Below, one piece after another: positions 1 to 64,000 of a stretch of 64,000 nucleotides of DNA. The translations under genes were made by a program, and so were the position numbers. The stretch comes from an uncultured Phocaeicola sp. GTDB lineage: Bacteria > Bacteroidota > Bacteroidia > Bacteroidales > Bacteroidaceae. The stretch is from NCBI GenBank assembly GCA_944320815.1, contig CALUIZ010000008.1:1-64000 (forward strand). Direction: 5' to 3'. Position 1 is the first letter of the stretch. Each line of letters begins with the position of its first letter. The notes beneath the pieces are model-generated. The model ran no database searches. It saw nothing but the letters and a program-made list of their open reading frames with translations, and had not been told where the DNA came from.

Positions 1-458
1 CGATGGATGGGCTGATTGTTCCGGGAGGCGAGAGCACCGCAATCGGGAAGCTGATGAACGATCTGGACATGACGGAACCTTTGCGGGGGCGGATAATGAA
101 CGGACTGCCTGTGTTCGGCACGTGTGCCGGCATGATTCTGTTGGCAAAGGAGGTGGAGAACGATTCCAGACGCTTTCTGCAAGTGATGGACATTTGTGTG
201 AGGCGCAATGCCTATGGGCGTCAGTTGGGGAGTTTCTTCACGGAAGAAAAGTTTGCGGGAAGATGCATTCCAATGACGTTTATCCGTGCACCATATATCG
301 GTTGTACGGGTGAAGGGGTGGAGGTGTTGTCTGTCGTGGACGGACATATCGTGGCAGCCCGTGAGCGGAATATGCTGGTCATTTCGTTTCATCCGGAATT
401 GTCTGATGATACGACGGTACATTCTTATTTCATAGATAATTTGGTCAGGAAGGCATGA
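1..458 (+). CDS. pdxT: Pyridoxal 5'-phosphate synthase glutaminase subunit PdxT (5' partial)
   Basis: PdxT takes ammonia from glutamine and passes it to PdxS, which builds pyridoxal 5'-phosphate. The window opens inside the gene, so roughly 40 N-terminal residues are missing from a protein that is usually about 190 long. The visible part has the class I glutamine amidotransferase signature: PGGES near the start, the nucleophilic Cys in GTCAGM, and the His-Glu pair in SFHPEL near the C-terminus. A pdxS gene is expected just upstream, outside the window. The stop codon lies in the loop of a terminator hairpin, so this is the last gene of its transcript. Confidence 0.95.
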   Translation, partial: MDGLIVPGGESTAIGKLMNDLDMTEPLRGRIMNGLPVFGTCAGMILLAKEVENDSRRFLQVMDICVRRNAYGRQLGSFFTEEKFAGRCIPMTFIRAPYIGCTGEGVEVLSVVDGHIVAARERNMLVISFHPELSDDTTVHSYFIDNLVRKA

Positions 459-476
459 GCCTTCCTGATTTTTTTT
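445..476 (+). terminator. Intrinsic terminator overlapping the pdxT stop codon
   Basis: A perfect 10-bp stem (TCAGGAAGGC with GCCTTCCTGA) is closed by a 4-base loop, ATGA, which contains the pdxT stop codon. Eight T follow. The last codons of pdxT therefore form the left arm. Confidence 0.9.
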
Positions 477-506
477 GTTGAAGTCTGGAAAACTTGATTA
501 TATTTG
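474..506 (+). promoter_or_regulatory. Probable promoter of the nitroreductase-like gene
   Basis: TATATTTG at 499-506 matches the Bacteroidetes -7 box TAnnTTTG, and TTTG at 474-477 sits 21 bases upstream as a -33 box. The -33 box lies inside the T run of the pdxT terminator, so the two signals are packed together. The start codon is at 530. Confidence 0.6.
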
Positions 507-529
507 CGGAAACCAATAAACGTAAGCTT

Positions 530-1180
530 ATGAAAAAACTGAAATCGATGGCAATGGCCGCATTGCTTCTCCCTCTGGTGGCATGTGGTGGAGGAAACCA
601 GCAGGCTCAGACCGCTGCGGAGTCTGCACCGGACAGTGTGGAAAATCAGGTGATTGAGAATATCATGACCCGCAGGAGTATCCGTCAGTACAAACCGCAG
701 CCAGTAAACCGTGACACCATGCAGATTATCCTGAACTGCGGAATCAATGCACCCAACGGACAGAACAAACAGTCGTGGGCCATCCGTGTGGTAGACAATC
801 CGGAGTATATCAACGGACTTACCGAAATTTACAAAAAGAAGAATCCCAAGATTGCTGAAGACCCCTCGTTCAAGAACATGTTCCGCAACGCTCCTACGGT
901 AGTGTTCATTGCCAATGACAAGTCGTATGATTTCTCGCAGGTGGATTGTGGTCTGCTGGGCGAGAACATGGTGCTTTCCGCCTGGTCGATGGGCATCGGT
1001 TCCTGCTGTCTGGGTTCTCCCATCCGCTTTATGCAGACCGAGCCGGAAGCCGCAGACTATCTGAAACGCTTGAATATCCCCGAAGGTTACCAGTTGCTTT
1101 ATTGCATCGCTTTCGGCTATCCGGATGAGGCACCGGCGGCGAAGCCGCGCGATATGGAGAAAATCATGTTTGTGGACTGA
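530..1180 (+). CDS. Nitroreductase-family lipoprotein
   Basis: A 216-residue protein of the FMN-dependent nitroreductase fold. The family reduces nitro compounds, quinones or flavins with NAD(P)H. The start at 530 (MKKLKSMAMA) gives a normal lipoprotein signal: a basic start, a hydrophobic stretch and a lipobox ending LLPLVAC. An upstream TTG start is less likely because it falls inside the promoter. Family motifs are the FMN-contacting RRSIRQY near residue 55, APNGQNKQSW near residue 85, and the late glycine-rich segment SMGIGSCCLGSP. Lipid anchoring suggests the protein faces the periplasm. The substrate is unknown. Confidence 0.85.
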   Translation: MKKLKSMAMAALLLPLVACGGGNQQAQTAAESAPDSVENQVIENIMTRRSIRQYKPQPVNRDTMQIILNCGINAPNGQNKQSWAIRVVDNPEYINGLTEIYKKKNPKIAEDPSFKNMFRNAPTVVFIANDKSYDFSQVDCGLLGENMVLSAWSMGIGSCCLGSPIRFMQTEPEAADYLKRLNIPEGYQLLYCIAFGYPDEAPAAKPRDMEKIMFVD

Positions 1181-1205
1181 TTCCCATTAAAAAGATTTAT
1201 TCTGT

Positions 1206-1352
1206 GATTCCGTTTCGGATGAGGGCACTTCTACTATTTTCTGATGATATATTAGAGGAGTCCCCTCCGAACCGGAATCTCATTCTTTCATTGTGTAGGT
1301 CTCGTAATGTCCAATAAAGTCGAAGTGAAGAATCCCGAAGAGGTCGGGTTCA
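1206..1352. other. Intergenic hairpins between convergent genes
   Basis: Two imperfect hairpins lie between the nitroreductase and the convergent lipoprotein gene. The larger pairs GATTCCG...GAGGG (from 1206) with CCCTCCGAACCGGAATC (to 1279). The smaller, at 1330-1352, pairs CCCGA with TCGGG around AGAGG, followed by a T-rich stretch on the plus strand. They may act as a two-way terminator, but neither has a clean T run. Confidence 0.35.
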
Positions 1353-1360
1353 TTTCTTTT

Positions 1361-1864
1361 CTATTTCTTCTCATATTCTTCGATACGGAATCGGTTGATG
1401 GTAATATTGATGGAGTCATAGTTCATGCGATATACGACGGCACGGACACTCATCCCGTCGTTGGCTTCAAGAATATACTCATTGTTGTAATTCATGTTCA
1501 TACGATACCACATGTCGTTTTGCCCATACAGGAAGCGGACAATATTCTTCTTCGACTCATAATCCCAACTGATTCTATATGTTGATGTCTCCCCTTTATG
1601 GAAAGAGAATGTGCATGCCTGTTCGTCATAATTGATGTAATCGAGATCGGTAACTTCTTCCTTGTAGAAATTTAGTGCCGCCACATCCCCCACCGAGTCG
1701 TAAGCCAGTTGCGTATAGTTTTCCGGTACGCAGAGATACCTGAATGTTTCACCCAGATGAAGTTTTGGAAGCGGAGTGTATTCTCCGATTTCATATTTCT
1801 CGCAAGATTGAACAGCGGCAGACATTAAAATGAAGGCAGCCGCTTTTATGTTTATAAATCCCAT
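1361..1864 (-). CDS. Hypothetical lipoprotein
   Basis: I do not recognise a family. Starting at 1864 gives 167 residues with a typical signal: MGFINIKAAAFILMSAAVQSC, a hydrophobic stretch ending in a lipobox Cys. The frame stays open to an ATG at 1933, which would add 23 residues before the signal. The rest is rich in Tyr, Asn and acidic residues, probably mainly beta. The gene is divergent from the AraC regulator at 2106, and the shared intergenic region carries a tandem repeat that looks like an operator. It is therefore a natural candidate target of that regulator. Confidence 0.6.
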   Translation of the reverse strand: MGFINIKAAAFILMSAAVQSCEKYEIGEYTPLPKLHLGETFRYLCVPENYTQLAYDSVGDVAALNFYKEEVTDLDYINYDEQACTFSFHKGETSTYRISWDYESKKNIVRFLYGQNDMWYRMNMNYNNEYILEANDGMSVRAVVYRMNYDSINITINRFRIEEYEKK

Positions 1865-1956
1865 TCTATTCTTCACGAACCGAATGGGCGTACATAATGA
1901 AAAGATGTTCTTATGCAAAAATACTGTTGCCATGATATGTGTCGTTTATGTTTGTA

Positions 1957-1964
1957 CAAATTTA
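1957..1964 (-). promoter_or_regulatory. Probable -7 box of the hypothetical lipoprotein gene
   Basis: Read on the minus strand this is TAAATTTG, a full match to TAnnTTTG. Transcription would start near 1950. The tandem repeat at 1990-2028 lies just upstream of this promoter, where an activator would bind. Confidence 0.5.
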
Positions 1965-1989
1965 GGGTGTATGCCGTACGCCGTACATT

Positions 1990-2028
1990 GGATTTGTCGT
2001 AATCCGAAAAGGAATTGTCTTAATCCGA
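1990..2028. promoter_or_regulatory. Tandem 18-bp direct repeat, probable AraC-type operator
   Basis: GGATTTGTCGTAATCCGA (1990-2007) and GGAATTGTCTTAATCCGA (2011-2028) are direct repeats with two mismatches and an exact 21-bp period. AraC-family proteins bind direct half-sites about two helical turns apart. The pair lies between the divergent lipoprotein gene and the AraC regulator. Binding is inferred. Confidence 0.5.
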
Positions 2029-2105
2029 TGTTTTAGTCTTTTTCAGTTTACAAAGCATAAAACTTTAAAATTTGCTTTCTCATTTGTTCTCATACGCTTT
2101 ATTTT

Positions 2106-3026
2106 ATGCCCAAAAAGTCAATTATGATGTGGAATGATATTCTTTCCGGTTGGATTACAGAAGAATCGATTGCAAAAGGTCAGGCGAAGGAGATTGCGTC
2201 GAATGACAGGATGATTATACTGGAACTTTCCGGGAAAGGCGTTTTCAAAAGAAATATCCAGGAAAATCAGAATGCCATTTCTTTACTGATGACCGGGGGA
2301 AATTTGAGTTTTATAAAAGAAGGAATGTATAATATGGTTCTTGCTCCCGCATTTGTCGACTTCATTCTTGCAAGATATTGGGACAATATAGAAACGAGTG
2401 ATGATTTCAGAGGGTATCTGGTGGTTGTAGACCAGGTTTTCTTTCAGCAGGTGATAGAAGAAATACGTTTCCATCTGTCTGATACAATATATAAATATGT
2501 ACAGAATCCTTTCGTGCAGTTGGAAGTCACGGAAGTGGAGAGGATGGAACGGCTGATTTTCTTTTTGTCTGATACGATAGAAAGACAAGAACATGTTTTT
2601 AGAGGCGAGATTATGAGAACTATTCTGCAGACATTGCAATTTGACTTGTGGAACATCATTGTACGCGTTTACCCTAGCAAGACGACGGAGGAGACTCCTT
2701 TGTGGAATAATCTGGCGGGCGATTTCCTTCATCTTGTCCGTACGTTCTGTCGGGAGCATCATGAGGTGAGATGGTATGCCGAACGGCTTTGCGTATCGCC
2801 AGACTTGCTTTCGGCCAAATTGCGCAAGCTTTATGGAAAGAGCACCAGCCGGTTGATTGACGAAACCTTGGCGGCAGATGCGAAGACCTGTCTGCTGAAT
2901 GAGAAATATTCAATACAAGACGTGGCAGACATGCTCGGCTTTTCCGACCAAGCCGCTTTTGGAAAATTCTTCAAGCGTTGTTCCGGCATTTCGCCCAGCG
3001 CATTCCGCAAAGGCAAGACTTTTTGA
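2106..3026 (+). CDS. AraC-family transcriptional regulator
   Basis: A 306-residue regulator. The C-terminal 90 residues or so form the two helix-turn-helix units of the AraC family: WYAERLCVSPDLLSAKLRKL, then IQDVADMLGFSDQAAFGKFF, ending in the FKRCSGISPSAFRK signature. The first 200 residues are a probable sensor domain with no motif I can name. No signal peptide or membrane segment is visible. A tandem repeat with 21-bp spacing lies about 80 bases upstream and probably serves this gene, the divergent lipoprotein gene, or both. Confidence 0.88.
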   Translation: MPKKSIMMWNDILSGWITEESIAKGQAKEIASNDRMIILELSGKGVFKRNIQENQNAISLLMTGGNLSFIKEGMYNMVLAPAFVDFILARYWDNIETSDDFRGYLVVVDQVFFQQVIEEIRFHLSDTIYKYVQNPFVQLEVTEVERMERLIFFLSDTIERQEHVFRGEIMRTILQTLQFDLWNIIVRVYPSKTTEETPLWNNLAGDFLHLVRTFCREHHEVRWYAERLCVSPDLLSAKLRKLYGKSTSRLIDETLAADAKTCLLNEKYSIQDVADMLGFSDQAAFGKFFKRCSGISPSAFRKGKTF

Positions 3027-3099
3027 AAAAGCGGTCCGTCATTGAAAAAGACGGATCCGCTTCCATCACGTGATATATTTAATTGTTCTTATGTTGTTT

Positions 3100-3608
3100 T
3101 CAATGAATGTTGACTCCCTCTCCTTCTGTCGTTGCTACACTGTCTTCCGCATTCTCTTCCTGATTCCCGACAGGGGTGTAATAGTCTCCTTCTATAATGA
3201 AGTTTTGTCTTTTTCCATGGCGGTCATACCAGGGATACTTTACGATTACATGTGTTTTTTCTGTTGATACGAGTGTGCCGATTGGAAATGAGGCGGCGGC
3301 ATTTCCTATGCGGGTTCTTGTTGTGTCTCCGTACGTATTGTGTCTCAGATGGAAAAGAATCGTGTCGGCAGTGCTTGACGTATCGTCATAAACCAGATTT
3401 ATCAGGTGGGAGATGCCTGACGAAGGGTTGTACTCCATTTCTGTGAACAGGTTCAGACATCCGCCCCCAAACCATGCTTTTCGTATGTTTATGGTATTGT
3501 TTCCTAAAGTGTCAGTGTCGGATGGGAGTGAGATTTGTAGCTGTGTGCCGTGTAGTGAACAGTGCTGTTTTCGTTGTCATCGCACGATGCGGACAACAAC
3601 GCTGGGCA
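3100..3608 (-). pseudogene. Decayed NigD-like lipoprotein gene
   Basis: The intact open frame is only 112 codons (3438 down to 3100), but the reading continues upstream without an ATG to about 3578 (...SDTDTLGNNTINIRKAW). Further up, a second frame encodes a lipobox and mature start, LLSASCDDNENSTVHYTA (about 3600-3540). This looks like one lipoprotein gene split by a frameshift near 3545, with its first codons missing. The body (FINL-like segment, LRHNTYGD) resembles NigD-like proteins, tentatively. The break at the 5' end coincides with an 18-bp copy of the nitroreductase gene end at 3612-3629. Confidence 0.5.
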
Positions 3609-3611
3609 TAC

Positions 3612-3629
3612 TCATGTTTGTGGACTGAT
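3612..3629. repeat. 18-bp copy of the end of the nitroreductase gene
   Basis: TCATGTTTGTGGACTGAT occurs here and at 1164-1181, where it encodes the last codons and stop of the nitroreductase-like gene. The flanks differ. It directly adjoins the broken 5' end of the decayed lipoprotein gene, so it may mark a deletion or recombination joint. Confidence 0.5.
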
Positions 3630-3656
3630 AAAAGGAGCCTTTTACTCTGATTCAAA

Positions 3657-3694
3657 TACCCTGATATTTTGTTGCAGATATCAGGGTATTTTTT
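3657..3694 (+). terminator. Intrinsic terminator
   Basis: A perfect 11-bp stem, TACCCTGATAT with ATATCAGGGTA, has a 10-base loop and is followed by six T. It points rightward. It would stop transcripts coming from the AraC regulator or from a gene now lost, and it insulates argS. Confidence 0.8.
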
Positions 3695-3887
3695 GTCTTG
3701 TCGTAAATGATTGTTCTTGCCATTGTTCTGTGGATGCAGGACAAGTTTTGAGTTTCCGCCCAGATGGTGCGGCTCCAGATTTTCATATCTCCGGGAAAAT
3801 CTCTACCTTTGTCCAAACAAAGGAAACATAAGCCATGAAATTCCATCCACGTGATGATATTCAGTGCTCTTTCTGCCGACAAATCAT

Positions 3888-3895
3888 TATCTTTG
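3888..3895 (+). promoter_or_regulatory. Probable -7 box of argS
   Basis: TATCTTTG matches TAnnTTTG and lies 38 bases before the argS start codon. No clear -33 box is seen. The stretch 3695-3887 holds no gene I can support. Confidence 0.5.
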
Positions 3896-3933
3896 CAGGG
3901 TTAATTCAAAAAATATCATAATATCATATCCAT

Positions 3934-5751
3934 ATGAAAATAGAAGACAGACTGACCGCAGCAGCGGCGGAGGCCGTAAAAGCACTTTACGGATGTGAGG
4001 CCGCTCCGGGGATGATACAGTTGCAAAAAACGAAAAAAGAGTTCGAGGGGCATCTTACACTTGTGGTTTTCCCTTTCCTGAAAATGTCGAAGAAAGGTCC
4101 TGAACAGACGGCACAGGAAATCGGCGAATATCTGAAACTGCACGAACCTGCAGTGGCTGCATACAATGTGATCAAAGGTTTCCTGAACATTACCGTCGCT
4201 TCGCCGGTGTGGATTGAAATGCTGAACCATATCGATGCCGATCCTGAATGGGGACTGACCGAGGCGAAGGAAGACGCGCCGCTGGTGATGATTGAATATT
4301 CGTCGCCGAACACCAACAAGCCGTTGCATCTGGGACACATGAGGAACAACCTGCTGGGCAATGCGCTGGCAAACGTGATGGCGGCGAACGGAAACAAGGT
4401 GGTCAAGACCAATATCGTGAACGACAGGGGAATCCATATCTGCAAGTCGATGCTGGCATGGCTGAAATATGGAAACGGAGAGACTCCTGAATCGTCGGGA
4501 AAGAAAGGCGACCATCTTATCGGTGACTATTATGTGGCTTTCGACAAGCATTACAAGGCGGAAGTGAAGGAACTTCAGGCTAAATATGAGGCGGACGGCA
4601 TGGATGCGGAAAAGGCGAAGGCCAAAGCGGAAGAAGAGGCGCCGTTGATGCAGGAAGCACGCGAAATGCTCCGCAAATGGGAGGCGAACGACCCGGAAGT
4701 GCGTGCCTTGTGGGAAAAGATGAACAATTGGGTGTATGCCGGATTCGACGAGACCTACAGGATGATGGGTGTAGGATTCGACAAGATTTACTACGAATCA
4801 CAGACTTATCTGGAGGGAAAGGAGAAGGTGCTCGAAGGACTTGAGAAAGGGCTGTTCTACCGCAAGGAGGATGGTTCCGTATGGGCTGACCTCACTCCGG
4901 AAGGACTCGACCAGAAACTGCTTCTGCGCAGTGACGGTACGTCGGTCTACATGACTCAGGACATCGGTACCGCCAAGATGCGTTTTGAAGACTACCCCAT
5001 CGACAAGATGATTTATGTGGTAGGCAACGAGCAGAACTATCATTTCCAGGTGCTTTCCATCCTGCTCGACAAGCTGGGCTTCAAATGGGGAAAAGACTTG
5101 ATTCATTTCTCTTATGGAATGGTGGAACTGCCGGAAGGCAAGATGAAGAGCCGTGAAGGTACGGTGGTGGATGCGGACGACCTGATGGCAACGATGATTG
5201 ACACGGCACGCGAAACCAGTGCGGAACTGGGGAAACTGGATGGACTGAGTAAGGAAGAGGCTGAAAATGTGGCTCGCATCGTGGGTCTGGGCGCACTGAA
5301 ATATTTCATTCTGAAGGTGGATGCGCGCAAGAACATGACCTTCAATCCAAAGGAGTCCATCGACTTCAACGGGAATACCGGTCCGTTTATCCAGTACACT
5401 TACGCACGTATCCGCTCCATCCTTCGCAAGGCAAGCGAAGCCGGAATCGAACTGCCTGCAACTCTTCCGGCTGACATCGAACTGAACACGAAGGAAGAAG
5501 ACCTGATTCAGAAGCTGGCGGATTTCCGCGTGATGGTGAAGCAGGCCGGAACGGATTACAATCCTTCCATATTGGCCAATTACGCATACGACCTGGTGAA
5601 AGAATACAACCAGTTCTATCACGATTTCAGCATTCTCCGTGAAGAAGACGAGGCCCGTAAGGTTTTCCGTCTTGTACTGAGCAAGAATGTCAGCAAGGTA
5701 ATCAAACTGTCTATGGGACTGCTGGGAATTGAAGTTCCCGAACGTATGTAA
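3934..5751 (+). CDS. argS: Arginyl-tRNA synthetase
   Basis: This enzyme charges tRNA-Arg with arginine in the cytoplasm. It is a class I synthetase of 605 residues, the usual length for bacteria. The HIGH signature appears as HLGHMRNN near residue 134, after the family-typical SSPNTNKPL. The KMSKS loop is the relaxed form GKMKSREGTVV near residue 400, as normal for ArgRS. The N-terminal 110 residues are the Add-1 domain that binds the tRNA D-loop, and the C-terminal 120 or so form the all-helical anticodon-binding domain. The gene is followed after 9 bases by the RNase H gene. Confidence 0.98.
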   Translation: MKIEDRLTAAAAEAVKALYGCEAAPGMIQLQKTKKEFEGHLTLVVFPFLKMSKKGPEQTAQEIGEYLKLHEPAVAAYNVIKGFLNITVASPVWIEMLNHIDADPEWGLTEAKEDAPLVMIEYSSPNTNKPLHLGHMRNNLLGNALANVMAANGNKVVKTNIVNDRGIHICKSMLAWLKYGNGETPESSGKKGDHLIGDYYVAFDKHYKAEVKELQAKYEADGMDAEKAKAKAEEEAPLMQEAREMLRKWEANDPEVRALWEKMNNWVYAGFDETYRMMGVGFDKIYYESQTYLEGKEKVLEGLEKGLFYRKEDGSVWADLTPEGLDQKLLLRSDGTSVYMTQDIGTAKMRFEDYPIDKMIYVVGNEQNYHFQVLSILLDKLGFKWGKDLIHFSYGMVELPEGKMKSREGTVVDADDLMATMIDTARETSAELGKLDGLSKEEAENVARIVGLGALKYFILKVDARKNMTFNPKESIDFNGNTGPFIQYTYARIRSILRKASEAGIELPATLPADIELNTKEEDLIQKLADFRVMVKQAGTDYNPSILANYAYDLVKEYNQFYHDFSILREEDEARKVFRLVLSKNVSKVIKLSMGLLGIEVPERM

Positions 5752-5760
5752 GCCAGAAAC

Positions 5761-6363
5761 ATGGCAAAAGCGAAATTCTATACTGTATGGAAAGGCGCCT
5801 GCCCGGGGGTATATTCCTCGTGGCAGGAATGCCAACTCCAGATTAAAGGCTTCAAGGGAGCTTTGTATAAGTCTTTTGACACGAAAGAAGAAGCCGAGAG
5901 GGCTTTGAATGAGCCTGCTTGCTTATATGTGGGAAATGCTGTTGCAGAACCTCCTGAATATTTCAACAAGAATTGTCTAGTAGTAGATGCAGCATGTAGT
6001 GGCAACCCGGGTCCTATGGAGTATCGTGGAATCTATCTAGCTACTGGACAGCAAATATTTCACTATGGCCCGATTTATGGGACAAATAACATTGGTGAAT
6101 TCTTAGCTATCGTCCACGGACTCGCCTTAATAAAGCAAAAAGGACTTCAGATGCCTATTTATTCCGATAGTCTTTATGCAATTAAATGGATTAAAAATAA
6201 GAAATGCAAAACTCAGCTTGAACGCACACAAGAATCTGAAAAAGTGTATAAACTCGTTGAACGTGCAGAGAAATGGCTCCAAGAAAACACTTATGATACA
6301 CCAGTATTAAAATGGGAAACGAAACAGTGGGGGGAGATCCCGGCTGATTTCGGAAGGAAATAA
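5761..6363 (+). CDS. rnhA: Ribonuclease H with N-terminal viroplasmin domain
   Basis: It cuts the RNA strand of RNA-DNA hybrids. Residues 1-50 form a viroplasmin/hybrid-binding domain (KFYTVWKGACPGVYSSW...FKGALYKSF), as in eukaryote-type RNase H1. Residues 68-200 are the catalytic RNase H fold. Visible metal ligands are Asp in VVDAACSGNPG, Glu in NIGEFLAIVHGLA, Asp in YSDSLYAIKW, and the final Asp in IPADFGRK. At 200 residues it is complete. It starts 9 bases after argS and is probably cotranscribed with it. The second half is more AT-rich than argS. Confidence 0.92.
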   Translation: MAKAKFYTVWKGACPGVYSSWQECQLQIKGFKGALYKSFDTKEEAERALNEPACLYVGNAVAEPPEYFNKNCLVVDAACSGNPGPMEYRGIYLATGQQIFHYGPIYGTNNIGEFLAIVHGLALIKQKGLQMPIYSDSLYAIKWIKNKKCKTQLERTQESEKVYKLVERAEKWLQENTYDTPVLKWETKQWGEIPADFGRK

Positions 6364-6366
6364 CGG

Positions 6367-6407
6367 AAGCCTCTCCAAACCTTTCCCCGGGGGAGCTGAG
6401 GAGGCTT
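6367..6407 (+). terminator. Possible terminator after rnhA
   Basis: AAGCCTC (6367-6373) pairs with GAGGCTT (6401-6407) around a GC-rich loop, followed by only a few T. It is a weak candidate. Confidence 0.3.
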
Positions 6408-6423
6408 TAAATCACATTCGTAT

Positions 6424-8241
6424 ATGAAAAAAAGATTTCTTTACATCGGATTGTTTTTTGTGACGGTCCTTCTGTTGTTCATTTTTCAGAAGCCCTTTTT
6501 CATGCTTTACAACGGGAGCATAGACCGGGGAGCGGATTGGGCCGACTACTTCCGGGTCATGTGGCACGGGGCAAGTCTCGATGCGGCTGTGGCGGGCTAT
6601 CTGACTGCCCTTCCGTGGCTTGTCATACTGGTCAGCGTGTGGTTCAGGAAATTTCCGTTGCGGAAGATTCTGGTCGGATATTATGCGCTGATTGCTCTGA
6701 CGGCATCGCTCATCTTTGTGGGAGACATGGCCCTATATCCTTTCTGGAATTTCAAGCTGGACGCTTCGGTGTTCTTCTATCTCGATTCGCCGAAGAATGC
6801 GATGGCTAGCGTTTCAGTCGGATTCGTCATTTTGAGACTGTGCTGTATTCTGCTGCTTTCCGGACTGGGTACCTGGATACTCTTTCGGATCACTCCCCGG
6901 GTGCTTCCTCCTGCCACAAAGAAACTGTGGGGCAGCTTGGGATTAATCCTTACGGGCGGACTTATTTTTATCGTTATCCGTGGTGGAGTGACCGAATCGA
7001 CTTCAAATATCGGTCAGGTATATTTCTGCAACGACGAGTTTCTGAACCATTCTGCCGTCAATCCGGCCTTCAGCCTGCTGGCATCAGTCAGCAAGACGAA
7101 AGACTATGCGGCACAGTTCAACTACTTTCAAAAGGAAGAATGCGACTCACTCTTCAGCGGGCTTTATCCGGCAAAAGGGAAAAACACTGTGGAACTGCTC
7201 AACACCAAACGTCCCAATGTGCTGATTATTCTGATGGAAGGTTTTGGGGGGTCGATGGTCGAATCGCTGGGCGGAGTGAAAGGGGCCAGCCCGAATATTG
7301 ACCGGCTTTCAAAGGAAGGAATCTGGTTCAGCCGGTGCTACGCGAACAGTTTCCGCACGGACCGGGGCACGATATGCACTTTCAGCGGCTATCAAAGTTT
7401 TCCCGACCTTTCGGTCATGAAGATTCCTGCCAAAAGCCGCACGCTTCCTTCCATCGCCGGAAAACTGGTAGAGGAGGGATACCGGACGGACTTTCTGTAT
7501 GGAGGCGACATCAACTTCACCAACATGAAAAGCTATCTTCTGGGAAGCGGTTACCAGCGTCTTACTGCTGATGTGGACTTTCCGGTCAACCAGCGGCAGA
7601 ATGCATGGGGAGTGAACGATGATATCACGTTCGATTATCTGTATGATGAACTGACAGCCAGAAAAGAGTCTCCCTGGCACACTGCGTTCCTGACTCTGAG
7701 CAGCCATGAACCGTTTGAAGTGCCTTTTCACAAGCTGAAAGAGGCGCGTCCGAATGCTTTCGCCTTTACCGACGACTGTCTGGGCCGTTTCGTCGACCGT
7801 ATCCGCAAGACTCCGGTGTGGGACAATCTGTTGATAGTCTGTCTGCCCGATCATGGCTTCTACTATCCGGAAGAGGGGCATCCGCAGGATGCGCGCATCC
7901 ATCATATCCCGATGCTCTGGCTGGGCGGTGCCATAAAGCAACCGATGGTTGTCGATAAAATCATGAACCAGTCTGATATGGCAGCTACTCTGCTGGCGCA
8001 GATGGGTATCAGTCACGAAGAATTCAACTTCAGCCGCAACGTGCTGGGCGAAGAATACACCTATCCGTTCGCCTACTGGACATTCGGTGGAGGGTTCGCC
8101 TTTGCCGACAGCACAGGTGTCACGCTTTTTGACGTGAATGCCAGTCGTCCGATACAGGAAAATCCATTTCCTGACGAAAACCGTATCCTGCGTGGAAAAG
8201 CGATTCTCCAGAGTTCATACGATGATCTGGGGGGAAGGTAA
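6424..8241 (+). CDS. LTA synthase-family sulfatase-fold membrane protein
   Basis: A 605-residue protein of the alkaline phosphatase/sulfatase superfamily, lipoteichoic acid synthase branch. About five membrane helices occupy residues 1-180. The outward-facing catalytic domain starts at RPNVLIILMEGFGG (near 260). The likely nucleophile is Thr in FRTDRGTICTFSGY, and further metal ligands sit in CLPDHGFYYP and HHIPMLW. Gram-negative relatives transfer phosphoglycerol or phosphoethanolamine to glycans or lipids. Bacteroidetes have no teichoic acid, so the acceptor here is unknown; lipid A or capsule is possible. Confidence 0.85.
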   Translation: MKKRFLYIGLFFVTVLLLFIFQKPFFMLYNGSIDRGADWADYFRVMWHGASLDAAVAGYLTALPWLVILVSVWFRKFPLRKILVGYYALIALTASLIFVGDMALYPFWNFKLDASVFFYLDSPKNAMASVSVGFVILRLCCILLLSGLGTWILFRITPRVLPPATKKLWGSLGLILTGGLIFIVIRGGVTESTSNIGQVYFCNDEFLNHSAVNPAFSLLASVSKTKDYAAQFNYFQKEECDSLFSGLYPAKGKNTVELLNTKRPNVLIILMEGFGGSMVESLGGVKGASPNIDRLSKEGIWFSRCYANSFRTDRGTICTFSGYQSFPDLSVMKIPAKSRTLPSIAGKLVEEGYRTDFLYGGDINFTNMKSYLLGSGYQRLTADVDFPVNQRQNAWGVNDDITFDYLYDELTARKESPWHTAFLTLSSHEPFEVPFHKLKEARPNAFAFTDDCLGRFVDRIRKTPVWDNLLIVCLPDHGFYYPEEGHPQDARIHHIPMLWLGGAIKQPMVVDKIMNQSDMAATLLAQMGISHEEFNFSRNVLGEEYTYPFAYWTFGGGFAFADSTGVTLFDVNASRPIQENPFPDENRILRGKAILQSSYDDLGGR

Positions 8242-8306
8242 AGTCCTGTCAGGGATAATGTCCTGGTTGTCCAGATTCTGTTCTGATATAATGAGTGGAA
8301 AGTTTA

Positions 8307-8360
8307 AGGAGGGTGGGCAAGTCCGAAAGAAGAAATGGGGACAGCTCATTCCACCCTCCT
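8307..8360. terminator. Probable two-way terminator between convergent genes
   Basis: AGGAGGGTGG (8307-8316) pairs perfectly with CCACCCTCCT (8351-8360) around a loop of 34 bases. It lies between the ends of two convergent genes. No strong T run follows on either strand. Confidence 0.45.
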
Positions 8361-8370
8361 GTGGAGAGTT

Positions 8371-9267
8371 TTATTTTACTTTCAGTTTGTCGAATCCCTC
8401 GCCATATACACCCACCACATTGCTTTGGGAGACGAAGGCATTCGGGTCAATGTCTTTCACCAGGCGGAATATGTCGAGCGACTCGCTCTTCTTGGCAAGC
8501 ACCACCACGACCTTGATGTTCTGTTTGCTATACCATCCCGTACCGTCAAGCAGGGTCACTCCGCGGTTGATTCGTGTGGAGATTCCTTCGGCTATCTCAT
8601 CATATTTGCGTGAGAATATCAGGAACTGTACCGACTGACGGGCACTGTTGATTACGTAGTCTATCACAATGCTCATGATGAACAGCACACAGAAGCCGAA
8701 CAATACCCTGCGCCAGTCGTGGAAGATGAAGTAGCATGATGAGATGATGACAATGTCGCAATACATCATCATCCGTCCCAGCGTCACGTCCTTGTATTTG
8801 TTGATAATCCATGCGATGATGTCGGTTCCTCCCGTGCTTCCGTTGTTGCAGAACACGATGCCGATGCCGAATCCCAGCATTCCCGCACCGATTACACAGG
8901 CCATGAAGTCCTGGTTCGGACCGAGCAGTTGGGGAAGATTCCCGTTCTCGTCTTTCAGCACCGTCTGGAAGAGCCACAGAAGGAACGTCAGCATGAATAT
9001 GGCATAGATGGTCTTTACGCTGAATTTCGGCCCGAGAATCTTCAGGGCGAATCCCATGAACACGGCGTTGATGATGAAGTAGGACACCTGAATCTCCACT
9101 CCCGTCGCATAATAGATGATGGCCGCAATACCTGTCACCCCGCCTGTCGTTATCTGATAGGGAAGCAGGAACATTGCCCAGCCCAGCGAATAAAGTATCA
9201 GACCGAAAGTGATGGCAAGATAGTCTTTCGATTCACGACCTATTTTCTTGATTAATGATAATTCCAT
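8371..9267 (-). CDS. YitT-family membrane protein (DUF161 and DUF2179)
   Basis: A 298-residue protein with five or six membrane helices (residues 15-190) that carry the family pattern LLPYQITTGGVTGIA and FCNNGSTGGTDIIAWI, the two glycine-rich repeats of the YitT domain. A soluble C-terminal DUF2179 domain follows (residues 215-298, GVTLLDGTGWYSKQN). The biochemical function of the family is not established. It is the last gene before a convergent hairpin. leuS lies upstream on the same strand, separated by a long inverted repeat. Confidence 0.88.
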   Translation of the reverse strand: MELSLIKKIGRESKDYLAITFGLILYSLGWAMFLLPYQITTGGVTGIAAIIYYATGVEIQVSYFIINAVFMGFALKILGPKFSVKTIYAIFMLTFLLWLFQTVLKDENGNLPQLLGPNQDFMACVIGAGMLGFGIGIVFCNNGSTGGTDIIAWIINKYKDVTLGRMMMYCDIVIISSCYFIFHDWRRVLFGFCVLFIMSIVIDYVINSARQSVQFLIFSRKYDEIAEGISTRINRGVTLLDGTGWYSKQNIKVVVVLAKKSESLDIFRLVKDIDPNAFVSQSNVVGVYGEGFDKLKVK

Positions 9268-9281
9268 GATTTATAATTAAT

Positions 9282-9353
9282 AGTTGACAATGAATGGTTA
9301 ACAATGAATATGGAGTTTGTCACCTACTCATTGCTAACCATTCATTGTCAACT
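9282..9353. repeat. Long inverted repeat between leuS and the yitT-family gene
   Basis: Two 26-bp arms (9282-9307 and 9328-9353) pair with one mismatch around a 20-base loop. The left arm begins AGTTGACAATGAATGG. No T run follows, so it is not a classical terminator. It may be a mobile palindromic unit or an mRNA-processing hairpin. Confidence 0.6.
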
Positions 9354-9361
9354 GTTTATTG

Positions 9362-12196
9362 TTACAATACAACGTTCACAATCTTCTTCGGCACGATAAT
9401 CACCTTCTTCGGTGTTTTGCCGTCAATCCATTTTTGCGACTGTTCTTCTGCCATTACTGCCGCCTGGATGGTGTCGTTGTCGGCATCCACGGGGAATTCC
9501 ATCGTGAAGCGTGCCTTGCCGTTGAATGAAATGGTGTACTTCACAGTATCTTCTTTCAGATATTCTTCGTTGCACAGCGGCCATTTTGCGTCACATACCG
9601 TCGTGCCGTAACCGAGAGCTTCCCACAGTTCCTCCGACAGATGCGGGGCGAACGGAGCCAGCAATACAATCAGGTCGCTCAATACGGACTTGTTGCGGCA
9701 CTTCAGTGCGGTCAGTTCATTCACGCAAATCATGAACGCGCTGACAGAAGTATTGTATGAGAACACTTCAATATCTGCCGTCACTTTTTTGATCAGCTTG
9801 TGGATGGATTTCAGTTCTTCTCTGGTCGCTTCTCCTTCTGTCGGGAGGAAGTTGCCCTGACGGTCGTAGAACAGATTCCAGAGTTTCTTCAGGAAGCGGT
9901 GAACTCCGTCGATGCCGTTCGTGTCCCAAGGCTTCGACTGCTCTACCGGGCCGAGGAACATTTCATACATGCGCAATGTGTCGGCACCGTATTTCTCGAC
10001 AATCATGTCGGGATTCACTACATTGTACATTGATTTGCTCATCTTTTCCACTGCCCATCCGCAGATGTATTTGCCGTCTTCCAGGATGAACTCCGCTGTG
10101 CTGTACTCCGGACGCCAGCTCTTGAAGGCTTCGATGTCGAGCACGTCATTCGACACGATATTCACATCCACATGAAGCGGTGTCACATCGTACTGGTCTT
10201 TCAAGCCCAGCGACACGAAAGTGTTTGTGTCTTTGATGCGGTACACGAAATTGCTTCGTCCCTGAATCATTCCCTGGTTCACTAGTTTCTGGAAAGGTTC
10301 TTCCTTTATGCTGACACCCAAATCATGCAGGAACTTGTTCCAGAAACGGGAATAGATGAGGTGGCCTGTGGCATGTTCCGTACCGCCCACATACAGGTCT
10401 ACGTTCTGCCAGTAGCGGTCGGCCTTCTCAGAAACCAGTTCATTGTCATTGTGCGGATCCATGTAGCGCAAGTAATAGGCACTTGAGCCTGCAAAGCCCG
10501 GCATGGTATTCAGTTCCAGAGGGAACACATTCACATTGTCTATCTTTGAGTTTTCTACCACTTCACCTTTCGTCACATCCCATGCCCACTTGGCAGCATG
10601 TCCCAAAGGCGGTTCACCAGTTTCAGTCGGCAGGAACTTGTCCACATCCGGCAGTTCCAGCGGAAGTTTGCTCTCATCAATCATATAAGGCATTCCGTCC
10701 TTGTAATAAACAGGGAACGGTTCTCCCCAGTAACGCTGGCGCGAGAAGATGGCATCGCGCAGACGGTAGTTCACCTTTACACGTCCCAGATTATGTTCCT
10801 TCACATATTTCTTTGTAGCCGCAATCGCTTCCTTGATAGTCAGTCCGTTCAGATTCAGGTCGCAATATGGAGTGGTGCCGGCTTTCGGAGAGTTGCATAC
10901 GATACCTTCCTTTGCGTCGAAGCTTTCCTCGCTCACGTCACATCCTTCCACCAGCGGAACAATCGGCAGGTTGAAATGTTTTGCGAAAGCGTAGTCACGG
11001 CTGTCGTGAGCAGGTACGGCCATAATGGCACCCGTACCATAGCCGGCCAGCACATAGTCGCTGATCCAGATGGGTACAGCTTCACCCGTAAACGGATTGA
11101 CCGCATACGAGCCGCTGAACACACCCGTCACACGGCGGTCGGAGATACGTTCACGCTCCGTACGTTTCTTCGTGCGGTCCAGATAAGTCTCCACTTCGGC
11201 GCGCTGGGCATCCGTAGTCAGCAGAGGAACCAGTTCACTTTCCGGAGCCAGTACCATGAAGGTCACGCCGAACATCGTATCGGCACGGGTGGTAAAGATA
11301 GTGAATTCCATATCGCTGTCCTTCACCTTGAAGCGTACCTCCGCGCCTTCCGAACGACCGATCCAGTTGCGTTGCGTCTCTTTCAGCGATTCGGTCCAGT
11401 CTATCGTGTCCAGTCCGTCGAGCAGACGCTGTGCATAAGCAGAAACACGCAGACACCACTGGCGCATCTTCTTCTGCACCACCGGATAGCCGCCGCGTTC
11501 CGACACACCGTCCACCACCTCATCGTTGGCCAGCACCGTACCCAGTTGTGGGCACCAGTTCACCATAGTCTCGCCCAGATAAGCGATACGGTAGTTCATC
11601 AGTGTCTCCTGCTTCTCCTTTTCCGTCTTCGCGTTCCATTCGTCCGCCGTAAAGCTCAGTTCCTCCGTGCAGGCCACATCCAGTCCTTCAGTTCCCTGCT
11701 TTTCAAACAAAGCCACCAGTTCAGTGACAGGGCGCGCCTTCTGCGCGGCATTGTCATAATAACTGTTGAACATTTTCTGGAAAGCCCATTGTGTCCAGTG
11801 GTAATATTTCGGGTCACAGGTACGCACCTCACGGTCCCAGTCGAATGAAAAGCCGATTTTGTCGAGCTGTTCACGGTAGCGGTTGATGTTGTTGACGGTA
11901 GTGATGGCCGGATGCTGTCCGGTCTGGATGGCATACTGTTCGGCAGGGAGTCCGTATGCATCATACCCCATCGGGTTCAGCACGTTGAATCCCTGCAGAC
12001 GTTTGTAGCGCGCATAAATGTCGCTGGCGATATATCCCAGCGGATGTCCCACATGAAGTCCCGCTCCCGACGGATAAGGGAACATGTTCAGCACATAATA
12101 TTTTTTCTTCGATTCATCCTCGGTAACTTTGTAGGTCTTGTTCTCCACCCACTTCCGTTGCCATTTCTTCTCAATCTCTCTGAAATTATATTCCAT
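9362..12196 (-). CDS. leuS: Leucyl-tRNA synthetase
   Basis: It charges tRNA-Leu. A class I synthetase of 944 residues, slightly longer than the E. coli enzyme (860) but usual for Bacteroidetes. The HIGH motif is HVGHPLGY near residue 47 after the typical [11 protein letters not shown]. The CP1 editing domain lies roughly in residues 250-450, with the threonine-rich [11 protein letters not shown]. The KMSKS loop is KMSKSMYN near residue 710, followed by the anticodon-binding helices. A -7 box matches at 12242-12249, back to back with the promoter of the divergent sensor gene. Confidence 0.98.
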
Positions 12197-12241
12197 AGCG
12201 AGTAATTATATATTTGATTCTTATTTTCCCAATCAGACGTG

Positions 12242-12249
12242 CAAAGATA
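12242..12249 (-). promoter_or_regulatory. Probable -7 box of leuS
   Basis: TATCTTTG on the minus strand, a full TAnnTTTG match, 46 bases before the leuS start codon. No good -33 box is seen. Confidence 0.5.
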
Positions 12250-12274
12250 ATGAAAGTTAACAGGTTTATAGACA

Positions 12275-12304
12275 TTTGCAAATTAAAAAATCTTGTTACC
12301 TTTG
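12275..12304 (+). promoter_or_regulatory. Probable promoter of the hybrid two-component regulator
   Basis: TTTG at 12275-12278 and TACCTTTG at 12297-12304 are 18 bases apart, close to the Bacteroidetes consensus. The position supports the start codon at 12337 rather than one further upstream. Confidence 0.6.
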
Positions 12305-12336
12305 CTGATGCATCATTTACCAACAAATCATTCCAT

Positions 12337-15300
12337 ATGAAAAAACATGTTCTGCTGACCCTGCTGGCGGTTCTGACCATCCTTCTCCCGGGCTTCGGAC
12401 AGCAGGTTTCCTACCTTCAGCTTGAAAGAATCCATCACAATACCGAATCGTCCATTGTCAGTTGTTTCCTGCAGGACCCAAGCGGACTTATCTGGTTCGG
12501 CTCGAATGCAGGACTGCTCAGTTACGACGGATACAATACCCATGCGCATTTCGAATATGGCACCGGAAACAATGTCCGTATCTACTGCGGCCTGTGTGTG
12601 GACGACCGTTTCTATCTGGGAACGGACAACGGCATATTGATTTACGACTACAAGACCGACCGCTATCTGGACACTCCCGTCCGTTTCCCTTCTGATGTGC
12701 GGTGCATCATCCGTCAGGACAGTCTGCTCTGGATCGGCACATTCAGCGGGCTTTACCGCTACAGTCTGGAGACGGACCATATCTCCCGCTTTGACACCCG
12801 GAACAGCGGACTCCCCCATCCGGCCATCTATTCTCTGTCGCTTCTGTCCGACGGCACGCTTTATGTGGGGACATACAACGGGCTGTGCCGGTTCGATGCG
12901 GAGACACAGGACCTTGAACGGGTGGAGATACAGAATCCGAATACCCGCAAGAATCTGTTCGTCAACGCGTTGCTGGAGGACAAGGAAAGCGGGAGTCTCT
13001 GGATAGGCACCGAAGGAGAGCTGATGAGGTATGACCTCCGCGACGGGCATACGGAGAAGTTTGAATCTTTCCGCCACAACTCCATCAAGTCGCTGGCATT
13101 CGATTCTGAAAAGAATCTTCTGCTCGGCACCGACAACGGACTTTATATATTCAATGTGGAGAAACGCCAGACAATCCATCTGAGGCATGATTCCAGAAAT
13201 GTGGCCTCATTGCCGAACAACATCGTATGGAGCCTGTTTGCCGACGCGAACGCAAATGTGTGGATCGGGACGGACAACGGGGTTTCGCTGGCCAAGAACA
13301 CCCGACACTACCGTTTCATCCCTATCTGGCAGCTCACGGACAGCGGAGAGGGCAACCGCTTCTATTCCATTCTCTGTGATTCGAAGGGCGGATACTGGCT
13401 GGGAGGGACGGACGGGCTTCTGCAGCTTGCCCGCCTGGACACGGAGAAACCGGAAGGAAAGTGGTTCAAGGTGAACACGGAACATCCTTTGTCGCATAAC
13501 CGTATCCGCCATATTTATGAGGACAATGAAGGAGACTTGTGGATTGCCACTGACGGAAGCATTGAGCGGTTTGACAGACAGACGGGGCAGTTCGTCCATT
13601 ATTTTATCACCGACAGCACTCACACGTATAATGCCAACTGGGCTTACTATCTGTTTGAAGACAAGCACCGGGATTTGTGGGTCTGCACTTGTTTGGGAGG
13701 ACTGTTCCGCATCAGCAAGCAGAATCTGAAGAACGCTCCTTCCGGCTACTGTATCGCCGACAAGACCTACACCACGGAAGACGGGCTGAAGAACATGTTC
13801 ATCAACCAGATTGTTCAGGACAAGACCGGCCATATCTGGATGTTGCTGTACAACAACGGTATCCAGAAACTGAATCCGGTTACCGGGGAGATTTCCACAT
13901 TCGCGTTGCCCGGACCGCTTGCCGGAATCCAGCCTGATTTCCTTATGTGCGACAGGGAAGGCAATGTCTGGATAGGATGTCACAACCGGATATTGAGCGT
14001 CAGTCCGGAAACGGGGGATACAGACATCATCACGCTGGAGGAGTCGCCCGATTGCGGAATCACGTCGATGACGGAAGCGGAGAATTCCATTTGGGTCTCC
14101 ACGACCAAGGGACTTTGGACCATCCGCAAGGAGGGGCGCAAGGCTTCGCGTCTGCGCATCGCCGACCGTCTGTTCACCAGCCTTTACTACGACTCCCGGA
14201 ACAGACAGGTGATTCTGGGAGGAAATGACGGAGTGGGAATATGCAGCTCTTCCATTATCGATGAGCCGGAACAGGCTGCCATCCCCGTCAGACTGACGGC
14301 CATTCACGTGAACAGCCGTCCTTTCAGGACTGAAGAGAGTATCCGCTACTGCCGGAGCATAGAACTGGAGCATACGGAGAACAATCTGCTTCTGGAGTTC
14401 TCCGATCTGCCCTACTCGCAGGTGGAAAGAAAATCGTTCGCCTACCGGCTGGAGGGACTTGACGACAAATGGCATCTGGAAAGCGAACACTCCAACAGAA
14501 TTGTGTACAACAATCTTCCGTATGGGAACTACCGTCTTTCCATAAAGGATATGGAGAGTGGGAAGGAGACGGAGAATCTGATGTCCATACATATACTTCC
14601 GCCCTGGTATCATACCGTCTGGGCCAGACTTGTCTGGCTGCTTCTGGGAGGGGCGTTCGTGGCTTGGATTGTCAATTTCTTTATCGTGAGGAACCGCCTC
14701 CGGCTTGAGCGTGTCGAGAAGGAACGGATTCTGGAACAGTCGCGGCGGAAAATCAACTTCCTTTCCAACATCTCGCACGACCTGAAGAATCCGGTCAGCA
14801 TGATTGTGGCTCCTGTCAGCAAACTGATTCTTGACGTAAAGGACACAAGGCAGAAGGAGATGTTGGAAAGCGTGTACCGGAACGCGATGTCGCTCAGTTC
14901 GATGATTCACAAGCTGCTCGACTTCAACCGTATCGACAGCAGGGAGGACTCGTTCCTGATCACTTCGCGCATCGAGCTGGTGTCGAGGGTCAGGAACATT
15001 TACATGGCTTTCTCCGAAGCGGACGTGGAGCACAGGCACTGCTGGAGCTTCACCAGCGACACGGACAGGCTCTACATGAACATGGATGCGGTGAAGGTAG
15101 ATTCCATTGTCAGCAACCTGTTGTCGAACGCGCAGAAATACACGCCGGAGAAAGGACGGATTTCGGTTGCCGTCCGTTGCGACGGAGAAAAGGATTCGGT
15201 GTCCGTCAGCATATCAGATACGGGGGTCGGGATTCCGCAGGAAGAGCTTCCTTACATTTTCCAGCGTTTCTTCCAGTCGTCGCGCACCAAACGCACGCAG

Positions 15301-16233
15301 GAAGGGACGGGTATCGGGCTGTATCTTGTCAAGACTTATACGGAGATGCACCACGGAACGGTTTCGGTTCTGTCGGAAGACGGGAAAGGGACATCGTTCT
15401 GCCTGTCGTTTCCTGTAGACCGGACTCTCAATCTGCCTCATGCCGAATCAGTGCACGGCGGAGACACGGACAAGCCTGTCCTGCTGGTGGTGGACGACAA
15501 TGCCGAGATGCGCGACATGATAGGCAACATCCTTTCGGGGCAATACCGATGCCTGTTTGCGGCCAACGGGAAAGAAGCACTTTCGGTGGTGGAGGCAGAC
15601 AGGCCGGACCTGATCATCTCCGATTTCATGATGCCCGTGATGGACGGCATCGAAATGAGTGACATGCTGAAGAAGAATCTTTCCACAGCCACCATTCCCA
15701 TTATCCTGCTGACGGCAAAGGACGACAGGGAAACGATGCGCGAAAGTCTGCAGTCAAGGATTGACGCTTTCGTCGCCAAGCCTTTCGACGCGGAACTGCT
15801 TCTGTACAAGGTGGTGCAGCTTCTGGAAAGCAAGGCCGCATACGAGGCGAAGGCGAGAGTGGAGCAGCTTTCCACCCCGAAGGAACCGGAAGATGTCGTT
15901 TCGCAGGACGAGAAGTTTCTGGCGGGCATCACCCAGCTCATTGAGGACCATATATCGGATTCCGACCTGAACGTGAACTCGCTCAGTGAGCTTTCGGGCA
16001 TCGGCGGAAAGCAGATTTACCGGAAACTGAAACTGCTTACGGGGATGAGTGCGGTGGAATATATCAAGTCGGTCCGTATGAAGAAAGCTGCCATGCTGCT
16101 CAGGCAGAAGAAGTTCACTGTGGCGGAGGTGATGTATATGGTGGGGTATTCCAATCCTTCCTATTTCTCGAAATGTTTCCAGGCGACTTTCGGGAAGACT
16201 CCCAAGCAGTATGCGGCGGAAGAGGCGGGATAA
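12337..16233 (+). CDS. Hybrid two-component system regulator (HTCS)
   Basis: A 1298-residue single-protein signalling system. A signal peptide (MKKHVLLTLLAVLTILLPGFG) is followed by periplasmic beta-propeller repeats (residues 30-670, repeated IWFGSNAGLLSYD-like motifs), a Y_Y_Y domain (about 680-735) and a membrane helix (about 763-785). The cytoplasmic part has a histidine kinase with phospho-acceptor His in NISHDLKNP (about 813), the ATP-binding domain, a receiver domain with Asp in ISDFMMP (about 1096), and an AraC-type DNA-binding domain at the C-terminus. HTCS proteins usually sense a glycan breakdown product and switch on a nearby polysaccharide-use operon. No such operon is adjacent here. 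The start was chosen by the signal peptide and promoter. Confidence 0.96.
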   Translation: MKKHVLLTLLAVLTILLPGFGQQVSYLQLERIHHNTESSIVSCFLQDPSGLIWFGSNAGLLSYDGYNTHAHFEYGTGNNVRIYCGLCVDDRFYLGTDNGILIYDYKTDRYLDTPVRFPSDVRCIIRQDSLLWIGTFSGLYRYSLETDHISRFDTRNSGLPHPAIYSLSLLSDGTLYVGTYNGLCRFDAETQDLERVEIQNPNTRKNLFVNALLEDKESGSLWIGTEGELMRYDLRDGHTEKFESFRHNSIKSLAFDSEKNLLLGTDNGLYIFNVEKRQTIHLRHDSRNVASLPNNIVWSLFADANANVWIGTDNGVSLAKNTRHYRFIPIWQLTDSGEGNRFYSILCDSKGGYWLGGTDGLLQLARLDTEKPEGKWFKVNTEHPLSHNRIRHIYEDNEGDLWIATDGSIERFDRQTGQFVHYFITDSTHTYNANWAYYLFEDKHRDLWVCTCLGGLFRISKQNLKNAPSGYCIADKTYTTEDGLKNMFINQIVQDKTGHIWMLLYNNGIQKLNPVTGEISTFALPGPLAGIQPDFLMCDREGNVWIGCHNRILSVSPETGDTDIITLEESPDCGITSMTEAENSIWVSTTKGLWTIRKEGRKASRLRIADRLFTSLYYDSRNRQVILGGNDGVGICSSSIIDEPEQAAIPVRLTAIHVNSRPFRTEESIRYCRSIELEHTENNLLLEFSDLPYSQVERKSFAYRLEGLDDKWHLESEHSNRIVYNNLPYGNYRLSIKDMESGKETENLMSIHILPPWYHTVWARLVWLLLGGAFVAWIVNFFIVRNRLRLERVEKERILEQSRRKINFLSNISHDLKNPVSMIVAPVSKLILDVKDTRQKEMLESVYRNAMSLSSMIHKLLDFNRIDSREDSFLITSRIELVSRVRNIYMAFSEADVEHRHCWSFTSDTDRLYMNMDAVKVDSIVSNLLSNAQKYTPEKGRISVAVRCDGEKDSVSVSISDTGVGIPQEELPYIFQRFFQSSRTKRTQEGTGIGLYLVKTYTEMHHGTVSVLSEDGKGTSFCLSFPVDRTLNLPHAESVHGGDTDKPVLLVVDDNAEMRDMIGNILSGQYRCLFAANGKEALSVVEADRPDLIISDFMMPVMDGIEMSDMLKKNLSTATIPIILLTAKDDRETMRESLQSRIDAFVAKPFDAELLLYKVVQLLESKAAYEAKARVEQLSTPKEPEDVVSQDEKFLAGITQLIEDHISDSDLNVNSLSELSGIGGKQIYRKLKLLTGMSAVEYIKSVRMKKAAMLLRQKKFTVAEVMYMVGYSNPSYFSKCFQATFGKTPKQYAAEEAG

Positions 16234-16272
16234 GAAGGGGAGTCCTTAACCGAGGATCTCCCTCCAGAAAAA

Positions 16273-16503
16273 TCAGTCCGTTTTTCCGGTCACTTGCCAA
16301 TGCCCACCTTTATCCGGTCCCACACGTTTAAGTATTCCTTCAGCCTTCATTTTGGCGATATGTTTTTCCACAGTTTTGGGAGTTATGCCTATCCGTTCGG
16401 CAAGGGCGGCTGCACTGAGTGTATTGTCTTGAGACAGCAGGGAGATGATTTTCTCCCTACTTTTTGCTGTTTTCTCCCTACTTTTTGCTGTTTTTCTCCC
16501 TAC
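16273..16503 (-). pseudogene. C-terminal winged-helix remnant of an AlbA_2-type ATP-binding protein
   Basis: A frame without a usable start codon runs from just after the LysM gene stop down to a TGA at 16273. It reads (TAKSREK)x2, then IISLLSQDNTLSAAALAERI, a winged helix, and ends KRVGPDKGGHWQV. That ending, and a preceding run of short Lys/Glu-rich repeats, is what I know from the tail of AlbA_2/Schlafen-type ATP-binding regulators. The N-terminal several hundred residues are absent. The DNA encoding the repeat is 2.5 copies of a 21-bp unit at 16451-16503. I take it as a gene fragment left by a deletion. Confidence 0.55.
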
Positions 16504-16532
16504 CTTATGGCATAAAAAGTGGGCCCCGTCTG

Positions 16533-17705
16533 TTATCTGAATACTTCTATCGTACCCTTTCCTTTACATTTGGGACAAGTTTTATGGATATGTGGTCGTG
16601 TGCTACTACATATATTACAATGATAAATAATGTTATTTTCAGGAACCGCGGTTTCACTTGACTGAGGGTTCTTTCCCAGTCCGTTGCAATGGTCACAAGT
16701 GATGGTCACCAGACGTCCGCCGCCTTTTGAAGAAGAAGATGATGACGAATGATCTGTTTCTATTCCTTGCAAGGCGTTTATTTGTTGGATCAGACTTCTC
16801 TTTTCGGCTACCAACCGGGATCGTTCCTGTTTCAGTTGGTCACGTCTGCTGTTATTGGCCTGATTTTGCTGTACATAAGGCTGTTGTGCCTGTACGCCGG
16901 CCTTTACCCACCGTTTCCTTTGAGAGACGGAATTGTTGTGCACATTCTGATACTTTCTTTGGTTTGCAGCCGCCTTGCTTGCGGCTCCCAATTGTTTGTA
17001 TTTGGTCTGTGTCTTTTTTTCAGACAAGTTGGCCAGTTCCTGACTGATTTCATTGAGTCGGCTGTTTACATAGGCCAATCTGTTCTGGAGTCCGGTGAGG
17101 TCACCGTTCGGAGAGGATGATGAAGTGCGGGACACGGCCGTTGCGGAACCTGCGTTGTCTGCCACATATCCGTACTCGTCTTCTCCCATTGCGCTGGCCA
17201 GATAGTTGCTTTCCTTTCCGCGAATCATATTCACCATATCGGCGGTTCCTCCTATGGCTTCCCCCGTTTTGCCTGTCTTGTCGAGCAGACCCATTTCGTC
17301 CATACCGGAAGCGACAGAAACAGCCACATCGCCTACATTCGAAGCTATATCTCCCAATTTCTTCCAGAAATTTCCTCTTTTTTTCTTTCGTTCTGCAGTG
17401 GAGGGCTTTGCTTCGGCAACGTCTTCCCGGTCGGATACGACAGACTGTCCGGGGGTGGATTCAGTGACGGCAGCGGACTGGATTCTCTTTGCATATTTTT
17501 CGGGAATGGTGAGCTTCAGTCCCATGTAACAGACAGGATAATTCGGATTTGCGGCTTTCAGTTCTTCTTCCGTCATCCCATAACGCTTGGCAATCAGAGC
17601 GAATGATTCCCCTCTCCTCACAAGATGCTGCGTTTCAGACTGGGCAGATACGTTCATGTTCATGCCCAGCGACAACAAGGCGATGAGTATCATATGTGGT
17701 TTCAT
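16533..17705 (-). CDS. LysM-domain protein with C-terminal DnaJ-like zinc knuckles
   Basis: A 390-residue secreted or periplasmic protein. A signal peptide ends at VSAQ (residue 22). A LysM peptidoglycan-binding domain follows (VRRGESFALIAKRYGMTEEE...NPNYPVCYMGLKLTIP, about 28-70). The middle is low-complexity, with a predicted coiled coil at about 205-330 (LQNRLAYVNSRLNEISQELAN) and a serine run. The last 55 residues hold two CxxCxGxG-type knuckles (CDHCNGLGK, CPKCKGKG) with a CNIC pair between them, as in the cysteine-rich domain of DnaJ. This zinc module at the end of a LysM protein is unusual. The protein probably anchors to peptidoglycan; the role of the zinc module is unknown. The next gene upstream encodes a coiled-coil lipoprotein 38 bases away. 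Confidence 0.75.
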   Translation of the reverse strand: MKPHMILIALLSLGMNMNVSAQSETQHLVRRGESFALIAKRYGMTEEELKAANPNYPVCYMGLKLTIPEKYAKRIQSAAVTESTPGQSVVSDREDVAEAKPSTAERKKKRGNFWKKLGDIASNVGDVAVSVASGMDEMGLLDKTGKTGEAIGGTADMVNMIRGKESNYLASAMGEDEYGYVADNAGSATAVSRTSSSSPNGDLTGLQNRLAYVNSRLNEISQELANLSEKKTQTKYKQLGAASKAAANQRKYQNVHNNSVSQRKRWVKAGVQAQQPYVQQNQANNSRRDQLKQERSRLVAEKRSLIQQINALQGIETDHSSSSSSSKGGGRLVTITCDHCNGLGKNPQSSETAVPENNIIYHCNICSSTRPHIHKTCPKCKGKGTIEVFR

Positions 17706-17743
17706 AGGCTGTAGTTGTTTTAAGTTGGCGTTTTCTTCAATGT

Positions 17744-18607
17744 CTACTTATATTGGATTACCAGATAATTCGACACACTCCAGAATAGGGTCGGGTCGAG
17801 GATGCGTAATGTATATGTGCCGTCTTCATTCTCTTCTATCTGATAAGAAGATGCAGGCATCTGTGTAATCACTTCAGGATTCTTTCCTTCAATCCTTAGT
17901 TCCAGGAATGTCCGTATGTCTATTTTCGTGAAAAGTTCTGCATTGAAATTGGAGACATTCAGCTTTTTCTTGAACAGTCCCGCACGTGATATGATGCCGT
18001 CTTTCTGGAGCTCTTTCCTGGTTCCGATTCTTACGTATCCTTCATTCATCATGTCACTCTGAACTGTCATGATTGTTTCCTGTTCCTGTGTCTTTTCATT
18101 CAGGGCGGAAACCCGTGACTGGAGTTGGGCTATATTCGCATCTTTTTTGCTCAGTTCAGCTCTCAGTTCGCTGATCATTTCGTCTTTCTCCTTTATCTGT
18201 GCCTGAAGTCCCCGCAGGATGTTCAGGAACTTTGCGTTCCGGGCATCAGCCAGATTCGTCAGGGAATCTTCCAGTTGTTCGATGCGTGAACGCTGCCGTT
18301 CCAGCAGTGCGCCGAATGAGTCCAGATTCTTCATAAGACGTTCCTTGTCAGAAACAGGTCTTCCTTCCGCATCCGGCATATTCAGTATATATCCCTCTTG
18401 GAGAAGGATGCTGTCCATGCTTTGTGATACGATGTCGAGGAAAGAGTTCAGCTTTCCATTTGCGGAAAGAATGGAATCGCGTTCCATTTCCAGCGTTGAA
18501 ATCCTTTGGGCCTTTTCTTCTCCGCCTTTGCAGGAACTCAGATGAATTGTCATCAGGAACAGAATGCAGAAGAAGATGAATGTTTGCTTTTCGCCAATCC
18601 GAGGCAT
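17744..18607 (-). CDS. Coiled-coil lipoprotein of unknown function
   Basis: Starting at 18607 gives 287 residues and a lipoprotein signal with hydrophobic FIFFCILFLMTIHLSSC. The frame is open to an ATG at 18706, which would put 33 extra residues before the signal. After the lipid-anchored Cys, residues 30-190 form a long coiled coil (repeated patterns such as IEQLEDSLTNLADARN and IAQLQSRVSALNEKT). A compact C-terminal domain of about 90 residues follows (GYVRIGTRKELQKDGIISRAG). Such rods often bridge the outer membrane and peptidoglycan. Its neighbour to the left is the LysM protein, and OmpA lies upstream, which fits an envelope-spanning role (inference). Confidence 0.7.
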   Translation of the reverse strand: MPRIGEKQTFIFFCILFLMTIHLSSCKGGEEKAQRISTLEMERDSILSANGKLNSFLDIVSQSMDSILLQEGYILNMPDAEGRPVSDKERLMKNLDSFGALLERQRSRIEQLEDSLTNLADARNAKFLNILRGLQAQIKEKDEMISELRAELSKKDANIAQLQSRVSALNEKTQEQETIMTVQSDMMNEGYVRIGTRKELQKDGIISRAGLFKKKLNVSNFNAELFTKIDIRTFLELRIEGKNPEVITQMPASSYQIEENEDGTYTLRILDPTLFWSVSNYLVIQYK

Positions 18608-18866
18608 GGCCTGGGAACATCTGTGTGGATGCATACGGACGAGTTGTCCTTGCCCTACATGGCAATTCCGGACATTCATTGCATTGAATTTATTCATCAG
18701 TTTCATGGCTCAATTTTTAAGTCGTATGTTTGCAGATTAGGTCGATAATGGATGTTGTATTATGAAACCGGGATCAGGCGGTTTCCACATTTTGTGTCCG
18801 GTGTGACAGACCTCATTGTTTAACGGCTTGTTCCAGTCGGACTTACAGCCTGTTTCATTCAAAATA

Positions 18867-18951
18867 AAAGGCTGCCTTCAGAGTCATAAGCGGCTTGTCG
18901 TTCCGTCATCCGGAAGATGACGTTGCGGATCTCTGACTTGAGGCAGCCTTT
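18867..18951 (-). terminator. Nested hairpin, probable terminator of the OmpA-family gene
   Basis: Outer arms AAAGGCTGCC..CAGAG (18867-18883) and CTCTG..GGCAGCCTTT (18931-18951) enclose an inner perfect 7-bp hairpin, CGTCATC/GATGACG (18904-18922). Read leftward, a T-rich stretch (TTTTATTTTG) follows the outer stem. The rest of the 385-base gap at 18707-19091 holds nothing else I can support. Confidence 0.6.
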
Positions 18952-19091
18952 CAAATAAACAATGAAAAAGGATGCGCATTCAGGACATTGAATGCAGAGA
19001 CACAGATTTACAGAATGGAAAAATACTGAAGTTCAGTCAGATGGAATTTTGTATCTCCGTGCCTCTGGGTCCAATGCTTTATGAATCGCGT

Positions 19092-20210
19092 TTATCTGGC
19101 GATGCAGATGCTCACGCGGTTCTTTTCTTTCGTGTCGAACGGCTGTACCGTATCGCCCTTGTAGTCAACCGTAATCCGGTCGGCTGCGATGCCTTTCGCC
19201 TTCAACGCTTCGGCCACGCTCTCGGCGCGTTTCTTCGAAAGCTTCATGTTGTAGTTCGGGTTTCCGGTCTGTTTGTCGGCATATCCGCACACCGTCACGT
19301 TGCAGTCGGCATGTTCCTTCAGGAATCCGGCCAGCTTGTCAATCTTGTCCGTTTCCCCTTCGCGGATGACGGAGGAGTCGATGACAAAGAACACATTCTC
19401 AGTCATCTCGGCTTTCACTACGGGTGCCGGCGCGGGTTCTGCCACTACGGCCGGTTCCTCCTTCACCTCCACGGGAGGAGCGGGTGCCGGAGTCGGTTCA
19501 TAGTAGACGGGCTCTATCCTGCGCGAAGTCTTTCCGAATTTGATGGTGAAACCGGCCAGCGCGTTGAACTGCCAGTCGGCGTTGCCCGCCTTCTTCGAGT
19601 TGAACTTGTCGGAAAGCACATTCCCGTTGACTTCCAGATTGAAGAACAGGCGTTCGCACAGACGGATGTTCGTGCCGATACCCAGACGGCCGGCCACATT
19701 GAACTTGTTGTCCGGCCAGAGATATTCCAAGTTGTATCCGGCATTGTGGACAGCCACGGCCTCGTCGTTGTTGAAGCCCCCGTTCAGTCCGATACCGGCA
19801 AACACATACGGGTTGAACACCCTGTCGGCCTTGTATCCGCAGAACAGGTTGCCCAGGTCGAGGGTCGCGTCGATGTTCCCCTGCAGGTAGTTGTATTCAT
19901 AAATCTGTTCGGGTGCCACCCACGCGCCCTTTGCCTGCCATCCGCTGATGCCGGCACGCAGACCCCAGAGCGGAGTGAACTGGTAGCCGCCATAGATGGC
20001 ACCGGCGGGAGAAATCATGTCGCCGAACTTGATTTCACCGCGCGTATAGGCCGCACCGGCCTGGATACCCATGTACCAGTGGGGAACAAATTCCGTACGG
20101 CCTTCCTCCTTAATGCGGAGGGAGGTGTTGTCTGCACCTTGGGCTGCGGCAGAAGCGATGCCCAGTCCGAGCACGACAACTGCAAGGTTTCTCTTCAGTT
20201 TCATAAGCAT
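19092..20210 (-). CDS. OmpA-family outer membrane protein
   Basis: A 372-residue protein. The signal peptide ends near ASAAAQG. Residues 25-235 form an outer-membrane beta-barrel (alternating aromatic strands such as FVPHWYMGIQAGAAYTRG). A proline-rich linker (YYEPTPAPAPPVEVKEEP) leads to a C-terminal OmpA/MotB domain (about 265-372) that binds peptidoglycan. The motif region NPNYNMKLSKKRAESVAEAL contains the conserved Lys/Arg pairs. It tethers the outer membrane to the wall. A hairpin terminator lies just downstream, and a lipoprotein gene lies 56 bases upstream on the same strand. Confidence 0.93.
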   Translation of the reverse strand: MLMKLKRNLAVVVLGLGIASAAAQGADNTSLRIKEEGRTEFVPHWYMGIQAGAAYTRGEIKFGDMISPAGAIYGGYQFTPLWGLRAGISGWQAKGAWVAPEQIYEYNYLQGNIDATLDLGNLFCGYKADRVFNPYVFAGIGLNGGFNNDEAVAVHNAGYNLEYLWPDNKFNVAGRLGIGTNIRLCERLFFNLEVNGNVLSDKFNSKKAGNADWQFNALAGFTIKFGKTSRRIEPVYYEPTPAPAPPVEVKEEPAVVAEPAPAPVVKAEMTENVFFVIDSSVIREGETDKIDKLAGFLKEHADCNVTVCGYADKQTGNPNYNMKLSKKRAESVAEALKAKGIAADRITVDYKGDTVQPFDTKEKNRVSICIAR

Positions 20211-20266
20211 AAAGTGTTAAAGTTAAGTTTAGCGTTACCGGGGATACAGATTCTCCGGTTTCATTC

Positions 20267-20833
20267 CTATTCCTGTAAGGTGATTTCAGCGGGTGCTACA
20301 GAATTTTTTCTGAGCGGCCGGCTGACTTCACGGCTCTTCTGTCCGACATTCTTCAGGGTAAGATACCATTGTCCTCCGATTTTCACCGGATTGAACATCA
20401 TGCCGATGCTCGTAGGAGCACCCGACTCCGACGCTTCAAGAAAACGGGTTTTGAATTTCACATCATTGTTTCCCTGTGTGGAGAACGACATGCCCTCAAA
20501 CTCATAGTCCAGCACAGGAAACATCGCGAAACGTTTCTGCATCCGCGTCCTGTCCTCTCCGGTGAGCTTCTGAAGTTTCGTGCCCCTGACAATATACAGC
20601 ATGTCAAGTGCCTTGTCGGTACTGTCGGCCTTCAGCAGTTCCATGCACCTGACGGCCATTGACTTGACTGTCGAGGAGTCTGCCGCCGTCAGCGTGGGCA
20701 GGAATTCCGCTTCAGCCTCTGCCTGCGATTTCACTTTTCCGCCGCCGGCTCCCTGCTTCTGGTCCGGCGTACAGGCCGGAAGGCAAAGGAAGGCGAACGA
20801 AAGGTACAGGATTGATTTCTTCAGTCTGTTCAT
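20267..20833 (-). CDS. Hypothetical lipoprotein
   Basis: A 188-residue protein with a clear lipoprotein signal (ILYLSFAFLCLPAC, Cys near residue 21). The mature part begins with a Gly/Lys/Glu-rich linker. A possible small beta-rich domain has the ending GGQWYLTLKNVGQKSREVSR. I do not recognise a family. It sits between the OmpA gene and the terminator of the large collagen-like lipoprotein gene, so it probably shares a transcript with OmpA. Confidence 0.7.
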   Translation of the reverse strand: MNRLKKSILYLSFAFLCLPACTPDQKQGAGGGKVKSQAEAEAEFLPTLTAADSSTVKSMAVRCMELLKADSTDKALDMLYIVRGTKLQKLTGEDRTRMQKRFAMFPVLDYEFEGMSFSTQGNNDVKFKTRFLEASESGAPTSIGMMFNPVKIGGQWYLTLKNVGQKSREVSRPLRKNSVAPAEITLQE

Positions 20834-20851
20834 ACTACGTTCATTTAGACA

Positions 20852-20884
20852 AAAGGGTGCACCTTTTGTAAAGGCACACCCTTT
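20852..20884 (-). terminator. Terminator of the collagen-like lipoprotein gene
   Basis: AAAGGGTG (20852-20859) pairs with CACCCTTT (20877-20884), with further internal pairing ACCTTT/AAAGG. Read leftward, the stem is followed by TTTTGTCT. The hairpin begins 24 bases after the stop codon. Confidence 0.75.
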
Positions 20885-20908
20885 AATATTGTTACTGATT
20901 CCGAAGAA

Positions 20909-23900
20909 TTAGTGGTTAGCGATAGTAGATTCTACATCAATGTAGAGGTCTGTCTTCAATGTACCCCATGCATATTCGATTTCTACCGGGATTCTCAGTT
21001 CAAACTTCTGAACGTTACCTTCGTTGTTCTTGTAAACCAGCTTGTGGTCGTTCAGAGCAGCGATTGTACCGATATTGAATGTAGTGCTCTGCAGTGCAGG
21101 ATAAACTGTACCTGAACTGATTTCTTCTACATACAGTTCAAGACGGTCTGTTACATTCTGCAGCGGTGCCCAGCTACCAGTCAGCGTGCTTTCAGCCTTG
21201 TCAAGACGGATTGTCATGTTCATGAAGTGGTAGTAGTCATACAGATTCACACCGTTGTCGATGTTTGCCTGACCGTTGGTCAGCACTGCAATGTCACGCC
21301 AGTCTTCGATGTTGAACAGGCTGCCGAATACGATTTCAGAACCGTTAGCCTGTGCATCTACGAACCGTGCCTTTTCGTTGTCAAGAACATCGATCGGACG
21401 CAGGAAGCGAACTTTGAAATCATCTTTGCCCAGTGCGATTTCACAGTCGTCATAAGTAGCCTGGATTTCTACATTTGCGAAGAGGCTCGGATCTGCATGG
21501 TCGAACAGGTTCAGCACTTCCTTAGCCATTGCGCTGCCGTCGTCATAGTCCAGATTACCGTTCGGATCCAGAGTGGCGATACGCTGGCCGTTTGCATACA
21601 ATGCACTGCTTGTAGCTGTAGTTGTCGCAGTCAGTCTGTAAGTAGAACCGTCATACGGAGATGTCAGAACCGGCTGGTTGGCTGCAAATACATACTTGTA
21701 GTCAGTACCCAGACTATTCAAATTATAGTGCTGGTTCTGAGGAGCGTTAGCCGTCAGACGAATCTTAACCTCATTTCCAACGAAGTTATCGTCCATATCC
21801 TTGAAGTAGTTGAGGACATCCCAACCGAGTACACCGTCTGAAGTAGGACGCGGAACGTTCATACGGACAGTGTCTCTCTCAGCTACAGTAGCCTGAGTAG
21901 TAGGATACCAGTAACGTTCAATCTTGTCACCGAATGTTACTTCCGGAGTGTCATAGATTGTAGCAGTCATACCTACATATACATGGTTGAATCCACCGTC
22001 AGTTACTGACTCATACATTGCATACAATGTGATTGAGCGGCCAGTCTGCCCTGCGATTGCAGCCATCTGGTTGTAGTCAGCCTTCCATTCGATTACATCG
22101 TTTGTAGTAGATACAGGATTGTCAGTGATTTCAGTGAGTGTTCCGTATGTGTTAGCAGGAGCTACTTCAACGAATTTACCGTTCTGTTTGATGAATGTCT
22201 TGCCCAGAACGATGTCGTAGTTGCGTACGAAGTCATCTTTAGACATCTCGAGAGCCTCGATAATCTGACCAGACATATCGTCCCATGCAAATCTTTCAGT
22301 GAATCCGTCACATACATAAGGCTTGCTAAAGTCTTTCACAATGATTTCCTTCGTGTTCATTTCTCTCAAGATATGAATCTTGATATAGCCGGCCAGAACT
22401 ACTTTGCTGCTTTCGTCCACCAACTTCACGATTACAACCGGTTCGCGGCCGATAGCTGAGATACCAGTGTTGTCTGTTGCGTTTACAGGACATTCTACTG
22501 TGTTTCCGTTAGCGTCTACATAGCACGGAGTAAACTTACCAGTGTTGTCTACCTTACCATACTTGTTTTCCTGAGTCTCGTTTTTACCAGTATGATAATC
22601 CATCAGTTCATATTCGAAATGCAGACCATATTTCTCCACATCTTCGTATTTCAACACTTTGTGCTGTTTTGTTGTCGGAGCTGTCCAGTCTTCTACAGAA
22701 TAGTGAACAGTCAGCAACTGGCTCAGGTCATAAGCACCGCCGTCGTATTCAACGTAAACATTAGCTTTGTTTTCAACCGCTTTCTTACCGGTGTCCCACA
22801 ATGCATATTTGCAAGGCATAGTAGTTTCCTGAGTCTTGTAAGCGATTTCGTCCAGTGTCATTACACGCGGAACGATAGCTGCATAGTCAGAAGTAACGGT
22901 AGCTTCGTCATCCAACTGCGCTTCCAGAGCCATTACAGAAATAGCGTCCTTGTCATCCTTGCCAACCAGCAGGTCTGCGTTTTCAATCTGGTATGTAACC
23001 TTCATGTCGCCGTTAACCTTTTCGCTTGCCAGCCAGTTTACAGATACACCACCATTGCGAGTCATGTATTCTTTTGCAGAATACAGGAAGTTGAACTTAA
23101 CATCATCAATCTGGGCACTTGCCGGATTCAGATGATAGAGGATATCTTCTTTCGCACCGATAGCATAGTCTGCACCGTTTGCCGGGAAGTTGTTCTTGCT
23201 GTTGATGCGGTATTCTGTACCATTATAAGTACCTGCTGCGCTGGTACCCGCGTTACGATATTTACCGTCTACATAAGTATATCTTGTAGCTTCAACGCCT
23301 TCCAGATACAAATCCGGAACGAATACCATGCCCTTCAGTTCCTGGCTGAGTGCAATGCTCATGATGCCGTTAGGAGCACCGTCTACATTCGACAGTTTCA
23401 GAGTTTCAGTTGCTGTATCCCAAACAGCGGTTACTCCGTTGTTGGCTGCAGTTGCCCAGCTCTTGTCTGTCTTTTCTCTTTTTTCGCTTCCGTTAGCGTC
23501 TACAGTTACTTTAACCCAATAACCGTCTTCGCCCGGTTCATAATAAATAGCAGAAGCAGAGGTTCCGGCACTGCCGCTATCGCCAGCAGGTCCCGCAGGG
23601 CCCTGAGGTCCTTGAGGTCCTTGAGGACCTGCTTCGCCTGTTTCGCCTTTGTCACCTTTGTCTCCCTTTTCACCGCGTGAAGGCATTCCTGTGTCTTCGC
23701 CGTCAATGAACCAGTTTCCGTTACTACCGATTGTAACAACAGAACCCGGAGTTCCATTCTGGCCGTTGGTCAGTTCGAAAGAAGTGCCATCACTCAATGT
23801 AACGGTAACTCCGTTTTCGGATTTTGTCACATTCGTAATGACAGCTCCTTCATTGATTGCAGTTTCCAACTGCGCAACGGCAGTTTCCACAGCATCTACT

Positions 23901-24010
23901 CGCTCGTTCAAAGAGTTGATGTCATCATCGTAGTCAGAACATGCAGTGAACGTTCCGGCTGCGAAGACGAGGCTTCCTAAAAGAAGAGCGCTTACAAACT
24001 TTTTGTTCAT
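20909..24010 (-). CDS. Large surface lipoprotein with coiled-coil (DUF4988-type) start and collagen-like segment
   Basis: A 1033-residue lipoprotein. The signal ends in a lipobox (GTFTAC, Cys near residue 24), followed by acidic residues SDYDDD, the kind of signal that sends Bacteroides lipoproteins to the cell surface. Next is a short coiled coil (INSLNERVDAVETAVAQLET) of the DUF4988 type. A collagen-like run of about a dozen Gly-X-Y triplets follows at about 112-150 (GEKGDKGDKGETGEAG, then PQGPQGPQGPAGPAG). The remaining 880 residues look like several beta-rich domains with no catalytic motif I can name. A trimeric stalk is plausible: coiled coil plus collagen triple helix presenting the C-terminal domains. 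The gene has its own -7 box and terminator. Confidence 0.8.
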   Translation of the reverse strand: MNKKFVSALLLGSLVFAAGTFTACSDYDDDINSLNERVDAVETAVAQLETAINEGAVITNVTKSENGVTVTLSDGTSFELTNGQNGTPGSVVTIGSNGNWFIDGEDTGMPSRGEKGDKGDKGETGEAGPQGPQGPQGPAGPAGDSGSAGTSASAIYYEPGEDGYWVKVTVDANGSEKREKTDKSWATAANNGVTAVWDTATETLKLSNVDGAPNGIMSIALSQELKGMVFVPDLYLEGVEATRYTYVDGKYRNAGTSAAGTYNGTEYRINSKNNFPANGADYAIGAKEDILYHLNPASAQIDDVKFNFLYSAKEYMTRNGGVSVNWLASEKVNGDMKVTYQIENADLLVGKDDKDAISVMALEAQLDDEATVTSDYAAIVPRVMTLDEIAYKTQETTMPCKYALWDTGKKAVENKANVYVEYDGGAYDLSQLLTVHYSVEDWTAPTTKQHKVLKYEDVEKYGLHFEYELMDYHTGKNETQENKYGKVDNTGKFTPCYVDANGNTVECPVNATDNTGISAIGREPVVIVKLVDESSKVVLAGYIKIHILREMNTKEIIVKDFSKPYVCDGFTERFAWDDMSGQIIEALEMSKDDFVRNYDIVLGKTFIKQNGKFVEVAPANTYGTLTEITDNPVSTTNDVIEWKADYNQMAAIAGQTGRSITLYAMYESVTDGGFNHVYVGMTATIYDTPEVTFGDKIERYWYPTTQATVAERDTVRMNVPRPTSDGVLGWDVLNYFKDMDDNFVGNEVKIRLTANAPQNQHYNLNSLGTDYKYVFAANQPVLTSPYDGSTYRLTATTTATSSALYANGQRIATLDPNGNLDYDDGSAMAKEVLNLFDHADPSLFANVEIQATYDDCEIALGKDDFKVRFLRPIDVLDNEKARFVDAQANGSEIVFGSLFNIEDWRDIAVLTNGQANIDNGVNLYDYYHFMNMTIRLDKAESTLTGSWAPLQNVTDRLELYVEEISSGTVYPALQSTTFNIGTIAALNDHKLVYKNNEGNVQKFELRIPVEIEYAWGTLKTDLYIDVESTIANH

Positions 24011-24106
24011 AAATAATTTGTTTTAGTTAATAATGAAATTTAAAAAATGTTTCTGCTTCATATTCATATATTATGAGTTGGAAACTCCACACTCCTTTTG
24101 ATGTTG

Positions 24107-24114
24107 CAAAGTTA
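24107..24114 (-). promoter_or_regulatory. Probable -7 box of the collagen-like lipoprotein gene
   Basis: TAACTTTG on the minus strand, a full TAnnTTTG match. Transcription would start near 24100, giving a leader of about 90 bases. Confidence 0.5.
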
Positions 24115-24150
24115 CGGGGATATAGAATCTGCGTGTTTTCTAAGCGTATA

Positions 24151-25302
24151 TTATTGCGTACGCTTAGACAACTGGGTGTTTTGTCTGATTTTTTTCTCAT
24201 AGGCGGAAGGCGAATCGCCCTTGATGGCTTTGAACATTTTGCTAAAATGCGATATATCAGCGTATCCCACCTGCTCGGCAATTTCTGAAAGCGACAGGTC
24301 CGGCTGCAGACGCATTATTCTTTCGGCTTCAGACACCCTCAGTTTGTTTATCCAGCAATTGAAATTGCATGAATAGTTCTCATTTATATATCTGGACAAG
24401 TATGTGCGGTTGATTCCTATCCTTTTGCTGAGGTCGTTTATCGTGATTCCGTTGTTCTCGTAGCCCTTCTCCTCAACCCATTCTTCCAGCTTGTTCTTTA
24501 TCCGTTCTTCTGTTGTGGTGACTTCGTATGTCACCTTTTCTGCCTCTGTCTGCTGTGCGCTTTCGGCAGGCACTCTTTTCGCCGTGTCCGCACGCTCTTT
24601 CTGCTGGACAGGCTGTGGGGATTTCTTTCCTCCGGAGGCTGTCCGTATATAGTTGTGGTATTTGATGGCATAAATGAAATAGAGGGCAGTCATCGTAAGA
24701 ATGAAGGCTGAATTTGTATATTTCGCAAATTCAGAGAGGTTCATCATGCAAAAAAACAATATGAACAGACAAATCGCTGCCCATATGACCATCAGTGAAC
24801 CTTTGTCTGGTTTGCCCGTTTCCTTCTTGTTTGTCCGGAATGTCCGGACGGTAAGATAATTGGAATGAAAGACAAATATGCCGATCAGGATGCAGTAGAG
24901 GAAATTGAAGGCACTGTCACTTACGTTGTAGTGAATCACTGACACGGCAGACAACAAAAACAAGTACCCTGTTTGCCATTTTATTGTGTAAATTATATTA
25001 TCTTTGGACCACTTTGTGAACGGACTCACCGTAGTCCAGAACAGCAGCACGATTTGGACCGGAATCATCAGCTGGAAAAGCAGCTGGCGCACTTCTGCGG
25101 AGATTCTGACATTATAGAAATGAAGGACAAGGAGCATTATTCCTATTGTCAGATAAGTGAACTCGAAATGGTATTTGCTTGTTAAAGTGTGGTTGTCGAA
25201 TTTGTCATTGAAAAGTGTGAACTGAGAAAATATGGCCAAGGTAATCAGGCTTACCCCGGATATAACCTCTATCAGATTGATATACAAATATAACCCTTCC
25301 AT
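24151..25302 (-). CDS. Membrane-anchored AraC-type regulator
   Basis: A 383-residue protein. The N-terminal 220 residues hold about six or seven membrane helices (for example VSLITLAIFSQFTLF, LFLLSAVSVIHYNV, LMVIWAAICLFILFFCMM). A charged linker follows (235-270). The C-terminal 110 residues are an AraC-type DNA-binding domain (INDLSKRIGINRTYLSRYIN, then SLSEIAEQVGYADISHFSKM). The start at 25302 is preferred because an upstream TTG at 25323 overlaps a -7 box. A DNA-binding domain fixed to the inner membrane must act on DNA near the membrane and may sense envelope state. It lies just upstream of the collagen-like lipoprotein gene on the same strand and may control it (inference). Confidence 0.85.
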   Translation of the reverse strand: MEGLYLYINLIEVISGVSLITLAIFSQFTLFNDKFDNHTLTSKYHFEFTYLTIGIMLLVLHFYNVRISAEVRQLLFQLMIPVQIVLLFWTTVSPFTKWSKDNIIYTIKWQTGYLFLLSAVSVIHYNVSDSAFNFLYCILIGIFVFHSNYLTVRTFRTNKKETGKPDKGSLMVIWAAICLFILFFCMMNLSEFAKYTNSAFILTMTALYFIYAIKYHNYIRTASGGKKSPQPVQQKERADTAKRVPAESAQQTEAEKVTYEVTTTEERIKNKLEEWVEEKGYENNGITINDLSKRIGINRTYLSRYINENYSCNFNCWINKLRVSEAERIMRLQPDLSLSEIAEQVGYADISHFSKMFKAIKGDSPSAYEKKIRQNTQLSKRTQ

Positions 25303-25320
25303 ACTTTTGTAAATACTTTG

Positions 25321-25328
25321 CAAAAGTA
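25321..25328 (-). promoter_or_regulatory. Probable -7 box of the membrane AraC gene
   Basis: TACTTTTG on the minus strand, a full TAnnTTTG match 19 bases before the ATG at 25302. Confidence 0.5.
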
Positions 25329-25404
25329 TACTAATAAAAAGAATCGGAGGTTGTCAATTTGTATATTTAACGCGGCTATTTTATGCCGGTGTCGGAATGC
25401 TGGC

Positions 25405-25767
25405 TTATGCCGTCTGTACGGCGGTCGCTTTCCTCCATTCAGACGGTGTCACCCCTTCCTTTATCTTGAACTGTTTGCTGAAGTGGGCCAGGTCGGTGAA
25501 TCCCACCTGTTCCGCTATTTCCGCCAGATTGCGCTGGTGGGTGAGCGTCATCTTGATTTTCGCCTCCTCGATGCGGAGGTGGTTGATCCATGTGTTGAAG
25601 TTCAGCCCATATGAGTCGTTGATGAAATTGGATACATATGTCCGGTTGATTCCTATCGTTTTGCTGAGTTCCTCGATAGTCAGTCTGGGGTGGAGATAGC
25701 GTTTCTGCTTTTTCCATTCCGCCAGTTTGCTCTCTATTTTCTTCTTTGTCGTCGTACTTTGTATCAT
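25405..25767 (-). CDS. Stand-alone AraC-type DNA-binding protein
   Basis: A protein of 120 residues that is almost only an AraC DNA-binding domain (IEELSKTIGINRTYVSNFIN, then NLAEIAEQVGFTDLAHFSKQ). No sensor domain is present. The start is the ATG at 25767; a GTG at 25791 is also in frame. It is closely similar to the C-terminal domain of the neighbouring membrane regulator: the KIESKLAEW / KNKLEEW start, the shared GINRTY, EIAEQVG and HFSK motifs, and the same spacing. They look like paralogues, with the sensor lost or never gained here. It could compete with the membrane protein for the same sites. Confidence 0.82.
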   Translation of the reverse strand: MIQSTTTKKKIESKLAEWKKQKRYLHPRLTIEELSKTIGINRTYVSNFINDSYGLNFNTWINHLRIEEAKIKMTLTHQRNLAEIAEQVGFTDLAHFSKQFKIKEGVTPSEWRKATAVQTA

Positions 25768-25907
25768 GGTTTTCTTCTTGAAATTTGTCACAAAGTACGA
25801 ATTTTATGAATCACGTAAAAAGCGTCTTAGGCGGGCTGAACGGATAAAATGTCTGTATGGTGTACTAAGCGGTCAAAAATTGTGCCTATCAGGGCTGAAT
25901 TTGTCGG

Positions 25908-27137
25908 CTAGTGATAGATAAGTGTCGACAGATGAGCGCCTGAAAACATTTCCTCCGCTATGCTTTGCAGATATTGGGGAGTAAGCTCCTCTATCCGTCT
26001 GAACAGCTCTTCCTTCTCTTCGTATCTTCCATAATGGAGGAAGCATTTCCCCATGTCAAGCGCGTTGTTCTCAAAGTTGTCTCCGGCCACGCCTATCTGT
26101 CCGACAATCTGCTTTTTCGCGGCATTCAGCCGGAAGGCTGTCAGAGGCTTGTCGCACATTTTCTGCAGTTCCCTGTGTACGAGTCTGATGCATTTCTCCT
26201 CATCTTCCCGGTCGCATCCGAAATAGATGCAGAAAGCGCCGGTGTCTGTGTAGGAGGTCAGGTTCGACTCTACATTATATACCAGTCCGCGCTGCTCTCT
26301 CAGGGCGATGTTCAGCAGGCTGTTCATTCCCGGTCCGCCCAGAATGTTGTTCAGAAAATAAAGGCCCGTGCGGCGTTCGTCGTGGGCATCGTATCCCCGT
26401 GCGCCGATCATCACGTGCGACTGGTGGGTGTCTTTGTTCAGGATAAGGTTGCGGGGAGTGTATGGAGGGGGAGGTGTGCGCAGACATTCCGTTTTCAGAG
26501 CGGCATGGATTTCCGTGCGCTCGATGATTTTCTCCATCGTCCGCACCACCTTCTCAAAAGGGATGTCTCCCTGGACGAAGAAGACCATGTTGTCGGGTCT
26601 GTAGTAACGGTGAACGAAACGGAGTGCGTCTTCACTCTTGAATCCGCGCAGCAGTTCCGGTTTGCCGAGGATGTTCCTTCCCAGCGGATGGTCGGGGAAG
26701 ATAAGCTCTTCAAAGTCGTCGAAAATGAGTTCCGAAGGACTGTCTTCATAGCTCTGTATCTCGTCAATGATGACTTCCACTTCCTTTTCTATTTCCTGCT
26801 GGGGGAAGATGCTGTTGAAAACGATGTCAGTCAGGAGTTCGGCGGCACGGCTGAAATGTTCCTTGAGGAAAGCACTGTAGATGACGGTTTCTTCCTTGTT
26901 GGTATAGGCGTTCAGGTCGCCCCCCACGTTCTCCATCCGGTTGAGTATGTGCCAGGCATGCCGCTTCCTGGTCCCCTTGAAGATGAGATGCTCCACGAAA
27001 TGTGCCATGCCTTGCTCGTGCGGCAGTTCGTCGCGCGTGCCGGCATCGACCGCAAATCCGCAATAGGCCACATCGGTGGGGCTTGGCGCATGGATAATTC
27101 GCAGCCCGTTGTTGAGTGTAATCGTTGAATAAGGCAT
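25908..27137 (-). CDS. M16-family zinc metallopeptidase
   Basis: A 409-residue protease of the pitrilysin/insulinase family. The inverted zinc motif HxxEH is HFVEH at residues 46-50, in the classic context GMAHFVEHLIFKGT. The third ligand Glu lies in the NAYTNKEETVIYSAF segment. No signal peptide is visible, so it is probably cytoplasmic. At this length it contains the active N-domain and its inactive partner domain, as in the processing-peptidase-like bacterial M16B members. It is a single gene, divergent from the LOG-family gene. Confidence 0.93.
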   Translation of the reverse strand: MPYSTITLNNGLRIIHAPSPTDVAYCGFAVDAGTRDELPHEQGMAHFVEHLIFKGTRKRHAWHILNRMENVGGDLNAYTNKEETVIYSAFLKEHFSRAAELLTDIVFNSIFPQQEIEKEVEVIIDEIQSYEDSPSELIFDDFEELIFPDHPLGRNILGKPELLRGFKSEDALRFVHRYYRPDNMVFFVQGDIPFEKVVRTMEKIIERTEIHAALKTECLRTPPPPYTPRNLILNKDTHQSHVMIGARGYDAHDERRTGLYFLNNILGGPGMNSLLNIALREQRGLVYNVESNLTSYTDTGAFCIYFGCDREDEEKCIRLVHRELQKMCDKPLTAFRLNAAKKQIVGQIGVAGDNFENNALDMGKCFLHYGRYEEKEELFRRIEELTPQYLQSIAEEMFSGAHLSTLIYH

Positions 27138-27168
27138 CGTTTCTGTCTGTATAATCAGTTTGGCGCGA

Positions 27169-27176
27169 CAAAATTA
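27169..27176 (-). promoter_or_regulatory. Probable -7 box of the M16 peptidase gene
   Basis: TAATTTTG on the minus strand matches TAnnTTTG, 32 bases before the start codon. Confidence 0.45.
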
Positions 27177-27241
27177 CAACAATACTTATTGTCTTTCCTC
27201 AAAAAATACAGATATTTGCATCAGATTGAAAAAATGAAAGA

Positions 27242-27784
27242 ATGACGATGAATAAGATTGGCATATTCTGTTCCGCTTCCGACCTGATTGCTCCCATATA
27301 TAAGGAAAAGGCGGAGGAACTGGGCGCATGGCTTGGCCGGCATCACAAATGGCTGGTCTACGGCGGTTCGGATACGGGGCTGATGGATGCGGTGGCCCGC
27401 GCCGCAAAGCAGAACGGCTCGATGCTGATGGGAGTGGTCCCGACCAGACTTGAAGAGTCGGGGCGGGTCAGCGATTTGCTGGACGTGAACTTTCATGCCG
27501 TGAATCTGAGCGACAGGAAGGATCTGATGCTTCAGGAAGCGGACGTGATGGTTGCCCTGCCCGGAGGGATAGGTACGCTGGATGAGATATTCCATGTGGC
27601 GGCTTCGGCTTCAATCGGATATCACGATAAGAAAGTGATTCTTTACAATGTGGACGGATTCTGGAACGAAATCATCTGTTTCTTCGACAAGCTGGAGGAA
27701 CGGCATTTCGCCCATCGTCCGATAAGAAATTACATTCTGGTGGCCGACACCTTTGAAGAGCTGACCGGAATGCTTGACGAGTGA
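27242..27784 (+). CDS. LOG-family protein (TIGR00730; nucleoside 5'-monophosphate phosphoribohydrolase-like)
   Basis: A protein of 180 residues with the Rossmann-like fold of the LOG family. The hallmark PGGxGTxxE motif is PGGIGTLDE near residue 104, preceded by GGSDTGLMDAVARAA near residue 42. Family members release the base from AMP-like nucleotides, including cytokinin ribotides in plants; the bacterial role is uncertain. The start may be the ATG at 27242 or the one at 27248. The SIS-domain isomerase gene follows 98 bases later. Confidence 0.9.
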   Translation: MTMNKIGIFCSASDLIAPIYKEKAEELGAWLGRHHKWLVYGGSDTGLMDAVARAAKQNGSMLMGVVPTRLEESGRVSDLLDVNFHAVNLSDRKDLMLQEADVMVALPGGIGTLDEIFHVAASASIGYHDKKVILYNVDGFWNEIICFFDKLEERHFAHRPIRNYILVADTFEELTGMLDE

Positions 27785-27882
27785 CGATTTCTATGTGGGT
27801 GGAGGCTGCGGAGGAACCGGAGGTGGCGGAGTCCGGCCGACAGACTCCCTTTGTTGTATAAACTAATTATTTCTAGTAGCTT

Positions 27883-28488
27883 ATGATTGTATCTAATATC
27901 AAGGAGCTTTTGCAGCGCGAAGCGCAGGCGGTACTGGACATTCCCGTGACGGATGCCTATGAAAAGGCCGTGTCGCTGATTGTGGAGCAAGTGCATGAAA
28001 AAGGCGGAAAGTTGGTGACGAGCGGCATGGGAAAGGCCGGACAGATAGCCATGAACATTGCCACTACCTTTTGTTCGACGGGGATCCCGTCTGTCTTTCT
28101 GCATCCCAGCGAGGCACAGCATGGCGATTTGGGAATCTTGCAGAAAAATGATTTGCTGTTGCTGATTTCAAATTCCGGAAAGACCCGTGAGATAGTGGAG
28201 CTGACGGAACTTGCCGCGCGTCTGGACCCGTGTCTGAAGAAGATTGTCATCACGGGAAATCCTGAAAGTCCGTTGGCTCAGACTGCCGACATCTGTATCG
28301 CGACCGGCCATCCTGATGAAGTCTGTCTGCTGGGCATGACTCCCACCACCTCCACTACGGTGATGACCGTGATAGGGGATATTCTGGTGGTGGAGACGAT
28401 GCGCCGCACGGGATTCACTATCGAAGAATACAGCAAGCGGCATCATGGCGGCTATTTGGGAGAGCGTTCGCGCGAACTGAGCAAATAA
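27883..28488 (+). CDS. SIS-domain sugar-phosphate isomerase (KpsF/GutQ type, no CBS domains)
   Basis: The KpsF/KdsD family interconverts ribulose 5-phosphate and arabinose 5-phosphate, the first step towards Kdo. The protein has 201 residues and one SIS domain: TSGMGKAGQIAMNIATTFCSTG near residue 46, HPSEAQHGDLG near 73, and ISNSGKTREIVELT near 94. Enzymes such as E. coli KdsD have about 328 residues with two C-terminal CBS domains, which are missing here. The sequence ends cleanly (GGYLGERSRELSK) and is followed by a strong terminator, so this is the normal short form known from Bacteroides, not a truncation. Confidence 0.9.
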   Translation: MIVSNIKELLQREAQAVLDIPVTDAYEKAVSLIVEQVHEKGGKLVTSGMGKAGQIAMNIATTFCSTGIPSVFLHPSEAQHGDLGILQKNDLLLLISNSGKTREIVELTELAARLDPCLKKIVITGNPESPLAQTADICIATGHPDEVCLLGMTPTTSTTVMTVIGDILVVETMRRTGFTIEEYSKRHHGGYLGERSRELSK

Positions 28489-28520
28489 GGTGCCAGGAGG
28501 CCGTCTGAGGTCTTGACAGG

Positions 28521-28580
28521 GCTGCGGGGCACTCCGCATGAGACAATCACCGTCCCATGCGGAGTGCCCCGCAGCTTTTT
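28521..28580 (+). terminator. Strong intrinsic terminator
   Basis: A perfect 20-bp GC-rich stem (left arm 28521-28540, beginning GCTGCGGGGCACTCC; right arm 28556-28575) has a 15-base loop and is followed by five T. It closes the isomerase transcript. Confidence 0.92.
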
Positions 28581-28914
28581 GTGAAAATCCGTTCACTGTC
28601 TTAAAGATAATAAAAGGAAAATTTAGAGCTTTTTTGATAGCATTTGCGTTGTGATTAAATGTGAATTTTTGCTTTGCTGTGTCTTTTTGTCAAACGCTGT
28701 GATATGCCAATCTATCCCGATGTAACCTTGCTGAGACTTTTCTGCCTTTCATATTGTTGCTGTTTTGTTCTGTAAATTTACAATGTGTAGTTTATACACT
28801 ATGGCATTGAGTAAACTATTTTTGTTTACAAATTGACATATTTCTCATATTTTTCTTGTTTTTATTAAATATTGTCTTTACATTAGCCGCCGATTTAAAA
28901 TAATTTTTGAGTTT
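28581..28914. promoter_or_regulatory. AT-rich upstream region of the SusC operon
   Basis: There is no gene in these 334 bases. They hold a perfect 12-bp palindrome, TGTAAATTTACA (28771-28782), and an inverted repeat, GTAAAC/GTTTAC, with a 7-base spacer (28811-28829), both possible operators. No full TAnnTTTG box is seen; TATTTTTC at 28848 is the nearest. Confidence 0.4.
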
Positions 28915-31900
28915 ATGAGAATGAAAAGATGTTTAATTTTCTGTTTCTATCTGCTGATAGGGATAGGTTGGGTGATGGCTCAGTCCTCAAAAATTTCGGG
29001 TATAGTAATATCCGCTGAAGACAACGAGCCGATTGTGGGAGCCTCCATTCTGGTGGAAGGTACGACTACAGGTACAATTACAGACATTGACGGACGCTTT
29101 ACCCTGAATGTAGCCGAAGGCGCCAAGCTGCAAATCAGCTATATCGGTATGAAAAGCCAGACCGTCAAGGCAAGAAGAGATATGACCATCCGGATGGAAT
29201 CCGATTCTGAAGTGCTGGGTGAAGTGGTGGTAACCGGTATGCAGCGCATGGACAAGCGTCTGTTTACGGGTGCGGCCACCAAAATCGCCGGCGACGAGGC
29301 CAAGCTGGACGGTATTCCTGAAATCAGCCGTGCGCTGGAAGGACGTGCTGCCGGTGTGTCCGTGCAGAACGTGTCGGGTACGTTCGGTACTGCCCCGAAA
29401 ATCCGTGTGCGCGGTGCGACATCCATCTACGGCAGCTCCAAGCCTTTGTGGGTGGTCGACGGTGTAATCATGGAGGACGTGACGGAAGTGGATTCTGACG
29501 ACCTTTCTTCGGGTGATGCCGTGACGCTTATCAGTTCTGCCATTTCCGGTCTGAACGCCGACGACATCGAGAGCTTCCAGATTCTGAAGGACGGTTCTGC
29601 AACTTCTATCTACGGTGCGCGTGCGATGGCCGGTGTGATTGTCGTTACCACCAAGAAAGGTAAGGCCGGAACGAACAAGATCAGCTATACGGGCGAATTT
29701 ACAATGCGCATGAAGCCGAACTACCGCAACTTCAACATCATGAATTCGCAGCAGCAGATGGACGTGTACAAGACGATGGAGAGCAACGGATACCTGAACT
29801 TCTCCGACGTGTACCGCGCTTCCGACAGCGGTGTGTACGGAAAGATGTATCATCTGATCAATGACTACAACCCTTCTTCCGGATTCGGACTGGCCAACAC
29901 GCTGGATGCAAGAAACGCTTACCTGCGCCAGGCGGAATACCGCAACACGGACTGGTTCGACATCCTGTTCAACAACAGCGTGTCGCAGAACCATGCCATC
30001 AGTATGACGAGCGGTACGGAAAAGGCTTCCTACTATACTTCACTGAGTGTCATGAACGACCCGGGATGGACAAAACAGAGCAAGGTGCAGCGTTATACGG
30101 CCAACATCAACGCGACCTACAACATCTCTCCGCACCTGATCCTGAACCTGATCGGCAACGCTTCCTACCGTAAGCAGCGTGCTCCCGGTACGCTCAGCTC
30201 TACGCTGGACCCGGTGAGCGGCGAGGTGAGACGTGACTTCGACATCAACCCGTACTCGTATGCGCTGAACACGTCGCGTGCGCTCGACCCGAACGAATAC
30301 TACGTGCGCAACTATGCGCCGTTCAATATCCTGCATGAACTGGACAACAACTACATGGATCTGGATGTGGTCGACATGAAATATCAGGGTGAGCTGAGAT
30401 GGAAACCCATCAGAAAGGTGGAACTGGCGGCCCTCGGTGCCTACAAGTTCTCTACCACCACGCAGACACACAAGATTACGGACTATTCGAACCAGGCATG
30501 GGCATACCGGGCCATGGACGACGCCACCATGCGCGACGCGAACCCGTGGCTCTATACCGATCCGGACGTGGTGAACTCACTGCCGGTATCCGTACTGCCT
30601 GTGGGAGGTTTCTATCAGGACACCAAATATACGATGCGCAGCTATGACTTCCGCGCGACGGTAAGCTATAACGACACGTATTTCGACAACCATATCTTCA
30701 ACTTCTTCGGAGGTATGGAACTGAATGCAACCGACCGTAACCGCACATGGTTCAACGGCGTGGGCATGCAGTATGACATGGGTATGCTGCCCAACTACGA
30801 CTATCTGTTCTTCAAACAGGGCAAGGAAGAGAACAGCAGCTACTATACCGTAGGCAACACACGTACCCGCGACGTGGCTTTCTTCGGAACGGCCACCTAC
30901 TCTTACAAAGGGAAATATACGTTCAACGGAACTGTACGCTATGAAGGCTCCAACAAGCTGGGAAAGAGCCGCTCGGCCAGATGGCTCCCTACATGGAACC
31001 TGTCTGCCGCATGGAACATGCACGAGGAAAGCTGGTTCGAGAAGGCACAGCCTGCACTGTCCAACCTGACGCTGAAGGCTTCTTACTCACTGACTGCCGA
31101 CCGCGGTCCGGCCGACGTGTCCAACTCGCATGTGATCATACAGGCTTACAATCCTTACCGTCCGTTTGCCAGCGTGTCTGAATCGGGCCTGCAGATTACC
31201 GACCTCGAAAACAGCGAACTGACCTACGAAAAGAAGCATGAGCTGAACATCGGTGCCGAAATCGGCTTCCTGAACAACCGTATCAACATAGCGGCCGACT
31301 GGTACAAGCGTAACAACTACGACCTGATCGGTATCATCAACACAATGGGTGTGGGCGGTTCCACCAGCAAGTATGCCAATGTGGCAAGCATGAAGTCGCG
31401 CGGTTTCGAGCTGACGCTGTCAACGCGCAACATCGACATGAAGGATTTCAAGTGGAATACCGACTTCATCTTCTCGAAAGCGAAGAACGAGGTTACCGAA
31501 CTTGAATCCAACGCACGTGTCATCGACATGATTTCGGGTGTAGGTTTCGCATTGCAGGGCTATCCGGTGCGCTCCCTGTTCTCCTATGACTTCAAGGGAC
31601 TGAACGAAAAGGGTCTGCCGCAGATTGTGGACGAACAGAACAATGTGGTTTCAAGCGGTGCCACCATCAACTTCCAGGAACGCGACATGAAAGACCACCT
31701 TATCTATGAAGGTCCTACCGACCCGACCATCACGGGTAGTTTCGGAAACGTGTTCACCTACAAGAACTGGAAGCTGAACGTGTTCATCACTTATTCTTTC
31801 GGAAATGTAGTCCGTCTGGATCCGGTTTACTCGAACGAATATTCAGACCTAGATGCCACACCCAAGGAATTTGTCAACCGCTGGACGATTCCGGGCGACG

Positions 31901-32238
31901 AGAAGCTGACTACCGTTCCTGTCATCGCCGACAAACGTATGAACGAGCTGGATCCTTACCTGAGCCGCGTGTACAACGCCTACAACTATTCGAGCGACCG
32001 TATCGCCAAGGGTGACTTCATCCGCATGAAAGAGATTTCATTGAACTATGACTTCCCGAAAGAATGGGCGAACAAGATGAAGCTGAGCAACCTCTCGCTG
32101 AAACTTCAGGCCACCAACCTGTTCCTTATCTATGCCGACAAGAAGCTGAACGGACAGGATCCTGAATTCTTCAATACAGGCGGTGTGGCCGCTCCGGTCC
32201 CCAAACAGTTTACGCTTACTTTAAGATTAGGAATTTAA
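28915..32238 (+). CDS. SusC/RagA-family TonB-dependent outer membrane transporter
   Basis: A 1107-residue transporter that imports a substrate across the outer membrane using TonB energy. The signal peptide ends near WVMAQ (residue 23). Residues 25-105 form the carboxypeptidase-regulatory-like domain (GIVISAEDNEPIVGASILVE) typical of the SusC branch. A plug domain follows (GRAAGVSV, KIRVRGATSIYGS, LWVVDGVI, YGARAMAGVIVVTTKKG), then a 22-strand barrel ending in an aromatic-rich FTLTLRLGI. It is the first gene of an operon with a SusD lipoprotein (16 bases downstream), a zinc metallohydrolase and a DUF4302 lipoprotein. Confidence 0.97.
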   Translation: MRMKRCLIFCFYLLIGIGWVMAQSSKISGIVISAEDNEPIVGASILVEGTTTGTITDIDGRFTLNVAEGAKLQISYIGMKSQTVKARRDMTIRMESDSEVLGEVVVTGMQRMDKRLFTGAATKIAGDEAKLDGIPEISRALEGRAAGVSVQNVSGTFGTAPKIRVRGATSIYGSSKPLWVVDGVIMEDVTEVDSDDLSSGDAVTLISSAISGLNADDIESFQILKDGSATSIYGARAMAGVIVVTTKKGKAGTNKISYTGEFTMRMKPNYRNFNIMNSQQQMDVYKTMESNGYLNFSDVYRASDSGVYGKMYHLINDYNPSSGFGLANTLDARNAYLRQAEYRNTDWFDILFNNSVSQNHAISMTSGTEKASYYTSLSVMNDPGWTKQSKVQRYTANINATYNISPHLILNLIGNASYRKQRAPGTLSSTLDPVSGEVRRDFDINPYSYALNTSRALDPNEYYVRNYAPFNILHELDNNYMDLDVVDMKYQGELRWKPIRKVELAALGAYKFSTTTQTHKITDYSNQAWAYRAMDDATMRDANPWLYTDPDVVNSLPVSVLPVGGFYQDTKYTMRSYDFRATVSYNDTYFDNHIFNFFGGMELNATDRNRTWFNGVGMQYDMGMLPNYDYLFFKQGKEENSSYYTVGNTRTRDVAFFGTATYSYKGKYTFNGTVRYEGSNKLGKSRSARWLPTWNLSAAWNMHEESWFEKAQPALSNLTLKASYSLTADRGPADVSNSHVIIQAYNPYRPFASVSESGLQITDLENSELTYEKKHELNIGAEIGFLNNRINIAADWYKRNNYDLIGIINTMGVGGSTSKYANVASMKSRGFELTLSTRNIDMKDFKWNTDFIFSKAKNEVTELESNARVIDMISGVGFALQGYPVRSLFSYDFKGLNEKGLPQIVDEQNNVVSSGATINFQERDMKDHLIYEGPTDPTITGSFGNVFTYKNWKLNVFITYSFGNVVRLDPVYSNEYSDLDATPKEFVNRWTIPGDEKLTTVPVIADKRMNELDPYLSRVYNAYNYSSDRIAKGDFIRMKEISLNYDFPKEWANKMKLSNLSLKLQATNLFLIYADKKLNGQDPEFFNTGGVAAPVPKQFTLTLRLGI

Positions 32239-32254
32239 CAAAAACAAGAATCGT

Positions 32255-33823
32255 ATGAAGAAATATATATCATTGAGTATCATTGCGGCGGCCATGCTGG
32301 GATTTTCTTCGTGTGAAGACTTTCTGGACACGCTGCCCGACAACCGGGCCGAAGTAAACACGGAAGAAAAAATTACTTCGCTGCTGGTTTCGGCCTACCC
32401 GGGTGCCTATCCTGTAGCGATGTATGAGATAGCCTCAGACAATGCGGCCGACAACGGAGGCCTGTACGACGTGGAGACACAGGCAACCGAACAGGCCTAT
32501 CTGTGGCAGGACATTGATGCGGACACTGACCAGGACTGCCCGCAGGGACTTTGGGACGAATGCTATACGGCAATCGGAGCCGCCAACCAGGCACTGCAGT
32601 CAATTGAGGAGCTGGGAAGTCCCGAAAGTCTGAACCCGCAGAAAGGCGAGGCACTGATCTGCCGTGCCTATGCACATTTCATTCTGGCCAACACGTTCTG
32701 CATGGCTTATAATCCGAACACTGCCGACAAGGTATTGGGTATTCCTTACGCCACCGAGCCGGAAACGACGGTAAACCCTGCCTATACACGCGGTACATTG
32801 GCTGAAACCTATCAGAAAATTGACGCGGACATACAGGCCGCCCTTCCGCTGATAGATGACAATCTGTACACGGTGCCCAAATATCACTTCAACAAGAATG
32901 CAGCCTATGCCTTTGCAGCACGCTTCTACCTGTTCTATATACAGGAAGACAAGTCAAATTATGAAAAGGTTATCGAATATGCGAATAATGTTTTAGGCAG
33001 CAATGCACAGAAGTCATTACGCAATTACACTGACTTGACGGTTTATACAGACCCGGATAATATCGGCGATGCCTATATTGATGCCTCAAATCCGGCCAAC
33101 CTGCTGATTACTACCATTTATTCCTCATGGCCTTACATTTATGGCCCATGGTCAATAAATATGCGTTATGGAATGAACCGCAGCGTATGTGAGGGCGAAA
33201 CTTTTCTGGCAAATGCACCGTGGGGAACAGACATCGCTTTCCGCAGGATGATTTACAACCCGGAACAGAAAATCAATTTCCCCAAATACATGATGTATTT
33301 TGAGTACACGGACAAAGTTAACGGTATTGGTTACCGTCATGCCGTTATCGTACCTTTCTCTACCAATGAAACTTTGCTGTGCCGTGCAGAAGCTTATGTG
33401 ATGAAAGCACAGCCGGATTACGCCAGTGCTTTAGCCGACCTGAACAGTTGGGCATCCTGCATCACCATGTCAGGAACTTCAAGTCTCACAGAATCGCAGA
33501 TTGAAGATTTCTATAACGCCACCGACTATACTCCGGTTCCGTTGACTTCCGATGAAGATAGAACAGTGAAGAAGCAGCTGAATCCTATTTATCCTTTTGT
33601 GGATACAAAGCAGGAAAACTTCATCCACTGCATCCTGCATGCCCGCCGTATGGAATGCGTTCACGACGGTTCGCGCTGGCTGGACATCAAACGCTACAAC
33701 ATCGAGATTTCGCATAACCGCGAAGGATTGGATCCCGACGTGCTGAAAAAGGACGATTTGCGCCGGGCATTCCAGCTGCCGCAGGATGTAATCAACGCAG
33801 GCCTGGAAGCCAATCCGAGATAA
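32255..33823 (+). CDS. SusD/RagB-family surface lipoprotein
   Basis: The substrate-binding lid partner of the SusC transporter. It has 522 residues, with lipobox LGFSSC at about residue 21 followed by the acidic EDFLDT expected for surface export. TPR-like helices (CYTAIGAANQALQSIEEL; KGEALICRAYAHFILANTF) and a C-terminal RMECVHDGSRWLDIKRYN are SusD features. It starts 16 bases after susC. The ligand cannot be read from the sequence. Confidence 0.96.
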   Translation: MKKYISLSIIAAAMLGFSSCEDFLDTLPDNRAEVNTEEKITSLLVSAYPGAYPVAMYEIASDNAADNGGLYDVETQATEQAYLWQDIDADTDQDCPQGLWDECYTAIGAANQALQSIEELGSPESLNPQKGEALICRAYAHFILANTFCMAYNPNTADKVLGIPYATEPETTVNPAYTRGTLAETYQKIDADIQAALPLIDDNLYTVPKYHFNKNAAYAFAARFYLFYIQEDKSNYEKVIEYANNVLGSNAQKSLRNYTDLTVYTDPDNIGDAYIDASNPANLLITTIYSSWPYIYGPWSINMRYGMNRSVCEGETFLANAPWGTDIAFRRMIYNPEQKINFPKYMMYFEYTDKVNGIGYRHAVIVPFSTNETLLCRAEAYVMKAQPDYASALADLNSWASCITMSGTSSLTESQIEDFYNATDYTPVPLTSDEDRTVKKQLNPIYPFVDTKQENFIHCILHARRMECVHDGSRWLDIKRYNIEISHNREGLDPDVLKKDDLRRAFQLPQDVINAGLEANPR

Positions 33824-33847
33824 ACACCATTTTAAAACTTGTGCATT

Positions 33848-34747
33848 ATGAAGATTATAAGAACATTAATCATAGCAGCCGTATTGGGAGCAGGGTTCAC
33901 CTCTTGCAGCGAGGACGACCTTAATCCGACGAGTATCTTTGACAATACCACCGAGCCTGTACAGAACGAGTTCGACCAATGGATCTGGAAAAACTATACC
34001 GAACCTTACAACATTGAGCTGAAGTACCGTTTCGACGACAAGGAGTCGGACATGAACTACAACGTCATTCCGGCCGACTACAACAAGTCTATCGCATTGG
34101 CCAAACTGGTGAAATATCTCTGGATGGAAGTATATGAGAAACTGGCAGGAAAAGAGTTCCTCTGCACTTATTGTCCTAAAATCTTTCACTTTGTAGGTTC
34201 GCCCGAATATGAAAAGTCTGGAGGATCCATGGTGCTCGGTACAGCTGAAGGCGGTCTGAAAATCACACTGTTCAATGTGAACGCATTGAATGTAAGCAGC
34301 CTGGATCCGGAGATACTGAATGAATGGTATTTCAAGACCATGCACCATGAGTTCTCCCATATCCTGCATCAGACCAAAAACTATTCAACCGAGTTCAACA
34401 ACATCACAGCCGGAAAGTATTATGGCGCAGGCTGGGTGAATATCGACGACGCGACAGCCCGTCTGGATGGATTTGTAACTGCCTACGCGTCAAGCGCAGT
34501 CGATGAAGACTTTGTAGAGACCATCGCCAACTACATCGTGAAGTCGGATGCCGAATGGCAGCAGATTCTGAATGACGCTGTAGGCCCCGACGGCGACACC
34601 AGCGGACGTGATGCGATTCTTCAGAAACTGGAGATGGTGACAGAATACCTGGCCAATTCATGGGGGCTTGACATTCAGGCCATCCACGAAGAGGTGCAGG
34701 AGCGTCAGACACATATTGATGAATTAGATTTGGTAACATTAGACTAA
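33848..34747 (+). CDS. Substrate import-associated zinc metallohydrolase lipoprotein
   Basis: A 299-residue lipoprotein (lipobox GAGFTSC, acidic residues after it). A gluzincin motif HExxH is seen as HEFSH near residue 167 in the context FKTMHHEFSHILHQ, with a further Glu in DFVETIANYI that could be the third ligand. The family is known for sitting beside SusC/SusD pairs. The start at 33848 (MKIIRTLIIA) is chosen because the frame upstream offers only a TTG. It lies 24 bases after susD and 12 bases before the DUF4302 gene, so all four genes are one operon. A peptide or protein substrate for the system is plausible. Confidence 0.88.
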   Translation: MKIIRTLIIAAVLGAGFTSCSEDDLNPTSIFDNTTEPVQNEFDQWIWKNYTEPYNIELKYRFDDKESDMNYNVIPADYNKSIALAKLVKYLWMEVYEKLAGKEFLCTYCPKIFHFVGSPEYEKSGGSMVLGTAEGGLKITLFNVNALNVSSLDPEILNEWYFKTMHHEFSHILHQTKNYSTEFNNITAGKYYGAGWVNIDDATARLDGFVTAYASSAVDEDFVETIANYIVKSDAEWQQILNDAVGPDGDTSGRDAILQKLEMVTEYLANSWGLDIQAIHEEVQERQTHIDELDLVTLD

Positions 34748-34759
34748 AAGAAACAGGAT

Positions 34760-36067
34760 ATGAAACGATTTTTATATATACTGACGGCGGTTTGCATGTG
34801 CTGTCTGACAGCCTGTACGCCGGAAGAAGATGAAATCTTCGGCCAGACTTCGGCACAGAGAGTCAACGAGAAGATAGCAGAAAATCTGGAGATACTTACA
34901 GGTGCCGCCAACGGATGGCTCATGGAGTATTATCCTTCGAGCGCACAGAGCTACGGAGGATACAATGTACTGGTGAAATTCACTGAAGACGGACACGCGA
35001 CAGTGGCGGCGGATATCGTCAACTCTCCTGCGGCCACTTCCACCAGCACGTTCCGCCTGAAGGAACAGGCCGGCCCGACACTGACATTCGACACGCTGAA
35101 CGAGATTTTCCATATCTTCTCAGACCCGAACAACAGCCTCGGAATCGGGAATGTAGGTCTCGGCATGGAAGGTGACTTTGAATTCAACATCATGTCCGCC
35201 ACTTCCGAAGAAGTGGTGATGAGGGGCACAAAGACGGAGAATACGATTGTGATGACTCCCATGCCGGAAGATGTTTCATGGGAAAGCTATCTGACGCAGA
35301 TACAGCAGATAGAAACCGCAAGCAATGAGTATTCATTGTATAAGATTACATTGGACGGGGTGGAATATTCGTTGTCACGCACTTACCGTACGCTTTCGGT
35401 AACCCATGTGGAAGACGGTGAAAACGTTACTGAAACATTCTCATACATCCAGACTCCCGATTCATGGAAGTTCTATTCTCCGCTGACTTTGGGCGACAAG
35501 ACATTCGGCGAGTTGATTTACGATGAATCGACCGGATGCTACGGAGCACCCGACGGTGCCTTCGTGATGGAGAATGTGGTTCCGCCGTTGAACCAGGCAT
35601 TTGTTGAGGGATTGTGGTATGTAGCCTACAGCCGATTGGGAAGCTACACACAGCTGTATTTTGATCAGGTGAAGGATTTGTATGCTACGGATCCGAATCT
35701 GACAGGAGAACAGCTTTATTTCCTTGCTATGGGTACTGATGGCGGTTACTTCGGTGTTCATTTCGGAAGTGCAGTGATGGCCGCAGGAAGTTATTATGCA
35801 GGCAAATTGTACTATAATTATTTATTTGAAGGCGATGACGTGATTACGATGCAGTTTGCAATGAGTGGAGATAGCAATGGAATTTTCTATCATAATGTAG
35901 GATTTGATTATCTGCTGATGCCTTTCGGTTATTCATCTCCTGTCACATTTAAAGTGACGGCTGACAATGCCGGTTCTCCAACAGTCATTACACTGACGGA
36001 CCAGGACAATCCGAGCAATGTAATCACATTGACAAAAGAACCGGTATATTTCCCGTTCGAGTATTAA
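34760..36067 (+). CDS. DUF4302-family lipoprotein
   Basis: A 435-residue lipoprotein (lipobox CCLTAC, then TPEEDE). The N-terminal half carries the DUF4302 pattern AQRVNEKIAENLEILTGAAN...GWLMEYYP. The C-terminal half is beta-rich. The family has no known function but recurs next to SusC, SusD and zinc metallohydrolase genes, so it is probably an accessory binding protein at the cell surface. A terminator follows 60 bases after the stop. Confidence 0.88.
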   Translation: MKRFLYILTAVCMCCLTACTPEEDEIFGQTSAQRVNEKIAENLEILTGAANGWLMEYYPSSAQSYGGYNVLVKFTEDGHATVAADIVNSPAATSTSTFRLKEQAGPTLTFDTLNEIFHIFSDPNNSLGIGNVGLGMEGDFEFNIMSATSEEVVMRGTKTENTIVMTPMPEDVSWESYLTQIQQIETASNEYSLYKITLDGVEYSLSRTYRTLSVTHVEDGENVTETFSYIQTPDSWKFYSPLTLGDKTFGELIYDESTGCYGAPDGAFVMENVVPPLNQAFVEGLWYVAYSRLGSYTQLYFDQVKDLYATDPNLTGEQLYFLAMGTDGGYFGVHFGSAVMAAGSYYAGKLYYNYLFEGDDVITMQFAMSGDSNGIFYHNVGFDYLLMPFGYSSPVTFKVTADNAGSPTVITLTDQDNPSNVITLTKEPVYFPFEY

Positions 36068-36129
36068 AAATGGAAGTTAAGCATCAATTTTTATAACCTC
36101 TCTAAAAGTTTAACTTTATAAACTTTGGG

Positions 36130-36165
36130 CGCAGTCGGTTTTGTGAAAAACTGGCTGCGTTTTTT
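36130..36165 (+). terminator. Terminator of the SusC/SusD operon
   Basis: CGCAG and GTTTT pair with AAAAC and CTGCG (bulged in the middle, loop GTGA), followed by six T at 36160-36165. Confidence 0.8.
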
Positions 36166-36318
36166 ATTTGTCGGACACGAAATGTGTATTCTAAGTTGAG
36201 TGGGAATGGATTCTTTTTCAGGACATAGCCGTATGGCGAAAAGGAAAAAGAAAGCGGGAAGAAAAACAAGACACTTTTCTTCCCGCTCACTTTTAAGTGT
36301 ATGATATCGCCCTGAACG

Positions 36319-37278
36319 TTACAAGGCCAGTATTTCATCTGCGCTCAGTCCGGTTGCTTGTGCGATGATGTCGGTGGGTATTCCAAGTTGCTTCAGACTT
36401 CTGGCATTCTTGAGACGTTCTTCCTTTATGCCTTCTTCGCGTCCTTCTTCGCGTCCTTCTTCGCGTCCTTCTTCACGCCCTTCTTCACGTCCTTTCTTGC
36501 GTCCTTCTTCACGTCCTTCTTCACGTCCTTCCTTGAATCCTTCTTTGAATCCTTTTTCATGTCCGTCTCTCAAGGCGCTGCTGATGTGCATTTTGGCGGT
36601 GCTGACCATGTCCCAGAACTTTTCGTATCCGAGAAGCTGAGCTTCAGAGAACGCGGATTCTTCCAGTTGGGTCACGGCTTTGCTGATTTCAGGGTTCTCC
36701 ATCAGCTCCTGAGGCACTTCTCGTGTCTTTTCATTGATTTCGGTCAGGTAGCGGAGCCAGAGCACCTGCATCTTCTTGTCGCCGTAGTTCTTCGGTGTGA
36801 ATTTGGGAAGTTCCACGAAAATGAAGCGCAGACCTTCGATGACCTCCTTTGTCTCGGCTATTTCTACAATGCGGAAGTCGTGATAGTATTCCGTGCTGTC
36901 GCAGAATGTGTCGTTGACGATGTTGAGCGAATATACAGGTTGCAGAAGCTCATAGTCGTCTCCCTGCTCCAACTGGCTGACATAGGCTTTGGAGGCATTG
37001 AACAGTATACGCTGTTTATAGGCAGATGTCCACATCATCTGCATTTCCACGATGAACTGTCTTCCCTGCCTGTCCTTGCACCGCACGTCAACGATGCTGT
37101 CTTTTCGCAACGGGTTTTTAGGGACAAGTTCAGGATTCAGGTATTCTATCACGTCGGTGATTTCTTCTTCCGGTGACTCGAACGGGAGCAGTGCGTTCAG
37201 AAAACTGATGACAAGGTCGGGGTGCTCGCCGAATACTTTCTTGAATGTAAGGTCGGCTTTCGGGTTAAGGTATCTCAT
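36319..37278 (-). CDS. Rpn-family recombination-promoting nuclease / PD-(D/E)XK transposase-like protein
   Basis: A 319-residue protein. Residues 1-200 form the PD-(D/E)XK nuclease domain: MRYLNPKADLTFKKVFGEHP at the start, and SIVDVRCKDRQGRQFIVEMQ with the catalytic Asp and E-x-Q. The C-terminal third is dominated by about ten four-residue repeats of the type GREE, encoded by a 12-bp tandem repeat. It ends in a short helix (IIAQATGLSADEIL). Rpn proteins are DNases that stimulate recombination, and many have variable repeat tails. The start at 37278 is preferred because the earlier in-frame start at 37314 lies upstream of the -7 box. Confidence 0.88.
   Translation of the reverse strand: MRYLNPKADLTFKKVFGEHPDLVISFLNALLPFESPEEEITDVIEYLNPELVPKNPLRKDSIVDVRCKDRQGRQFIVEMQMMWTSAYKQRILFNASKAYVSQLEQGDDYELLQPVYSLNIVNDTFCDSTEYYHDFRIVEIAETKEVIEGLRFIFVELPKFTPKNYGDKKMQVLWLRYLTEINEKTREVPQELMENPEISKAVTQLEESAFSEAQLLGYEKFWDMVSTAKMHISSALRDGHEKGFKEGFKEGREEGREEGRKKGREEGREEGREEGREEGREEGIKEERLKNARSLKQLGIPTDIIAQATGLSADEILAL
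36431..36552 (-). repeat. 12-bp tandem repeat in the Rpn-like gene
   Basis: About ten units of a 12-bp motif close to CTTCTTCGCGTC, with variants such as CTTCTTCACGTC. They are in frame and encode Gly-Arg-Glu-Glu. Unit number should vary between strains without breaking the frame. Confidence 0.85.
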
Positions 37279-37300
37279 GATTGTCTGTATTAGCTGGTGG

Positions 37301-37332
37301 CAAAGATAGCGCAATTAGTCTGACATCGCAAA
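37301..37332 (-). promoter_or_regulatory. Probable promoter of the Rpn-like gene
   Basis: On the minus strand TTTG (37332-37329), 20 bases, then TATCTTTG (37308-37301): both Bacteroidetes boxes are present. The box ends 22 bases before the chosen start codon. Confidence 0.6.
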
Positions 37333-37479
37333 AAATGAGGAGCTTAAACTGCTTCGGGACCGTCAATTCTCTCATGAACGGTTTGCCGGACATTCAACAG
37401 GCGCATATTTGAATGAGATTAACCCGGTGTTTCCTTCAAGTTATCGCGGTATTTTTCTGGTATATTCAGGAGAAACAAG

Positions 37480-37487
37480 TAAATTTG
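37480..37487 (+). promoter_or_regulatory. Probable -7 box of tatA
   Basis: TAAATTTG, a full match to TAnnTTTG, 23 bases before the tatA start codon. Confidence 0.5.
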
Positions 37488-37510
37488 TGGGGACAAAAAA
37501 TGTTTGAAAG

Positions 37511-37705
37511 ATGGGAACACTGCTCATGTTCGGTCTTGGCATGACCGAAATACTGATTATTCTGCTTCTGGTTCTGCTGCTGTTCGGCGGTAGAAGGATT
37601 CCTGAACTGTTGCGCGGTCTGGGCCGGGGTATCAGAGACTTCAAGGAAGAGATGAAGGACGGCGACGGGAAAAGTGAGGAGAATAAGGAAACGAAAGGCG
37701 AGTAG
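37511..37705 (+). CDS. tatA: Twin-arginine translocase subunit TatA/TatE
   Basis: A 64-residue pore-forming subunit of the Tat system, which exports folded proteins. One membrane helix (TEILIILLLVLLLF) is followed by the family hinge FGGRRIPELLRGLGRG and an acidic, charged tail. It starts 3 bases before tatC ends its leader, that is, tatC begins 2 bases after the tatA stop, so the pair is cotranscribed. Confidence 0.94.
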   Translation: MGTLLMFGLGMTEILIILLLVLLLFGGRRIPELLRGLGRGIRDFKEEMKDGDGKSEENKETKGE

Positions 37706-37707
37706 GC

Positions 37708-38517
37708 ATGTCGGAACAGATGGAGATGACTTTCTGGGATCATCTGGAAGCGTTGCGGTGGATGATTCTGCGGTGCCTGATTGCGTTGGCCGTATTCCTT
37801 GTGCTGGGGTTTGCTTTCATACCCTGGCTGTTCGACCATGTGGTAATGGCTCCTTGCCACGATGATTTTTTCCTGTACCGTGCGATATCCAGTCTGGCAT
37901 CCCATACTTCTGTTGTTCCGGAATTTCTGGGACAGCCGTTCCGTGTGGACGTAATCAACATCAAGCTTTCTTCCCAGCTCTTCATGCATTTCACTCTTTC
38001 GTTCTGGCTGGCATTCCTGTGTGCGTTTCCTTATATCGTGTATGAGGTGTGGAAGTTCATTTGTCCGGCTCTTTATAGCAACGAGAAGCGGGGTGTGCGC
38101 ATGGCCTTTCTGTTCGGCACGGTGATGTTCTTCATCGGCTGCGCGGTAGGATATGCCGTGGTGTTTCCCATGACCCTGCGTTTCCTCTATACCTATCAGT
38201 TGAGTCCTGACATTTCCAACCAGTTGGCATTGGATTCGTACATGAGCAATTTCCTGATGCTGATATTCATGATGGGCATCATGTTTGAGCTTCCTCTCGT
38301 CTCGATGCTGCTTTCGCGGATGGGCATCCTTTACCGTTCGTTTTTCACGAAGTACCGGCGGCATGCCATCGTGGCACTTCTGACCTTGTCCGCCGTAATC
38401 ACTCCTTCCACCGACCCTTTCACGCTGATGGTCGTCTTCATCCCCATTTATGTGCTTTGGGAACTGAGCGCGTTTCTGGTGAGGAAGAAAAGGGTGGAGA
38501 GCGGCATGGCGCGTTAA
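37708..38517 (+). CDS. tatC: Sec-independent protein translocase TatC
   Basis: The receptor subunit of the Tat pathway, which binds twin-arginine signal peptides. It has 269 residues and six membrane helices. Family motifs are FWDHLEALRWMILRC at the N-terminus, FWLAFLCAFPYIVYEVWKFI, and the C-terminal DPFTLMVVFIPIYVLWELS. The longer loop after the first helix (CHDDFFLYRAISSL...) is usual in Bacteroidetes. With tatA it makes a minimal two-gene Tat system. Confidence 0.96.
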   Translation: MSEQMEMTFWDHLEALRWMILRCLIALAVFLVLGFAFIPWLFDHVVMAPCHDDFFLYRAISSLASHTSVVPEFLGQPFRVDVINIKLSSQLFMHFTLSFWLAFLCAFPYIVYEVWKFICPALYSNEKRGVRMAFLFGTVMFFIGCAVGYAVVFPMTLRFLYTYQLSPDISNQLALDSYMSNFLMLIFMMGIMFELPLVSMLLSRMGILYRSFFTKYRRHAIVALLTLSAVITPSTDPFTLMVVFIPIYVLWELSAFLVRKKRVESGMAR

Positions 38518-38571
38518 ATCTGGTTGCCCAGACGGATACTCCGGACGCGTTTGTTTGTTCTGTCGGCGGTT

Positions 38572-39417
38572 TTATTCCAGTATCACATTCCGGACCTTCA
38601 CATTGGTGTCGTGCAGAAAGACCGATGCCGATTCACGGAACTTCTCTACTGATTCAGTGGTGAGAAATTCACACCGCCCGTTGCATGAGCAGCGGGAGTT
38701 CATTTCCGAATGGCGGTGCAGATAATCTTTCAGGCTTTTCGCTACCAGTTCACCCTGGGAAATGAGCTGGATGTGCGCCGGCATGAACCGGCGGATTTTC
38801 TCTTTCAGCAGGGGATAATGGGTGCAGCCGAGTATGACCGTATCTATCTCCGGATCTTTGTCAAGAAGTTCGTCGACATATTTCCGCACGAAATAGTCCG
38901 CTCCTTCTGAGTCGTATTCGTTGTTCTCCACAAGCGGGACCCACATGGGACAGGACACTCCCGCTACCTGAATGTCAGGGAACAGTTTCTTGATTTCCAT
39001 CGGATAGGATCCCGATTTGATGGTTCCTGAGGTGGCCAGCAGTCCCACATGTCGTGTGTGTGTAATGTCTCCTATACATTCCACGGTAGGGCGTATCACC
39101 CCCAATACCCTTCTGGTAGGGTCAAGGTGCGGAAGGTCATGCTGCTGGATGCTGCGCAACGCTTTGGCTGAGGCCGTGTTGCATGCAAGTATCACCAGCG
39201 GACATCCTAGCCCGAAAAGTTTCTTTACGGCCTCCAGCGTGAATTCATATACAATCTCGAACGAACGCGTTCCGTAGGGCGTGCGGGCATTGTCGCCCAG
39301 ATACAGATAATCATACTGGGGAAGCAGTTCGCGGAATTTTTCCAGAATGGTAAGTCCTCCATAGCCTGAGTCGAACACGCCGATGGGGCCGGGCTTTTGT
39401 GCTGAAAACGGATACAT
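38572..39417 (-). CDS. murI: Glutamate racemase
   Basis: It makes D-glutamate for peptidoglycan. It has 281 residues. Catalytic cysteines sit in ACNTASAKAL and GCTHYPLL, and the N-terminus has GVFDSGYGGLTIL. The frame is open to 39480, but that part is the hairpin of the upstream skp terminator, so the ATG at 39417 (MYPFSAQKPG) is the start. The C-terminal segment SRCSCNGRCEFLTT carries four closely spaced cysteines, an addition to the standard enzyme. It lies downstream of uppS-bamA-skp-skp, a gene order I know from Bacteroides. Confidence 0.95.
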   Translation of the reverse strand: MYPFSAQKPGPIGVFDSGYGGLTILEKFRELLPQYDYLYLGDNARTPYGTRSFEIVYEFTLEAVKKLFGLGCPLVILACNTASAKALRSIQQHDLPHLDPTRRVLGVIRPTVECIGDITHTRHVGLLATSGTIKSGSYPMEIKKLFPDIQVAGVSCPMWVPLVENNEYDSEGADYFVRKYVDELLDKDPEIDTVILGCTHYPLLKEKIRRFMPAHIQLISQGELVAKSLKDYLHRHSEMNSRCSCNGRCEFLTTESVEKFRESASVFLHDTNVKVRNVILE

Positions 39418-39427
39418 GTGCGGACGG

Positions 39428-39474
39428 TAAAAAATAATGTCATTTCGAGCAGAAGTCGCCACTCGAAATGACAT
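39428..39474 (-). terminator. Terminator between skp and murI
   Basis: A perfect 13-bp stem, ATGTCATTTCGAG (39437-39449) with CTCGAAATGACAT (39462-39474), has a 12-base loop. Read leftward it is followed by TATTTTTTA. It ends the uppS-bamA-skp-skp transcript, at least partly. Confidence 0.88.
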
Positions 39475-39497
39475 TGGCATTTGTTGTTGAAAAAATC

Positions 39498-40052
39498 TTA
39501 GTTTGCAGGAGTTGCAGCCGGAGTTGCCGGAGTATAAGGCGCGGCGGTCAGGCTGATTCCCAATTTGGTCTTGATGTCGTTGGTGATGTCTTTCACCTCT
39601 GTGTCATTGATGTAAGGGATGTCAGTGCGGTTCAGGTCGAACACGAAAGTGTATCCGCCGGCCTTTCCAACCTCTTTCACCGCTTTTTCCAGTTTCTCAT
39701 AGATCGGGTCCATCATTTCGGTGTATGCCTTCTGCAGTTGCTGCTGTGCGTCCTGCTGGAACTGCATGCCCTTTTCACTCAGTTCCTGCAGCTCTTTCTG
39801 GCGGCGTTCCTGAATGTTCTGCGGCAGGTTCTTCTGTTCTTCCTGATATTCCGCATATTTCTTGTTGAATTCGTCAGAAGTACGTTTGATCTCGTCTTCA
39901 TACGTTTTCTGCATGGCCTGGATGTCTGTCTGTGCCTTTGCATACTCCGGCATCACTACGATGATGTCCATTGATCTGAAATGCGCGAATTTCTGCGCGA
40001 AAACGCTCATCGGAGCGATGAGCAAAAGTAGGAAAGCAATTTTCTTCAACAT
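39498..40052 (-). CDS. Skp/OmpH-family periplasmic chaperone (second copy)
   Basis: A 184-residue protein with a signal peptide ending SVFAQ. The helical arms form a long coiled coil (residues 45-115, rich in Glu, Lys and Gln). A small beta body follows (GGYTFVFDLNRTDIPYIND). The C-terminus is a Pro/Ala-rich tail. Skp trimers hold unfolded outer membrane proteins on the way to BamA. It is the second of two tandem skp genes downstream of bamA. Confidence 0.92.
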   Translation of the reverse strand: MLKKIAFLLLLIAPMSVFAQKFAHFRSMDIIVVMPEYAKAQTDIQAMQKTYEDEIKRTSDEFNKKYAEYQEEQKNLPQNIQERRQKELQELSEKGMQFQQDAQQQLQKAYTEMMDPIYEKLEKAVKEVGKAGGYTFVFDLNRTDIPYINDTEVKDITNDIKTKLGISLTAAPYTPATPAATPAN

Positions 40053-40122
40053 AATCTTAAGTTTCTATTTTGTTATTAATTAATTGATTGCGTTTTTCAG
40101 CACTGCCTGCAAATTTATGAAA

Positions 40123-40641
40123 TTAATTTGAATATCCTAATCTGGCCAGCACTTCATTGCTTATGTCAATGCGCGGCGAAGCGAAAATCATGCTTTGCGC
40201 TGAGGCCCGGTCGATTACGGCATCATATCCGTTCTCGGTCGCAATGGCCTTTATGGCATTATAGATATTGTCCTGAAGCGGCCCCAGCAGTTCTTTCTGT
40301 TTCTTCATCATTTCTCCTTGCGGACCGAAATATTGCTGGCGGAGTTCGGCGGCCTCTTTTTCCTTTGCCACTATCGCCTCTTCTTTGGCTGTGCGTTGTG
40401 CCGACGTAAGTTTGTCGGCTGTGTTCTGATATTCTTCATAAAGCTTTTTGGCTTCATCTGATTTCGCGTCAATCTCGCTCTGCCATTCTTTTGACAAAGC
40501 CTCCATCTGCTGGTTCGCCTGCTTGAAGGCGGGAATCTGTCTGGAAATGTATTCCATGTCGACCAAAGCGAATTTCTGTGCCGTTGCCGTTATCATGCAG
40601 GTGAGCACGAGCAACGCTGAAAGGATAAGTCTTTTCTTCAT
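40123..40641 (-). CDS. Skp/OmpH-family periplasmic chaperone (first copy)
   Basis: A 172-residue protein. The start at 40641 (MKKRLILSALLVLTCMITATAQ) gives a clean signal peptide; the open frame to 40692 adds 17 residues that spoil it. The coiled-coil arms and the ending GYDAVIDRASAQSMIFASP...ISNEVLARLGY are typical of Skp. It lies 89 bases after bamA, with an AT-rich inverted repeat in between. Confidence 0.93.
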   Translation of the reverse strand: MKKRLILSALLVLTCMITATAQKFALVDMEYISRQIPAFKQANQQMEALSKEWQSEIDAKSDEAKKLYEEYQNTADKLTSAQRTAKEEAIVAKEKEAAELRQQYFGPQGEMMKKQKELLGPLQDNIYNAIKAIATENGYDAVIDRASAQSMIFASPRIDISNEVLARLGYSN

Positions 40642-40659
40642 AAGCGGCATTTGATTAAT

Positions 40660-40714
40660 AGTTAATAATTGATAGCTGGCAATCATATTCATTCTGAACT
40701 ATTCGTTATTAACT
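40660..40714. repeat. AT-rich imperfect inverted repeat between bamA and skp
   Basis: AGTTAATAA (40660-40668) and TTATTAACT (40706-40714) pair perfectly around a 37-base loop, with related TTAA-rich words around them. It resembles in style the longer inverted repeat at 9282-9353. Confidence 0.35.
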
Positions 40715-40730
40715 GTTCGTTGTTAATTGT

Positions 40731-43382
40731 TTAAAATTCCTGGCCGATGATGAAGTGGAACTGGCTTCCGCTGTACTGCATCGAACCGTTGATCTTGTCA
40801 AATCCATATGCCCAGTCGATACCCATCATACCGATCATAGGCAGGAAGATGCGGACACCGAAACCTGCCGAACGTTTCAGCTTGAACGGGTTGAAGTCGG
40901 TGACATTGCTCCATGCGTTACCGGCTTCCACGAAGCCCAGCGCATAGATGCTGGTTGAGTTTTCAAGCATGAGCGGATAACGCAGCTCGGCACCCAGACG
41001 CACATAGGCATAGCCTTCCTCTCCGTAAGGAGTCAGCGCACCGTTTTCGTAACCTCTCAGCGCAATGGTTTCCGATGCATAGTTGTAGCTGTAGCCCGTC
41101 ATACCGTCACCGCCCACATAGAACGTTTCGAACGGAGAGCGTTTGTATTTGTTGAAGTGGCCCAGCAAGCCGAACTCCGTACGTGTCATGATGACCGGAC
41201 ATTTCTGAATGTCCATCAGTGCCGTATAGGTCTTGGCTTTGAATTTCCATTTGTGGTATTCAATCCATTTGAACATGCTGGCCGCTTCCTCATAGTCATC
41301 TTTTCCGTAAGTGGAATAATCCTTCTTGCTGAAAAGCGAGTAGGGCGGAGTAATCTGCAGTGAAGCGGAGAACTCGGAACCGCGGCGCGGGAATATCGGA
41401 TTGTCCGTTGAGTTGCGCGCCAGTGTCAGGTTCAGACTCAGGTTGTTGCAGTTTCCTGTACTCATGTAGTCTCCGTTGTTCAGGCGGACATAGAGGTAAC
41501 TCCAGTCTTTCAGCATGAACCGCTGGTAGGAGAGTTCTGCCGACAGCGTAAAGTAGTCATCCGGCCAGCGGAGACGTTTTCCCCATCCTACAGACACGCC
41601 GAACATCTTGATTGACTTGTCGGGGTCGTAATAAGATTCGTAGTTGTCATAATAGTTTCCGTAACCTCCGTAATAGCCGTATCCACTCAGCATGTTATAG
41701 TAGTTGTTCATGTAGGCCGAGTTGTAGTACTGGCTGCTCACGTCGGTCTGGATAGAGTAGAATGCCGATACGGAGAACGAGTTCGGGCGTTTCCCGCCGA
41801 ACCATGGGTCAAAGAACGACACGCTGTATGACTGATAGTAGCGACCGTTGGTCTGTCCGCTGATGGTCAGTGTCTGTCCGTCACCCTGCGGGAGGATACC
41901 CCGGAAATTGTCATTCTTGCGGAACAGGTTGGCGAATGAGAAGTTGGTGAACTTCAGACTCAGTTTTCCGATGACACCAGTCTGTCCCCATCCGGCGGAG
42001 AATTCCACCTGGTCGTTGGCCTTCGATTCCAGTCCCCAGTTGATGTCCACCGTACCGTCCTGATAGTTCGGCTGTACGTCCGGCTGAATGTTTTCCGGGT
42101 TGAAGTGCCCCATCTGCGCGATTTCACGGTAGGAACGTTCCAGTGCCTCCTTGCTGAACAAGTCGCCCGGACGGGTACGAAGTTCACGGCGCACGATGTT
42201 TTCATACAAACGGTCATTTCCGTTGATTCTCACATGGCTGATGCTAGCCTGAGGACCTTCGGTGATACGCATCTCCAGGTCGATGGAGTCTCCGTCAATG
42301 TTCACTTCCACCGGGTCGAGATGGTAGAACACATAACCGCGGTTATAATAATTGTTTCCGATAGCGTCCTCGTCGTTCGAGATACGGTCCTGAAGCAACT
42401 TCTGGTTGTACACGTCACCGTGTTTCATGCGCAGCTGCTCGTTCAGCAAGTCTGAAGGGTACACCGTATTGCCCACCCACGTGATGTTGCGGAGGTAATA
42501 CTTCTGTCCTTCATAAATTTTCATGTAGACATCAACCGTCTTTTCATCGTATTGCGATACACTGTCCACCTCAATCTGCGCGTCACGGTATCCCAGCTCG
42601 TTGTATTTCTCGATGATTTTCTGTTTGTCCTCTTCATATCGTTCGTCGATGAACTTCTTCGAACGGAACAGGTTGATGAGTTTTCCCTTTTCGTTCGTCT
42701 TCTTCATGGTGCGCTTCAACTTCTTGTCACTCAACACCATATTCCCGTCGATGGTAATCTTGTGCACCTTCACCTTCGCCTTCTTGTCGATGTTTACGTC
42801 CACATACACCTGCTCTGTGTTTTCCGGGTCCTCCCGTTCGATGATATTGACCTCCGCGTTCTTGAAACCCTTCTCATCGAAATGCTTCTTGATGAGAATC
42901 TTTGCGCGGTCCACCAGGTTCGGTGTAATCTGTGTACCTTTAGCCATACCCAGCTTGGCCATCAGGTCCTCCCGTTCGCTTTTCTTCACACCGTGAATCA
43001 CGATGTCCGTGATGCGCGGACGCTGCTTCAACTGGATGGACAGCCAGATTTTGTTCCCTTCAATCTTGTCTGCCAGAATCTTCACGTCCGAGAACAGTCC
43101 GTGCCGCCAATATCTTTTCAATGCCGACGTGATGTCATCCCCCGGAACGGTGACAGTCTGTCCCACGGCCAGACCCGAAATCCCGATCAGCACGTAGTCT
43201 TCGTAGTTCTTGACTCCGCTGACCTTGATGTCGGCGATTTCATATCTTTTCGGGGTTCCGTTATAAAGGATGACCGGTTTCTGCCCGACTTCCGTAGAAT
43301 CATTGTCTTGCGCGAATCCCTTTGTCGCGGACGAGGATATGCAGGTAAAAATCAATAGAATGAATAAAAGACGGTATCGCAT
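40731..43382 (-). CDS. bamA: Outer membrane protein assembly factor BamA
   Basis: The central insertase for outer-membrane beta-barrels. It has 883 residues: a signal peptide (residues 1-24), then five POTRA domains (about 45-465; for example IADIKVSGVKNYEDYVLIGI, ITDIVIHGVKKSEREDL, ISHVRINGNDRLYENIVRRE). A 16-strand barrel ends at the C-terminal Phe (FHFIIGQEF), the usual BamA end signal. A Tyr/Gly/Asn-rich insertion (NNYYNMLSGYGYYGGYGNYY) in the barrel is probably an exposed loop. It sits between uppS (9 bases) and the skp genes, matching its role with periplasmic chaperones. Confidence 0.97.
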   Translation of the reverse strand: MRYRLLFILLIFTCISSSATKGFAQDNDSTEVGQKPVILYNGTPKRYEIADIKVSGVKNYEDYVLIGISGLAVGQTVTVPGDDITSALKRYWRHGLFSDVKILADKIEGNKIWLSIQLKQRPRITDIVIHGVKKSEREDLMAKLGMAKGTQITPNLVDRAKILIKKHFDEKGFKNAEVNIIEREDPENTEQVYVDVNIDKKAKVKVHKITIDGNMVLSDKKLKRTMKKTNEKGKLINLFRSKKFIDERYEEDKQKIIEKYNELGYRDAQIEVDSVSQYDEKTVDVYMKIYEGQKYYLRNITWVGNTVYPSDLLNEQLRMKHGDVYNQKLLQDRISNDEDAIGNNYYNRGYVFYHLDPVEVNIDGDSIDLEMRITEGPQASISHVRINGNDRLYENIVRRELRTRPGDLFSKEALERSYREIAQMGHFNPENIQPDVQPNYQDGTVDINWGLESKANDQVEFSAGWGQTGVIGKLSLKFTNFSFANLFRKNDNFRGILPQGDGQTLTISGQTNGRYYQSYSVSFFDPWFGGKRPNSFSVSAFYSIQTDVSSQYYNSAYMNNYYNMLSGYGYYGGYGNYYDNYESYYDPDKSIKMFGVSVGWGKRLRWPDDYFTLSAELSYQRFMLKDWSYLYVRLNNGDYMSTGNCNNLSLNLTLARNSTDNPIFPRRGSEFSASLQITPPYSLFSKKDYSTYGKDDYEEAASMFKWIEYHKWKFKAKTYTALMDIQKCPVIMTRTEFGLLGHFNKYKRSPFETFYVGGDGMTGYSYNYASETIALRGYENGALTPYGEEGYAYVRLGAELRYPLMLENSTSIYALGFVEAGNAWSNVTDFNPFKLKRSAGFGVRIFLPMIGMMGIDWAYGFDKINGSMQYSGSQFHFIIGQEF

Positions 43383-43391
43383 TGTTTCGTG

Positions 43392-44123
43392 TTAAATTTG
43401 TTCACTGGTTTTGCCGTATCGGCGTTCTCTCTTCTGATAGTCGCAAATGGCCTTGCACAGCTCCTCCTCGTTGAAGTCGGGCCAGAACGTGCTGCAAAAA
43501 TAAAGTTCCGAATAGGCGCACTGCCACAGCAGGTAATTGCTGAGCCTTACCTCCCCTCCTGTACGTATCAGCAGGTCAGGGTCGGGCATATAGCTTGTGC
43601 ACAGATGTGCGTCGATAGTCTTGTCCGTGATGTCTTCCGGCTTCAGCTTCCCTTCCACGGCTTCCCGCGCAATTCTTCTGACAGCCTCCGTAATCTCCCA
43701 TTTGGAGGAGTAGCTCAGGGCCAGTGTCAGACACATGCCCGTGTTGCATCCTGTGCGCCGGATACACTGTTCCAGCCTTTCCCGCACGTCTTCCGGCAAC
43801 TTGTCGGTTTCTCCGATGACACGGAAACTGACATTGTTCTTCATGAAAGTCTCCTCCTCGATTGAGTCCATGAGCAGACTCATCAGTGCGGCCACTTCAT
43901 CGGCGGGTCGGTTCCAGTTCTCTGTCGAGAAAGTATAGAGTGTGAGGAATTTCACACCCAGCCGGGCCGCCTCTTCAGTAATTACATGCACCGTTTCCGC
44001 TCCCGCCTGATGTCCGAAAGTGCGTGCATGCCCGCGCGCCTTGGCCCATCGTCCGTTGCCGTCCATGATGATGGCGATATGAGCCGGGATACGGTTCTTG
44101 TCTATTTGGTCTCTGTATGACAT
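43392..44123 (-). CDS. uppS: Isoprenyl transferase (undecaprenyl diphosphate synthase)
   Basis: It makes undecaprenyl diphosphate, the lipid carrier for peptidoglycan and capsule subunits. It has 243 residues from the ATG at 44123 ([13 protein letters not shown]); an upstream ATG at 44147 adds 8. The catalytic Asp and substrate-binding loop are in [16 protein letters not shown]. Later motifs are [13 protein letters not shown] and the C-terminal [19 protein letters not shown]. bamA follows after 9 bases and the DUF6242 gene ends 28 bases upstream, so cotranscription is likely. Confidence 0.97.
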
Positions 44124-44151
44124 TGTTCCTTCAGTTTTCGTTTCCAATCAG

Positions 44152-45573
44152 TTACCATTTGGGGGCGAATCCCAGGCGGTTGATCCGTCCGCGGCTGATG
44201 CTTCCGTTCTCCCATACAATCCAGATGAAATTGTCGGAATCCACCGTTGCCGAGCAGCTTCCTTCCCCTTCCGTATAATAGGAGGCGAACTCTTCAGGGA
44301 AGAACATGCATTCTTTCGTCTCCCACCAGGTAAGTCCAAGGTCGGTAGAACCGTAGAAGCTCTTGAATGCAGTCTTTATCGTTGAGCTTGCGCTATGGTT
44401 CGGTCCTCCGAACGCATACAGTTGCCCGTCATAACGAATCATGGAGATGTTCTTCAGGTTAGGCATCGGCTGGTTCTGCGAGATTCTGATCCATTCGTTC
44501 TCGCTTGAGAGACGCTGGTAGACCACGGCGGCAGTGTCGGATTCACTGGCATTGTAGCCCATTATGACCGTGCGCGTGATTTCCGCGTTGTATGGCAGTG
44601 CTTCCGAGTAGGAAGAGATGCGCCCCTCTATCTCGATGGACTGTCCTTCGTCCTTTGTCCACGACAGGTCCGCACCGAAGAAACCCAATCCGTCCGTCGT
44701 GCTGGCATAGAGCCTTTCCCCGCTTTCATCGGCTGCAATCAACTGGTAGAATCCGTTCCGTCCCGCAGATGTGGCAGCCCCGGTTTCCGGGTCCATATAA
44801 TATAATGTATAGTCATTCTCGTTGTCCGTCTTGCCCAGGAAACAGATGCTTCCTCTCCATTTCATTGCCGAATATGGCTTGATGTTAAGCGGCATTCCGA
44901 GGGATACATTTTCCCATGCGCCCGGAGTGCTGTTGCTTATTGTCGTACGCTGTATGGTTGAATTTCCCGCCGCGTCTTCACCGAACACGTAAATTTTCCC
45001 GTCGGCATACACCGTCTTCTGGAAGTTAAGGCCGGATATTCCTCCGTCGAACGGGAGGTCAAACTTGTTCCATGTCATAGTGTCCGGTTCCGTCTGGTGC
45101 ACGTTGACTTTGACGGTATAGGGCTTTCCCAGAGAGCCGTTGTACATATACACTCTGAACTGCACCGGAGAAGTGAAGTCGATGGAGTCGGTTGAAGTCC
45201 ATACCGTGTCGCGTTCGGAGCCGTTCGGCCGGTAAGCCAGCATACCCGTGCCCGTGTCATATGAAACGTTTGTCACTACCTTGTCGATGTGCGTGCCTAT
45301 AGGGAAAGAATCCCGGTTCTCGATGGTCCGGTTGATCTGGTCGATGGTGAACGGGTAATCTGCATAGCTGACGGTGTCTACGTATGCGCTGTCCTCTCCG
45401 TTGCTGTCCTTTCCCACCCGGTCGATGTGGAGTGTCCCCACCGAGAAGCCCGTAATGCTGCTTTCCGGATCATACAACACCTGCTGTTCTTCACTGTCCA
45501 GGCATGAAGTCATTATTGATGTCGCCACAAAGAGTGCGGCGACAAATGGCAAGAGTCTTATCTTCATTTGCAA
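44152..45573 (-). CDS. DUF6242-type lipoprotein
   Basis: A 473-residue lipoprotein (lipobox ATSIMTSC, then LDSEEQQ). Residues 30-165 form an Ig-like or beta-sandwich domain (YTVKVNVHQTEPDT). The rest looks like a beta-propeller with repeated segments such as TVYADGKIYVFGEDAAG and SMIRYDGQLYAFGGPNH. I assign it to DUF6242 from memory, with no known function. It is the first gene of the minus-strand run leading into uppS-bamA, and has a -7 box 26 bases upstream. Confidence 0.78.
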   Translation of the reverse strand: MQMKIRLLPFVAALFVATSIMTSCLDSEEQQVLYDPESSITGFSVGTLHIDRVGKDSNGEDSAYVDTVSYADYPFTIDQINRTIENRDSFPIGTHIDKVVTNVSYDTGTGMLAYRPNGSERDTVWTSTDSIDFTSPVQFRVYMYNGSLGKPYTVKVNVHQTEPDTMTWNKFDLPFDGGISGLNFQKTVYADGKIYVFGEDAAGNSTIQRTTISNSTPGAWENVSLGMPLNIKPYSAMKWRGSICFLGKTDNENDYTLYYMDPETGAATSAGRNGFYQLIAADESGERLYASTTDGLGFFGADLSWTKDEGQSIEIEGRISSYSEALPYNAEITRTVIMGYNASESDTAAVVYQRLSSENEWIRISQNQPMPNLKNISMIRYDGQLYAFGGPNHSASSTIKTAFKSFYGSTDLGLTWWETKECMFFPEEFASYYTEGEGSCSATVDSDNFIWIVWENGSISRGRINRLGFAPKW

Positions 45574-45598
45574 ATGAGTTCTAATTATTTACAGGTTG

Positions 45599-45606
45599 CA
45601 AAAGTA
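45599..45606 (-). promoter_or_regulatory. Probable -7 box upstream of the DUF6242 gene and uppS-bamA
   Basis: TACTTTTG on the minus strand, a full TAnnTTTG match. The remaining bases 45607-45871 are AT-rich and hold no gene I can support. Confidence 0.5.
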
Positions 45607-45871
45607 GAAAGTTTTTTTTCGAATCGGTACTTTTACGGCAAGTTTTATATAAAATTATATTGTAGACACTGATTTTGCATCTTGCTTTTCGGCTCCTGTC
45701 TTTTATATAAGTGTCTGTAATACAGTGGAAAATGGACGGGCATATGTGCAGCCTTTTTTTCTTCCGGTTCCTGTCCGGCAGACCGTGTCCGTGTTCGTAC
45801 AGCTTTGTCGTCCCGGCTCTGCTCCTCCGCGGGCTCCCGACGGTAACATTATAATAACAATTAAAACAAGT

Positions 45872-46927
45872 ATGGATATGACAGACAGGTTTGATATCAG
45901 CATGATTGAAAATATCTCTGAATGTATGGAACGTATAGAGAAGAAACTAGACAATCTTTTATATGTATGTGACGTGAAAGGGCGGCAGGGACCTCCGGAG
46001 TTTCCTTTCCGTCAGGACACCAATGTTCCCGAAAAGGAAAGCTCCCTTTTTAGCTTCATGCAAGGTCTGGCCGACCGACTGAGAGGTTTGGGAAAAGACC
46101 GGACGAGCGAAACTTACCGTGCCACGCTGAATAGTTTCAGGCGGTTCAGAAATGGGAGGGACATCCTTCTGGAGGAGCTGGATTCCGACCTGATGCAGCA
46201 GTATGAGGTTTATCTGGAGGGGAGAGGCGTGAGCAGGAACACCATATCTTTCTATATGCGCATCCTCCGGGCCGTGTACAACCGTGCCGTGGAGAAGGGA
46301 ATGGCTTCCCCGCAGAACCCTTTCAGGCATGTTTGTACGAGTGTGGAGAAGACGGCGAAGAGGGCCATCCCGCTGGACGGCATCCGGCGCATCAAGGAAC
46401 TGGACTTGTCTTCTCGTCCTGCACTCGACTGGGCGAGAGACATGTTCCTGTTCAGCTTCTACACCCGCGGCATGTCGTTCGTCGACATGGCTTATCTGAA
46501 GAAGACGGACCTGCACGACGGACTCCTTTCCTACAGGCGGAGCAAGACCGGCCAGCAGCTTGTGGTGAGGTGGGAGAAATGCATGCAGGAAATAGCGGAC
46601 AAGTATGCGGACTCCGCCACGGACTATCTGCTGCCCATCATCACGGAACGCGGGAAGGATGGCAGACTTCAGTATCAGAGTGCCCTCCATCTGGTGAACC
46701 GGAGGCTGAAGGCCGTGTCGAAGATGGCGATGCTGGACACAGGTCTTTCGATGTATGTGGCGCGGCATTCCTGGGCGAGCATAGCGAGGCGCAACAATGT
46801 GCCTTTGTCCGTCATCAGTGAGGGCATGGGGCATGAATCGGAGGCCACTACCCAGATATACCTTGTCTCTCTTGACAATTCACTGATAGACAAGGCGAAC
46901 CACCAGATATTGAGCGGTCTGGAATGA
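45872..46927 (+). CDS. Tyrosine-type site-specific recombinase, probable capsule-promoter invertase
   Basis: A 351-residue tyrosine recombinase. Residues 70-165 are the SAM-like core-binding domain (SETYRATLNSFRRFRNGRD) and 180-345 the catalytic domain. Active-site residues are Arg in FYTRGMSFVD, Lys in RRSKTGQQ, Arg-His in YVARHSWASIA, the His in GMGHES, and the nucleophile Tyr in TTQIYL. Tyr replaces the first His of box II, which is common in Bacteroides enzymes. The start at 45872 is chosen over 45725 because the extra 49 residues look like untranslated leader. The gene is next to a 381-bp segment between inverted repeats and then a UpxY-type gene. In Bacteroides capsule loci such recombinases flip the operon promoter. 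Confidence 0.92.
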   Translation: MDMTDRFDISMIENISECMERIEKKLDNLLYVCDVKGRQGPPEFPFRQDTNVPEKESSLFSFMQGLADRLRGLGKDRTSETYRATLNSFRRFRNGRDILLEELDSDLMQQYEVYLEGRGVSRNTISFYMRILRAVYNRAVEKGMASPQNPFRHVCTSVEKTAKRAIPLDGIRRIKELDLSSRPALDWARDMFLFSFYTRGMSFVDMAYLKKTDLHDGLLSYRRSKTGQQLVVRWEKCMQEIADKYADSATDYLLPIITERGKDGRLQYQSALHLVNRRLKAVSKMAMLDTGLSMYVARHSWASIARRNNVPLSVISEGMGHESEATTQIYLVSLDNSLIDKANHQILSGLE

Positions 46928-47120
46928 GACACATATTCTGATTCTGCTCGTGGATATTCCTTTCCCGTCCCTTGTCTTTTCCGTCACGCGGAAGAGGGTA
47001 GTGCGGGAAGTCGTTTGTCCAAATCCTTAGAGGCAGAATCTGAAAATTTTTGAATCGGACTCCGGAAAGGGCGGATTTGGATGATGAAGCTGTAAGGGGA
47101 AGCCGGTCTGTCGGGGTACA

Positions 47121-47162
47121 TGCCGGAAAGTGGATGTGCAGGACGGTCCGGCAACCTTTTTT
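47121..47162 (+). terminator. Probable terminator of the recombinase gene
   Basis: TGCCGGA (47121-47127) pairs with TCCGGCA (47147-47153) and is followed by ACC and a T run. It separates the recombinase transcript from the invertible segment. The stretch 46928-47120 holds no gene; it has a short inverted repeat, TCCAAATCC/GGATTTGGA, at 47018-47081. Confidence 0.5.
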
Positions 47163-47178
47163 CACGGCGGTGTTTCTG

Positions 47179-47201
47179 TCCGTCTCTTATGAAGAGATGG
47201 A
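47179..47201 (+). repeat. Left inverted repeat of the invertible segment
   Basis: A 23-bp site with core TCTCTTATGAAGAGATGGA. Its reverse complement recurs at 47583-47605 with one mismatch. The site is itself nearly palindromic: 10-bp half-sites TCCRTCTCTT and AAGAGATGGA flank a 3-bp spacer (ATG here), the form of a tyrosine-recombinase crossover site. Confidence 0.85.
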
Positions 47202-47210
47202 TTCATGCCG

Positions 47211-47241
47211 CAAAAGTAACACAAAAAAAGAGAATAAGAAA
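47211..47241 (-). promoter_or_regulatory. Capsule operon promoter, in the OFF orientation
   Basis: On the minus strand TTTC (47241-47238), 19 bases, then TACTTTTG (47218-47211): a full -7 box and three of four -33 bases at standard spacing. It points away from the capsule genes. Confidence 0.65.
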
Positions 47242-47379
47242 GATTCTGTCTATAAAAATCTGATTTACTGAAAGCTTTCCTTTGCAGCCTGGTCTGATGA
47301 GGAAACTGGCTTTCAAAGGCTTCCTGCACACTTTTGTAATCAAACACGTAATTTTTCCCAATATAATCCCGATAAATTC

Positions 47380-47466
47380 TATAGTCTGGCTGCTAGACCG
47401 TATAGACTGCATATATGGTCTATATAGTTCAACAGCCAGTCTATACAGACTGACAGCCGGACTATA
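47380..47466. repeat. Cluster of five TATAGAC-type motifs inside the invertible segment
   Basis: TATAGTCTGGCTG (47380-47392) and TATAGACTG (47401-47409) run rightward. GGTCTATA (47417-47424), CAGCCAGTCTATA (47433-47445) and CAGCCGGACTATA (47454-47466) are inverted copies. All share a TATAGNC core within 87 bp. They may be binding sites for a regulator or accessory recombinase sites. Confidence 0.55.
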
Positions 47467-47582
47467 AAATTATTCAGGTTGTTTTCAATTTTCGGAGCGG
47501 GACGCATTTTCATTCCACTTTGCAGGAGTAGACGGAACATGTCAATCGCTAAATATCTGTATATAAGAACATTATTCATGTG

Positions 47583-47605
47583 TCCATCTCTTCATAAGAG
47601 ATGGA
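47583..47605 (-). repeat. Right inverted repeat of the invertible segment
   Basis: The reverse complement of the left repeat with one mismatch. The 3-bp spacer reads CAT on the plus strand, opposite to the left copy, as needed for inversion rather than deletion. Confidence 0.85.
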
Positions 47606-47776
47606 TGGATTTCAGTCATGAAAACAGAGGGACAAGAATTCTTTTTTTGGGAATTTCTTCCATTCAATTGACAGAAATCGATACAATAAATGCCTGTGAA
47701 TGAGTGGTATATATGAAAATGCCGTTTGTTTGCAGGAGTATGAGGTATGCATCTTCTCTAAGAGACAGGCAAATCC
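47606..47776 (+). promoter_or_regulatory. Untranslated leader of the capsule operon
   Basis: 171 bases between the right repeat and the upxY-type start codon with no supported gene. UpxY proteins act on the leader of their own operon, so elements for antitermination should lie here. Visible are a weak hairpin AAGAATTC/GAATTTCTT (from about 47633) and TTTGCAGGAGTA (47729-47740), a copy of 47519-47530 inside the invertible segment. Confidence 0.5.
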
Positions 47777-48886
47777 ATGGACAACGGACGCAAGTGGTTT
47801 ATCATGACTTCTCCCGACCCTAAGCTGGTAGAACTGAAACTGCTGGAAGAGAATATCCAGCGGGAGAAGGATGGCATGCCCACTTTCCAATATTTCATTC
47901 CCTATCAGTTTCTGAAACATCGGGTGGCCGACTCCAACCCCGAAGACGAGGCGGAGGACGGGCGGTTCTTCAATCCGATGAACCGCGCGGATGTGTCGGC
48001 CAACAACCAGCTCCGCACGGCCCTGAAGCGGTATATCTTCATCCGTTCCAGCGACCGGGATCTGGAGGCCCTTTTGGGCGGGAGGGAGAACCACGACTGT
48101 TACCGCACGCTCTGGTTCTACCGCGACAAGAACCGGAACAAGCTCACCGTCTCCGACGACGCGATGGGCAGTTTCATTGATGCCTGCTGCGACCGCCGCA
48201 TCAATTTTGAGGTATGGCCTTGCACGGACCACATCGGCGAGAATGCGGAGGTAGTGCTCAACACCACACCTTTCAAGGGCTACAGGGCCCGTGTGCTGGA
48301 GATGCGGCAGGACAGGAAGGGCTTTTCGCTCACGGTGGGCATCTACGTGCTTCAGGGCACGATGTACCTGCGTCTCCCTTCCCTCCGTCTTGAGGACGTG
48401 CTCTACGAACCGAAGAACGCCGACCCGGTGGTCCGCGAGAACAACCGCTACCGCCTGATAGAGGACGTGCAGCGTCAGCTTTTCGGTGTCATGTCCCGCC
48501 GCATGGAGGGCGGCCGGAGTGAGAAGTCGAGGCACAAGGACGCTTCCCTGCTCGACTCCCTCTACAATTACCGCTACCGCACCTTTTCCGGCGACGCGAT
48601 GCGCCGCAAGTTCCGTGCGCTGATGCTCCTGTGCGCCGTCCTGCGCGGCGACAGGTTCGGTACGGAAGAGCTGGTGGTGGAGGTGAAGAAGGAGCTTGAC
48701 GGCATCGAGAGCCGTCCGAAGAGCAAGATGAGCGTGTCAGTGCGTGCCTTCCTGCAGTCCGCGCTCTACATCGCCACGCGCGACACCTCCTATTATAAGG
48801 AGGCGATGGAGTATTTCAACGCACAGAAGAAGCTTTCGGAGGTGCAGCGGGAGCTGGTGGAGGCGATGGAGAAATATGAACATTAA
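47777..48886 (+). CDS. UpxY-type (NusG-like) capsule transcription antiterminator, long form
   Basis: A 369-residue protein. It opens with a NusG N-terminal-like domain (KWFIMTSPDPKLVELKLLEEN...FQYFIPYQFLK and LKRYIFIRSSDRDLEALL). A KOW-like segment follows near 158-215 (VLNTTPFKGYRARVLEMR, then YLRLPSLRLEDVLYE). The final 150 residues are an extra helical domain (SLLDSLYNYRYRTFSGDAMR...KEAMEYFNAQKKLSEVQREL). Known UpxY proteins such as UpaY of B. fragilis are about half this size. Being the first gene after an invertible promoter and before the glycan genes fits a role in letting RNA polymerase read through the long capsule operon. GC content is clearly higher than in the following genes. 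Confidence 0.85.
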   Translation: MDNGRKWFIMTSPDPKLVELKLLEENIQREKDGMPTFQYFIPYQFLKHRVADSNPEDEAEDGRFFNPMNRADVSANNQLRTALKRYIFIRSSDRDLEALLGGRENHDCYRTLWFYRDKNRNKLTVSDDAMGSFIDACCDRRINFEVWPCTDHIGENAEVVLNTTPFKGYRARVLEMRQDRKGFSLTVGIYVLQGTMYLRLPSLRLEDVLYEPKNADPVVRENNRYRLIEDVQRQLFGVMSRRMEGGRSEKSRHKDASLLDSLYNYRYRTFSGDAMRRKFRALMLLCAVLRGDRFGTEELVVEVKKELDGIESRPKSKMSVSVRAFLQSALYIATRDTSYYKEAMEYFNAQKKLSEVQRELVEAMEKYEH

Positions 48887-48898
48887 ACAAAAAATAGA

Positions 48899-49138
48899 AT
48901 GTCCAGTAGAGATAATTTGATTCAACGGTGCCCCATCTGTCATACTGATGTAGCCATAACTATAACTTATGGGGTATATCCTTGTAAAACCCTTGAGACG
49001 GCTGATTGCCCTGTGTGTGGTAATGAGCTGTTCCATGAAAACATCACAGGTGATATAGATACTAGAGTGCATTCACTTGAACAGGCGATAGAACCTTTTA
49101 AGAGTGAATATTTAAATAAACAGAAATGCAATGAATAA
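48899..49138 (+). CDS. Small zinc-ribbon protein in the capsule operon
   Basis: A 79-residue protein. Cys pairs in RCPICH (residues 11 and 14) and DCPVCGNE (near 37 and 40), with another Cys between (YPCKT), suggest a single zinc ribbon. The rest is helical and acidic. I know no family. It occupies the second position of the operon, where many Bacteroides capsule loci carry upxZ, but it does not look like UpxZ. Its stop overlaps the dehydrogenase start by 8 bases, which suggests coupled translation. Confidence 0.65.
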
Positions 49139-50456
49139 TCAGAAAGACATTGTGATAGCCGTAGCTGGGACAGGATATGTAGGATTAAGTATAGCTACAT
49201 TGCTTGCTCAGCACCATCGGGTTGTGGCCGTTGACGTGATACCTGAAAAAGTAGACTTGATCAATCAACACAAGTCTCCCATTCAAGACGAATATATCGA
49301 GAAATATTTGGCGGAAAAGTCTTTGAATCTTATGGCGACTCTTGACGGTAGAGATGCCTATAAAAATGCTGATTTTGTGGTGATAGCGGCTCCTACGAAT
49401 TATGACCCGGTAAGAAATTACTTTGATACGTCTCATGTGGAAGAAGTAATAGATTTGGTATTGGAAGTGAATCCAGATGCGGTAATGGTCATAAAGAGTA
49501 CTATCCCAGTCGGTTACTCCCGTAGTTTATATTTGAAATATGCGCAAAAAGGAGTAAAGAAATTCAATTTGCTTTTCTCCCCGGAATTCTTGCGTGAAAG
49601 TAAAGCATTATACGACAATCTTTATCCGAGCCGTATCATTGTGGGATACCCTAAGATCATTGACAGACAGGAGTTTGCGGAAGAGAACGAAGCCATCAAA
49701 TCTGTAACTGACGTAGATCGGATGCAGGAGGCCGCCAGAACATTTGCCGCGCTTTTGCAGGAAGGTGCCATCAAAGAAAACGTAGATACACTTTTCATGG
49801 GCATGAAGGAGGCTGAGGCCGTAAAACTGTTTGCCAACACTTATCTTGCCCTTCGCGTGAGCTATTTCAATGAATTGGATACGTATGCTGAAATGAAGGG
49901 GCTTGATACGAAGGCAATCATCGACGGTGTCTGTCTTGACCCCCGTATAGGGACCCATTATAATAATCCGAGTTTTGGTTATGGAGGATATTGTCTGCCT
50001 AAGGATACCAAGCAGCTTCTTGCCAATTATGCGGATGTTCCGGAGAATCTTATTCAGGCGATTGTGGAGAGTAACCGGACAAGAAAAGATTTTATAGCGG
50101 ACCGGATATTGCAGAAGGCCGGATATTATAACTATTATAATCGTGGAGATTTTAATCCATCGGAAGAGAAACATTGTGTAATAGGTGTCTATCGTTTAAC
50201 AATGAAGTCTAATTCCGATAATTTCCGTCAGTCTTCCATCCAAGGTGTGATGAAACGTGTAAAAGCAAAAGGGGCAGAGGTTATTGTTTATGAGCCTACT
50301 CTTGAAGATGGAAGCACTTTCTTTGGAAGCCTTGTCGTAAATGATCTTGACAAGTTTAAGATGCAAAGTCAGGCCATTGTTGCCAACCGTTATGACGCTT
50401 GCCTTGATGATGTGAAAGATAAGGTTTATACAAGGGATATTTTCAGAAGGGATTGA
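49131..50456 (+). CDS. ugd: UDP-glucose/GDP-mannose dehydrogenase family protein (probable UDP-glucose 6-dehydrogenase)
   Basis: It oxidises a nucleotide sugar to the uronic acid with two NAD+. It has 441 residues. The N-terminal NAD site is [12 protein letters not shown]. The middle has [23 protein letters not shown], split over the dimer helix region. The catalytic Cys is in [18 protein letters not shown] (near residue 285). The UDP-binding C-terminal domain is complete. The neighbouring UDP-glucuronate epimerase gene makes UDP-glucose the likely substrate, giving UDP-glucuronate for the capsule. Confidence 0.92.
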
Positions 50457-50473
50457 TAATTTAATAAAAGGAT

Positions 50474-51553
50474 ATGTTGTCTTACAATATTCAACTGGAA
50501 AATAAGACTGTTTTCATAACGGGGGTCGCAGGCTTTATCGGTTCTAATCTGGCGAAAAGGCTTTGTCAGAGCATACCGGGCATTAAGGTAATAGGCATTG
50601 ATAATATGAATGATTATTACGATGTCAGATTAAAAGAAGAACGATTGAACAATTTGTCTGACTTTCGGAGGTTTGTTTTCGTGAAAGGTGACATAAGTGA
50701 TAGGGATACAGTAAACAAGATATTTCAGGATTATTCGCCTGATGTGGTTGTGAATCTAGCGGCACAAGCGGGTGTACGTTACAGCATCATCAATCCGGAC
50801 GCATACATCGAGAGTAATCTGATAGGCTTTTACAACATATTGGAAGCCTGCCGTCACAGCTATGATAACGGGCGAACCGGAGTAGAGCATTTGGTTTACG
50901 CCAGTTCAAGCAGTGTGTATGGCAGCAACAAGAAAGTGCCGTATAGCACCGATGATAAGGTTGATAATCCCGTCAGCCTTTATGCAGCAACGAAGAAAAG
51001 CAACGAGTTGATGGCTCATGCCTATAGCAAGCTTTACAATATTCCCGCAACAGGGTTACGCTTTTTTACAGTTTATGGCCCTGCAGGCCGTCCCGATATG
51101 GCATATTTCGGTTTCACGGATAAGCTGTGTGCCGGCAAGACCATCCAAATATTTAATTATGGGAACTGCAGACGTGACTTCACGTATATTGATGACATTG
51201 TAGAAGGGATAGTCAGAATAATGCGGCATGCTCCGGAACGGAAAAGCGGTGAGGACGGATTGCCGGTTCCTCCTTATAAAGTATATAATATAGGAAATAA
51301 TCATCCGGAGAATCTGTTGGATTTCGTGACAATATTACAGGAAGAGTTGATCCGGGCAAGAGTTTTACCAGAGGATTATGATTTTGATGCACACAAGGAG
51401 CTGGTTCCGATGCAGCCAGGTGATGTGCCTGTGACTTATGCGGATACTACACCGTTGGAGGAGGATTTCGGGTTCAAACCGAGTACTTCATTAAGAAATG
51501 GATTACGTACTTTTGCAGAATGGTATGTGAAATATTATAAATTGATAAAATAA
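50474..51553 (+). CDS. UDP-glucuronate 4-epimerase-type NAD-dependent epimerase
   Basis: A 359-residue short-chain dehydrogenase-type epimerase. The NAD site is FITGVAGFIGSNLAKRL. The segment GIDNMNDYYDVRLKEERL is the hallmark of the UDP-glucuronate epimerases (CapI/LpsL). The active site has Ser in ASSSSVYGSN and Tyr-x-x-x-Lys in SLYAATKKSNE. It probably turns UDP-glucuronate from the upstream dehydrogenase into UDP-galacturonate. The gene follows ugd by 17 bases. Confidence 0.92.
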   Translation: MLSYNIQLENKTVFITGVAGFIGSNLAKRLCQSIPGIKVIGIDNMNDYYDVRLKEERLNNLSDFRRFVFVKGDISDRDTVNKIFQDYSPDVVVNLAAQAGVRYSIINPDAYIESNLIGFYNILEACRHSYDNGRTGVEHLVYASSSSVYGSNKKVPYSTDDKVDNPVSLYAATKKSNELMAHAYSKLYNIPATGLRFFTVYGPAGRPDMAYFGFTDKLCAGKTIQIFNYGNCRRDFTYIDDIVEGIVRIMRHAPERKSGEDGLPVPPYKVYNIGNNHPENLLDFVTILQEELIRARVLPEDYDFDAHKELVPMQPGDVPVTYADTTPLEEDFGFKPSTSLRNGLRTFAEWYVKYYKLIK

Positions 51554-51609
51554 TGCAGAATATAGATTTTGCATATGCAATTTAAAGATAAATTCAAATT
51601 TATACATGA

Positions 51610-52977
51610 ATGGAGGGCTTTTCTTTTGCGAGAAAAATAAAATACAGATTAGTAAATCAGAATACAAGGACTAAACAATCATTAAGAAACTCTTTATATA
51701 TGTTCCTTATTAGGATGATGTCTATGGGAATTAGTTTTTTATACGTTCCCATTTTGATACATCAACTTAATAATGTGAATTATGGAATATGGTTAACGCT
51801 CACTTCAATTGTATCATGGTGTAGTTTTCTTGATATTGGTTTAGGGCATGGTTTAAGAAATTTACTGGCGGAAGCCATTGCAAAAAATGAAAAAGACAGG
51901 ATGAAAAGCCTTGTAGGGACTTCTTATATAATCTTGTCAATAATAAGTCTTTTGTTTATCCCTATAGTATGCATCGTTTTTCCGTTCTTTGATTGGGCTA
52001 GAATTTTAAATGCTCCTCCTTCGATGGGGGTAGAATTACTTGTATTGTCAATTGTTGTCATTATATGTTTTTTCCTGCAATTTACACTGCGTTTAATAAA
52101 TTCGATATTATTTGCTGTGCAAAAACCTGCATTATCTTCTTTTATTAGTTTTATCGCACAATTTATAGCTTTTATCGTGGTCTTTATACTTTCTTTACAA
52201 GATGAGAGTTATTCTTTGTTAACTTATGGAAGCATTATTTCTATAATCCCTATAGTAGTTATGCTCTTTTATACCCTTATCTTATTTAGAACTCAATTGA
52301 ATTTCTTGTCATTTACATTAAAAGATATAAGATTTTCATTTGCCCCTCAATTATTTAATTTAGGTCTTAAATTCTTTTTTATTCAACTGACAGCCATCCT
52401 TTTATTCCAAACTAATAATTTGATTTTAGCTCATGTGGCGGGTCCTGATAAAGTGACGGATTTTAACCTTTCTTATAAATATATTGGAATTATATCAATG
52501 ATATTCACCATCATTGTTACTCCAATGTGGTCTGCAACTACAGATGCTTATCATAGGCAGGATTTTGATTGGATAAGAAAAACTATTCGTGTCCTGCGGA
52601 AAGTATTTCTTTTAATGTCAATAGGAGGAATTATTTTGGTTGTAATGTCTGGGTGGGTATATTCGATTTGGGTAAAGGATGCAGTACAGGTCGATTACGG
52701 AATCCAGATTCTTGTTTTGCTCTATTTCCTTTGCAGTATGTGGTGCGGAATCCATTGTAACATAATTAATGGTATCGGCAAAGTTAAACTACAGTTTGTA
52801 ATGACCACGGTAGAGGCCTTTGTTCATATTCCTCTTGCAATATTTTTGGGGAGATTGTATGGCGTATATGGTGTTCTAACTTCTATGTTCCTTATGACTT
52901 TTATAAACACGATTTGGGAGCCAATTCAAATAAATAAAATTCTGAACAATAAAGCTACTGGAATATGGAATTCTTAA
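51610..52977 (+). CDS. wzx: Wzx-type polysaccharide flippase
   Basis: A 455-residue integral membrane protein with about 12 helices, MOP/PST superfamily. The N-terminal pattern SLYMFLIRMMSMGISFLYVPILIHQLNNVNYGIW is typical of Wzx (quoted across two helices, positions 27-62)... in short, RMMSMGISFLYVP then NNVNYGIWLTL. It would move lipid-linked repeat units to the periplasm for polymerisation. Base composition is markedly AT-rich from here on. The end overlaps the next glycosyltransferase start by 13 bases. Confidence 0.9.
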   Translation: MEGFSFARKIKYRLVNQNTRTKQSLRNSLYMFLIRMMSMGISFLYVPILIHQLNNVNYGIWLTLTSIVSWCSFLDIGLGHGLRNLLAEAIAKNEKDRMKSLVGTSYIILSIISLLFIPIVCIVFPFFDWARILNAPPSMGVELLVLSIVVIICFFLQFTLRLINSILFAVQKPALSSFISFIAQFIAFIVVFILSLQDESYSLLTYGSIISIIPIVVMLFYTLILFRTQLNFLSFTLKDIRFSFAPQLFNLGLKFFFIQLTAILLFQTNNLILAHVAGPDKVTDFNLSYKYIGIISMIFTIIVTPMWSATTDAYHRQDFDWIRKTIRVLRKVFLLMSIGGIILVVMSGWVYSIWVKDAVQVDYGIQILVLLYFLCSMWCGIHCNIINGIGKVKLQFVMTTVEAFVHIPLAIFLGRLYGVYGVLTSMFLMTFINTIWEPIQINKILNNKATGIWNS

Positions 52978-54110
52978 GAAGGAAGATTGAAAAACTGCTC
53001 CATATAAAAAAGAATGATGCGGTTTATAATATAAATTATGATGCATTAGGAGGACAAAAAAGAGTTGCTGTTATATATATAACTAAGATTTTATCACAAC
53101 AATTAAATGTAAATGAAATAAGACATGTAAATATTTTACATGCATTTCAGATGATAAAAGTATTGATAGGACAAGGTTATGCTATTGATTTGTATCCGTG
53201 CGCAAGCTATACACCGGATTCTTTAAAATACAATCATTATGATATAATTTTGGGATTCGGACAGAATTATATTAAGCTATGTGCTTTAAATCCTTGCGCA
53301 TTAAAAATATTGTTTGTAACAGAAAATGCTCCTTGGACTGTAAAAGATAATTTTTCACAACGATTGTCATATTATAAAGTAAGGCATGGTAAGATTCCAT
53401 ACACTTTATTGCGAACACAATTTTATAATAAAGAAATGTTTGATATTTCCGATGTTGGGATTATTATGACAGGCACATATAATTTCAAAGGGATGCAGAA
53501 TTGTTTTAAGAATGCGTTTCGGATTAATGTGAATGCGTTGTTTAATCCTGATACTAATAAATGCCCTACTAAAGATTTTACATCATTAAAAACTAATTTT
53601 GTGTGGTTTGGCTCAAACGGACTGATACATAAAGGATTGGATATTCTTATAGATAGTTTTGCTCAATTACCAAATTATTGTCTGAATGTATATGGTGCAC
53701 CGGGAAAAGAAATAAAAGGATTTTCCATACCAGAAAATGTGATAATACATGAGAGTGTGAATGTCTTTTCTAAAGACTTTATAGATAAGGTCATTAATCA
53801 GAATGTGTTTGTCGTGTCACTTTCATGTTCAGAAGGTATGATGTCTGGTGTGGCCACTTGTATGGCGCATGGGTTGATACCTATAACTACAAAAGAAACA
53901 GGTTTTGATGATGTCTCAGGTAATATTACATTTGATTCATTTGAAATTAAGGATGTGGTTGATGTAATTATAAAGGCTGCCAATATGAAAGGAGAGGAAT
54001 TGCAGGCTTTATCAACTAAAATATTTGAATATAGCAGGAAAGAGTATTCATTGAAAAAATTTGAATCATCTTTTAGTCAAATAATGAGTGAGGTAAATAA
54101 AATTGAATAG
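52965..54110 (+). CDS. GT-B type glycosyltransferase
   Basis: A protein of 381 residues. The C-terminal half has the GT-B pattern: TNFVWFGSNGLIHKGLDILI near residue 210, CLNVYGAPGKEIKGF, and SLSCSEGMMSGVATCMAHGL with the acidic residue that contacts the sugar nucleotide. GHGL-like IPITTKETGFDDV follows, as in family 4-like enzymes. The N-terminal half is unusual (RVAVIYITKILSQQL). Acceptor and donor are unknown. The start overlaps the end of wzx, indicating translational coupling. Confidence 0.8.
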   Translation: MEFLRRKIEKLLHIKKNDAVYNINYDALGGQKRVAVIYITKILSQQLNVNEIRHVNILHAFQMIKVLIGQGYAIDLYPCASYTPDSLKYNHYDIILGFGQNYIKLCALNPCALKILFVTENAPWTVKDNFSQRLSYYKVRHGKIPYTLLRTQFYNKEMFDISDVGIIMTGTYNFKGMQNCFKNAFRINVNALFNPDTNKCPTKDFTSLKTNFVWFGSNGLIHKGLDILIDSFAQLPNYCLNVYGAPGKEIKGFSIPENVIIHESVNVFSKDFIDKVINQNVFVVSLSCSEGMMSGVATCMAHGLIPITTKETGFDDVSGNITFDSFEIKDVVDVIIKAANMKGEELQALSTKIFEYSRKEYSLKKFESSFSQIMSEVNKIE

Positions 54111-54124
54111 TAATTTTATAATAA

Positions 54125-55438
54125 ATGGCAAAAGCAATAGTTTTAAATGAATCATATAAAGTAACATTATTTGATTACTTATATTTTTTCATAATAGTTA
54201 TTTATATGGGACAGGCTACCTCAGAAACAAGTAGAATGGTAGGTTCATTGTCTGGTAATCCTATTCCATTATTGCTGCCTATAGTGTTGACTTGTATTTT
54301 ATGGAAGAAGCATCCCATTTCTTTTAATAATAAGAACTTACATAAGGTATTAGCTATTTATACGATTTGGGCGACTTGTTCGCTGATTAAATATGGAAGT
54401 TACACGACACAGGAACTTTCTTATCATTTTTTTATGGTTTATGCCATTATCATTGCATATATTCATAATCAAATATTTGGATATAAATTAGTACCTCTCT
54501 ATGAAAATGTTCTAACTTTTCTTTGTAAGATAGCGGTCATCGGTTGGCTTGTAGCTGTATTAATACCGGCCTCCGCTTCATTTTTCAGATTGTTTTATGA
54601 AACGGGATACGGCAATAATGTTTTTTATTTATTTACTTGGATGGACCCAGCGAAAGGACAGGCTTATTCTGGTATCATTAGAAATGCAGGCTGTTCTTGG
54701 GAACCCGGTCGTTTTGCTATTATGGTTGCTTTGGCCATATTCTGTAATCTTTGTCAGAATGGAATTAAGTTCAGGAACAATAAAAATATTTGGTGGTTGC
54801 TTATAGCTTTAGCGACGACACAATCTACTACAGGGTATTTTTCTGTGCTGGTTCTTTACATTATATTTATGGTAAAGAAATTCAATCTTAAATATACTTT
54901 TTTACTCATATTAGTTCTAGGTCCTGTTGTTTATGGTTTGATTCAGTTGGATTTTATGGGAGAGAAAGTTACTTCGAGAATATCCGATGCTCAAGATGTT
55001 TCACGGTTGGAAGAACAGTTCTCATGGAATTCTGTCCAATATGAAGAAGGTGAATATTTGGGTTCCATAGATCGTTTTGAAGCTATGGTATTTGAATGGA
55101 CAAATGTGTTAAACGACCCTATATTAGGTTATAGCAGGAATGTGGAGCATTCTTACTTTAGAACTCATATTTCTTCCAATTATGCATTAGCGAATGGTCT
55201 TGTCAAAGTTTTAGGAATGTTTGGTTTGCCATTGGGACTTTATTTCTTCTATATTTTATATCGTGCTTCAGTTACAATAGCTTGTCAGAGTAAGGAAAAA
55301 AGAAAGTTAGGATTGATGGTCTTATTGTGTATGAGTGCAATTTCTTATACCATTCTTTCTATACCAGTATTTACTAGTTTCTGGTTTTATGGTGTTTTTA
55401 TAACTTCTAATAAAACTAATAAAAGGAGTATTAAATAA
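54125..55438 (+). CDS. wzy: Wzy-type polysaccharide polymerase
   Basis: A 437-residue integral membrane protein with about 11 helices. A large periplasmic loop lies near residues 280-345 (EQFSWNSVQYEEGEYLGSID...RFEAMVFEW). The signature GYSRNVEHSYFRTH in that loop, and the NAGCSWEPGRFAIMVALAIF segment, fit O-antigen/capsule polymerases, which join repeat units in the periplasm. Sequence conservation in Wzy is always low, so the call rests mainly on topology and position between glycosyltransferases. Confidence 0.8.
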   Translation: MAKAIVLNESYKVTLFDYLYFFIIVIYMGQATSETSRMVGSLSGNPIPLLLPIVLTCILWKKHPISFNNKNLHKVLAIYTIWATCSLIKYGSYTTQELSYHFFMVYAIIIAYIHNQIFGYKLVPLYENVLTFLCKIAVIGWLVAVLIPASASFFRLFYETGYGNNVFYLFTWMDPAKGQAYSGIIRNAGCSWEPGRFAIMVALAIFCNLCQNGIKFRNNKNIWWLLIALATTQSTTGYFSVLVLYIIFMVKKFNLKYTFLLILVLGPVVYGLIQLDFMGEKVTSRISDAQDVSRLEEQFSWNSVQYEEGEYLGSIDRFEAMVFEWTNVLNDPILGYSRNVEHSYFRTHISSNYALANGLVKVLGMFGLPLGLYFFYILYRASVTIACQSKEKRKLGLMVLLCMSAISYTILSIPVFTSFWFYGVFITSNKTNKRSIK

Positions 55439-55467
55439 ATATCTCATTCAAGAAAAAGTAAGTATAA

Positions 55468-56676
55468 ATGAAAGTATATATTTTGACTAGAGAGCCATTT
55501 CCTAATGGAATGGCTGCAACCAACCGCATAAAATGCTACGCGAAAGCTATCATAAAAAAAAAGGTGGCATGTGAAGTTCTTATTTGTACTCGTACTGAGA
55601 GATATGGAAAACCACCTAAAAATACAATTGGAGATGGTATTTTTGAAGGCATTTCTTATAAATATATAGGAGGAACACCGTTGAGAAGTGGCAATATTGT
55701 TCTCCGACAAATTAATGATAGGATGGATAAGGTGTGGACTATGCTATACCTGTTTAAACATCTGAAAAAAGGCGATATTGTATTAGGATATTGTGGTGTT
55801 TTCCCACATTTTATAAATACGATTATTCGTATAACGCACATGAAGAACGCATTCTATTTTCGTGATTTGTGTGAACTTCCTTATGGTACATCCCAAGAGA
55901 CTGCAAGGAATATTAAACTACGTAAATTTACTTTTTCCAAACAATTTCCATTGTGTGATGGATTTATAGCCATATCGGATACCTTGGTTACATTGGCTGA
56001 AAAGTATAAAAGGACTGATGCTAAGGTACTGAAGGTGCCTATATTGGTTGACTTTGAGAAATATTGTATAGTAGACAAATCGAACGAGGTTGATGTTCCT
56101 TATATATTTCACAGTGGTACTTTGTTTGAACAGAAAGACGGCATATTGGGAATGATTGAGGCATTTGGTATTGCATTGCGCCAAATACCTTTCCCTATTC
56201 GTTTTATTTCTACTGGAAAAATAGAGAATTCACCTCACAAGGAAGCTATTCACGAATTGATAGAGAAATACCATCTGAAGGATAAAATTTTGTTTACCGG
56301 ATATTTATCAGAAAGTGAATTAAGAGATTATTTGTCAAAAGCATCATTAGTCATAATCAATAAGTATGATACTCAACAAAATAAATATTGCTTTTCTACA
56401 AAACTTGCTGAATATTTGGCAGCGAGTAAACCGGTAATTATTACAAAAGTTGGTGAGGCTATGAATTGGTTGACGAATGGCAAAGACGCTTATATTGTAG
56501 AAGCGCAACGAATTGATTCTTTAGCCGAAAAAATAGTTGATGCTTTTACAGAAGTACAGAAACGATATGACATTGCGAAGAATGGCTTCAAGACTTGCAA
56601 GAACAGTTTTGACTATCGGAATTACAGTAAACAATTAATTGATTTTTTTACTCAGATTTCAAATGATACCAATTAA
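55468..56676 (+). CDS. Family 4 glycosyltransferase
   Basis: A 402-residue GT-B enzyme. The N-terminus begins VYILTREPFPNGMAATNRIK with the expected glycine-containing loop. The C-terminal domain has YIFHSGTLFEQKDGILGMIE, ILFTGYLSESELRDYLSKAS, and CFSTKLAEYLAASKPVIIT, where Glu in KLAEYLA is the conserved nucleotide-contacting residue. It carries an A9 run at 55554-55562. The end overlaps the ATP-grasp gene by 14 bases. Confidence 0.87.
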   Translation: MKVYILTREPFPNGMAATNRIKCYAKAIIKKKVACEVLICTRTERYGKPPKNTIGDGIFEGISYKYIGGTPLRSGNIVLRQINDRMDKVWTMLYLFKHLKKGDIVLGYCGVFPHFINTIIRITHMKNAFYFRDLCELPYGTSQETARNIKLRKFTFSKQFPLCDGFIAISDTLVTLAEKYKRTDAKVLKVPILVDFEKYCIVDKSNEVDVPYIFHSGTLFEQKDGILGMIEAFGIALRQIPFPIRFISTGKIENSPHKEAIHELIEKYHLKDKILFTGYLSESELRDYLSKASLVIINKYDTQQNKYCFSTKLAEYLAASKPVIITKVGEAMNWLTNGKDAYIVEAQRIDSLAEKIVDAFTEVQKRYDIAKNGFKTCKNSFDYRNYSKQLIDFFTQISNDTN

Positions 56677-57580
56677 AATTCCTAAAACAAACTTATTGCA
56701 TAGAGCATATGGTAAGATGCTTCACATTTTTTCCCCTTATCTTTCAGACGAGTTATATCTAAAATTACTTTTTCGACATCGAATGGGCTGTCAATTAAAT
56801 TTGGACAATCCAAAGACATTTAATGAAAAGTTGCAGTGGCTGAAATTATACAATCGGAATCCGTTATATACGGTTATGGTTGATAAAGTTAAAGCTAAAG
56901 AATACGTTGCAAGTAAAATAGGTGAACAATACATCATACCGACTTTAGGTGTATGGGAAAATGCGGATGATATTGATTTTGACTCTTTGCCTTCCCGATT
57001 TGTTATAAAGTGCAACCACAACAGTGGTAAAGGTATGTATATCTGTAAGGATAGAAGCAAAATGAATGTGGAAGAAATTCGTAATGGATTACGTAAAGGA
57101 CTCCGCGAGAATTATTACCTGCATGGTCGTGAATGGCCTTATAAAGATGTTCCTCGACGTATTATAGCTGAACAATATATGGAGAGTGAAGACCGGAAAG
57201 AACTTCAAGATTATAAGTTCTTCTGTTTTAATGGTGAACCACGTTTGTGTCAGGTTATAAGCGACCGCTCTACAGATGGTAAAATAGATTTCTATGACAT
57301 GCAATGGAATAGAATAATTGGGTTGCTTGAACCATGCAACGATGTATTTCATAATAGTGATGTCGATTTTCCATGTCCTATATCTTTTAATGAAATGAAG
57401 CGGTGTGCGCATATTTTGGCCGAAGGGATGCCTTTTTCTCGTATTGATTTTTATGATATTGACGGGAAAGCTTTCTTCGGTGAAATAACATTTTTCCCCA
57501 CGTCGGGATTAGGAATGTTTTCTCCAGAATCGTGGAGTGAAAAGACTGGTAATTGGATAACATTACCAATAAAACAATAA
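56663..57580 (+). CDS. TupA-like ATP-grasp protein
   Basis: A 305-residue protein of the TupA-like ATP-grasp group. It begins with helices typical of the group (FRHRMGCQLNLDNPKTFNEK and LQWLKLYNRNPLYTVMVDK). ATP-grasp signatures follow: SRFVIKCNHNSGKGMYICKD with the phosphate-binding loop, RIIAEQYMES, DYKFFCFNGEPRLCQV, and FSRIDFYDIDGKAFFGEITF with the metal-binding Glu. TupA itself helps make teichuronopeptide, in which amino acids are joined to a uronic-acid polymer. With uronic-acid genes upstream, an amide decoration of the capsule is possible (inference). The start at 56663 is the first ATG; the frame above it offers only TTG. Confidence 0.88.
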   Translation: MIPIKIPKTNLLHRAYGKMLHIFSPYLSDELYLKLLFRHRMGCQLNLDNPKTFNEKLQWLKLYNRNPLYTVMVDKVKAKEYVASKIGEQYIIPTLGVWENADDIDFDSLPSRFVIKCNHNSGKGMYICKDRSKMNVEEIRNGLRKGLRENYYLHGREWPYKDVPRRIIAEQYMESEDRKELQDYKFFCFNGEPRLCQVISDRSTDGKIDFYDMQWNRIIGLLEPCNDVFHNSDVDFPCPISFNEMKRCAHILAEGMPFSRIDFYDIDGKAFFGEITFFPTSGLGMFSPESWSEKTGNWITLPIKQ

Positions 57581-57594
57581 TAGCACACAATAAT

Positions 57595-58695
57595 ATGAGA
57601 TTAGCAATATTAATAGATTTTTTTGGTGGAGGTGGGAAAGAACGCAGGTGTCTCCAATTGATAAAAGGATTAAATTGTAACAATATTAAAGACATCCATG
57701 TCATCATGATAGATAATATCATTGATTATCCAGATTTATATAAAACGACTGCCAAAGTTCATATAATAGAACGTCATGGAAAGTACGATTTGGGTGTTAT
57801 AAAAAGGTTATATAAAACATTGAAACAGATTAATCCTGATGTAATCATGACATGGACATTGATAAAAATGTCATTCTATCTCTGTATAATAAAACCTTTC
57901 TTGAAATGTAAATATATTAGTGCAATTGTAACAGCTGCACAGCCCATAAAAAAATATACTATTGATGACATAACGAGATTCATAGCTTTCAAGCAAGCTG
58001 ATGTTATAGTCGGGAATTCTTATGCCGGAATAAAAGCTTATAAAGCACCAATAAAAAAATCATTAGTTATTTATAATGGTTTTGATATGGAGCGTTTGAA
58101 TAAATTAAAGTCTATCGACCAAGTTAAAAATGATTTGTCTTTAAAAACTCCGTTCATGGTGTCAATGGCCGCAAGAATAAACAGACACAAAGATTACCAA
58201 ACTTATATTGATGCAGCAAAGAAAGTGATAGCCCAACGGAAAGATGTAACATTTTATTGCATTGGAAAAGGAGAATTGATAGATTATTATAAAAGCCAAT
58301 TAAATGCGGAAGAACAGAAATATGTAATGTTCTTAGGGTTTAGAAAAGATGTAGATTCAATACTGAATGCATCAACTGTCTCTGTATTATGTACAAACAA
58401 TAAACTTCATAAAGAGGGTGTGTCCAATACTATATTGGAGTCAATGGCTTATGGAGTTCCAGTTGTTGCTACGACAGGTGGAGGTACGGATGAAATAATA
58501 CTTGATGGTGAAACTGGTTTTATTATTCCTCCTTTTGAACCATCTGTTTTGGCTTCAAAGATTAATACATTGTTAGATAGCGAATCATTACGACGGCAAA
58601 TGAGTGAAAAAGCTAAAGAAAGGATACGAAATAACTTTTCGCTGGATTTAATGGTGGAAAATTACATGTCGCTTTTTAATCGGATATTATGCTAA
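57595..58695 (+). CDS. Family 4 glycosyltransferase
   Basis: A 366-residue GT-B enzyme. The start at 57595 gives MRLAILIDFFGGGGKERRCL, with the glycine-rich donor/acceptor loop. The C-terminal domain shows FMVSMAARINRHKDYQTYID, VMFLGFRKDVDSILNASTV and EGVSNTILESMAYGVPVVAT, with the conserved E-x7-E pair (EGVSNTILE). This is the best-conserved GT4 of the locus. The stop overlaps the FrhB-like gene start by 7 bases. Confidence 0.92.
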   Translation: MRLAILIDFFGGGGKERRCLQLIKGLNCNNIKDIHVIMIDNIIDYPDLYKTTAKVHIIERHGKYDLGVIKRLYKTLKQINPDVIMTWTLIKMSFYLCIIKPFLKCKYISAIVTAAQPIKKYTIDDITRFIAFKQADVIVGNSYAGIKAYKAPIKKSLVIYNGFDMERLNKLKSIDQVKNDLSLKTPFMVSMAARINRHKDYQTYIDAAKKVIAQRKDVTFYCIGKGELIDYYKSQLNAEEQKYVMFLGFRKDVDSILNASTVSVLCTNNKLHKEGVSNTILESMAYGVPVVATTGGGTDEIILDGETGFIIPPFEPSVLASKINTLLDSESLRRQMSEKAKERIRNNFSLDLMVENYMSLFNRILC

Positions 58696-59879
58696 AGTTT
58701 TTGAATAATTTCATAACCTTTGATTATTATAAATGCCAGCAATGCGGCATTTGTAAGCCAATTTGTTCCACGAAAGCGATTTCATACACATTGTTGCCTA
58801 ATGGTTTGCAGAATATTTCCATAGATTCAGACAAATGTATCTGGTGCAAGAAATGTGTGAATGCTTGTCCGGCAAATAAAGAAAGTCTTTACACTAATTA
58901 CTTTGAGGAGTTCCCAAATAAAAGATATTTTCTGGGATATAATAAAGATAATTCCCTTCGCCGGGAATCCTCTTCAGGGGGTGTATGCAAGACTCTCATA
59001 ATCGAAGGGCTGAAATCGGGTCTGGTGGATGGAGTTTATTCCTTAAAATGTAGCACTCAATATCCATATGCAGAAGGGGCATTTTATACAAGGGAAAATA
59101 TTCCTGCCTATACTGAGATTCCCAACTCTGTATATCATTCCGTGATGGCGTGTTTGAACTTTACAGCCATACAGAGATGTGATAAACTGATGATTGTAGG
59201 AACGGCCTGTCAATTGCGTGCTTTGGAGAAAGTTGTGAAAAATAAGTGTAATACCCTGATAAAGGTCTGTATTTTCTGCAAGCAGCAGAAAACATTGGAT
59301 TCAACCCGCTTTTTGGCAAAAGTGATGGGTACTAAGATTCCGGAAAATCTAAATTTTTCGACTTGCTATCGTGGAACAGGGTGGCCGGGAATCGTTCGTG
59401 TGAATGAATCTGAACTGCCATGGAACAGGGCGGCTCAGATTCCGTTCGGTAGAAGATTATGGACTGTGCCGGGCTGTGACGTGTGTGGCGATTCATTTGG
59501 AACAGAATGCGGAGCAGACATTTCTTTAATGGACCCATGGGAAATCAGACAGCAGAATGATTTGGGAGAGACATTGATCACGGCGCATACGGAAAAGGGA
59601 CTTCAATTGTTGCAAACAATTCCGAATCTGGTATTGGAGGCTAAAACGTATCAAGAAGTGAAGCCGGCATTGTCTTTGAAAGATGTATGGCGTAAGCAGC
59701 AGCTTGTCCCGTTTTTCAGAGGGAAAGATTGTGATAAGGAAATAATGAAGGCAGGAAAGAAAGAGCGACAACAGAGGAAATGGCTGCAATTGATCGTTGA
59801 AAGATTACCGCGTATGCCATTCATTTTTTATCGGGCGTTGTGCAAATTTCCGGATTTAAGAAATCGCATTTTAAAATAA
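58689..59879 (+). CDS. F420 hydrogenase/dehydrogenase beta-subunit-like iron-sulfur protein
   Basis: A 396-residue protein. Two 4Fe-4S ferredoxin motifs lie at the N-terminus (CQQCGICKPIC near 15-25 and CIWCKKCVNACP near 50-61). The FrhB N- and C-terminal domains follow (RRESSSGGVCKTLIIEGL, MIVGTACQLRALEKVV, PGCDVCGDSFGTECGADISL). This family recurs in polysaccharide loci next to pyruvyl transferase genes. Bacteroides has no F420, so a flavin-linked redox step on a sugar or precursor is possible. The next gene, a pyruvyl transferase family member, starts 1 base after the stop. Confidence 0.88.
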   Translation: MLKFLNNFITFDYYKCQQCGICKPICSTKAISYTLLPNGLQNISIDSDKCIWCKKCVNACPANKESLYTNYFEEFPNKRYFLGYNKDNSLRRESSSGGVCKTLIIEGLKSGLVDGVYSLKCSTQYPYAEGAFYTRENIPAYTEIPNSVYHSVMACLNFTAIQRCDKLMIVGTACQLRALEKVVKNKCNTLIKVCIFCKQQKTLDSTRFLAKVMGTKIPENLNFSTCYRGTGWPGIVRVNESELPWNRAAQIPFGRRLWTVPGCDVCGDSFGTECGADISLMDPWEIRQQNDLGETLITAHTEKGLQLLQTIPNLVLEAKTYQEVKPALSLKDVWRKQQLVPFFRGKDCDKEIMKAGKKERQQRKWLQLIVERLPRMPFIFYRALCKFPDLRNRILK

Positions 59880-59880
59880 T

Positions 59881-60984
59881 ATGGACATTAAAGTAATAAC
59901 TCGTCATGCACCTTCCAATTATGGCTCGTTGCTTCAATCAATGGCTACTATAACTATTCTTGAGAGGTTGGGATGTCGGTGTGAGATTATTGACTATATC
60001 CGTAAGGATGAACAAGGACTGAAAGCAATTCTGGCGGCTCTGAACAATAAGGAAGGATGGAATGGGAACTTTATAAAGAAAATGTTGTTCATTCTTTTCA
60101 GGTATCCGGAAGAAAAAATTGCAGAGCGAAAGTTTGAAAAAATGCGTTCACAATTTCTGAAACTTACCAGAAGATGTGCTACCATTAAAGAGCTGTCTAC
60201 ATTGACGGCTGATGTCTTTATGACAGGAAGTGATCAGGTTTGGGGGCCTACAATTGATGGGAAATATGACGAGGCTTATTTTCTTTCATTTGTCCGGAAT
60301 GCTCCGAAAGTCGCTTTTGCCGCCAGTTTTGGCAGAACAGACTTTAATGATTCAATCTTGTTAGCATATAAGAGTCTGTTGTCTACCTATAAAGCAGTTG
60401 CCGTGCGAGAGAATACGGCAGTAGATTTGTTGAAACAAATGGGCGTTCCATGTGTCGGGCAGGTATTGGATCCGACATTGTTGCTTACCGGAGATGAATG
60501 GAGCAAATTCATAAACAGGAAAAACTCTTTGCCTCAGTGCTATGTGTTGGTTTATCAGTTGCATAATAATCCGACACTGAATGAATATGCGAAGAATTTT
60601 GCAGCTCATGTTGGATTGCCTCTTTATCGTGTTTCTCCCACATTCCATCAGTTCAGGAGAGGGGGCAGATTCATTTATCTTCCTGATTTAGGGGAGTTTC
60701 TTTCTGCAATAAAGAATTGTTCATATTTCATTACTGATTCTTTTCATGGAACGGCATTTGCCTTGAATTTCAATAAGCAATTCATTGAGATTTTGCCAAA
60801 TAACAAGACAGGAAGCAGAAACCAGAGCATATTGAGACTGACAGGTTTGGAGAATCGTATAGTGACTGATTTTGATGATTTTTCTATAAGCGAAAGATTC
60901 ATTGACTTTAGTAAAGTCAACCAGATACTGGAGTATGAAAGGAATAAATCATTAAACATCTTGCAAGCAATTATTGGTTTATGA
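59881..60984 (+). CDS. Polysaccharide pyruvyl transferase family protein
   Basis: A 367-residue protein. The N-terminus has TRHAPSNYGSLLQSMATITI, the family-typical start for ketal pyruvate transfer enzymes (CsaB/WcaK type). Further motifs are DVFMTGSDQVWGPTIDGKYD near 117, AVRENTAVDLLKQMGVP, VLDPTLLLTGDEW, and YFITDSFHGTAFALNF near 285 with the conserved Ser-Phe-His-Gly. It would add acidic pyruvate ketals to capsule sugars. It pairs with the FrhB-like gene. The stop overlaps the next gene start as ATGA. Confidence 0.9.
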   Translation: MDIKVITRHAPSNYGSLLQSMATITILERLGCRCEIIDYIRKDEQGLKAILAALNNKEGWNGNFIKKMLFILFRYPEEKIAERKFEKMRSQFLKLTRRCATIKELSTLTADVFMTGSDQVWGPTIDGKYDEAYFLSFVRNAPKVAFAASFGRTDFNDSILLAYKSLLSTYKAVAVRENTAVDLLKQMGVPCVGQVLDPTLLLTGDEWSKFINRKNSLPQCYVLVYQLHNNPTLNEYAKNFAAHVGLPLYRVSPTFHQFRRGGRFIYLPDLGEFLSAIKNCSYFITDSFHGTAFALNFNKQFIEILPNNKTGSRNQSILRLTGLENRIVTDFDDFSISERFIDFSKVNQILEYERNKSLNILQAIIGL

Positions 60985-62243
60985 AAATTATACTTATCAC
61001 TTATCCGGTTTCTCCTTATAGAGGTTCGGAGTTTGCCGTATCGTGGAACTATATCGTTAATATGTCCAAATACCATGAGCTTTTTGTATTGTATGGGACA
61101 TCCGGTAATGGATTTGGTAATGTCAGCGAACTGCAAGATTGGTTGAAGTCACATGATTTACCGAATGTACACTTCATTGATGTGCAGGTGCCTAAAAATA
61201 GTATCTCAAACTTTCTGGCATTTTGCCGTAAAATAAGTTATACCTATGGCTCGTATATTCAATACAAGTACTATTACAGATTGGTATATGAAAAGGCGAA
61301 AGATATAATCTCTCGAGAAAGAATTGATGTTGTGCATTATTTAAATCCAATAGGGTTTAAGGAGCCGGGAAGATGTTGGAAAATAAAGAGTGTACCTTAT
61401 ATCTGGGGGCCAATACAGGGAGTGGAAAACAGGCCCTTTTGTCTATATAGGGCTTTAGGAATGAAAGGTTGTTTGGATGCGATTGTTCGACTTGTGTTCC
61501 ATAATGGGATTTTGTTTTGTTCTTCAAAAATACGAAAAGCAATAAAAAGAGCGGATTATTTATTTGCCGCTACTCCACGAACCGTAAAACAGATGAAATC
61601 TATTTTTCATAAAGATGCAATTTATTTGCCTGAAAATGGTATTCTGGAAATGAAATGCTATAATCCTATTCATTATGAAAAAAATGAAACTTTTCGGATT
61701 GTATGGGTTGGGGCTGTCTGTTATAGAAAAGGGCTCGTTTTGTTATTGGAGGCGTTGAATCAGGTGAAAAACGAGAATTGGCAATTGGATGTATGTGGCA
61801 GTGGAGAACTTTTGAATAAATTGAAGTCAATCGTCAGGGATTCTCATATCGAGTCCCGAATCAAATGGCATGGGAATTTGCCAAGGGAGGACGTTTTTGA
61901 ATTGTTTCGGGCGGCTCACCTCCATGTGATTTCGTCACTTGGTGAAGCAACGACAACAGTATTATTTGAAGCTATGTCATGCGGAGTTCCCACGATGACA
62001 TTAGATCATTGTGGCATGGCGGGTGTCGTATGTGAAAAATGTGGCATCAAGATTCCGATTCGCTCTTATAGGCAAGTTATATCTGATATTGCCAAGAATA
62101 TAGATTGTTTGATAGAAAATCCTGAAAGAATACATACACTCTCACAAGGTGTTTTGGAATGTTCCAAAAAATACATGTGGGAAAACAGGATTAAGATATT
62201 CAATGAAGTTTATGAAAAAGCTGTATTGAAGTATAAGGTTTAA
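60981..62243 (+). CDS. Family 4-type glycosyltransferase
   Basis: A 420-residue GT-B enzyme. The N-terminus IILITYPVSPYRGSEFAVSW has the loop typical of acceptor binding. The segment VPYIWGPIQGVENRPFCLYR is seen in a subgroup of Bacteroides capsule GTs. The C-terminal domain has FRIVWVGAVCYRKGLVLLLE, GNLPREDVFELFRAAHLHVI and GEATTTVLFEAMSCGVPTMT. Donor and acceptor are unknown. It overlaps the pyruvyl transferase gene by 4 bases. Confidence 0.88.
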   Translation: MKIILITYPVSPYRGSEFAVSWNYIVNMSKYHELFVLYGTSGNGFGNVSELQDWLKSHDLPNVHFIDVQVPKNSISNFLAFCRKISYTYGSYIQYKYYYRLVYEKAKDIISRERIDVVHYLNPIGFKEPGRCWKIKSVPYIWGPIQGVENRPFCLYRALGMKGCLDAIVRLVFHNGILFCSSKIRKAIKRADYLFAATPRTVKQMKSIFHKDAIYLPENGILEMKCYNPIHYEKNETFRIVWVGAVCYRKGLVLLLEALNQVKNENWQLDVCGSGELLNKLKSIVRDSHIESRIKWHGNLPREDVFELFRAAHLHVISSLGEATTTVLFEAMSCGVPTMTLDHCGMAGVVCEKCGIKIPIRSYRQVISDIAKNIDCLIENPERIHTLSQGVLECSKKYMWENRIKIFNEVYEKAVLKYKV

Positions 62244-62297
62244 ATTTCGCTTGATAAGACTCCGTTTTTCAATATGTAATTAAATCTATATAACACA

Positions 62298-63365
62298 ATG
62301 AATGCATATAAAATCAGTGTAATTATTCCATGCTACAATATATCTCAATATGTGGAGAATTGCATGAAATGTCTTAGAGCACAGACATTTAAAGAGTTTG
62401 AGGTAATTTGTGTCAATGACGGAAGTACTGATGATACACTTGCGATGTTAAATAAATATAAATGGGGGGGGGTAAAAGTGCTGTCCACAAAAAATCAAGG
62501 TGTATCACAAGCCAGAAATGAAGGAATCAAACTGGCAAAGGGTGATTATCTTTATTTTTTTGACCCAGATGATTATATCGAACCGGAAACATTAGAAATC
62601 ATTTACAGCAAGGCAGTTGAAACAGATAGTGATGCCGTACAATTCAATTTCCGGTTAATAAAGATTCCAGCTAATATCAAGTGTGAAGGACGGAATGGGA
62701 ATAAAAAGACTGGTGTATATGAGAATGAAAATATTATTAAAGAATATCTATCTCGTTTTATAGGTTATTCGGCAAGTGACATTCAATTATTCGGAACAAG
62801 AGATTTTTATGCAAAGAAAGAGATGGGAACTGTATGGAGATTTCTTTTTAAACGTTCTGTAATAATAAATAATGATATTTTGTTTCCAGCAGATGTGCGT
62901 TTGAATGAGGATTCTTTATTTAATTGTAGATTCTTTTGTTTTGCCTCAAGAATTTATTATATTGATAATATCTTATATACATATTATTCAAAAGATAATG
63001 GGGCAATGATTTCCTCATTAAAGAATTTTGATGTTCTGTTCCTGAATAAATTAGCAGCGAAAAATGAAAGAATGGTTCTTCGGAATTTGTATTTAGAGAA
63101 ATGGGGAATAGATATTTTTCCATTATTTGCAGGTTCACTATTCTTGTCGGCATTAGAAATAGCAGTTAAATCAAGTTATTCATTAAGTAATATTAAAAAG
63201 TTTCTTGAATATGTCGCAGATAAGGATGTGAGAAATGCCATTTCTATCATTCCATTCAGCGGGAATTTAAAGATAAAAGCCTTGTTGCTTTTATTTAAAA
63301 TGCGATGTTTCATTTTCGTGTATCTAATGATTTATTTTATGAACAAAATTGGGATGAAGATTTAA
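62298..63365 (+). CDS. Family 2 glycosyltransferase with in-frame G9 tract
   Basis: A 355-residue GT-A enzyme. The N-terminal catalytic domain has SVIIPCYNISQYVENCMKCL, the donor-binding Asp in VICVNDGSTDDTLAML, QGVSQARNEGIKLAKGDYLY, and the DxD motif in FFDPDDYIEPE. The C-terminal third is less conserved and ends in a hydrophobic helix (FVYLMIYFMNKIG). Codons 56-59 (WGGV) are encoded by nine consecutive G at 62464-62472, so the gene is open in this sequence but would frameshift with a one-base slip. It begins 54 bases after the previous gene. Confidence 0.92.
   Translation: MNAYKISVIIPCYNISQYVENCMKCLRAQTFKEFEVICVNDGSTDDTLAMLNKYKWGGVKVLSTKNQGVSQARNEGIKLAKGDYLYFFDPDDYIEPETLEIIYSKAVETDSDAVQFNFRLIKIPANIKCEGRNGNKKTGVYENENIIKEYLSRFIGYSASDIQLFGTRDFYAKKEMGTVWRFLFKRSVIINNDILFPADVRLNEDSLFNCRFFCFASRIYYIDNILYTYYSKDNGAMISSLKNFDVLFLNKLAAKNERMVLRNLYLEKWGIDIFPLFAGSLFLSALEIAVKSSYSLSNIKKFLEYVADKDVRNAISIIPFSGNLKIKALLLLFKMRCFIFVYLMIYFMNKIGMKI
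62464..62472 (+). repeat. G9 homopolymer in the GT2 coding region
   Basis: Nine G in a row in an otherwise AT-rich gene. The frame is intact at nine. Loss or gain of one base would truncate the enzyme soon after residue 60. Confidence 0.85.
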
Positions 63366-63452
63366 TCTGAAATGTTGTTTTCTTTTTGTTTCAGGAAAAA
63401 TGCTTCTCTAACTAAATATATCAATAAAGCAGTAATCTTAAAAGATAGTTAT

Positions 63453-64000
63453 ATGCAGATAAATACCCCCCCCATTCGCTAAATAACGTTAAATCAAATC
63501 GTTACGAATCCCTTGACGGTCTCCGCGCATACGCTGCAATTGGCATTGTCATGATGCATGTGCTTGCAAATGTTGTGGTCAAGCCGAGTGAGAATTTTCT
63601 GACGGATGTCATCATTCCGTTTTTTACGAATTTCACGCTTCTGTTTATGGTGGTAAGTGCTTTTTCGGTGTGCTGCGGATATTATGACAGGGTGAAGAAT
63701 GGGGCGATGAGGCCGAATGATTTCTACAAGAAGCGGTATCGGCGGCTGCTTCCGTTTTTTGCCTTGATGGTCATCATTTCATTGGCAAAGGATCATGACT
63801 ACAAGGCCTTGTGCGAGAGTTTTGCCAACTTGACTTTGTGTTTCAATCTGTTGCCGAATCCTTCTATTGAAACAATCGGTGTGGGATGGTTTATCGGGAC
63901 TGTGTTCACGTTTTATCTGCTTTTTCCGTTCTTTACGTTTCTGTTGGACAATAAGAAAAGAGGCTGGTTCGTATTGGTGGTTTCGTTAATCTTCTGCTTG
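63453..64000 (+). CDS. Acyltransferase-3 family membrane protein, frameshifted at a C8 tract, 3' cut by window end
   Basis: The body, read from about 63473 to the window end, is an acyltransferase 3 domain that O-acetylates or O-acylates surface glycans. It shows RYESLDGLRAYAAIGIVMMH, a membrane helix IIPFFTNFTLLFMVVSAFS, and YKKRYRRLLPFFALMVIISL. The likely start is ATG at 63453, but the eight C at 63466-63473 put the body out of frame, and translation stops after nine codons (MQINTPPIR). With nine C the frame joins perfectly to the body. The body frame has no other start before the ATG at 63551, which would remove the conserved SLDGLRA. I read it as a phase-OFF gene or a sequencing slip. 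Confidence 0.8.
63466..63473 (+). repeat. C8 homopolymer after the acyltransferase start codon
   Basis: Eight C in a row, 11 bases after the A of the putative start codon. Eight gives a frameshift and stop; nine opens the whole gene. Confidence 0.85.

Follow-up and report, generated by a model that had tools for sequence, protein, structure and literature searches.

A candidate phase-variable capsule promoter, assembled in the OFF orientation, in an uncultured Phocaeicola species

In this study, we examined a capsule locus on contig C8 of the 3.14-Mb genome of an uncultured Phocaeicola sp., within a window of 64,000 nucleotides (the whole stretch of DNA that was analysed). We consider it very probable that a 381-bp segment ahead of the capsule operon is a phase-variation switch that is flipped by the adjacent tyrosine recombinase and was assembled in its OFF state. 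Flippable capsule promoters are well known in relatives of this organism. The locus joins the tyrosine-recombinase class of capsule switches, and the first-pass annotation, which had proposed an invertible promoter in the OFF state, was right in kind; this is still the best reading of the sequence, and comparative data support it. With it, a capsule switch is located in a part of Phocaeicola that has received little study. The features to which we refer are as follows.

45869-46927, plus strand: tyrosine recombinase, 352 aa (PF00589 and PF13102, above gathering scores)
47179-47201, plus strand: left inverted repeat, TCCGTCTCTTATGAAGAGATGGA
47202-47582, no strand: putative invertible segment, 381 bp
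47211-47241, minus strand: promoter TTTC-19-TACTTTTG, directed away from the capsule operon (OFF)
47379-47465, no strand: long imperfect palindromic tract within the segment, conserved elsewhere
47583-47605, minus strand: right inverted repeat, whose reverse complement is TCCATCTCTTATGAAGAGATGGA
47606-47776, plus strand: untranslated leader from the repeat to the UpxY-like gene, containing TTTGGGAATTT
47777-48886, plus strand: long UpxY-like (NusG/KOW-type) protein, 369 aa (NF033644, hhalign)
48899-49138, plus strand: 79-aa protein with cysteine pairs, zinc-finger-like (weak, below gathering score)
49131-63365, plus strand: capsule/exopolysaccharide genes, all co-directional

Anatomy of the segment and its promoter

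The repeats that bound the segment lie at the coordinates given by the first-pass annotation and differ, as it had said, by one mismatch. The two arms are identical at 22 of 23 positions, and the extended match covers 29 nt at 90% identity. Scored as length minus 3 per mismatch, the pair reaches 20, against a maximum of 13 among 480 first-order Markov shuffles of 800-bp upstream regions. Each 23-bp repeat is itself a near-palindrome in which two 10-bp half-sites flank a 3-bp spacer, ATG or CAT, a description that the sequence bears out. A reversed control pattern of the site had no match anywhere in the genome, and an exact-site scan of viral contigs returned no match.

The best promoter in the segment does face away from the capsule genes, as first proposed. 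On the minus strand, TTTC at 47241-47238 and TACTTTTG at 47218-47211 are separated by a spacer of 19, with the -7 box 9 nt inward of the left repeat. No forward TAnnTTTG occurs within 700 bp of the UpxY-like start codon. Since the only good promoter fires toward the 3' end of the recombinase gene, the capsule operon would be OFF as assembled. We infer recombinase activity, inversion at this locus, transcriptional silence and antitermination, in the following way. The recombinase encoded at 45869-46927 would recombine the two 23-bp palindromic sites, inverting the segment and carrying the -7 box to plus-strand positions 47566-47573, approximately 210 bp upstream of the start codon of the UpxY-like gene. 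Transcription would then start close to the inner boundary of the right repeat, giving a leader of about 196 nt, and the NusG-type antiterminator would let RNA polymerase proceed through the operon, which encodes UDP-glucose dehydrogenase, an NAD-dependent epimerase, a flippase, a polymerase-like protein and glycosyltransferases (49131-63365) and is followed by same-strand open reading frames that continue past the end of the window.

The recombinase beside bamI and a second capsule locus

That a tyrosine recombinase lies on one side of the segment was confirmed by its domain matches, and catalytic-type motifs (ARHSWAS, GHESEATTQIY) can be read in its sequence. Orthologs 62-71% identical to it adjoin bamI and uppS in three other Phocaeicola genomes, and no copy of the site was found in the 9-10 kb around each of the three. 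Together with the window's protein they group as one clade in the tree (support 97/98), and a short N-terminus sets all four apart from the other recombinases there. Of 61 Phocaeicola genomes, exactly four have matches to the site with 0-1 mismatch, and these are the four that carry the bamI-linked clade; since these genomes may share ancestry, the co-occurrence is an association rather than proof. On the basis of this co-occurrence in four related genomes, we infer that the recombinase would act on these sites. It is an ortholog fixed beside bamI, probably acts in trans, and is probably not an enzyme dedicated to this locus alone.

The site is present at one other locus in the genome, C12:39056-39443, as a perfect repeat pair (39056-39078 and 39421-39443). 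This locus carries the same promoter, TTTC-19-TACTTTTG, in the same orientation, away from a UpxY-like gene that is 99% identical to the window copy, and downstream it has its own flippase, polymerase-like, glycosyltransferase and sugar-nucleotide genes. No recombinase was found in the 19.5 kb around the locus (L003), and none is listed for the contig. The three central bases of the repeats are ATG in C8 and ACG in C12, identical within each locus; arms that are alike within a locus and different between loci are as expected of recombination sites, and the differing central bases may keep exchange local. The recombinase at 45869-46927 would most likely invert the C12 promoter as well, and our model predicts that its deletion should lock both capsule loci simultaneously.

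In two of the four site-bearing genomes, G003 (L094, L095, L096) and G008 (L098, L099), contig ends truncate the loci. The same sites there adjoin ferredoxin, fabI, nitrilase and glycosyltransferase genes, and the segments are broken up by a dispersed repeat. Two different flanks in G003 adjoin almost the same promoter end, so that this genome has either two loci or both orientations.

The closest known system is that of Tsr19/BF2766 with IVp-I and IVp-II in B. fragilis (PMC4747536). There, a single tyrosine recombinase inverts both the polysaccharide promoter next to its gene and a distant promoter, as we predict for the enzyme described here; both systems have a TAnnTTTG promoter, and at the polysaccharide promoter of both OFF predominates. 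Unlike in the Tsr19 system, the likely distant target belongs to another capsule locus, one that has a near-identical UpxY-like gene, and the recombinase is fixed beside bamI/uppS, lacking a local target in three related species. The locus also resembles the Mpi loci of B. fragilis and B. intestinalis, where invertible promoters precede capsule operons, which in B. fragilis are UpxY-led (PMC12632263, PMC8375218). Mpi, however, is a serine invertase with an ARACGTTCGTN-type repeat, whereas the recombinase described here is of the tyrosine type and its site is unrelated.

The genome encodes eight other tyrosine-recombinase relatives. One, a paralog on C49 that is 58% identical, adjoins a second putative invertible promoter (L022 10451-10651) with other repeats, TGTCTCCTGATGATGAGA; this promoter is assembled facing a 443-aa gene, i.e. 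ON.

Related loci, orientation and alternative explanations

When the family was searched with the UpxY-like protein, about 20 full-length relatives emerged, spread over several genera. A strong upstream repeat pair (scores 17-31) and a promoter precede the UpxY-like gene at 13 loci in 11 genomes, window included, and most of these loci have an adjacent tyrosine recombinase. At all 13, TAnnTTTG is positioned 5-13 nt inward of the distal arm and directed away from the gene, and a tyrosine recombinase is directly upstream in 7 of the 9 repeat-bearing loci outside Phocaeicola. Family members that lack the repeats make the strongest case for an OFF orientation in the window; most of them, though not all, have a gene-facing TAnnTTTG. 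In L110, L111, L112, L114, L119, L120 and L121 this forward promoter lies at -190 to -268, and the promoters of repeat-bearing loci, once flipped, would fall at about -174 to -269. Because the forward promoters of repeat-less loci sit where flipping would land, the orientation seen in the window is read as OFF.

Inversion itself is evident at related loci. The segment at L068 is inverted relative to L067, L064 and L070 (179 bp, 93-95% identity), and that at L086 relative to L085 (206 bp, 82%), in each case between collinear flanks in sister species. The recombinases of these Phocaeicola loci are 58-64% identical to that of the window over the aligned part.

Counting against inversion, promoters are OFF in 4/4 resolved loci with the exact site and in 13/13 loci of the protein family, as tallied from assemblies with one genome per species. 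This uniformity would suit a former switch that is now frozen, with the operon permanently silent or driven from elsewhere. We find such a history quite improbable. The arms are near-identical within each locus yet different between loci. An intact recombinase is present, and four species have retained its orthologs, three of them without an adjacent target. Moreover, OFF predominance is normal for working switches. In the set of related recombinase loci, promoters face the recombinase in 15/18 cases and away from it in 3/18; invertible resistance promoters were OFF in 92/96 cases (PMC8748976), and OFF predominates at B. fragilis IVp-I (PMC4747536). Because 15 of these 18 related promoters are OFF and the literature agrees, an OFF assembly is expected, and not remarkable. 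In switches of this kind OFF usually predominates, and finding it in one assembly carries little information. The 13/13 count might look surprising, but the control loci are also mostly OFF (15/18).

Who flips the segment is a separate matter. With eight other tyrosine-recombinase relatives in the genome, one of them 58% identical, the neighbouring recombinase might target sites elsewhere while the C49 paralog, or an Mpi-like serine invertase, acts here. This is unlikely, given that the C49 paralog has its own, different repeats (TGTCTCCTGATGATGAGA), that the Mpi-type repeat ARACGTTCGTN (PMC8375218) is absent from the site, and that the co-occurrence of site and recombinase points to the bamI-linked enzyme. 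It is more improbable still that the segment is static and its repeats are mere terminator or regulatory hairpins: each 23-mer is near-palindromic and could fold in RNA, but at 13 loci the arms form inverted pairs, one arm of each standing at a fixed distance from a promoter, and homologous recombinase loci are found inverted. An invertible promoter acted on by the bamI-linked recombinase is the reading that we retain.

The UpxY-like protein and its leader

Across the segment from the recombinase, the first-pass annotation had placed a UpxY-type gene. Its position stands (47777-48886), but the product scores 23.9 bits against NF033644, below the curated cut-off of 100. Nevertheless, NF033644 matches 18/18 members of the long family (best E-value 1e-13) and hhalign aligns the window protein with a bona fide UpxY of the same genome at E 8e-5; we therefore regard it, despite the 24 bits, as a divergent, long relative of UpxY. 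Spt5/NusG KOW regions are among its best PDB sequence matches.

At full length, the AlphaFold model was of low quality (pLDDT 45), with only its C-terminal half usable, and this part was re-predicted separately. Residues about 211-369 are predicted to form a helical domain (single-sequence model, pLDDT 78, pTM 0.73). Foldseek ranked UpxZ (4epz) best of 350,542 PDB chains for this domain, at a non-significant E of 0.038 (prob 0.99), and VIA put UpxZ in second place (Z 9.9 over 136 residues) after a TPR-like protein (10.9). PF06603 had no match in the 18 family members at E 10; hhalign of the C-terminal domain with one UpxZ gave E 0.22, similar to an unrelated control at 0.4; and no standalone UpxZ (PF06603) gene was detected in this genome at Pfam sensitivity. 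Since TPR-like proteins score similarly and the sequence comparison is negative, we advance a UpxY-UpxZ fusion as a hypothesis. As in the UpxY/UpxZ systems (PMC7315117, PMC7593976), the first capsule gene is NusG/UpxY-like; unlike that antiterminator-antagonist pair, there is a single 369-aa protein instead of two. A single-chain UpxY-UpxZ fusion and a trans-acting, bamI-anchored recombinase, joined in related genera by a leader RNA element, might together define a distinct, compact lineage of phase-variable capsule control in several genera of the family, a proposal that we make tentatively and with some doubt. Through its possible UpxZ domain and the leader RNA of related genera, the long UpxY-like family offers a testable route to the way in which such antiterminators recognise their own operon and silence others.

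The leader of the window shares TTTGGGAATTT with the other Phocaeicola leaders examined and with L110, and lacks GACAGG. The latter motif, followed by a downstream block CC/CU-A-N-N, is found in 11 long-UpxY leaders of other species and genera (L109, L111, L114, L115, L117, L118, L120, L121, L123, L126 and L032). RNAalifold found no consensus structure in the leader alignment, so a single stem was put to permutation instead. Its two 13-nt arms, which adjoin the GACAGG and CC/CU-A-N-N blocks and were delimited by eye, pair at a mean of -10.6 kcal/mol within a leader versus -6.6 kcal/mol between leaders, and none of 20,000 permutations was as good. Rfam had no entry for the window or related leaders, returning only tRNA and chance-level matches. 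The GACAGG element, with its covarying closing stem, is possibly an antitermination element.

Two smaller observations concern the same region. The C12 copy of the UpxY-like gene has an in-frame upstream ATG; in the corresponding stretch of the window copy (47747-47776) an in-frame TAA stands at codon 5, so translation in the window must start at 47777 or reinitiate. Within the segment, the palindromic tract of about 87 bp has 39 predicted pairs, 12 of them altered on both sides. Candidate roles are those of an insulator, a terminator or a dispersed repeat. The tract lies in the middle of four invertible segments (the window and three others) as well as in one unrelated intergenic region, at 47379-47465 in the window, L003 9157-9235, L029 4615-4700, L091 295-380 and L023 4957-5045.

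Follow-up and report, generated by a model that had tools for sequence, protein, structure and literature searches.

A glycosyltransferase gene in an AT-rich capsule operon contains nine consecutive G, and the question it raises is whether this run merely spells out a stretch of protein or works as a switch. In the window (the whole 64-kb stretch of DNA analysed), no G/C run reaches a length of 7 apart from this G9 and a C8 lying about 1 kb 3' of it, in the adjoining gene. The features concerned are:

62298..63365, plus strand: GT2 glycosyltransferase gene, 355 aa, with the G9 tract at codons 56-59 and a match to PF00535
62464..62472, plus strand: G9 tract, candidate slipped-strand ON/OFF switch; ON at 9 and 12, OFF at 7, 8, 10 and 11
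63453..64000, plus strand: acyltransferase-3 (AT3) gene, best start ATG 63453, running past the window to contig position 64510
63466..63473, plus strand: C8 tract at the AT3 5' end, where the frame is broken; OFF at 8, ON at 9

We consider it likely, with a probability of roughly 0.7, that the G9 is a contingency (simple-sequence-repeat) switch providing slipped-strand phase variation beneath promoter inversion. The observations that point to this are the tract positions, the frames, the consequences of each tract length, a statistical excess and the recurrence of this pattern among related species.

The GT2 gene (PF00535, E=8.3e-34) is close to the 3' end of a UpxY-type capsule operon. The initial annotation had read the run as encoding WGGV with the frame ON at nine, and frame reading confirms this: the codons are AAA TGG GGG GGG GTA (K W G G V). 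When the frame is computed for each length, 9 G give the GT2 of 355 aa and 12 G one of 356 aa, while lengths of 7, 8, 10 and 11 lead to stops at 73, 58, 74 and 59 aa, respectively. The run had also been placed in the catalytic domain. It does fall inside the GT-A domain (residues 7-123); its place there, however, is a loop that varies in both length and sequence, bounded by the helix that follows DGSTDD and by the strand preceding NQG, and no conserved WGG is present at this site among 20+ aligned family-2 homologues. GT2 family membership therefore does not account for the G9, and catalysis has no need of WGGV. Close homologues of the GT2 were found neither among 200 family genomes (E<=1e-50) nor among 393 order-level genomes (E<=1e-40), nor in a collection of genome contigs. 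Another homopolymer of the operon region, an A9 at 55554-55562, is in frame (IIKKKV) within a GT1 gene (55468-56676).

The C8 about 1 kb downstream, also claimed initially, is indeed present, and its gene adds the AT3 OFF state to the earlier account. The AT3 matches PF01757 end to end (E=9.8e-34, residues 20-337 of 353 aa). Its sole good start is ATG 63453, which at C8 yields only the peptide MQINTPPIR before a stop; the domain itself lies in a different frame, which stays open between about 63450 and contig position 64510. A ninth C joins both frames as MQINTPPHSLNNVKSNRYESLDGLRAYAAIGIV..., a normal-looking AT3 N-terminus, with a product of 353 aa as against 9-11 aa at the other lengths computed. 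The next in-frame start, at 63551, would lose the segment LDGLRAYAAIG, which we take to be conserved among AT3 enzymes. The assembled genotype is thus GT2 ON, AT3 OFF. Nothing close to the AT3 was found across the genus genomes, nor to the locus in a DNA-pattern search of viral contigs for a sister locus.

Both genes belong to an operon that carries candidate elements of a further, higher switch:

45725..46927, plus strand: tyrosine recombinase (from sequence inspection), which may be the invertase acting on the promoter segment
47179..47207, no strand: left arm of an inverted repeat (29 nt, 90%), putative invertible promoter boundary
47577..47605, no strand: right arm of the same repeat, 369 b separating the two arms
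47777..48886, plus strand: UpxY-like (NusG-like) antiterminator at the head of the capsule operon
54125..55438, plus strand: Wzy-like polymerase of the same operon (from sequence inspection)
60981..62243, plus strand: GT1-family glycosyltransferase, the gene upstream of the GT2

The antiterminator is assigned from its sequence and from the general organisation of Bacteroides capsule loci, and is presumably UpxY-like. Capsule loci of this UpxY type, along with the SusC genes, suggest that the DNA comes from a gut Bacteroidales. The 29-nt inverted repeat, whose core was not found elsewhere in the genome, sits between the tyrosine recombinase and UpxY, and this is the layout of Bacteroides-type invertible promoters, with inverted repeats upstream of UpxY and a recombinase nearby. 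The sole Bacteroides-type -7-like motif in the segment (TACTTTTG, 47218, minus strand) faces away from the operon, so that the assembled promoter orientation may be OFF. The UpxY-like gene is 98.9% identical to one on another contig of the same genome (G000:C12:37774-38925), whereas the Wzy genes 3' of them share 76%; near-identical UpxY-like genes with divergent Wzy suggest that the regulatory cassette has recently recombined.

In the mechanism that we propose, slipped-strand mispairing during replication would now and then add or remove one G in the G9, shifting the GT2 frame and replacing the 355-aa enzyme by a product of 58-74 aa, and a second slip would restore it. The C8 would act likewise on the AT3, OFF at 8 and ON at 9. 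Together, the two tracts could specify up to four capsule decorations, while the invertible promoter would set the whole operon on or off, above both single-enzyme switches. The sequence and the genus survey described below give good support to this arrangement of adjacent slip-prone capsule genes with combinatorial states under an invertible promoter, which the initial annotation had put forward. As in contingency loci, both tracts lie within reading frames and reach the length of about 7-8 G/C at which hypermutability is expected, and a one-unit change in either would toggle between full-length and truncated products. Comparable loci elsewhere in the genus vary in run length and frame. Slippage at G9 and C8 would be reversible and of high rate, the GT2 and AT3 presumably add a side group to the glycan, which may be terminal as the initial annotation proposed, and the tracts may be maintained by selection from phage or host immunity.

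How surprising are these runs? In 1500 order-2 Markov simulations with the composition of 51600-63500 (34% GC), a G9 arose in 0.27%, a C8 in 0.07% and both together in 0/1500. The earlier claim that two such runs are unlikely by chance holds at this level and is weaker for the G9 taken by itself: synonymous resampling with the protein fixed gives a run of at least 9 at the G9 site in 3.8% of draws, and in 6% when 12 capsule genes are considered over their whole length. If WGGV is taken as given, the G9 by itself is therefore only mildly improbable. In 400 kb of DNA from the same genome, picked regardless of runs, the longest run is a single one of 7. The whole genome contains 36 G/C runs of at least 7, 13 of at least 8 and 4 of at least 9, the longest being 9, and the tail ratio climbs with run length from 0.16 to 0.3-0.36 rather than dropping. 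The pooled counts of 32 good genus genomes are 890, 275 and 102 runs, their decay likewise slowing at 8-9; a genome with a 43-G run (G202) was excluded from these counts. Homopolymers are thus over-represented with respect to local composition, and the excess of runs of at least 8 over this one genome is modest, with P between 0.008 and 0.12 according to how the tail is extrapolated. The closeness of G9 and C8 was discarded as evidence by itself, any pair of the 13 runs falling within 1 kb with P=0.05.

Of these 13 runs, eight lie within genes, and the rest are intergenic or at contig ends. The run-bearing genes are the GT2 and its AT3 neighbour, a second GT2, a polysaccharide polymerase-like gene, a hexapeptide acyltransferase of the second capsule locus, a GNAT enzyme, a thioredoxin-like protein and a hypothetical. 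GT2 and AT3 genes (20 + 3 = 23, or 0.9% of coding DNA) hold 3/8 of the in-gene runs, with P about 4e-5, and glycan genes overall hold 5/8. The background here is given by genome-wide Pfam counts, a self-built HMM set having under-detected AT3. The enrichment scan for runs of at least 8 proposed in the initial annotation therefore came out in favour of the switch. Two candidates were set aside: the G8 of the hexapeptide enzyme on contig C12 is not strong evidence because it encodes the conserved motif GGVPA, and a broken GT2 on contig C46 is a remnant without a long homopolymer. In the compared stretch of a repeat common to two contig ends, the run is G8 in one copy (G000:C41:70-77) and G9 in the other (G000:C57:6259-6267).

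Across the genus, runs of 9-14 G/C are common. We surveyed 87 runs of at least 9 from about 30 species, scoring frame continuity wherever the run falls in a gene that could be recognised; the broken and intact classes were hand-curated and several gene identities come from reading translations, so the survey statistics are indicative. Pfam confirmed the GT2 of loci L048/L118, as well as L125, L035, L043, L113 and L078, and returned no match for the fragments of L107, L123 and L045. Frames are broken exactly at the run in GT2 genes (L048 and L123, both G10), in an AT3 (L113, G9) and in a CapK/PaaK-like gene (L107). The same is seen in hexapeptide acyltransferases (L045, G9; L125, C10; L053, C9, C-terminal), in SusC-like TonB receptors (L041, C11; L076, G13; and, with the run inside the signal peptide, L073, G12, and L078, C14), and in HsdS, between or after the target domains (L043, probably L035). 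The genes for PriA, TopB, TilS, a SurA-like protein and a Na/H antiporter all read through their runs in frame, HemW being the one broken. In this hand-curated set, 13/24 surface or restriction genes are broken vs 1/11 others (Fisher P=0.013), the former count being 12 if L035 is really a junction at which one HsdS gene ends and a second begins. Such tracts are thus concentrated in surface or restriction genes across the genus; in housekeeping genes, with which a comparison had been suggested, long runs do occur in a few cases, but nearly all of them are in frame.

The strongest single support for function is a parallel layout in a relative, G140, whose capsule locus on contig C33 is related to ours (Wzy 68-69%, Wzx 37%). 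Its GT2 carries a G10 directly after a PCYN motif and is OFF (it would be ON at 9). A hexapeptide acyltransferase gene follows, which carries a C9 and is ON, the runs being 0.9 kb apart. The enzymes differ, but the layout matches: a G run in a GT2 and, about 1 kb on, a C run in an acyltransferase. Except for G140, no matching GT2/AT3 run was found in the second capsule locus (contig C12) of the genome that contains the window, nor in five other loci with related Wzy.

The alternative to which we would give some credence, while regarding it as unlikely, is a neutral coding coincidence, in which WGGV simply happens to be encoded by TGG GGG GGG GTA, a mutational hazard kept in frame by selection on the enzyme. 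The frame is indeed ON at 9, and GGG-GGG at WGG has a codon-usage probability of about 4% (the 3.8% of draws above). The modest genome-wide excess, the lack of any run above 9 and the in-frame runs of 8-9 G in the housekeeping genes PriA, TopB and TilS likewise count against a switch, and some runs do fall in conserved motifs (GGVPA in hexapeptide enzymes, GGGTPS in HemW). However, the G9 occupies a variable loop without conserved WGG, the next gene has a second run with a broken frame, the pairing recurs in the capsule locus of G140, and run-broken frames are far commoner in surface than in housekeeping genes.

Sequencing or assembly errors, by which the true lengths would differ (e.g. C9, with AT3 intact) and the breaks in other species would be homopolymer errors, seem to us improbable. 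Run lengths come from draft assemblies, one genome has HemW disrupted at a G10, and G202 has artefact-looking runs of up to 43 G, but errors should strike housekeeping and surface genes alike, whereas the breaks concentrate in surface and restriction genes; errors also leave the existence of runs in AT-rich genes unexplained. It is still harder to believe in a decaying operon, with the AT3 a pseudogene and the GT2 run heading the same way without reversible switching. The AT3 frame is broken in the assembly, but the gene is otherwise open over its full length with its domain complete, and a break exactly at the sole C run of at least 7 in the window fits a switch, not random decay. Finally, RNA polymerase or the ribosome might slip on the runs in a programmed way, giving a fixed mixture of full-length and truncated products from one DNA; the AT3 could then be expressed at C8, but lengths and frames differ among relatives as slippage of DNA predicts, and we give this option hardly any weight. 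The contingency switch thus remains our preferred reading.

On/off switches based on G/C runs are well known in Neisseria as well as Campylobacter. Glycan genes with contingency G/C tracts are classic in the latter (PMC4965091, PMC8355987), and Campylobacter jejuni has poly-G/C contingency loci in capsule and LOS genes (PMC8355987). Similarly to that species, the homopolymers described here lie in surface-glycan genes that are ON at one length class and otherwise truncated, and several independent switches combine; in contrast, the phylum is different, the runs in this genome are fewer and shorter, and the operon is also under a predicted invertible promoter and UpxY antitermination. In Bacteroides fragilis, the capsule varies in phase via promoter inversion and UpxY/UpxZ (PMC12632263; PMC11868660). 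The present locus shares with that system the UpxY-headed capsule operon, the recombinase and the upstream segment flanked by inverted repeats. Inversion acts on a whole operon, whereas a G/C run would affect just the one enzyme in whose gene it lies.

The nearest precedent is in B. fragilis 638R, where an acetyltransferase-related gene of the PSI/9 locus has a frameshift through an extra C in a 4-C run, and slippage was raised as a possibility (Patrick et al. 2010, PMC3090145). That case also concerns a capsule-locus acetyltransferase disrupted at a C run, but a run of 4-5 is no contingency tract and the part of the article consulted describes no family of long runs. In the text available from a 2025 review of Bacteroidales (PMC12632263), only inversions are treated and the terms slipped, homopolymer and simple sequence are absent. 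No homopolymer phase switches in Bacteroidales were found in the open-access literature, which reports inversion systems, although such absence is not proof. The mechanism is thus already known elsewhere and, within the scope of that literature, apparently undescribed for gut Bacteroidales.

Taken at the level of the genus, we find it fairly plausible that an unrecognised poly-G/C phasome exists, a finer layer of random switching beneath promoter inversions. Its members would be capsule glycosyltransferases and acyltransferases, HsdS, and those SusC-type receptors whose signal peptides bear a run. Studies of phase variation in gut Bacteroidales count invertible DNA, and homopolymer switches escape such counts. 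They can also be edited out as presumed sequencing errors; Nanopore indels, for example, have been corrected so as to restore open frames (PMC10333322). If the phasome is real, the cells of a clone would differ gene by gene in their capsule structure, in phage receptor state, in the repertoire of nutrient receptors and in restriction specificity, and the tracts are exact sites for measuring such variation in existing reads.

Some loci of the survey deserve mention in their own right. Three SusC-like TonB receptors (L073, L078 and L058) have G9-G14 runs in or beside their signal peptides, 2/3 being out of frame. In L043, a G9 separates the two target-recognition domains of HsdS and splits the gene, an arrangement that resembles the NgoAV specificity switch of Neisseria. 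The 43-G run of G202 (G202:C84:12947-12989) is probably a sequencing artefact. Finally, a polysaccharide locus of another species (L107/L108, G242:C1:2474000-2507900) harbors four G runs of 9-16 in about 20 kb, one of the four being a G16 and the others lying in AT3, CapK/PaaK-like and SGNH-like genes.

Follow-up and report, generated by a model that had tools for sequence, protein, structure and literature searches.

The acyltransferase gene that crosses the end of the analysed stretch of DNA (the window, positions 1 to 64000 of a contig that measures 107984 bases, in a draft genome of 70 contigs) is very probably switched on and off at random. A run of eight C lies between its putative start codon and its coding frame, and we regard it as highly likely that the gene is a simple-sequence contingency gene which this run switches by slipped-strand mispairing. 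Because of what the comparison with homologues revealed about the tract, its ON and OFF states, the intact frames, the dN/dS ratios and the length differences, slipped-strand phase variation of the acyltransferase gene is strongly supported at the level of sequence.

The putative start codon and the OFF frame that it opens occupy positions 63453..63482 on the plus strand, and an ATG is found at the equivalent place in the ON homologues L022, L058 and L062. The start frame reads ATG CAG ATA AAT ACC CCC CCC ATT CGC and is closed by a TAA at 63480-63482, which confirms the original prediction of a C8 run soon after a putative ATG (position 63453) and of a stop after nine codons. The tract itself spans 63466..63473 on the plus strand with the flank AAATA-C8, and a C or G tract occupies the same place in eight homologues. 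It is a pure single-base repeat, and one unit gained or lost shifts the acyltransferase frame. That an intact acyltransferase 3 frame follows the tract had likewise been predicted and was borne out by a profile match to PF01757 (Acyl_transf_3; E 9.9e-34, residues 20-337, profile positions 2-321 of 326). This coding frame, which is out of register with the ATG, extends on the plus strand from 63474 to 64000 and past the window end to contig position 64510; it is open from 63449 onwards, measures 354 codons from stop to stop and is of full length.

The sequenced copy is OFF on paper. Two motifs that are essential in AT3 proteins (PMC9833829) are both present in the acyltransferase, namely R-X10-H (RAYAAIGIVMMH) in the first helix and RXXR (RYRR). 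No ATG, GTG or TTG was found in the acyltransferase frame between the upstream stop and the conserved N-terminus, and the first ATG in this frame is located just before the His, so that a start there would lose the essential Arg of R-X10-H. It is the lack of another in-frame start, together with the loss of this Arg from the later ATG, that makes the C8 allele read as OFF. The OFF copies among the homologues likewise lack an alternative in-frame start.

Fifteen usable homologues were drawn from genome contigs, the order, the family and three genera. The gene is uncommon and scattered, with hits in 4 of 393 genomes of the order and 8 of 399 of the family, and we found no close relative among 60 congeners, nor in viral contigs or plasmids. 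In nine of the 15 homologues, an uninterrupted stretch of 7-10 C or 8-9 G stands between start codon and first membrane helix; a run of at least eight is present at the tract position in eight of them, or nine with the C7 counted. The tract carriers are approximately 40-53% identical to the window protein, where measured. Four carriers are OFF (the window with C8, L021 with C7, L023 with C8 and L060 with C10) and four are ON (L022 with C8, L058 with C9, L061 with G9 and L062 with G8), while L059, whose contig begins inside the run and is missing the upstream sequence, was left out of the ON/OFF counts. The remaining six (L024-L026 and L052-L054) have no tract, which means that the acyltransferase gene does not need one. 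When the tract lengths of related genomes were compared, as the original prediction had suggested, they ranged from C7 to C10 and from G8 to G9, and one fixed length was not seen. Two observations concern the contigs themselves. The contig of L022 (MSGY01000009.1) is labelled Christensenellaceae and carries polysaccharide genes of the Bacteroidales type, probably reflecting a binning or naming error, and the contigs of L059 (G637 contig C22) and G864 contig C82 both start inside long C runs, pointing to a tendency of draft assemblies to break at such tracts.

Across species, the tract keeps its anatomy and its position, differs in length, is made of either C or G and is found in both frames, with the coding constraint kept; this supports the predicted contingency gene. 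The clearest length difference on a shared background involves L058 and L060, which have nearly identical flanks (ATGGATACAAATCGACAAATTA) and yet carry C9 in the ON state and C10 in the OFF state, respectively. On the tree, at least three tract gains or losses are required on well-supported branches. The use of C in some lineages and of G in others suggests that what selection has convergently favoured is the repeat and not the residues. Several considerations weigh against a switch: C8 is short for fast switching, six homologues do without a tract, the source genome has no general excess of long G/C runs, and the comparison of orthologue lengths spans species, where ordinary indels also build up.

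A C8 run as such is not rare in the source genome; it is the position that is unusual. The 3.14-Mb genome contains 13 distinct C or G runs of at least eight, most of them in genes without a sign of switching. A simple composition estimate, calculated by hand, gives approximately 40 such runs, so that fewer were observed than estimated and a general excess of long G/C tracts in this genome was rejected. From 13 runs per 3.14 Mb, the probability of a run of at least eight in a given 100-nt stretch amounts to approximately 4e-4 (hand calculation). Given this low value, the three or more gains or losses and the use of C or G according to lineage, the shared tract position cannot be a coincidence, even with common descent and the denser tracts of some relatives taken into account.

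We considered whether the frameshift could be a simple loss of function, with the gene a pseudogene and the tract merely the site of the indel, and judge this to be unlikely. Runs are indel hot spots, and a homologue without a detected tract (L057) contains an internal stop. Nevertheless, all four OFF copies keep an undamaged frame of approximately 340 codons past the tract, with no second lesion, and tracts arise repeatedly and independently, as C and as G. In addition, dN/dS values of 0.08-0.13 were obtained for all pairs of L058, L059 and L060, and because this set includes an OFF copy, the values argue that the acyltransferase protein is under purifying selection in this sub-clade.

Transcriptional slippage or ribosomal frameshifting through the tract, yielding a constant low amount of protein from every tract length, is an explanation that we hold to be quite improbable. 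The short leader followed by an intact downstream frame would permit read-through of this kind, and other bacteria are known to show slippage at homopolymers, but polymerase slippage is less likely on C and G runs than on A or T runs. Moreover, no Rfam element was found around the C8 tract, and a recoding site would have no need of the in-frame state that some homologues already show. Finally, an assembly or sequencing error that hides a different tract length and a gene that is simply ON is very improbable: homopolymers are error-prone, the genome is a 70-contig draft and contigs of relatives break at tracts (L059), but a C8 run is easily spanned by a short read, and an off-by-one error would alter the state only and not the switch, as the tract stays in nine homologues.

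In the favoured model of slipped-strand phase variation, mispairing during replication would add or remove one C, and only one length class in three would connect the start codon to the integral-membrane acyltransferase-3. The enzyme would then O-acylate the surface polysaccharide built by the same operon, and cells would switch between ON and OFF inside a population.

According to gene calls and profile matches, this operon is of the Wzx/Wzy type and extends on the plus strand from 47777 to 64000 and further to contig position 67934. It comprises genes for a UDP-sugar dehydrogenase, an epimerase, a flippase, a polymerase-like protein, a pyruvyl transferase and glycosyltransferases, and continues past the window end with a GT4, a radical SAM and a GT4 gene, up to 67934. 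The pair of GT4 glycosyltransferase genes and the radical SAM gene are also found near the homologues L021, L022, L067 and L068, and these repeated downstream neighbours indicate that the acyltransferase is part of a module that recurs at operon ends. Polysaccharide gene clusters surround every tract-carrier locus that was read out to its neighbours (the window, L021-L023 and L064-L067). Further tracts were noticed in genes for hexapeptide-type acetyltransferases in polysaccharide loci (L067:632 G9, L064:4813 C11 and L123:1504 C10), of which the one in L067 looks frame-broken at its G9 tract.

Directly upstream of the acyltransferase lies a gene for a family 2 glycosyltransferase (62298..63365, plus strand, profile match), which is in frame, i.e. 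ON, and contains a G9 tract (62464..62472, plus strand, flank G9-TAAAAG) approximately 1 kb upstream of the C8 run. With nine G, this gene has a frame of 355 codons, which any other length class shortens to 58-74. The G9 run probably works in the same way as the C8 run. No relative of this GT2 enzyme with a G9 tract was found in 399 genomes at E 1e-40, and for this reason the case for the G9 tract as a switch appears weaker than that for C8.

The operon may also be controlled as a whole. A tyrosine recombinase gene (45725..46927, plus strand; PF13102 and PF00589) is located beside a candidate invertible promoter segment of 427 nt (47179..47605), which is delimited by 29-nt inverted repeats at 47179-47207 and 47577-47605. 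These repeats match at 26 of 29 positions, compared with 23 of 29 for the best pair in 200 shuffles. A TAnnTTTG element is present on the minus strand just inside the left arm (47211-47218) and is directed away from the operon; judging from this one match in one assembly, the candidate promoter would be in the OFF orientation. The first gene of the operon (47777..48886, plus strand) encodes a weakly UpxY-like antiterminator (NF033644, E 3.5e-5, 23.9 bits against a curated cut-off of 100) and had no Pfam match. A recombinase, inverted repeats and a putative promoter element, the components of a Bacteroides-type invertible-promoter locus, are all found upstream of the operon, and by analogy with such loci we infer inversion here. 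This fits the statement in the original prediction that capsules are usually switched by inversion, as an invertible promoter seems to belong to this operon too. One operon may combine two layers, DNA inversion and slippage: the candidate promoter may switch the whole operon, and decoration and expression could vary independently. An additional inverted repeat with 42-nt arms and a 27-nt gap is situated inside the candidate segment (47368-47478) and might represent a hairpin or a regulator site.

Long homopolymers are not confined to polysaccharide operons in the relatives. By hand count, roughly 50 distinct runs of at least nine are present in genome G521, 16 in G530 and 13 in G637. Many of these runs (L103-L162) are found in genes that, judged by eye, encode SusC-like receptors, hybrid two-component sensors, acyltransferases or glycosyltransferases, and frequently they sit close to the 5' end or where the frame breaks. 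Among the species G530, G637 and G521, five of six orthologous tract pairs differ in length (C12/C11, C11/C9, C9/C10, C10/C11 and C9/C10, with C9/C9 as the equal pair) at a surrounding identity of 71-97%. For the hybrid sensor pair L118/L103, the stretch read forms a single open frame of 944 codons in the C11 copy and is split in the C12 copy.

A one-sided TTTA precedes long C runs in L064-L069, L103-L162 and the window (62464 and 63466). Of 63 long tracts, 36 have TA as the two bases just ahead of the C run, as opposed to 8-9% of C4 and C5 runs in the same DNA; the Fisher p values are 5e-14 for G521, 3e-8 for G530 plus G637 and 6e-4 for the source genome, on counts that are not fully independent, as some loci are orthologues. 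The mirrored flank is rare in G521, G530 and G637, and in the source genome, with only 12 tracts, about as frequent as the TA flank itself (4 vs 5). Since the flank is found on C-coding (10 of 14), G-coding (30 of 50) and intergenic (8 of 15) tracts, it is neither a codon nor a stop-codon effect; the idea that G runs followed by a stop codon (GGGTAA) give rise to TTTA was dismissed on the grounds that C-coding and intergenic tracts have the flank too. We propose only tentatively a Bacteroidaceae homopolymer phasome of surface-glycan enzymes, SusC-like receptors and hybrid sensors, layered on promoter inversion, in which the TTTA context shared on either strand would hint at a dedicated tract-generating or slippage-promoting mechanism.

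Descriptions of phase variation on the surfaces of gut Bacteroidales deal almost entirely with DNA inversion. If our reading is true, a homopolymer layer would let one strain vary capsule acylation and linkages independently of capsule type, which would be relevant to phage interactions, immune recognition and colonisation. Such switches would escape inversion-finding software and be mis-annotated as pseudogenes, and their recurrence in receptors and sensors, together with the TTTA flank, raises a new general question that can be tested. The source genome is in the same family as Bacteroides- and Prevotella-like relatives, and our search of the open-access literature turned up no account of homopolymer phase variation acting in Bacteroides, Prevotella or relatives, though earlier ones may exist in subscription papers. 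Slippage as such is a known mechanism; new to us are the host group, its layering with a candidate invertible promoter, the convergence of C and G tracts and the TTTA flank.

Among systems already described, two reports come nearest: in B. fragilis 638R, an acetyltransferase gene is frameshifted by one extra C in a run of four, for which slippage was suggested as a possibility (PMC3090145), and for Ornithobacterium a putative phase-variation mechanism is mentioned without being specified (PMC13183296). B. fragilis also has invertible-promoter polysaccharide loci, including the Tsr19-driven large-capsule locus (PMC3090145). The window operon resembles these loci in its tyrosine recombinase, inverted repeats and putative promoter element, and perhaps in its first gene, a weak UpxY-like match, and differs from them in the second, gene-level slippage layer that it would contain. 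Haemophilus influenzae oafA encodes a phase-variable AT3 O-acetyltransferase of lipooligosaccharide (PMC9558356), and the window gene shares with it an AT3-family enzyme, with acyl transfer predicted for the window gene, the decoration of a surface glycan and a frame-changing repeat. In oafA the repeats are tetranucleotides, according to a title cited in PMC9558356, whereas the window gene has a mononucleotide C/G run and belongs to a Wzx/Wzy-type operon of the Bacteroidaceae. Closest in the repeat itself are the poly-G/C contingency genes of Campylobacter and Neisseria, such as C. jejuni cgtB with 8 or 9 G (PMC6437147), in which runs of similar length toggle a glycan enzyme by one-base changes; unlike these, the window gene occurs in another phylum, in a genome with few such tracts, and long tracts here show a one-sided TTTA flank.
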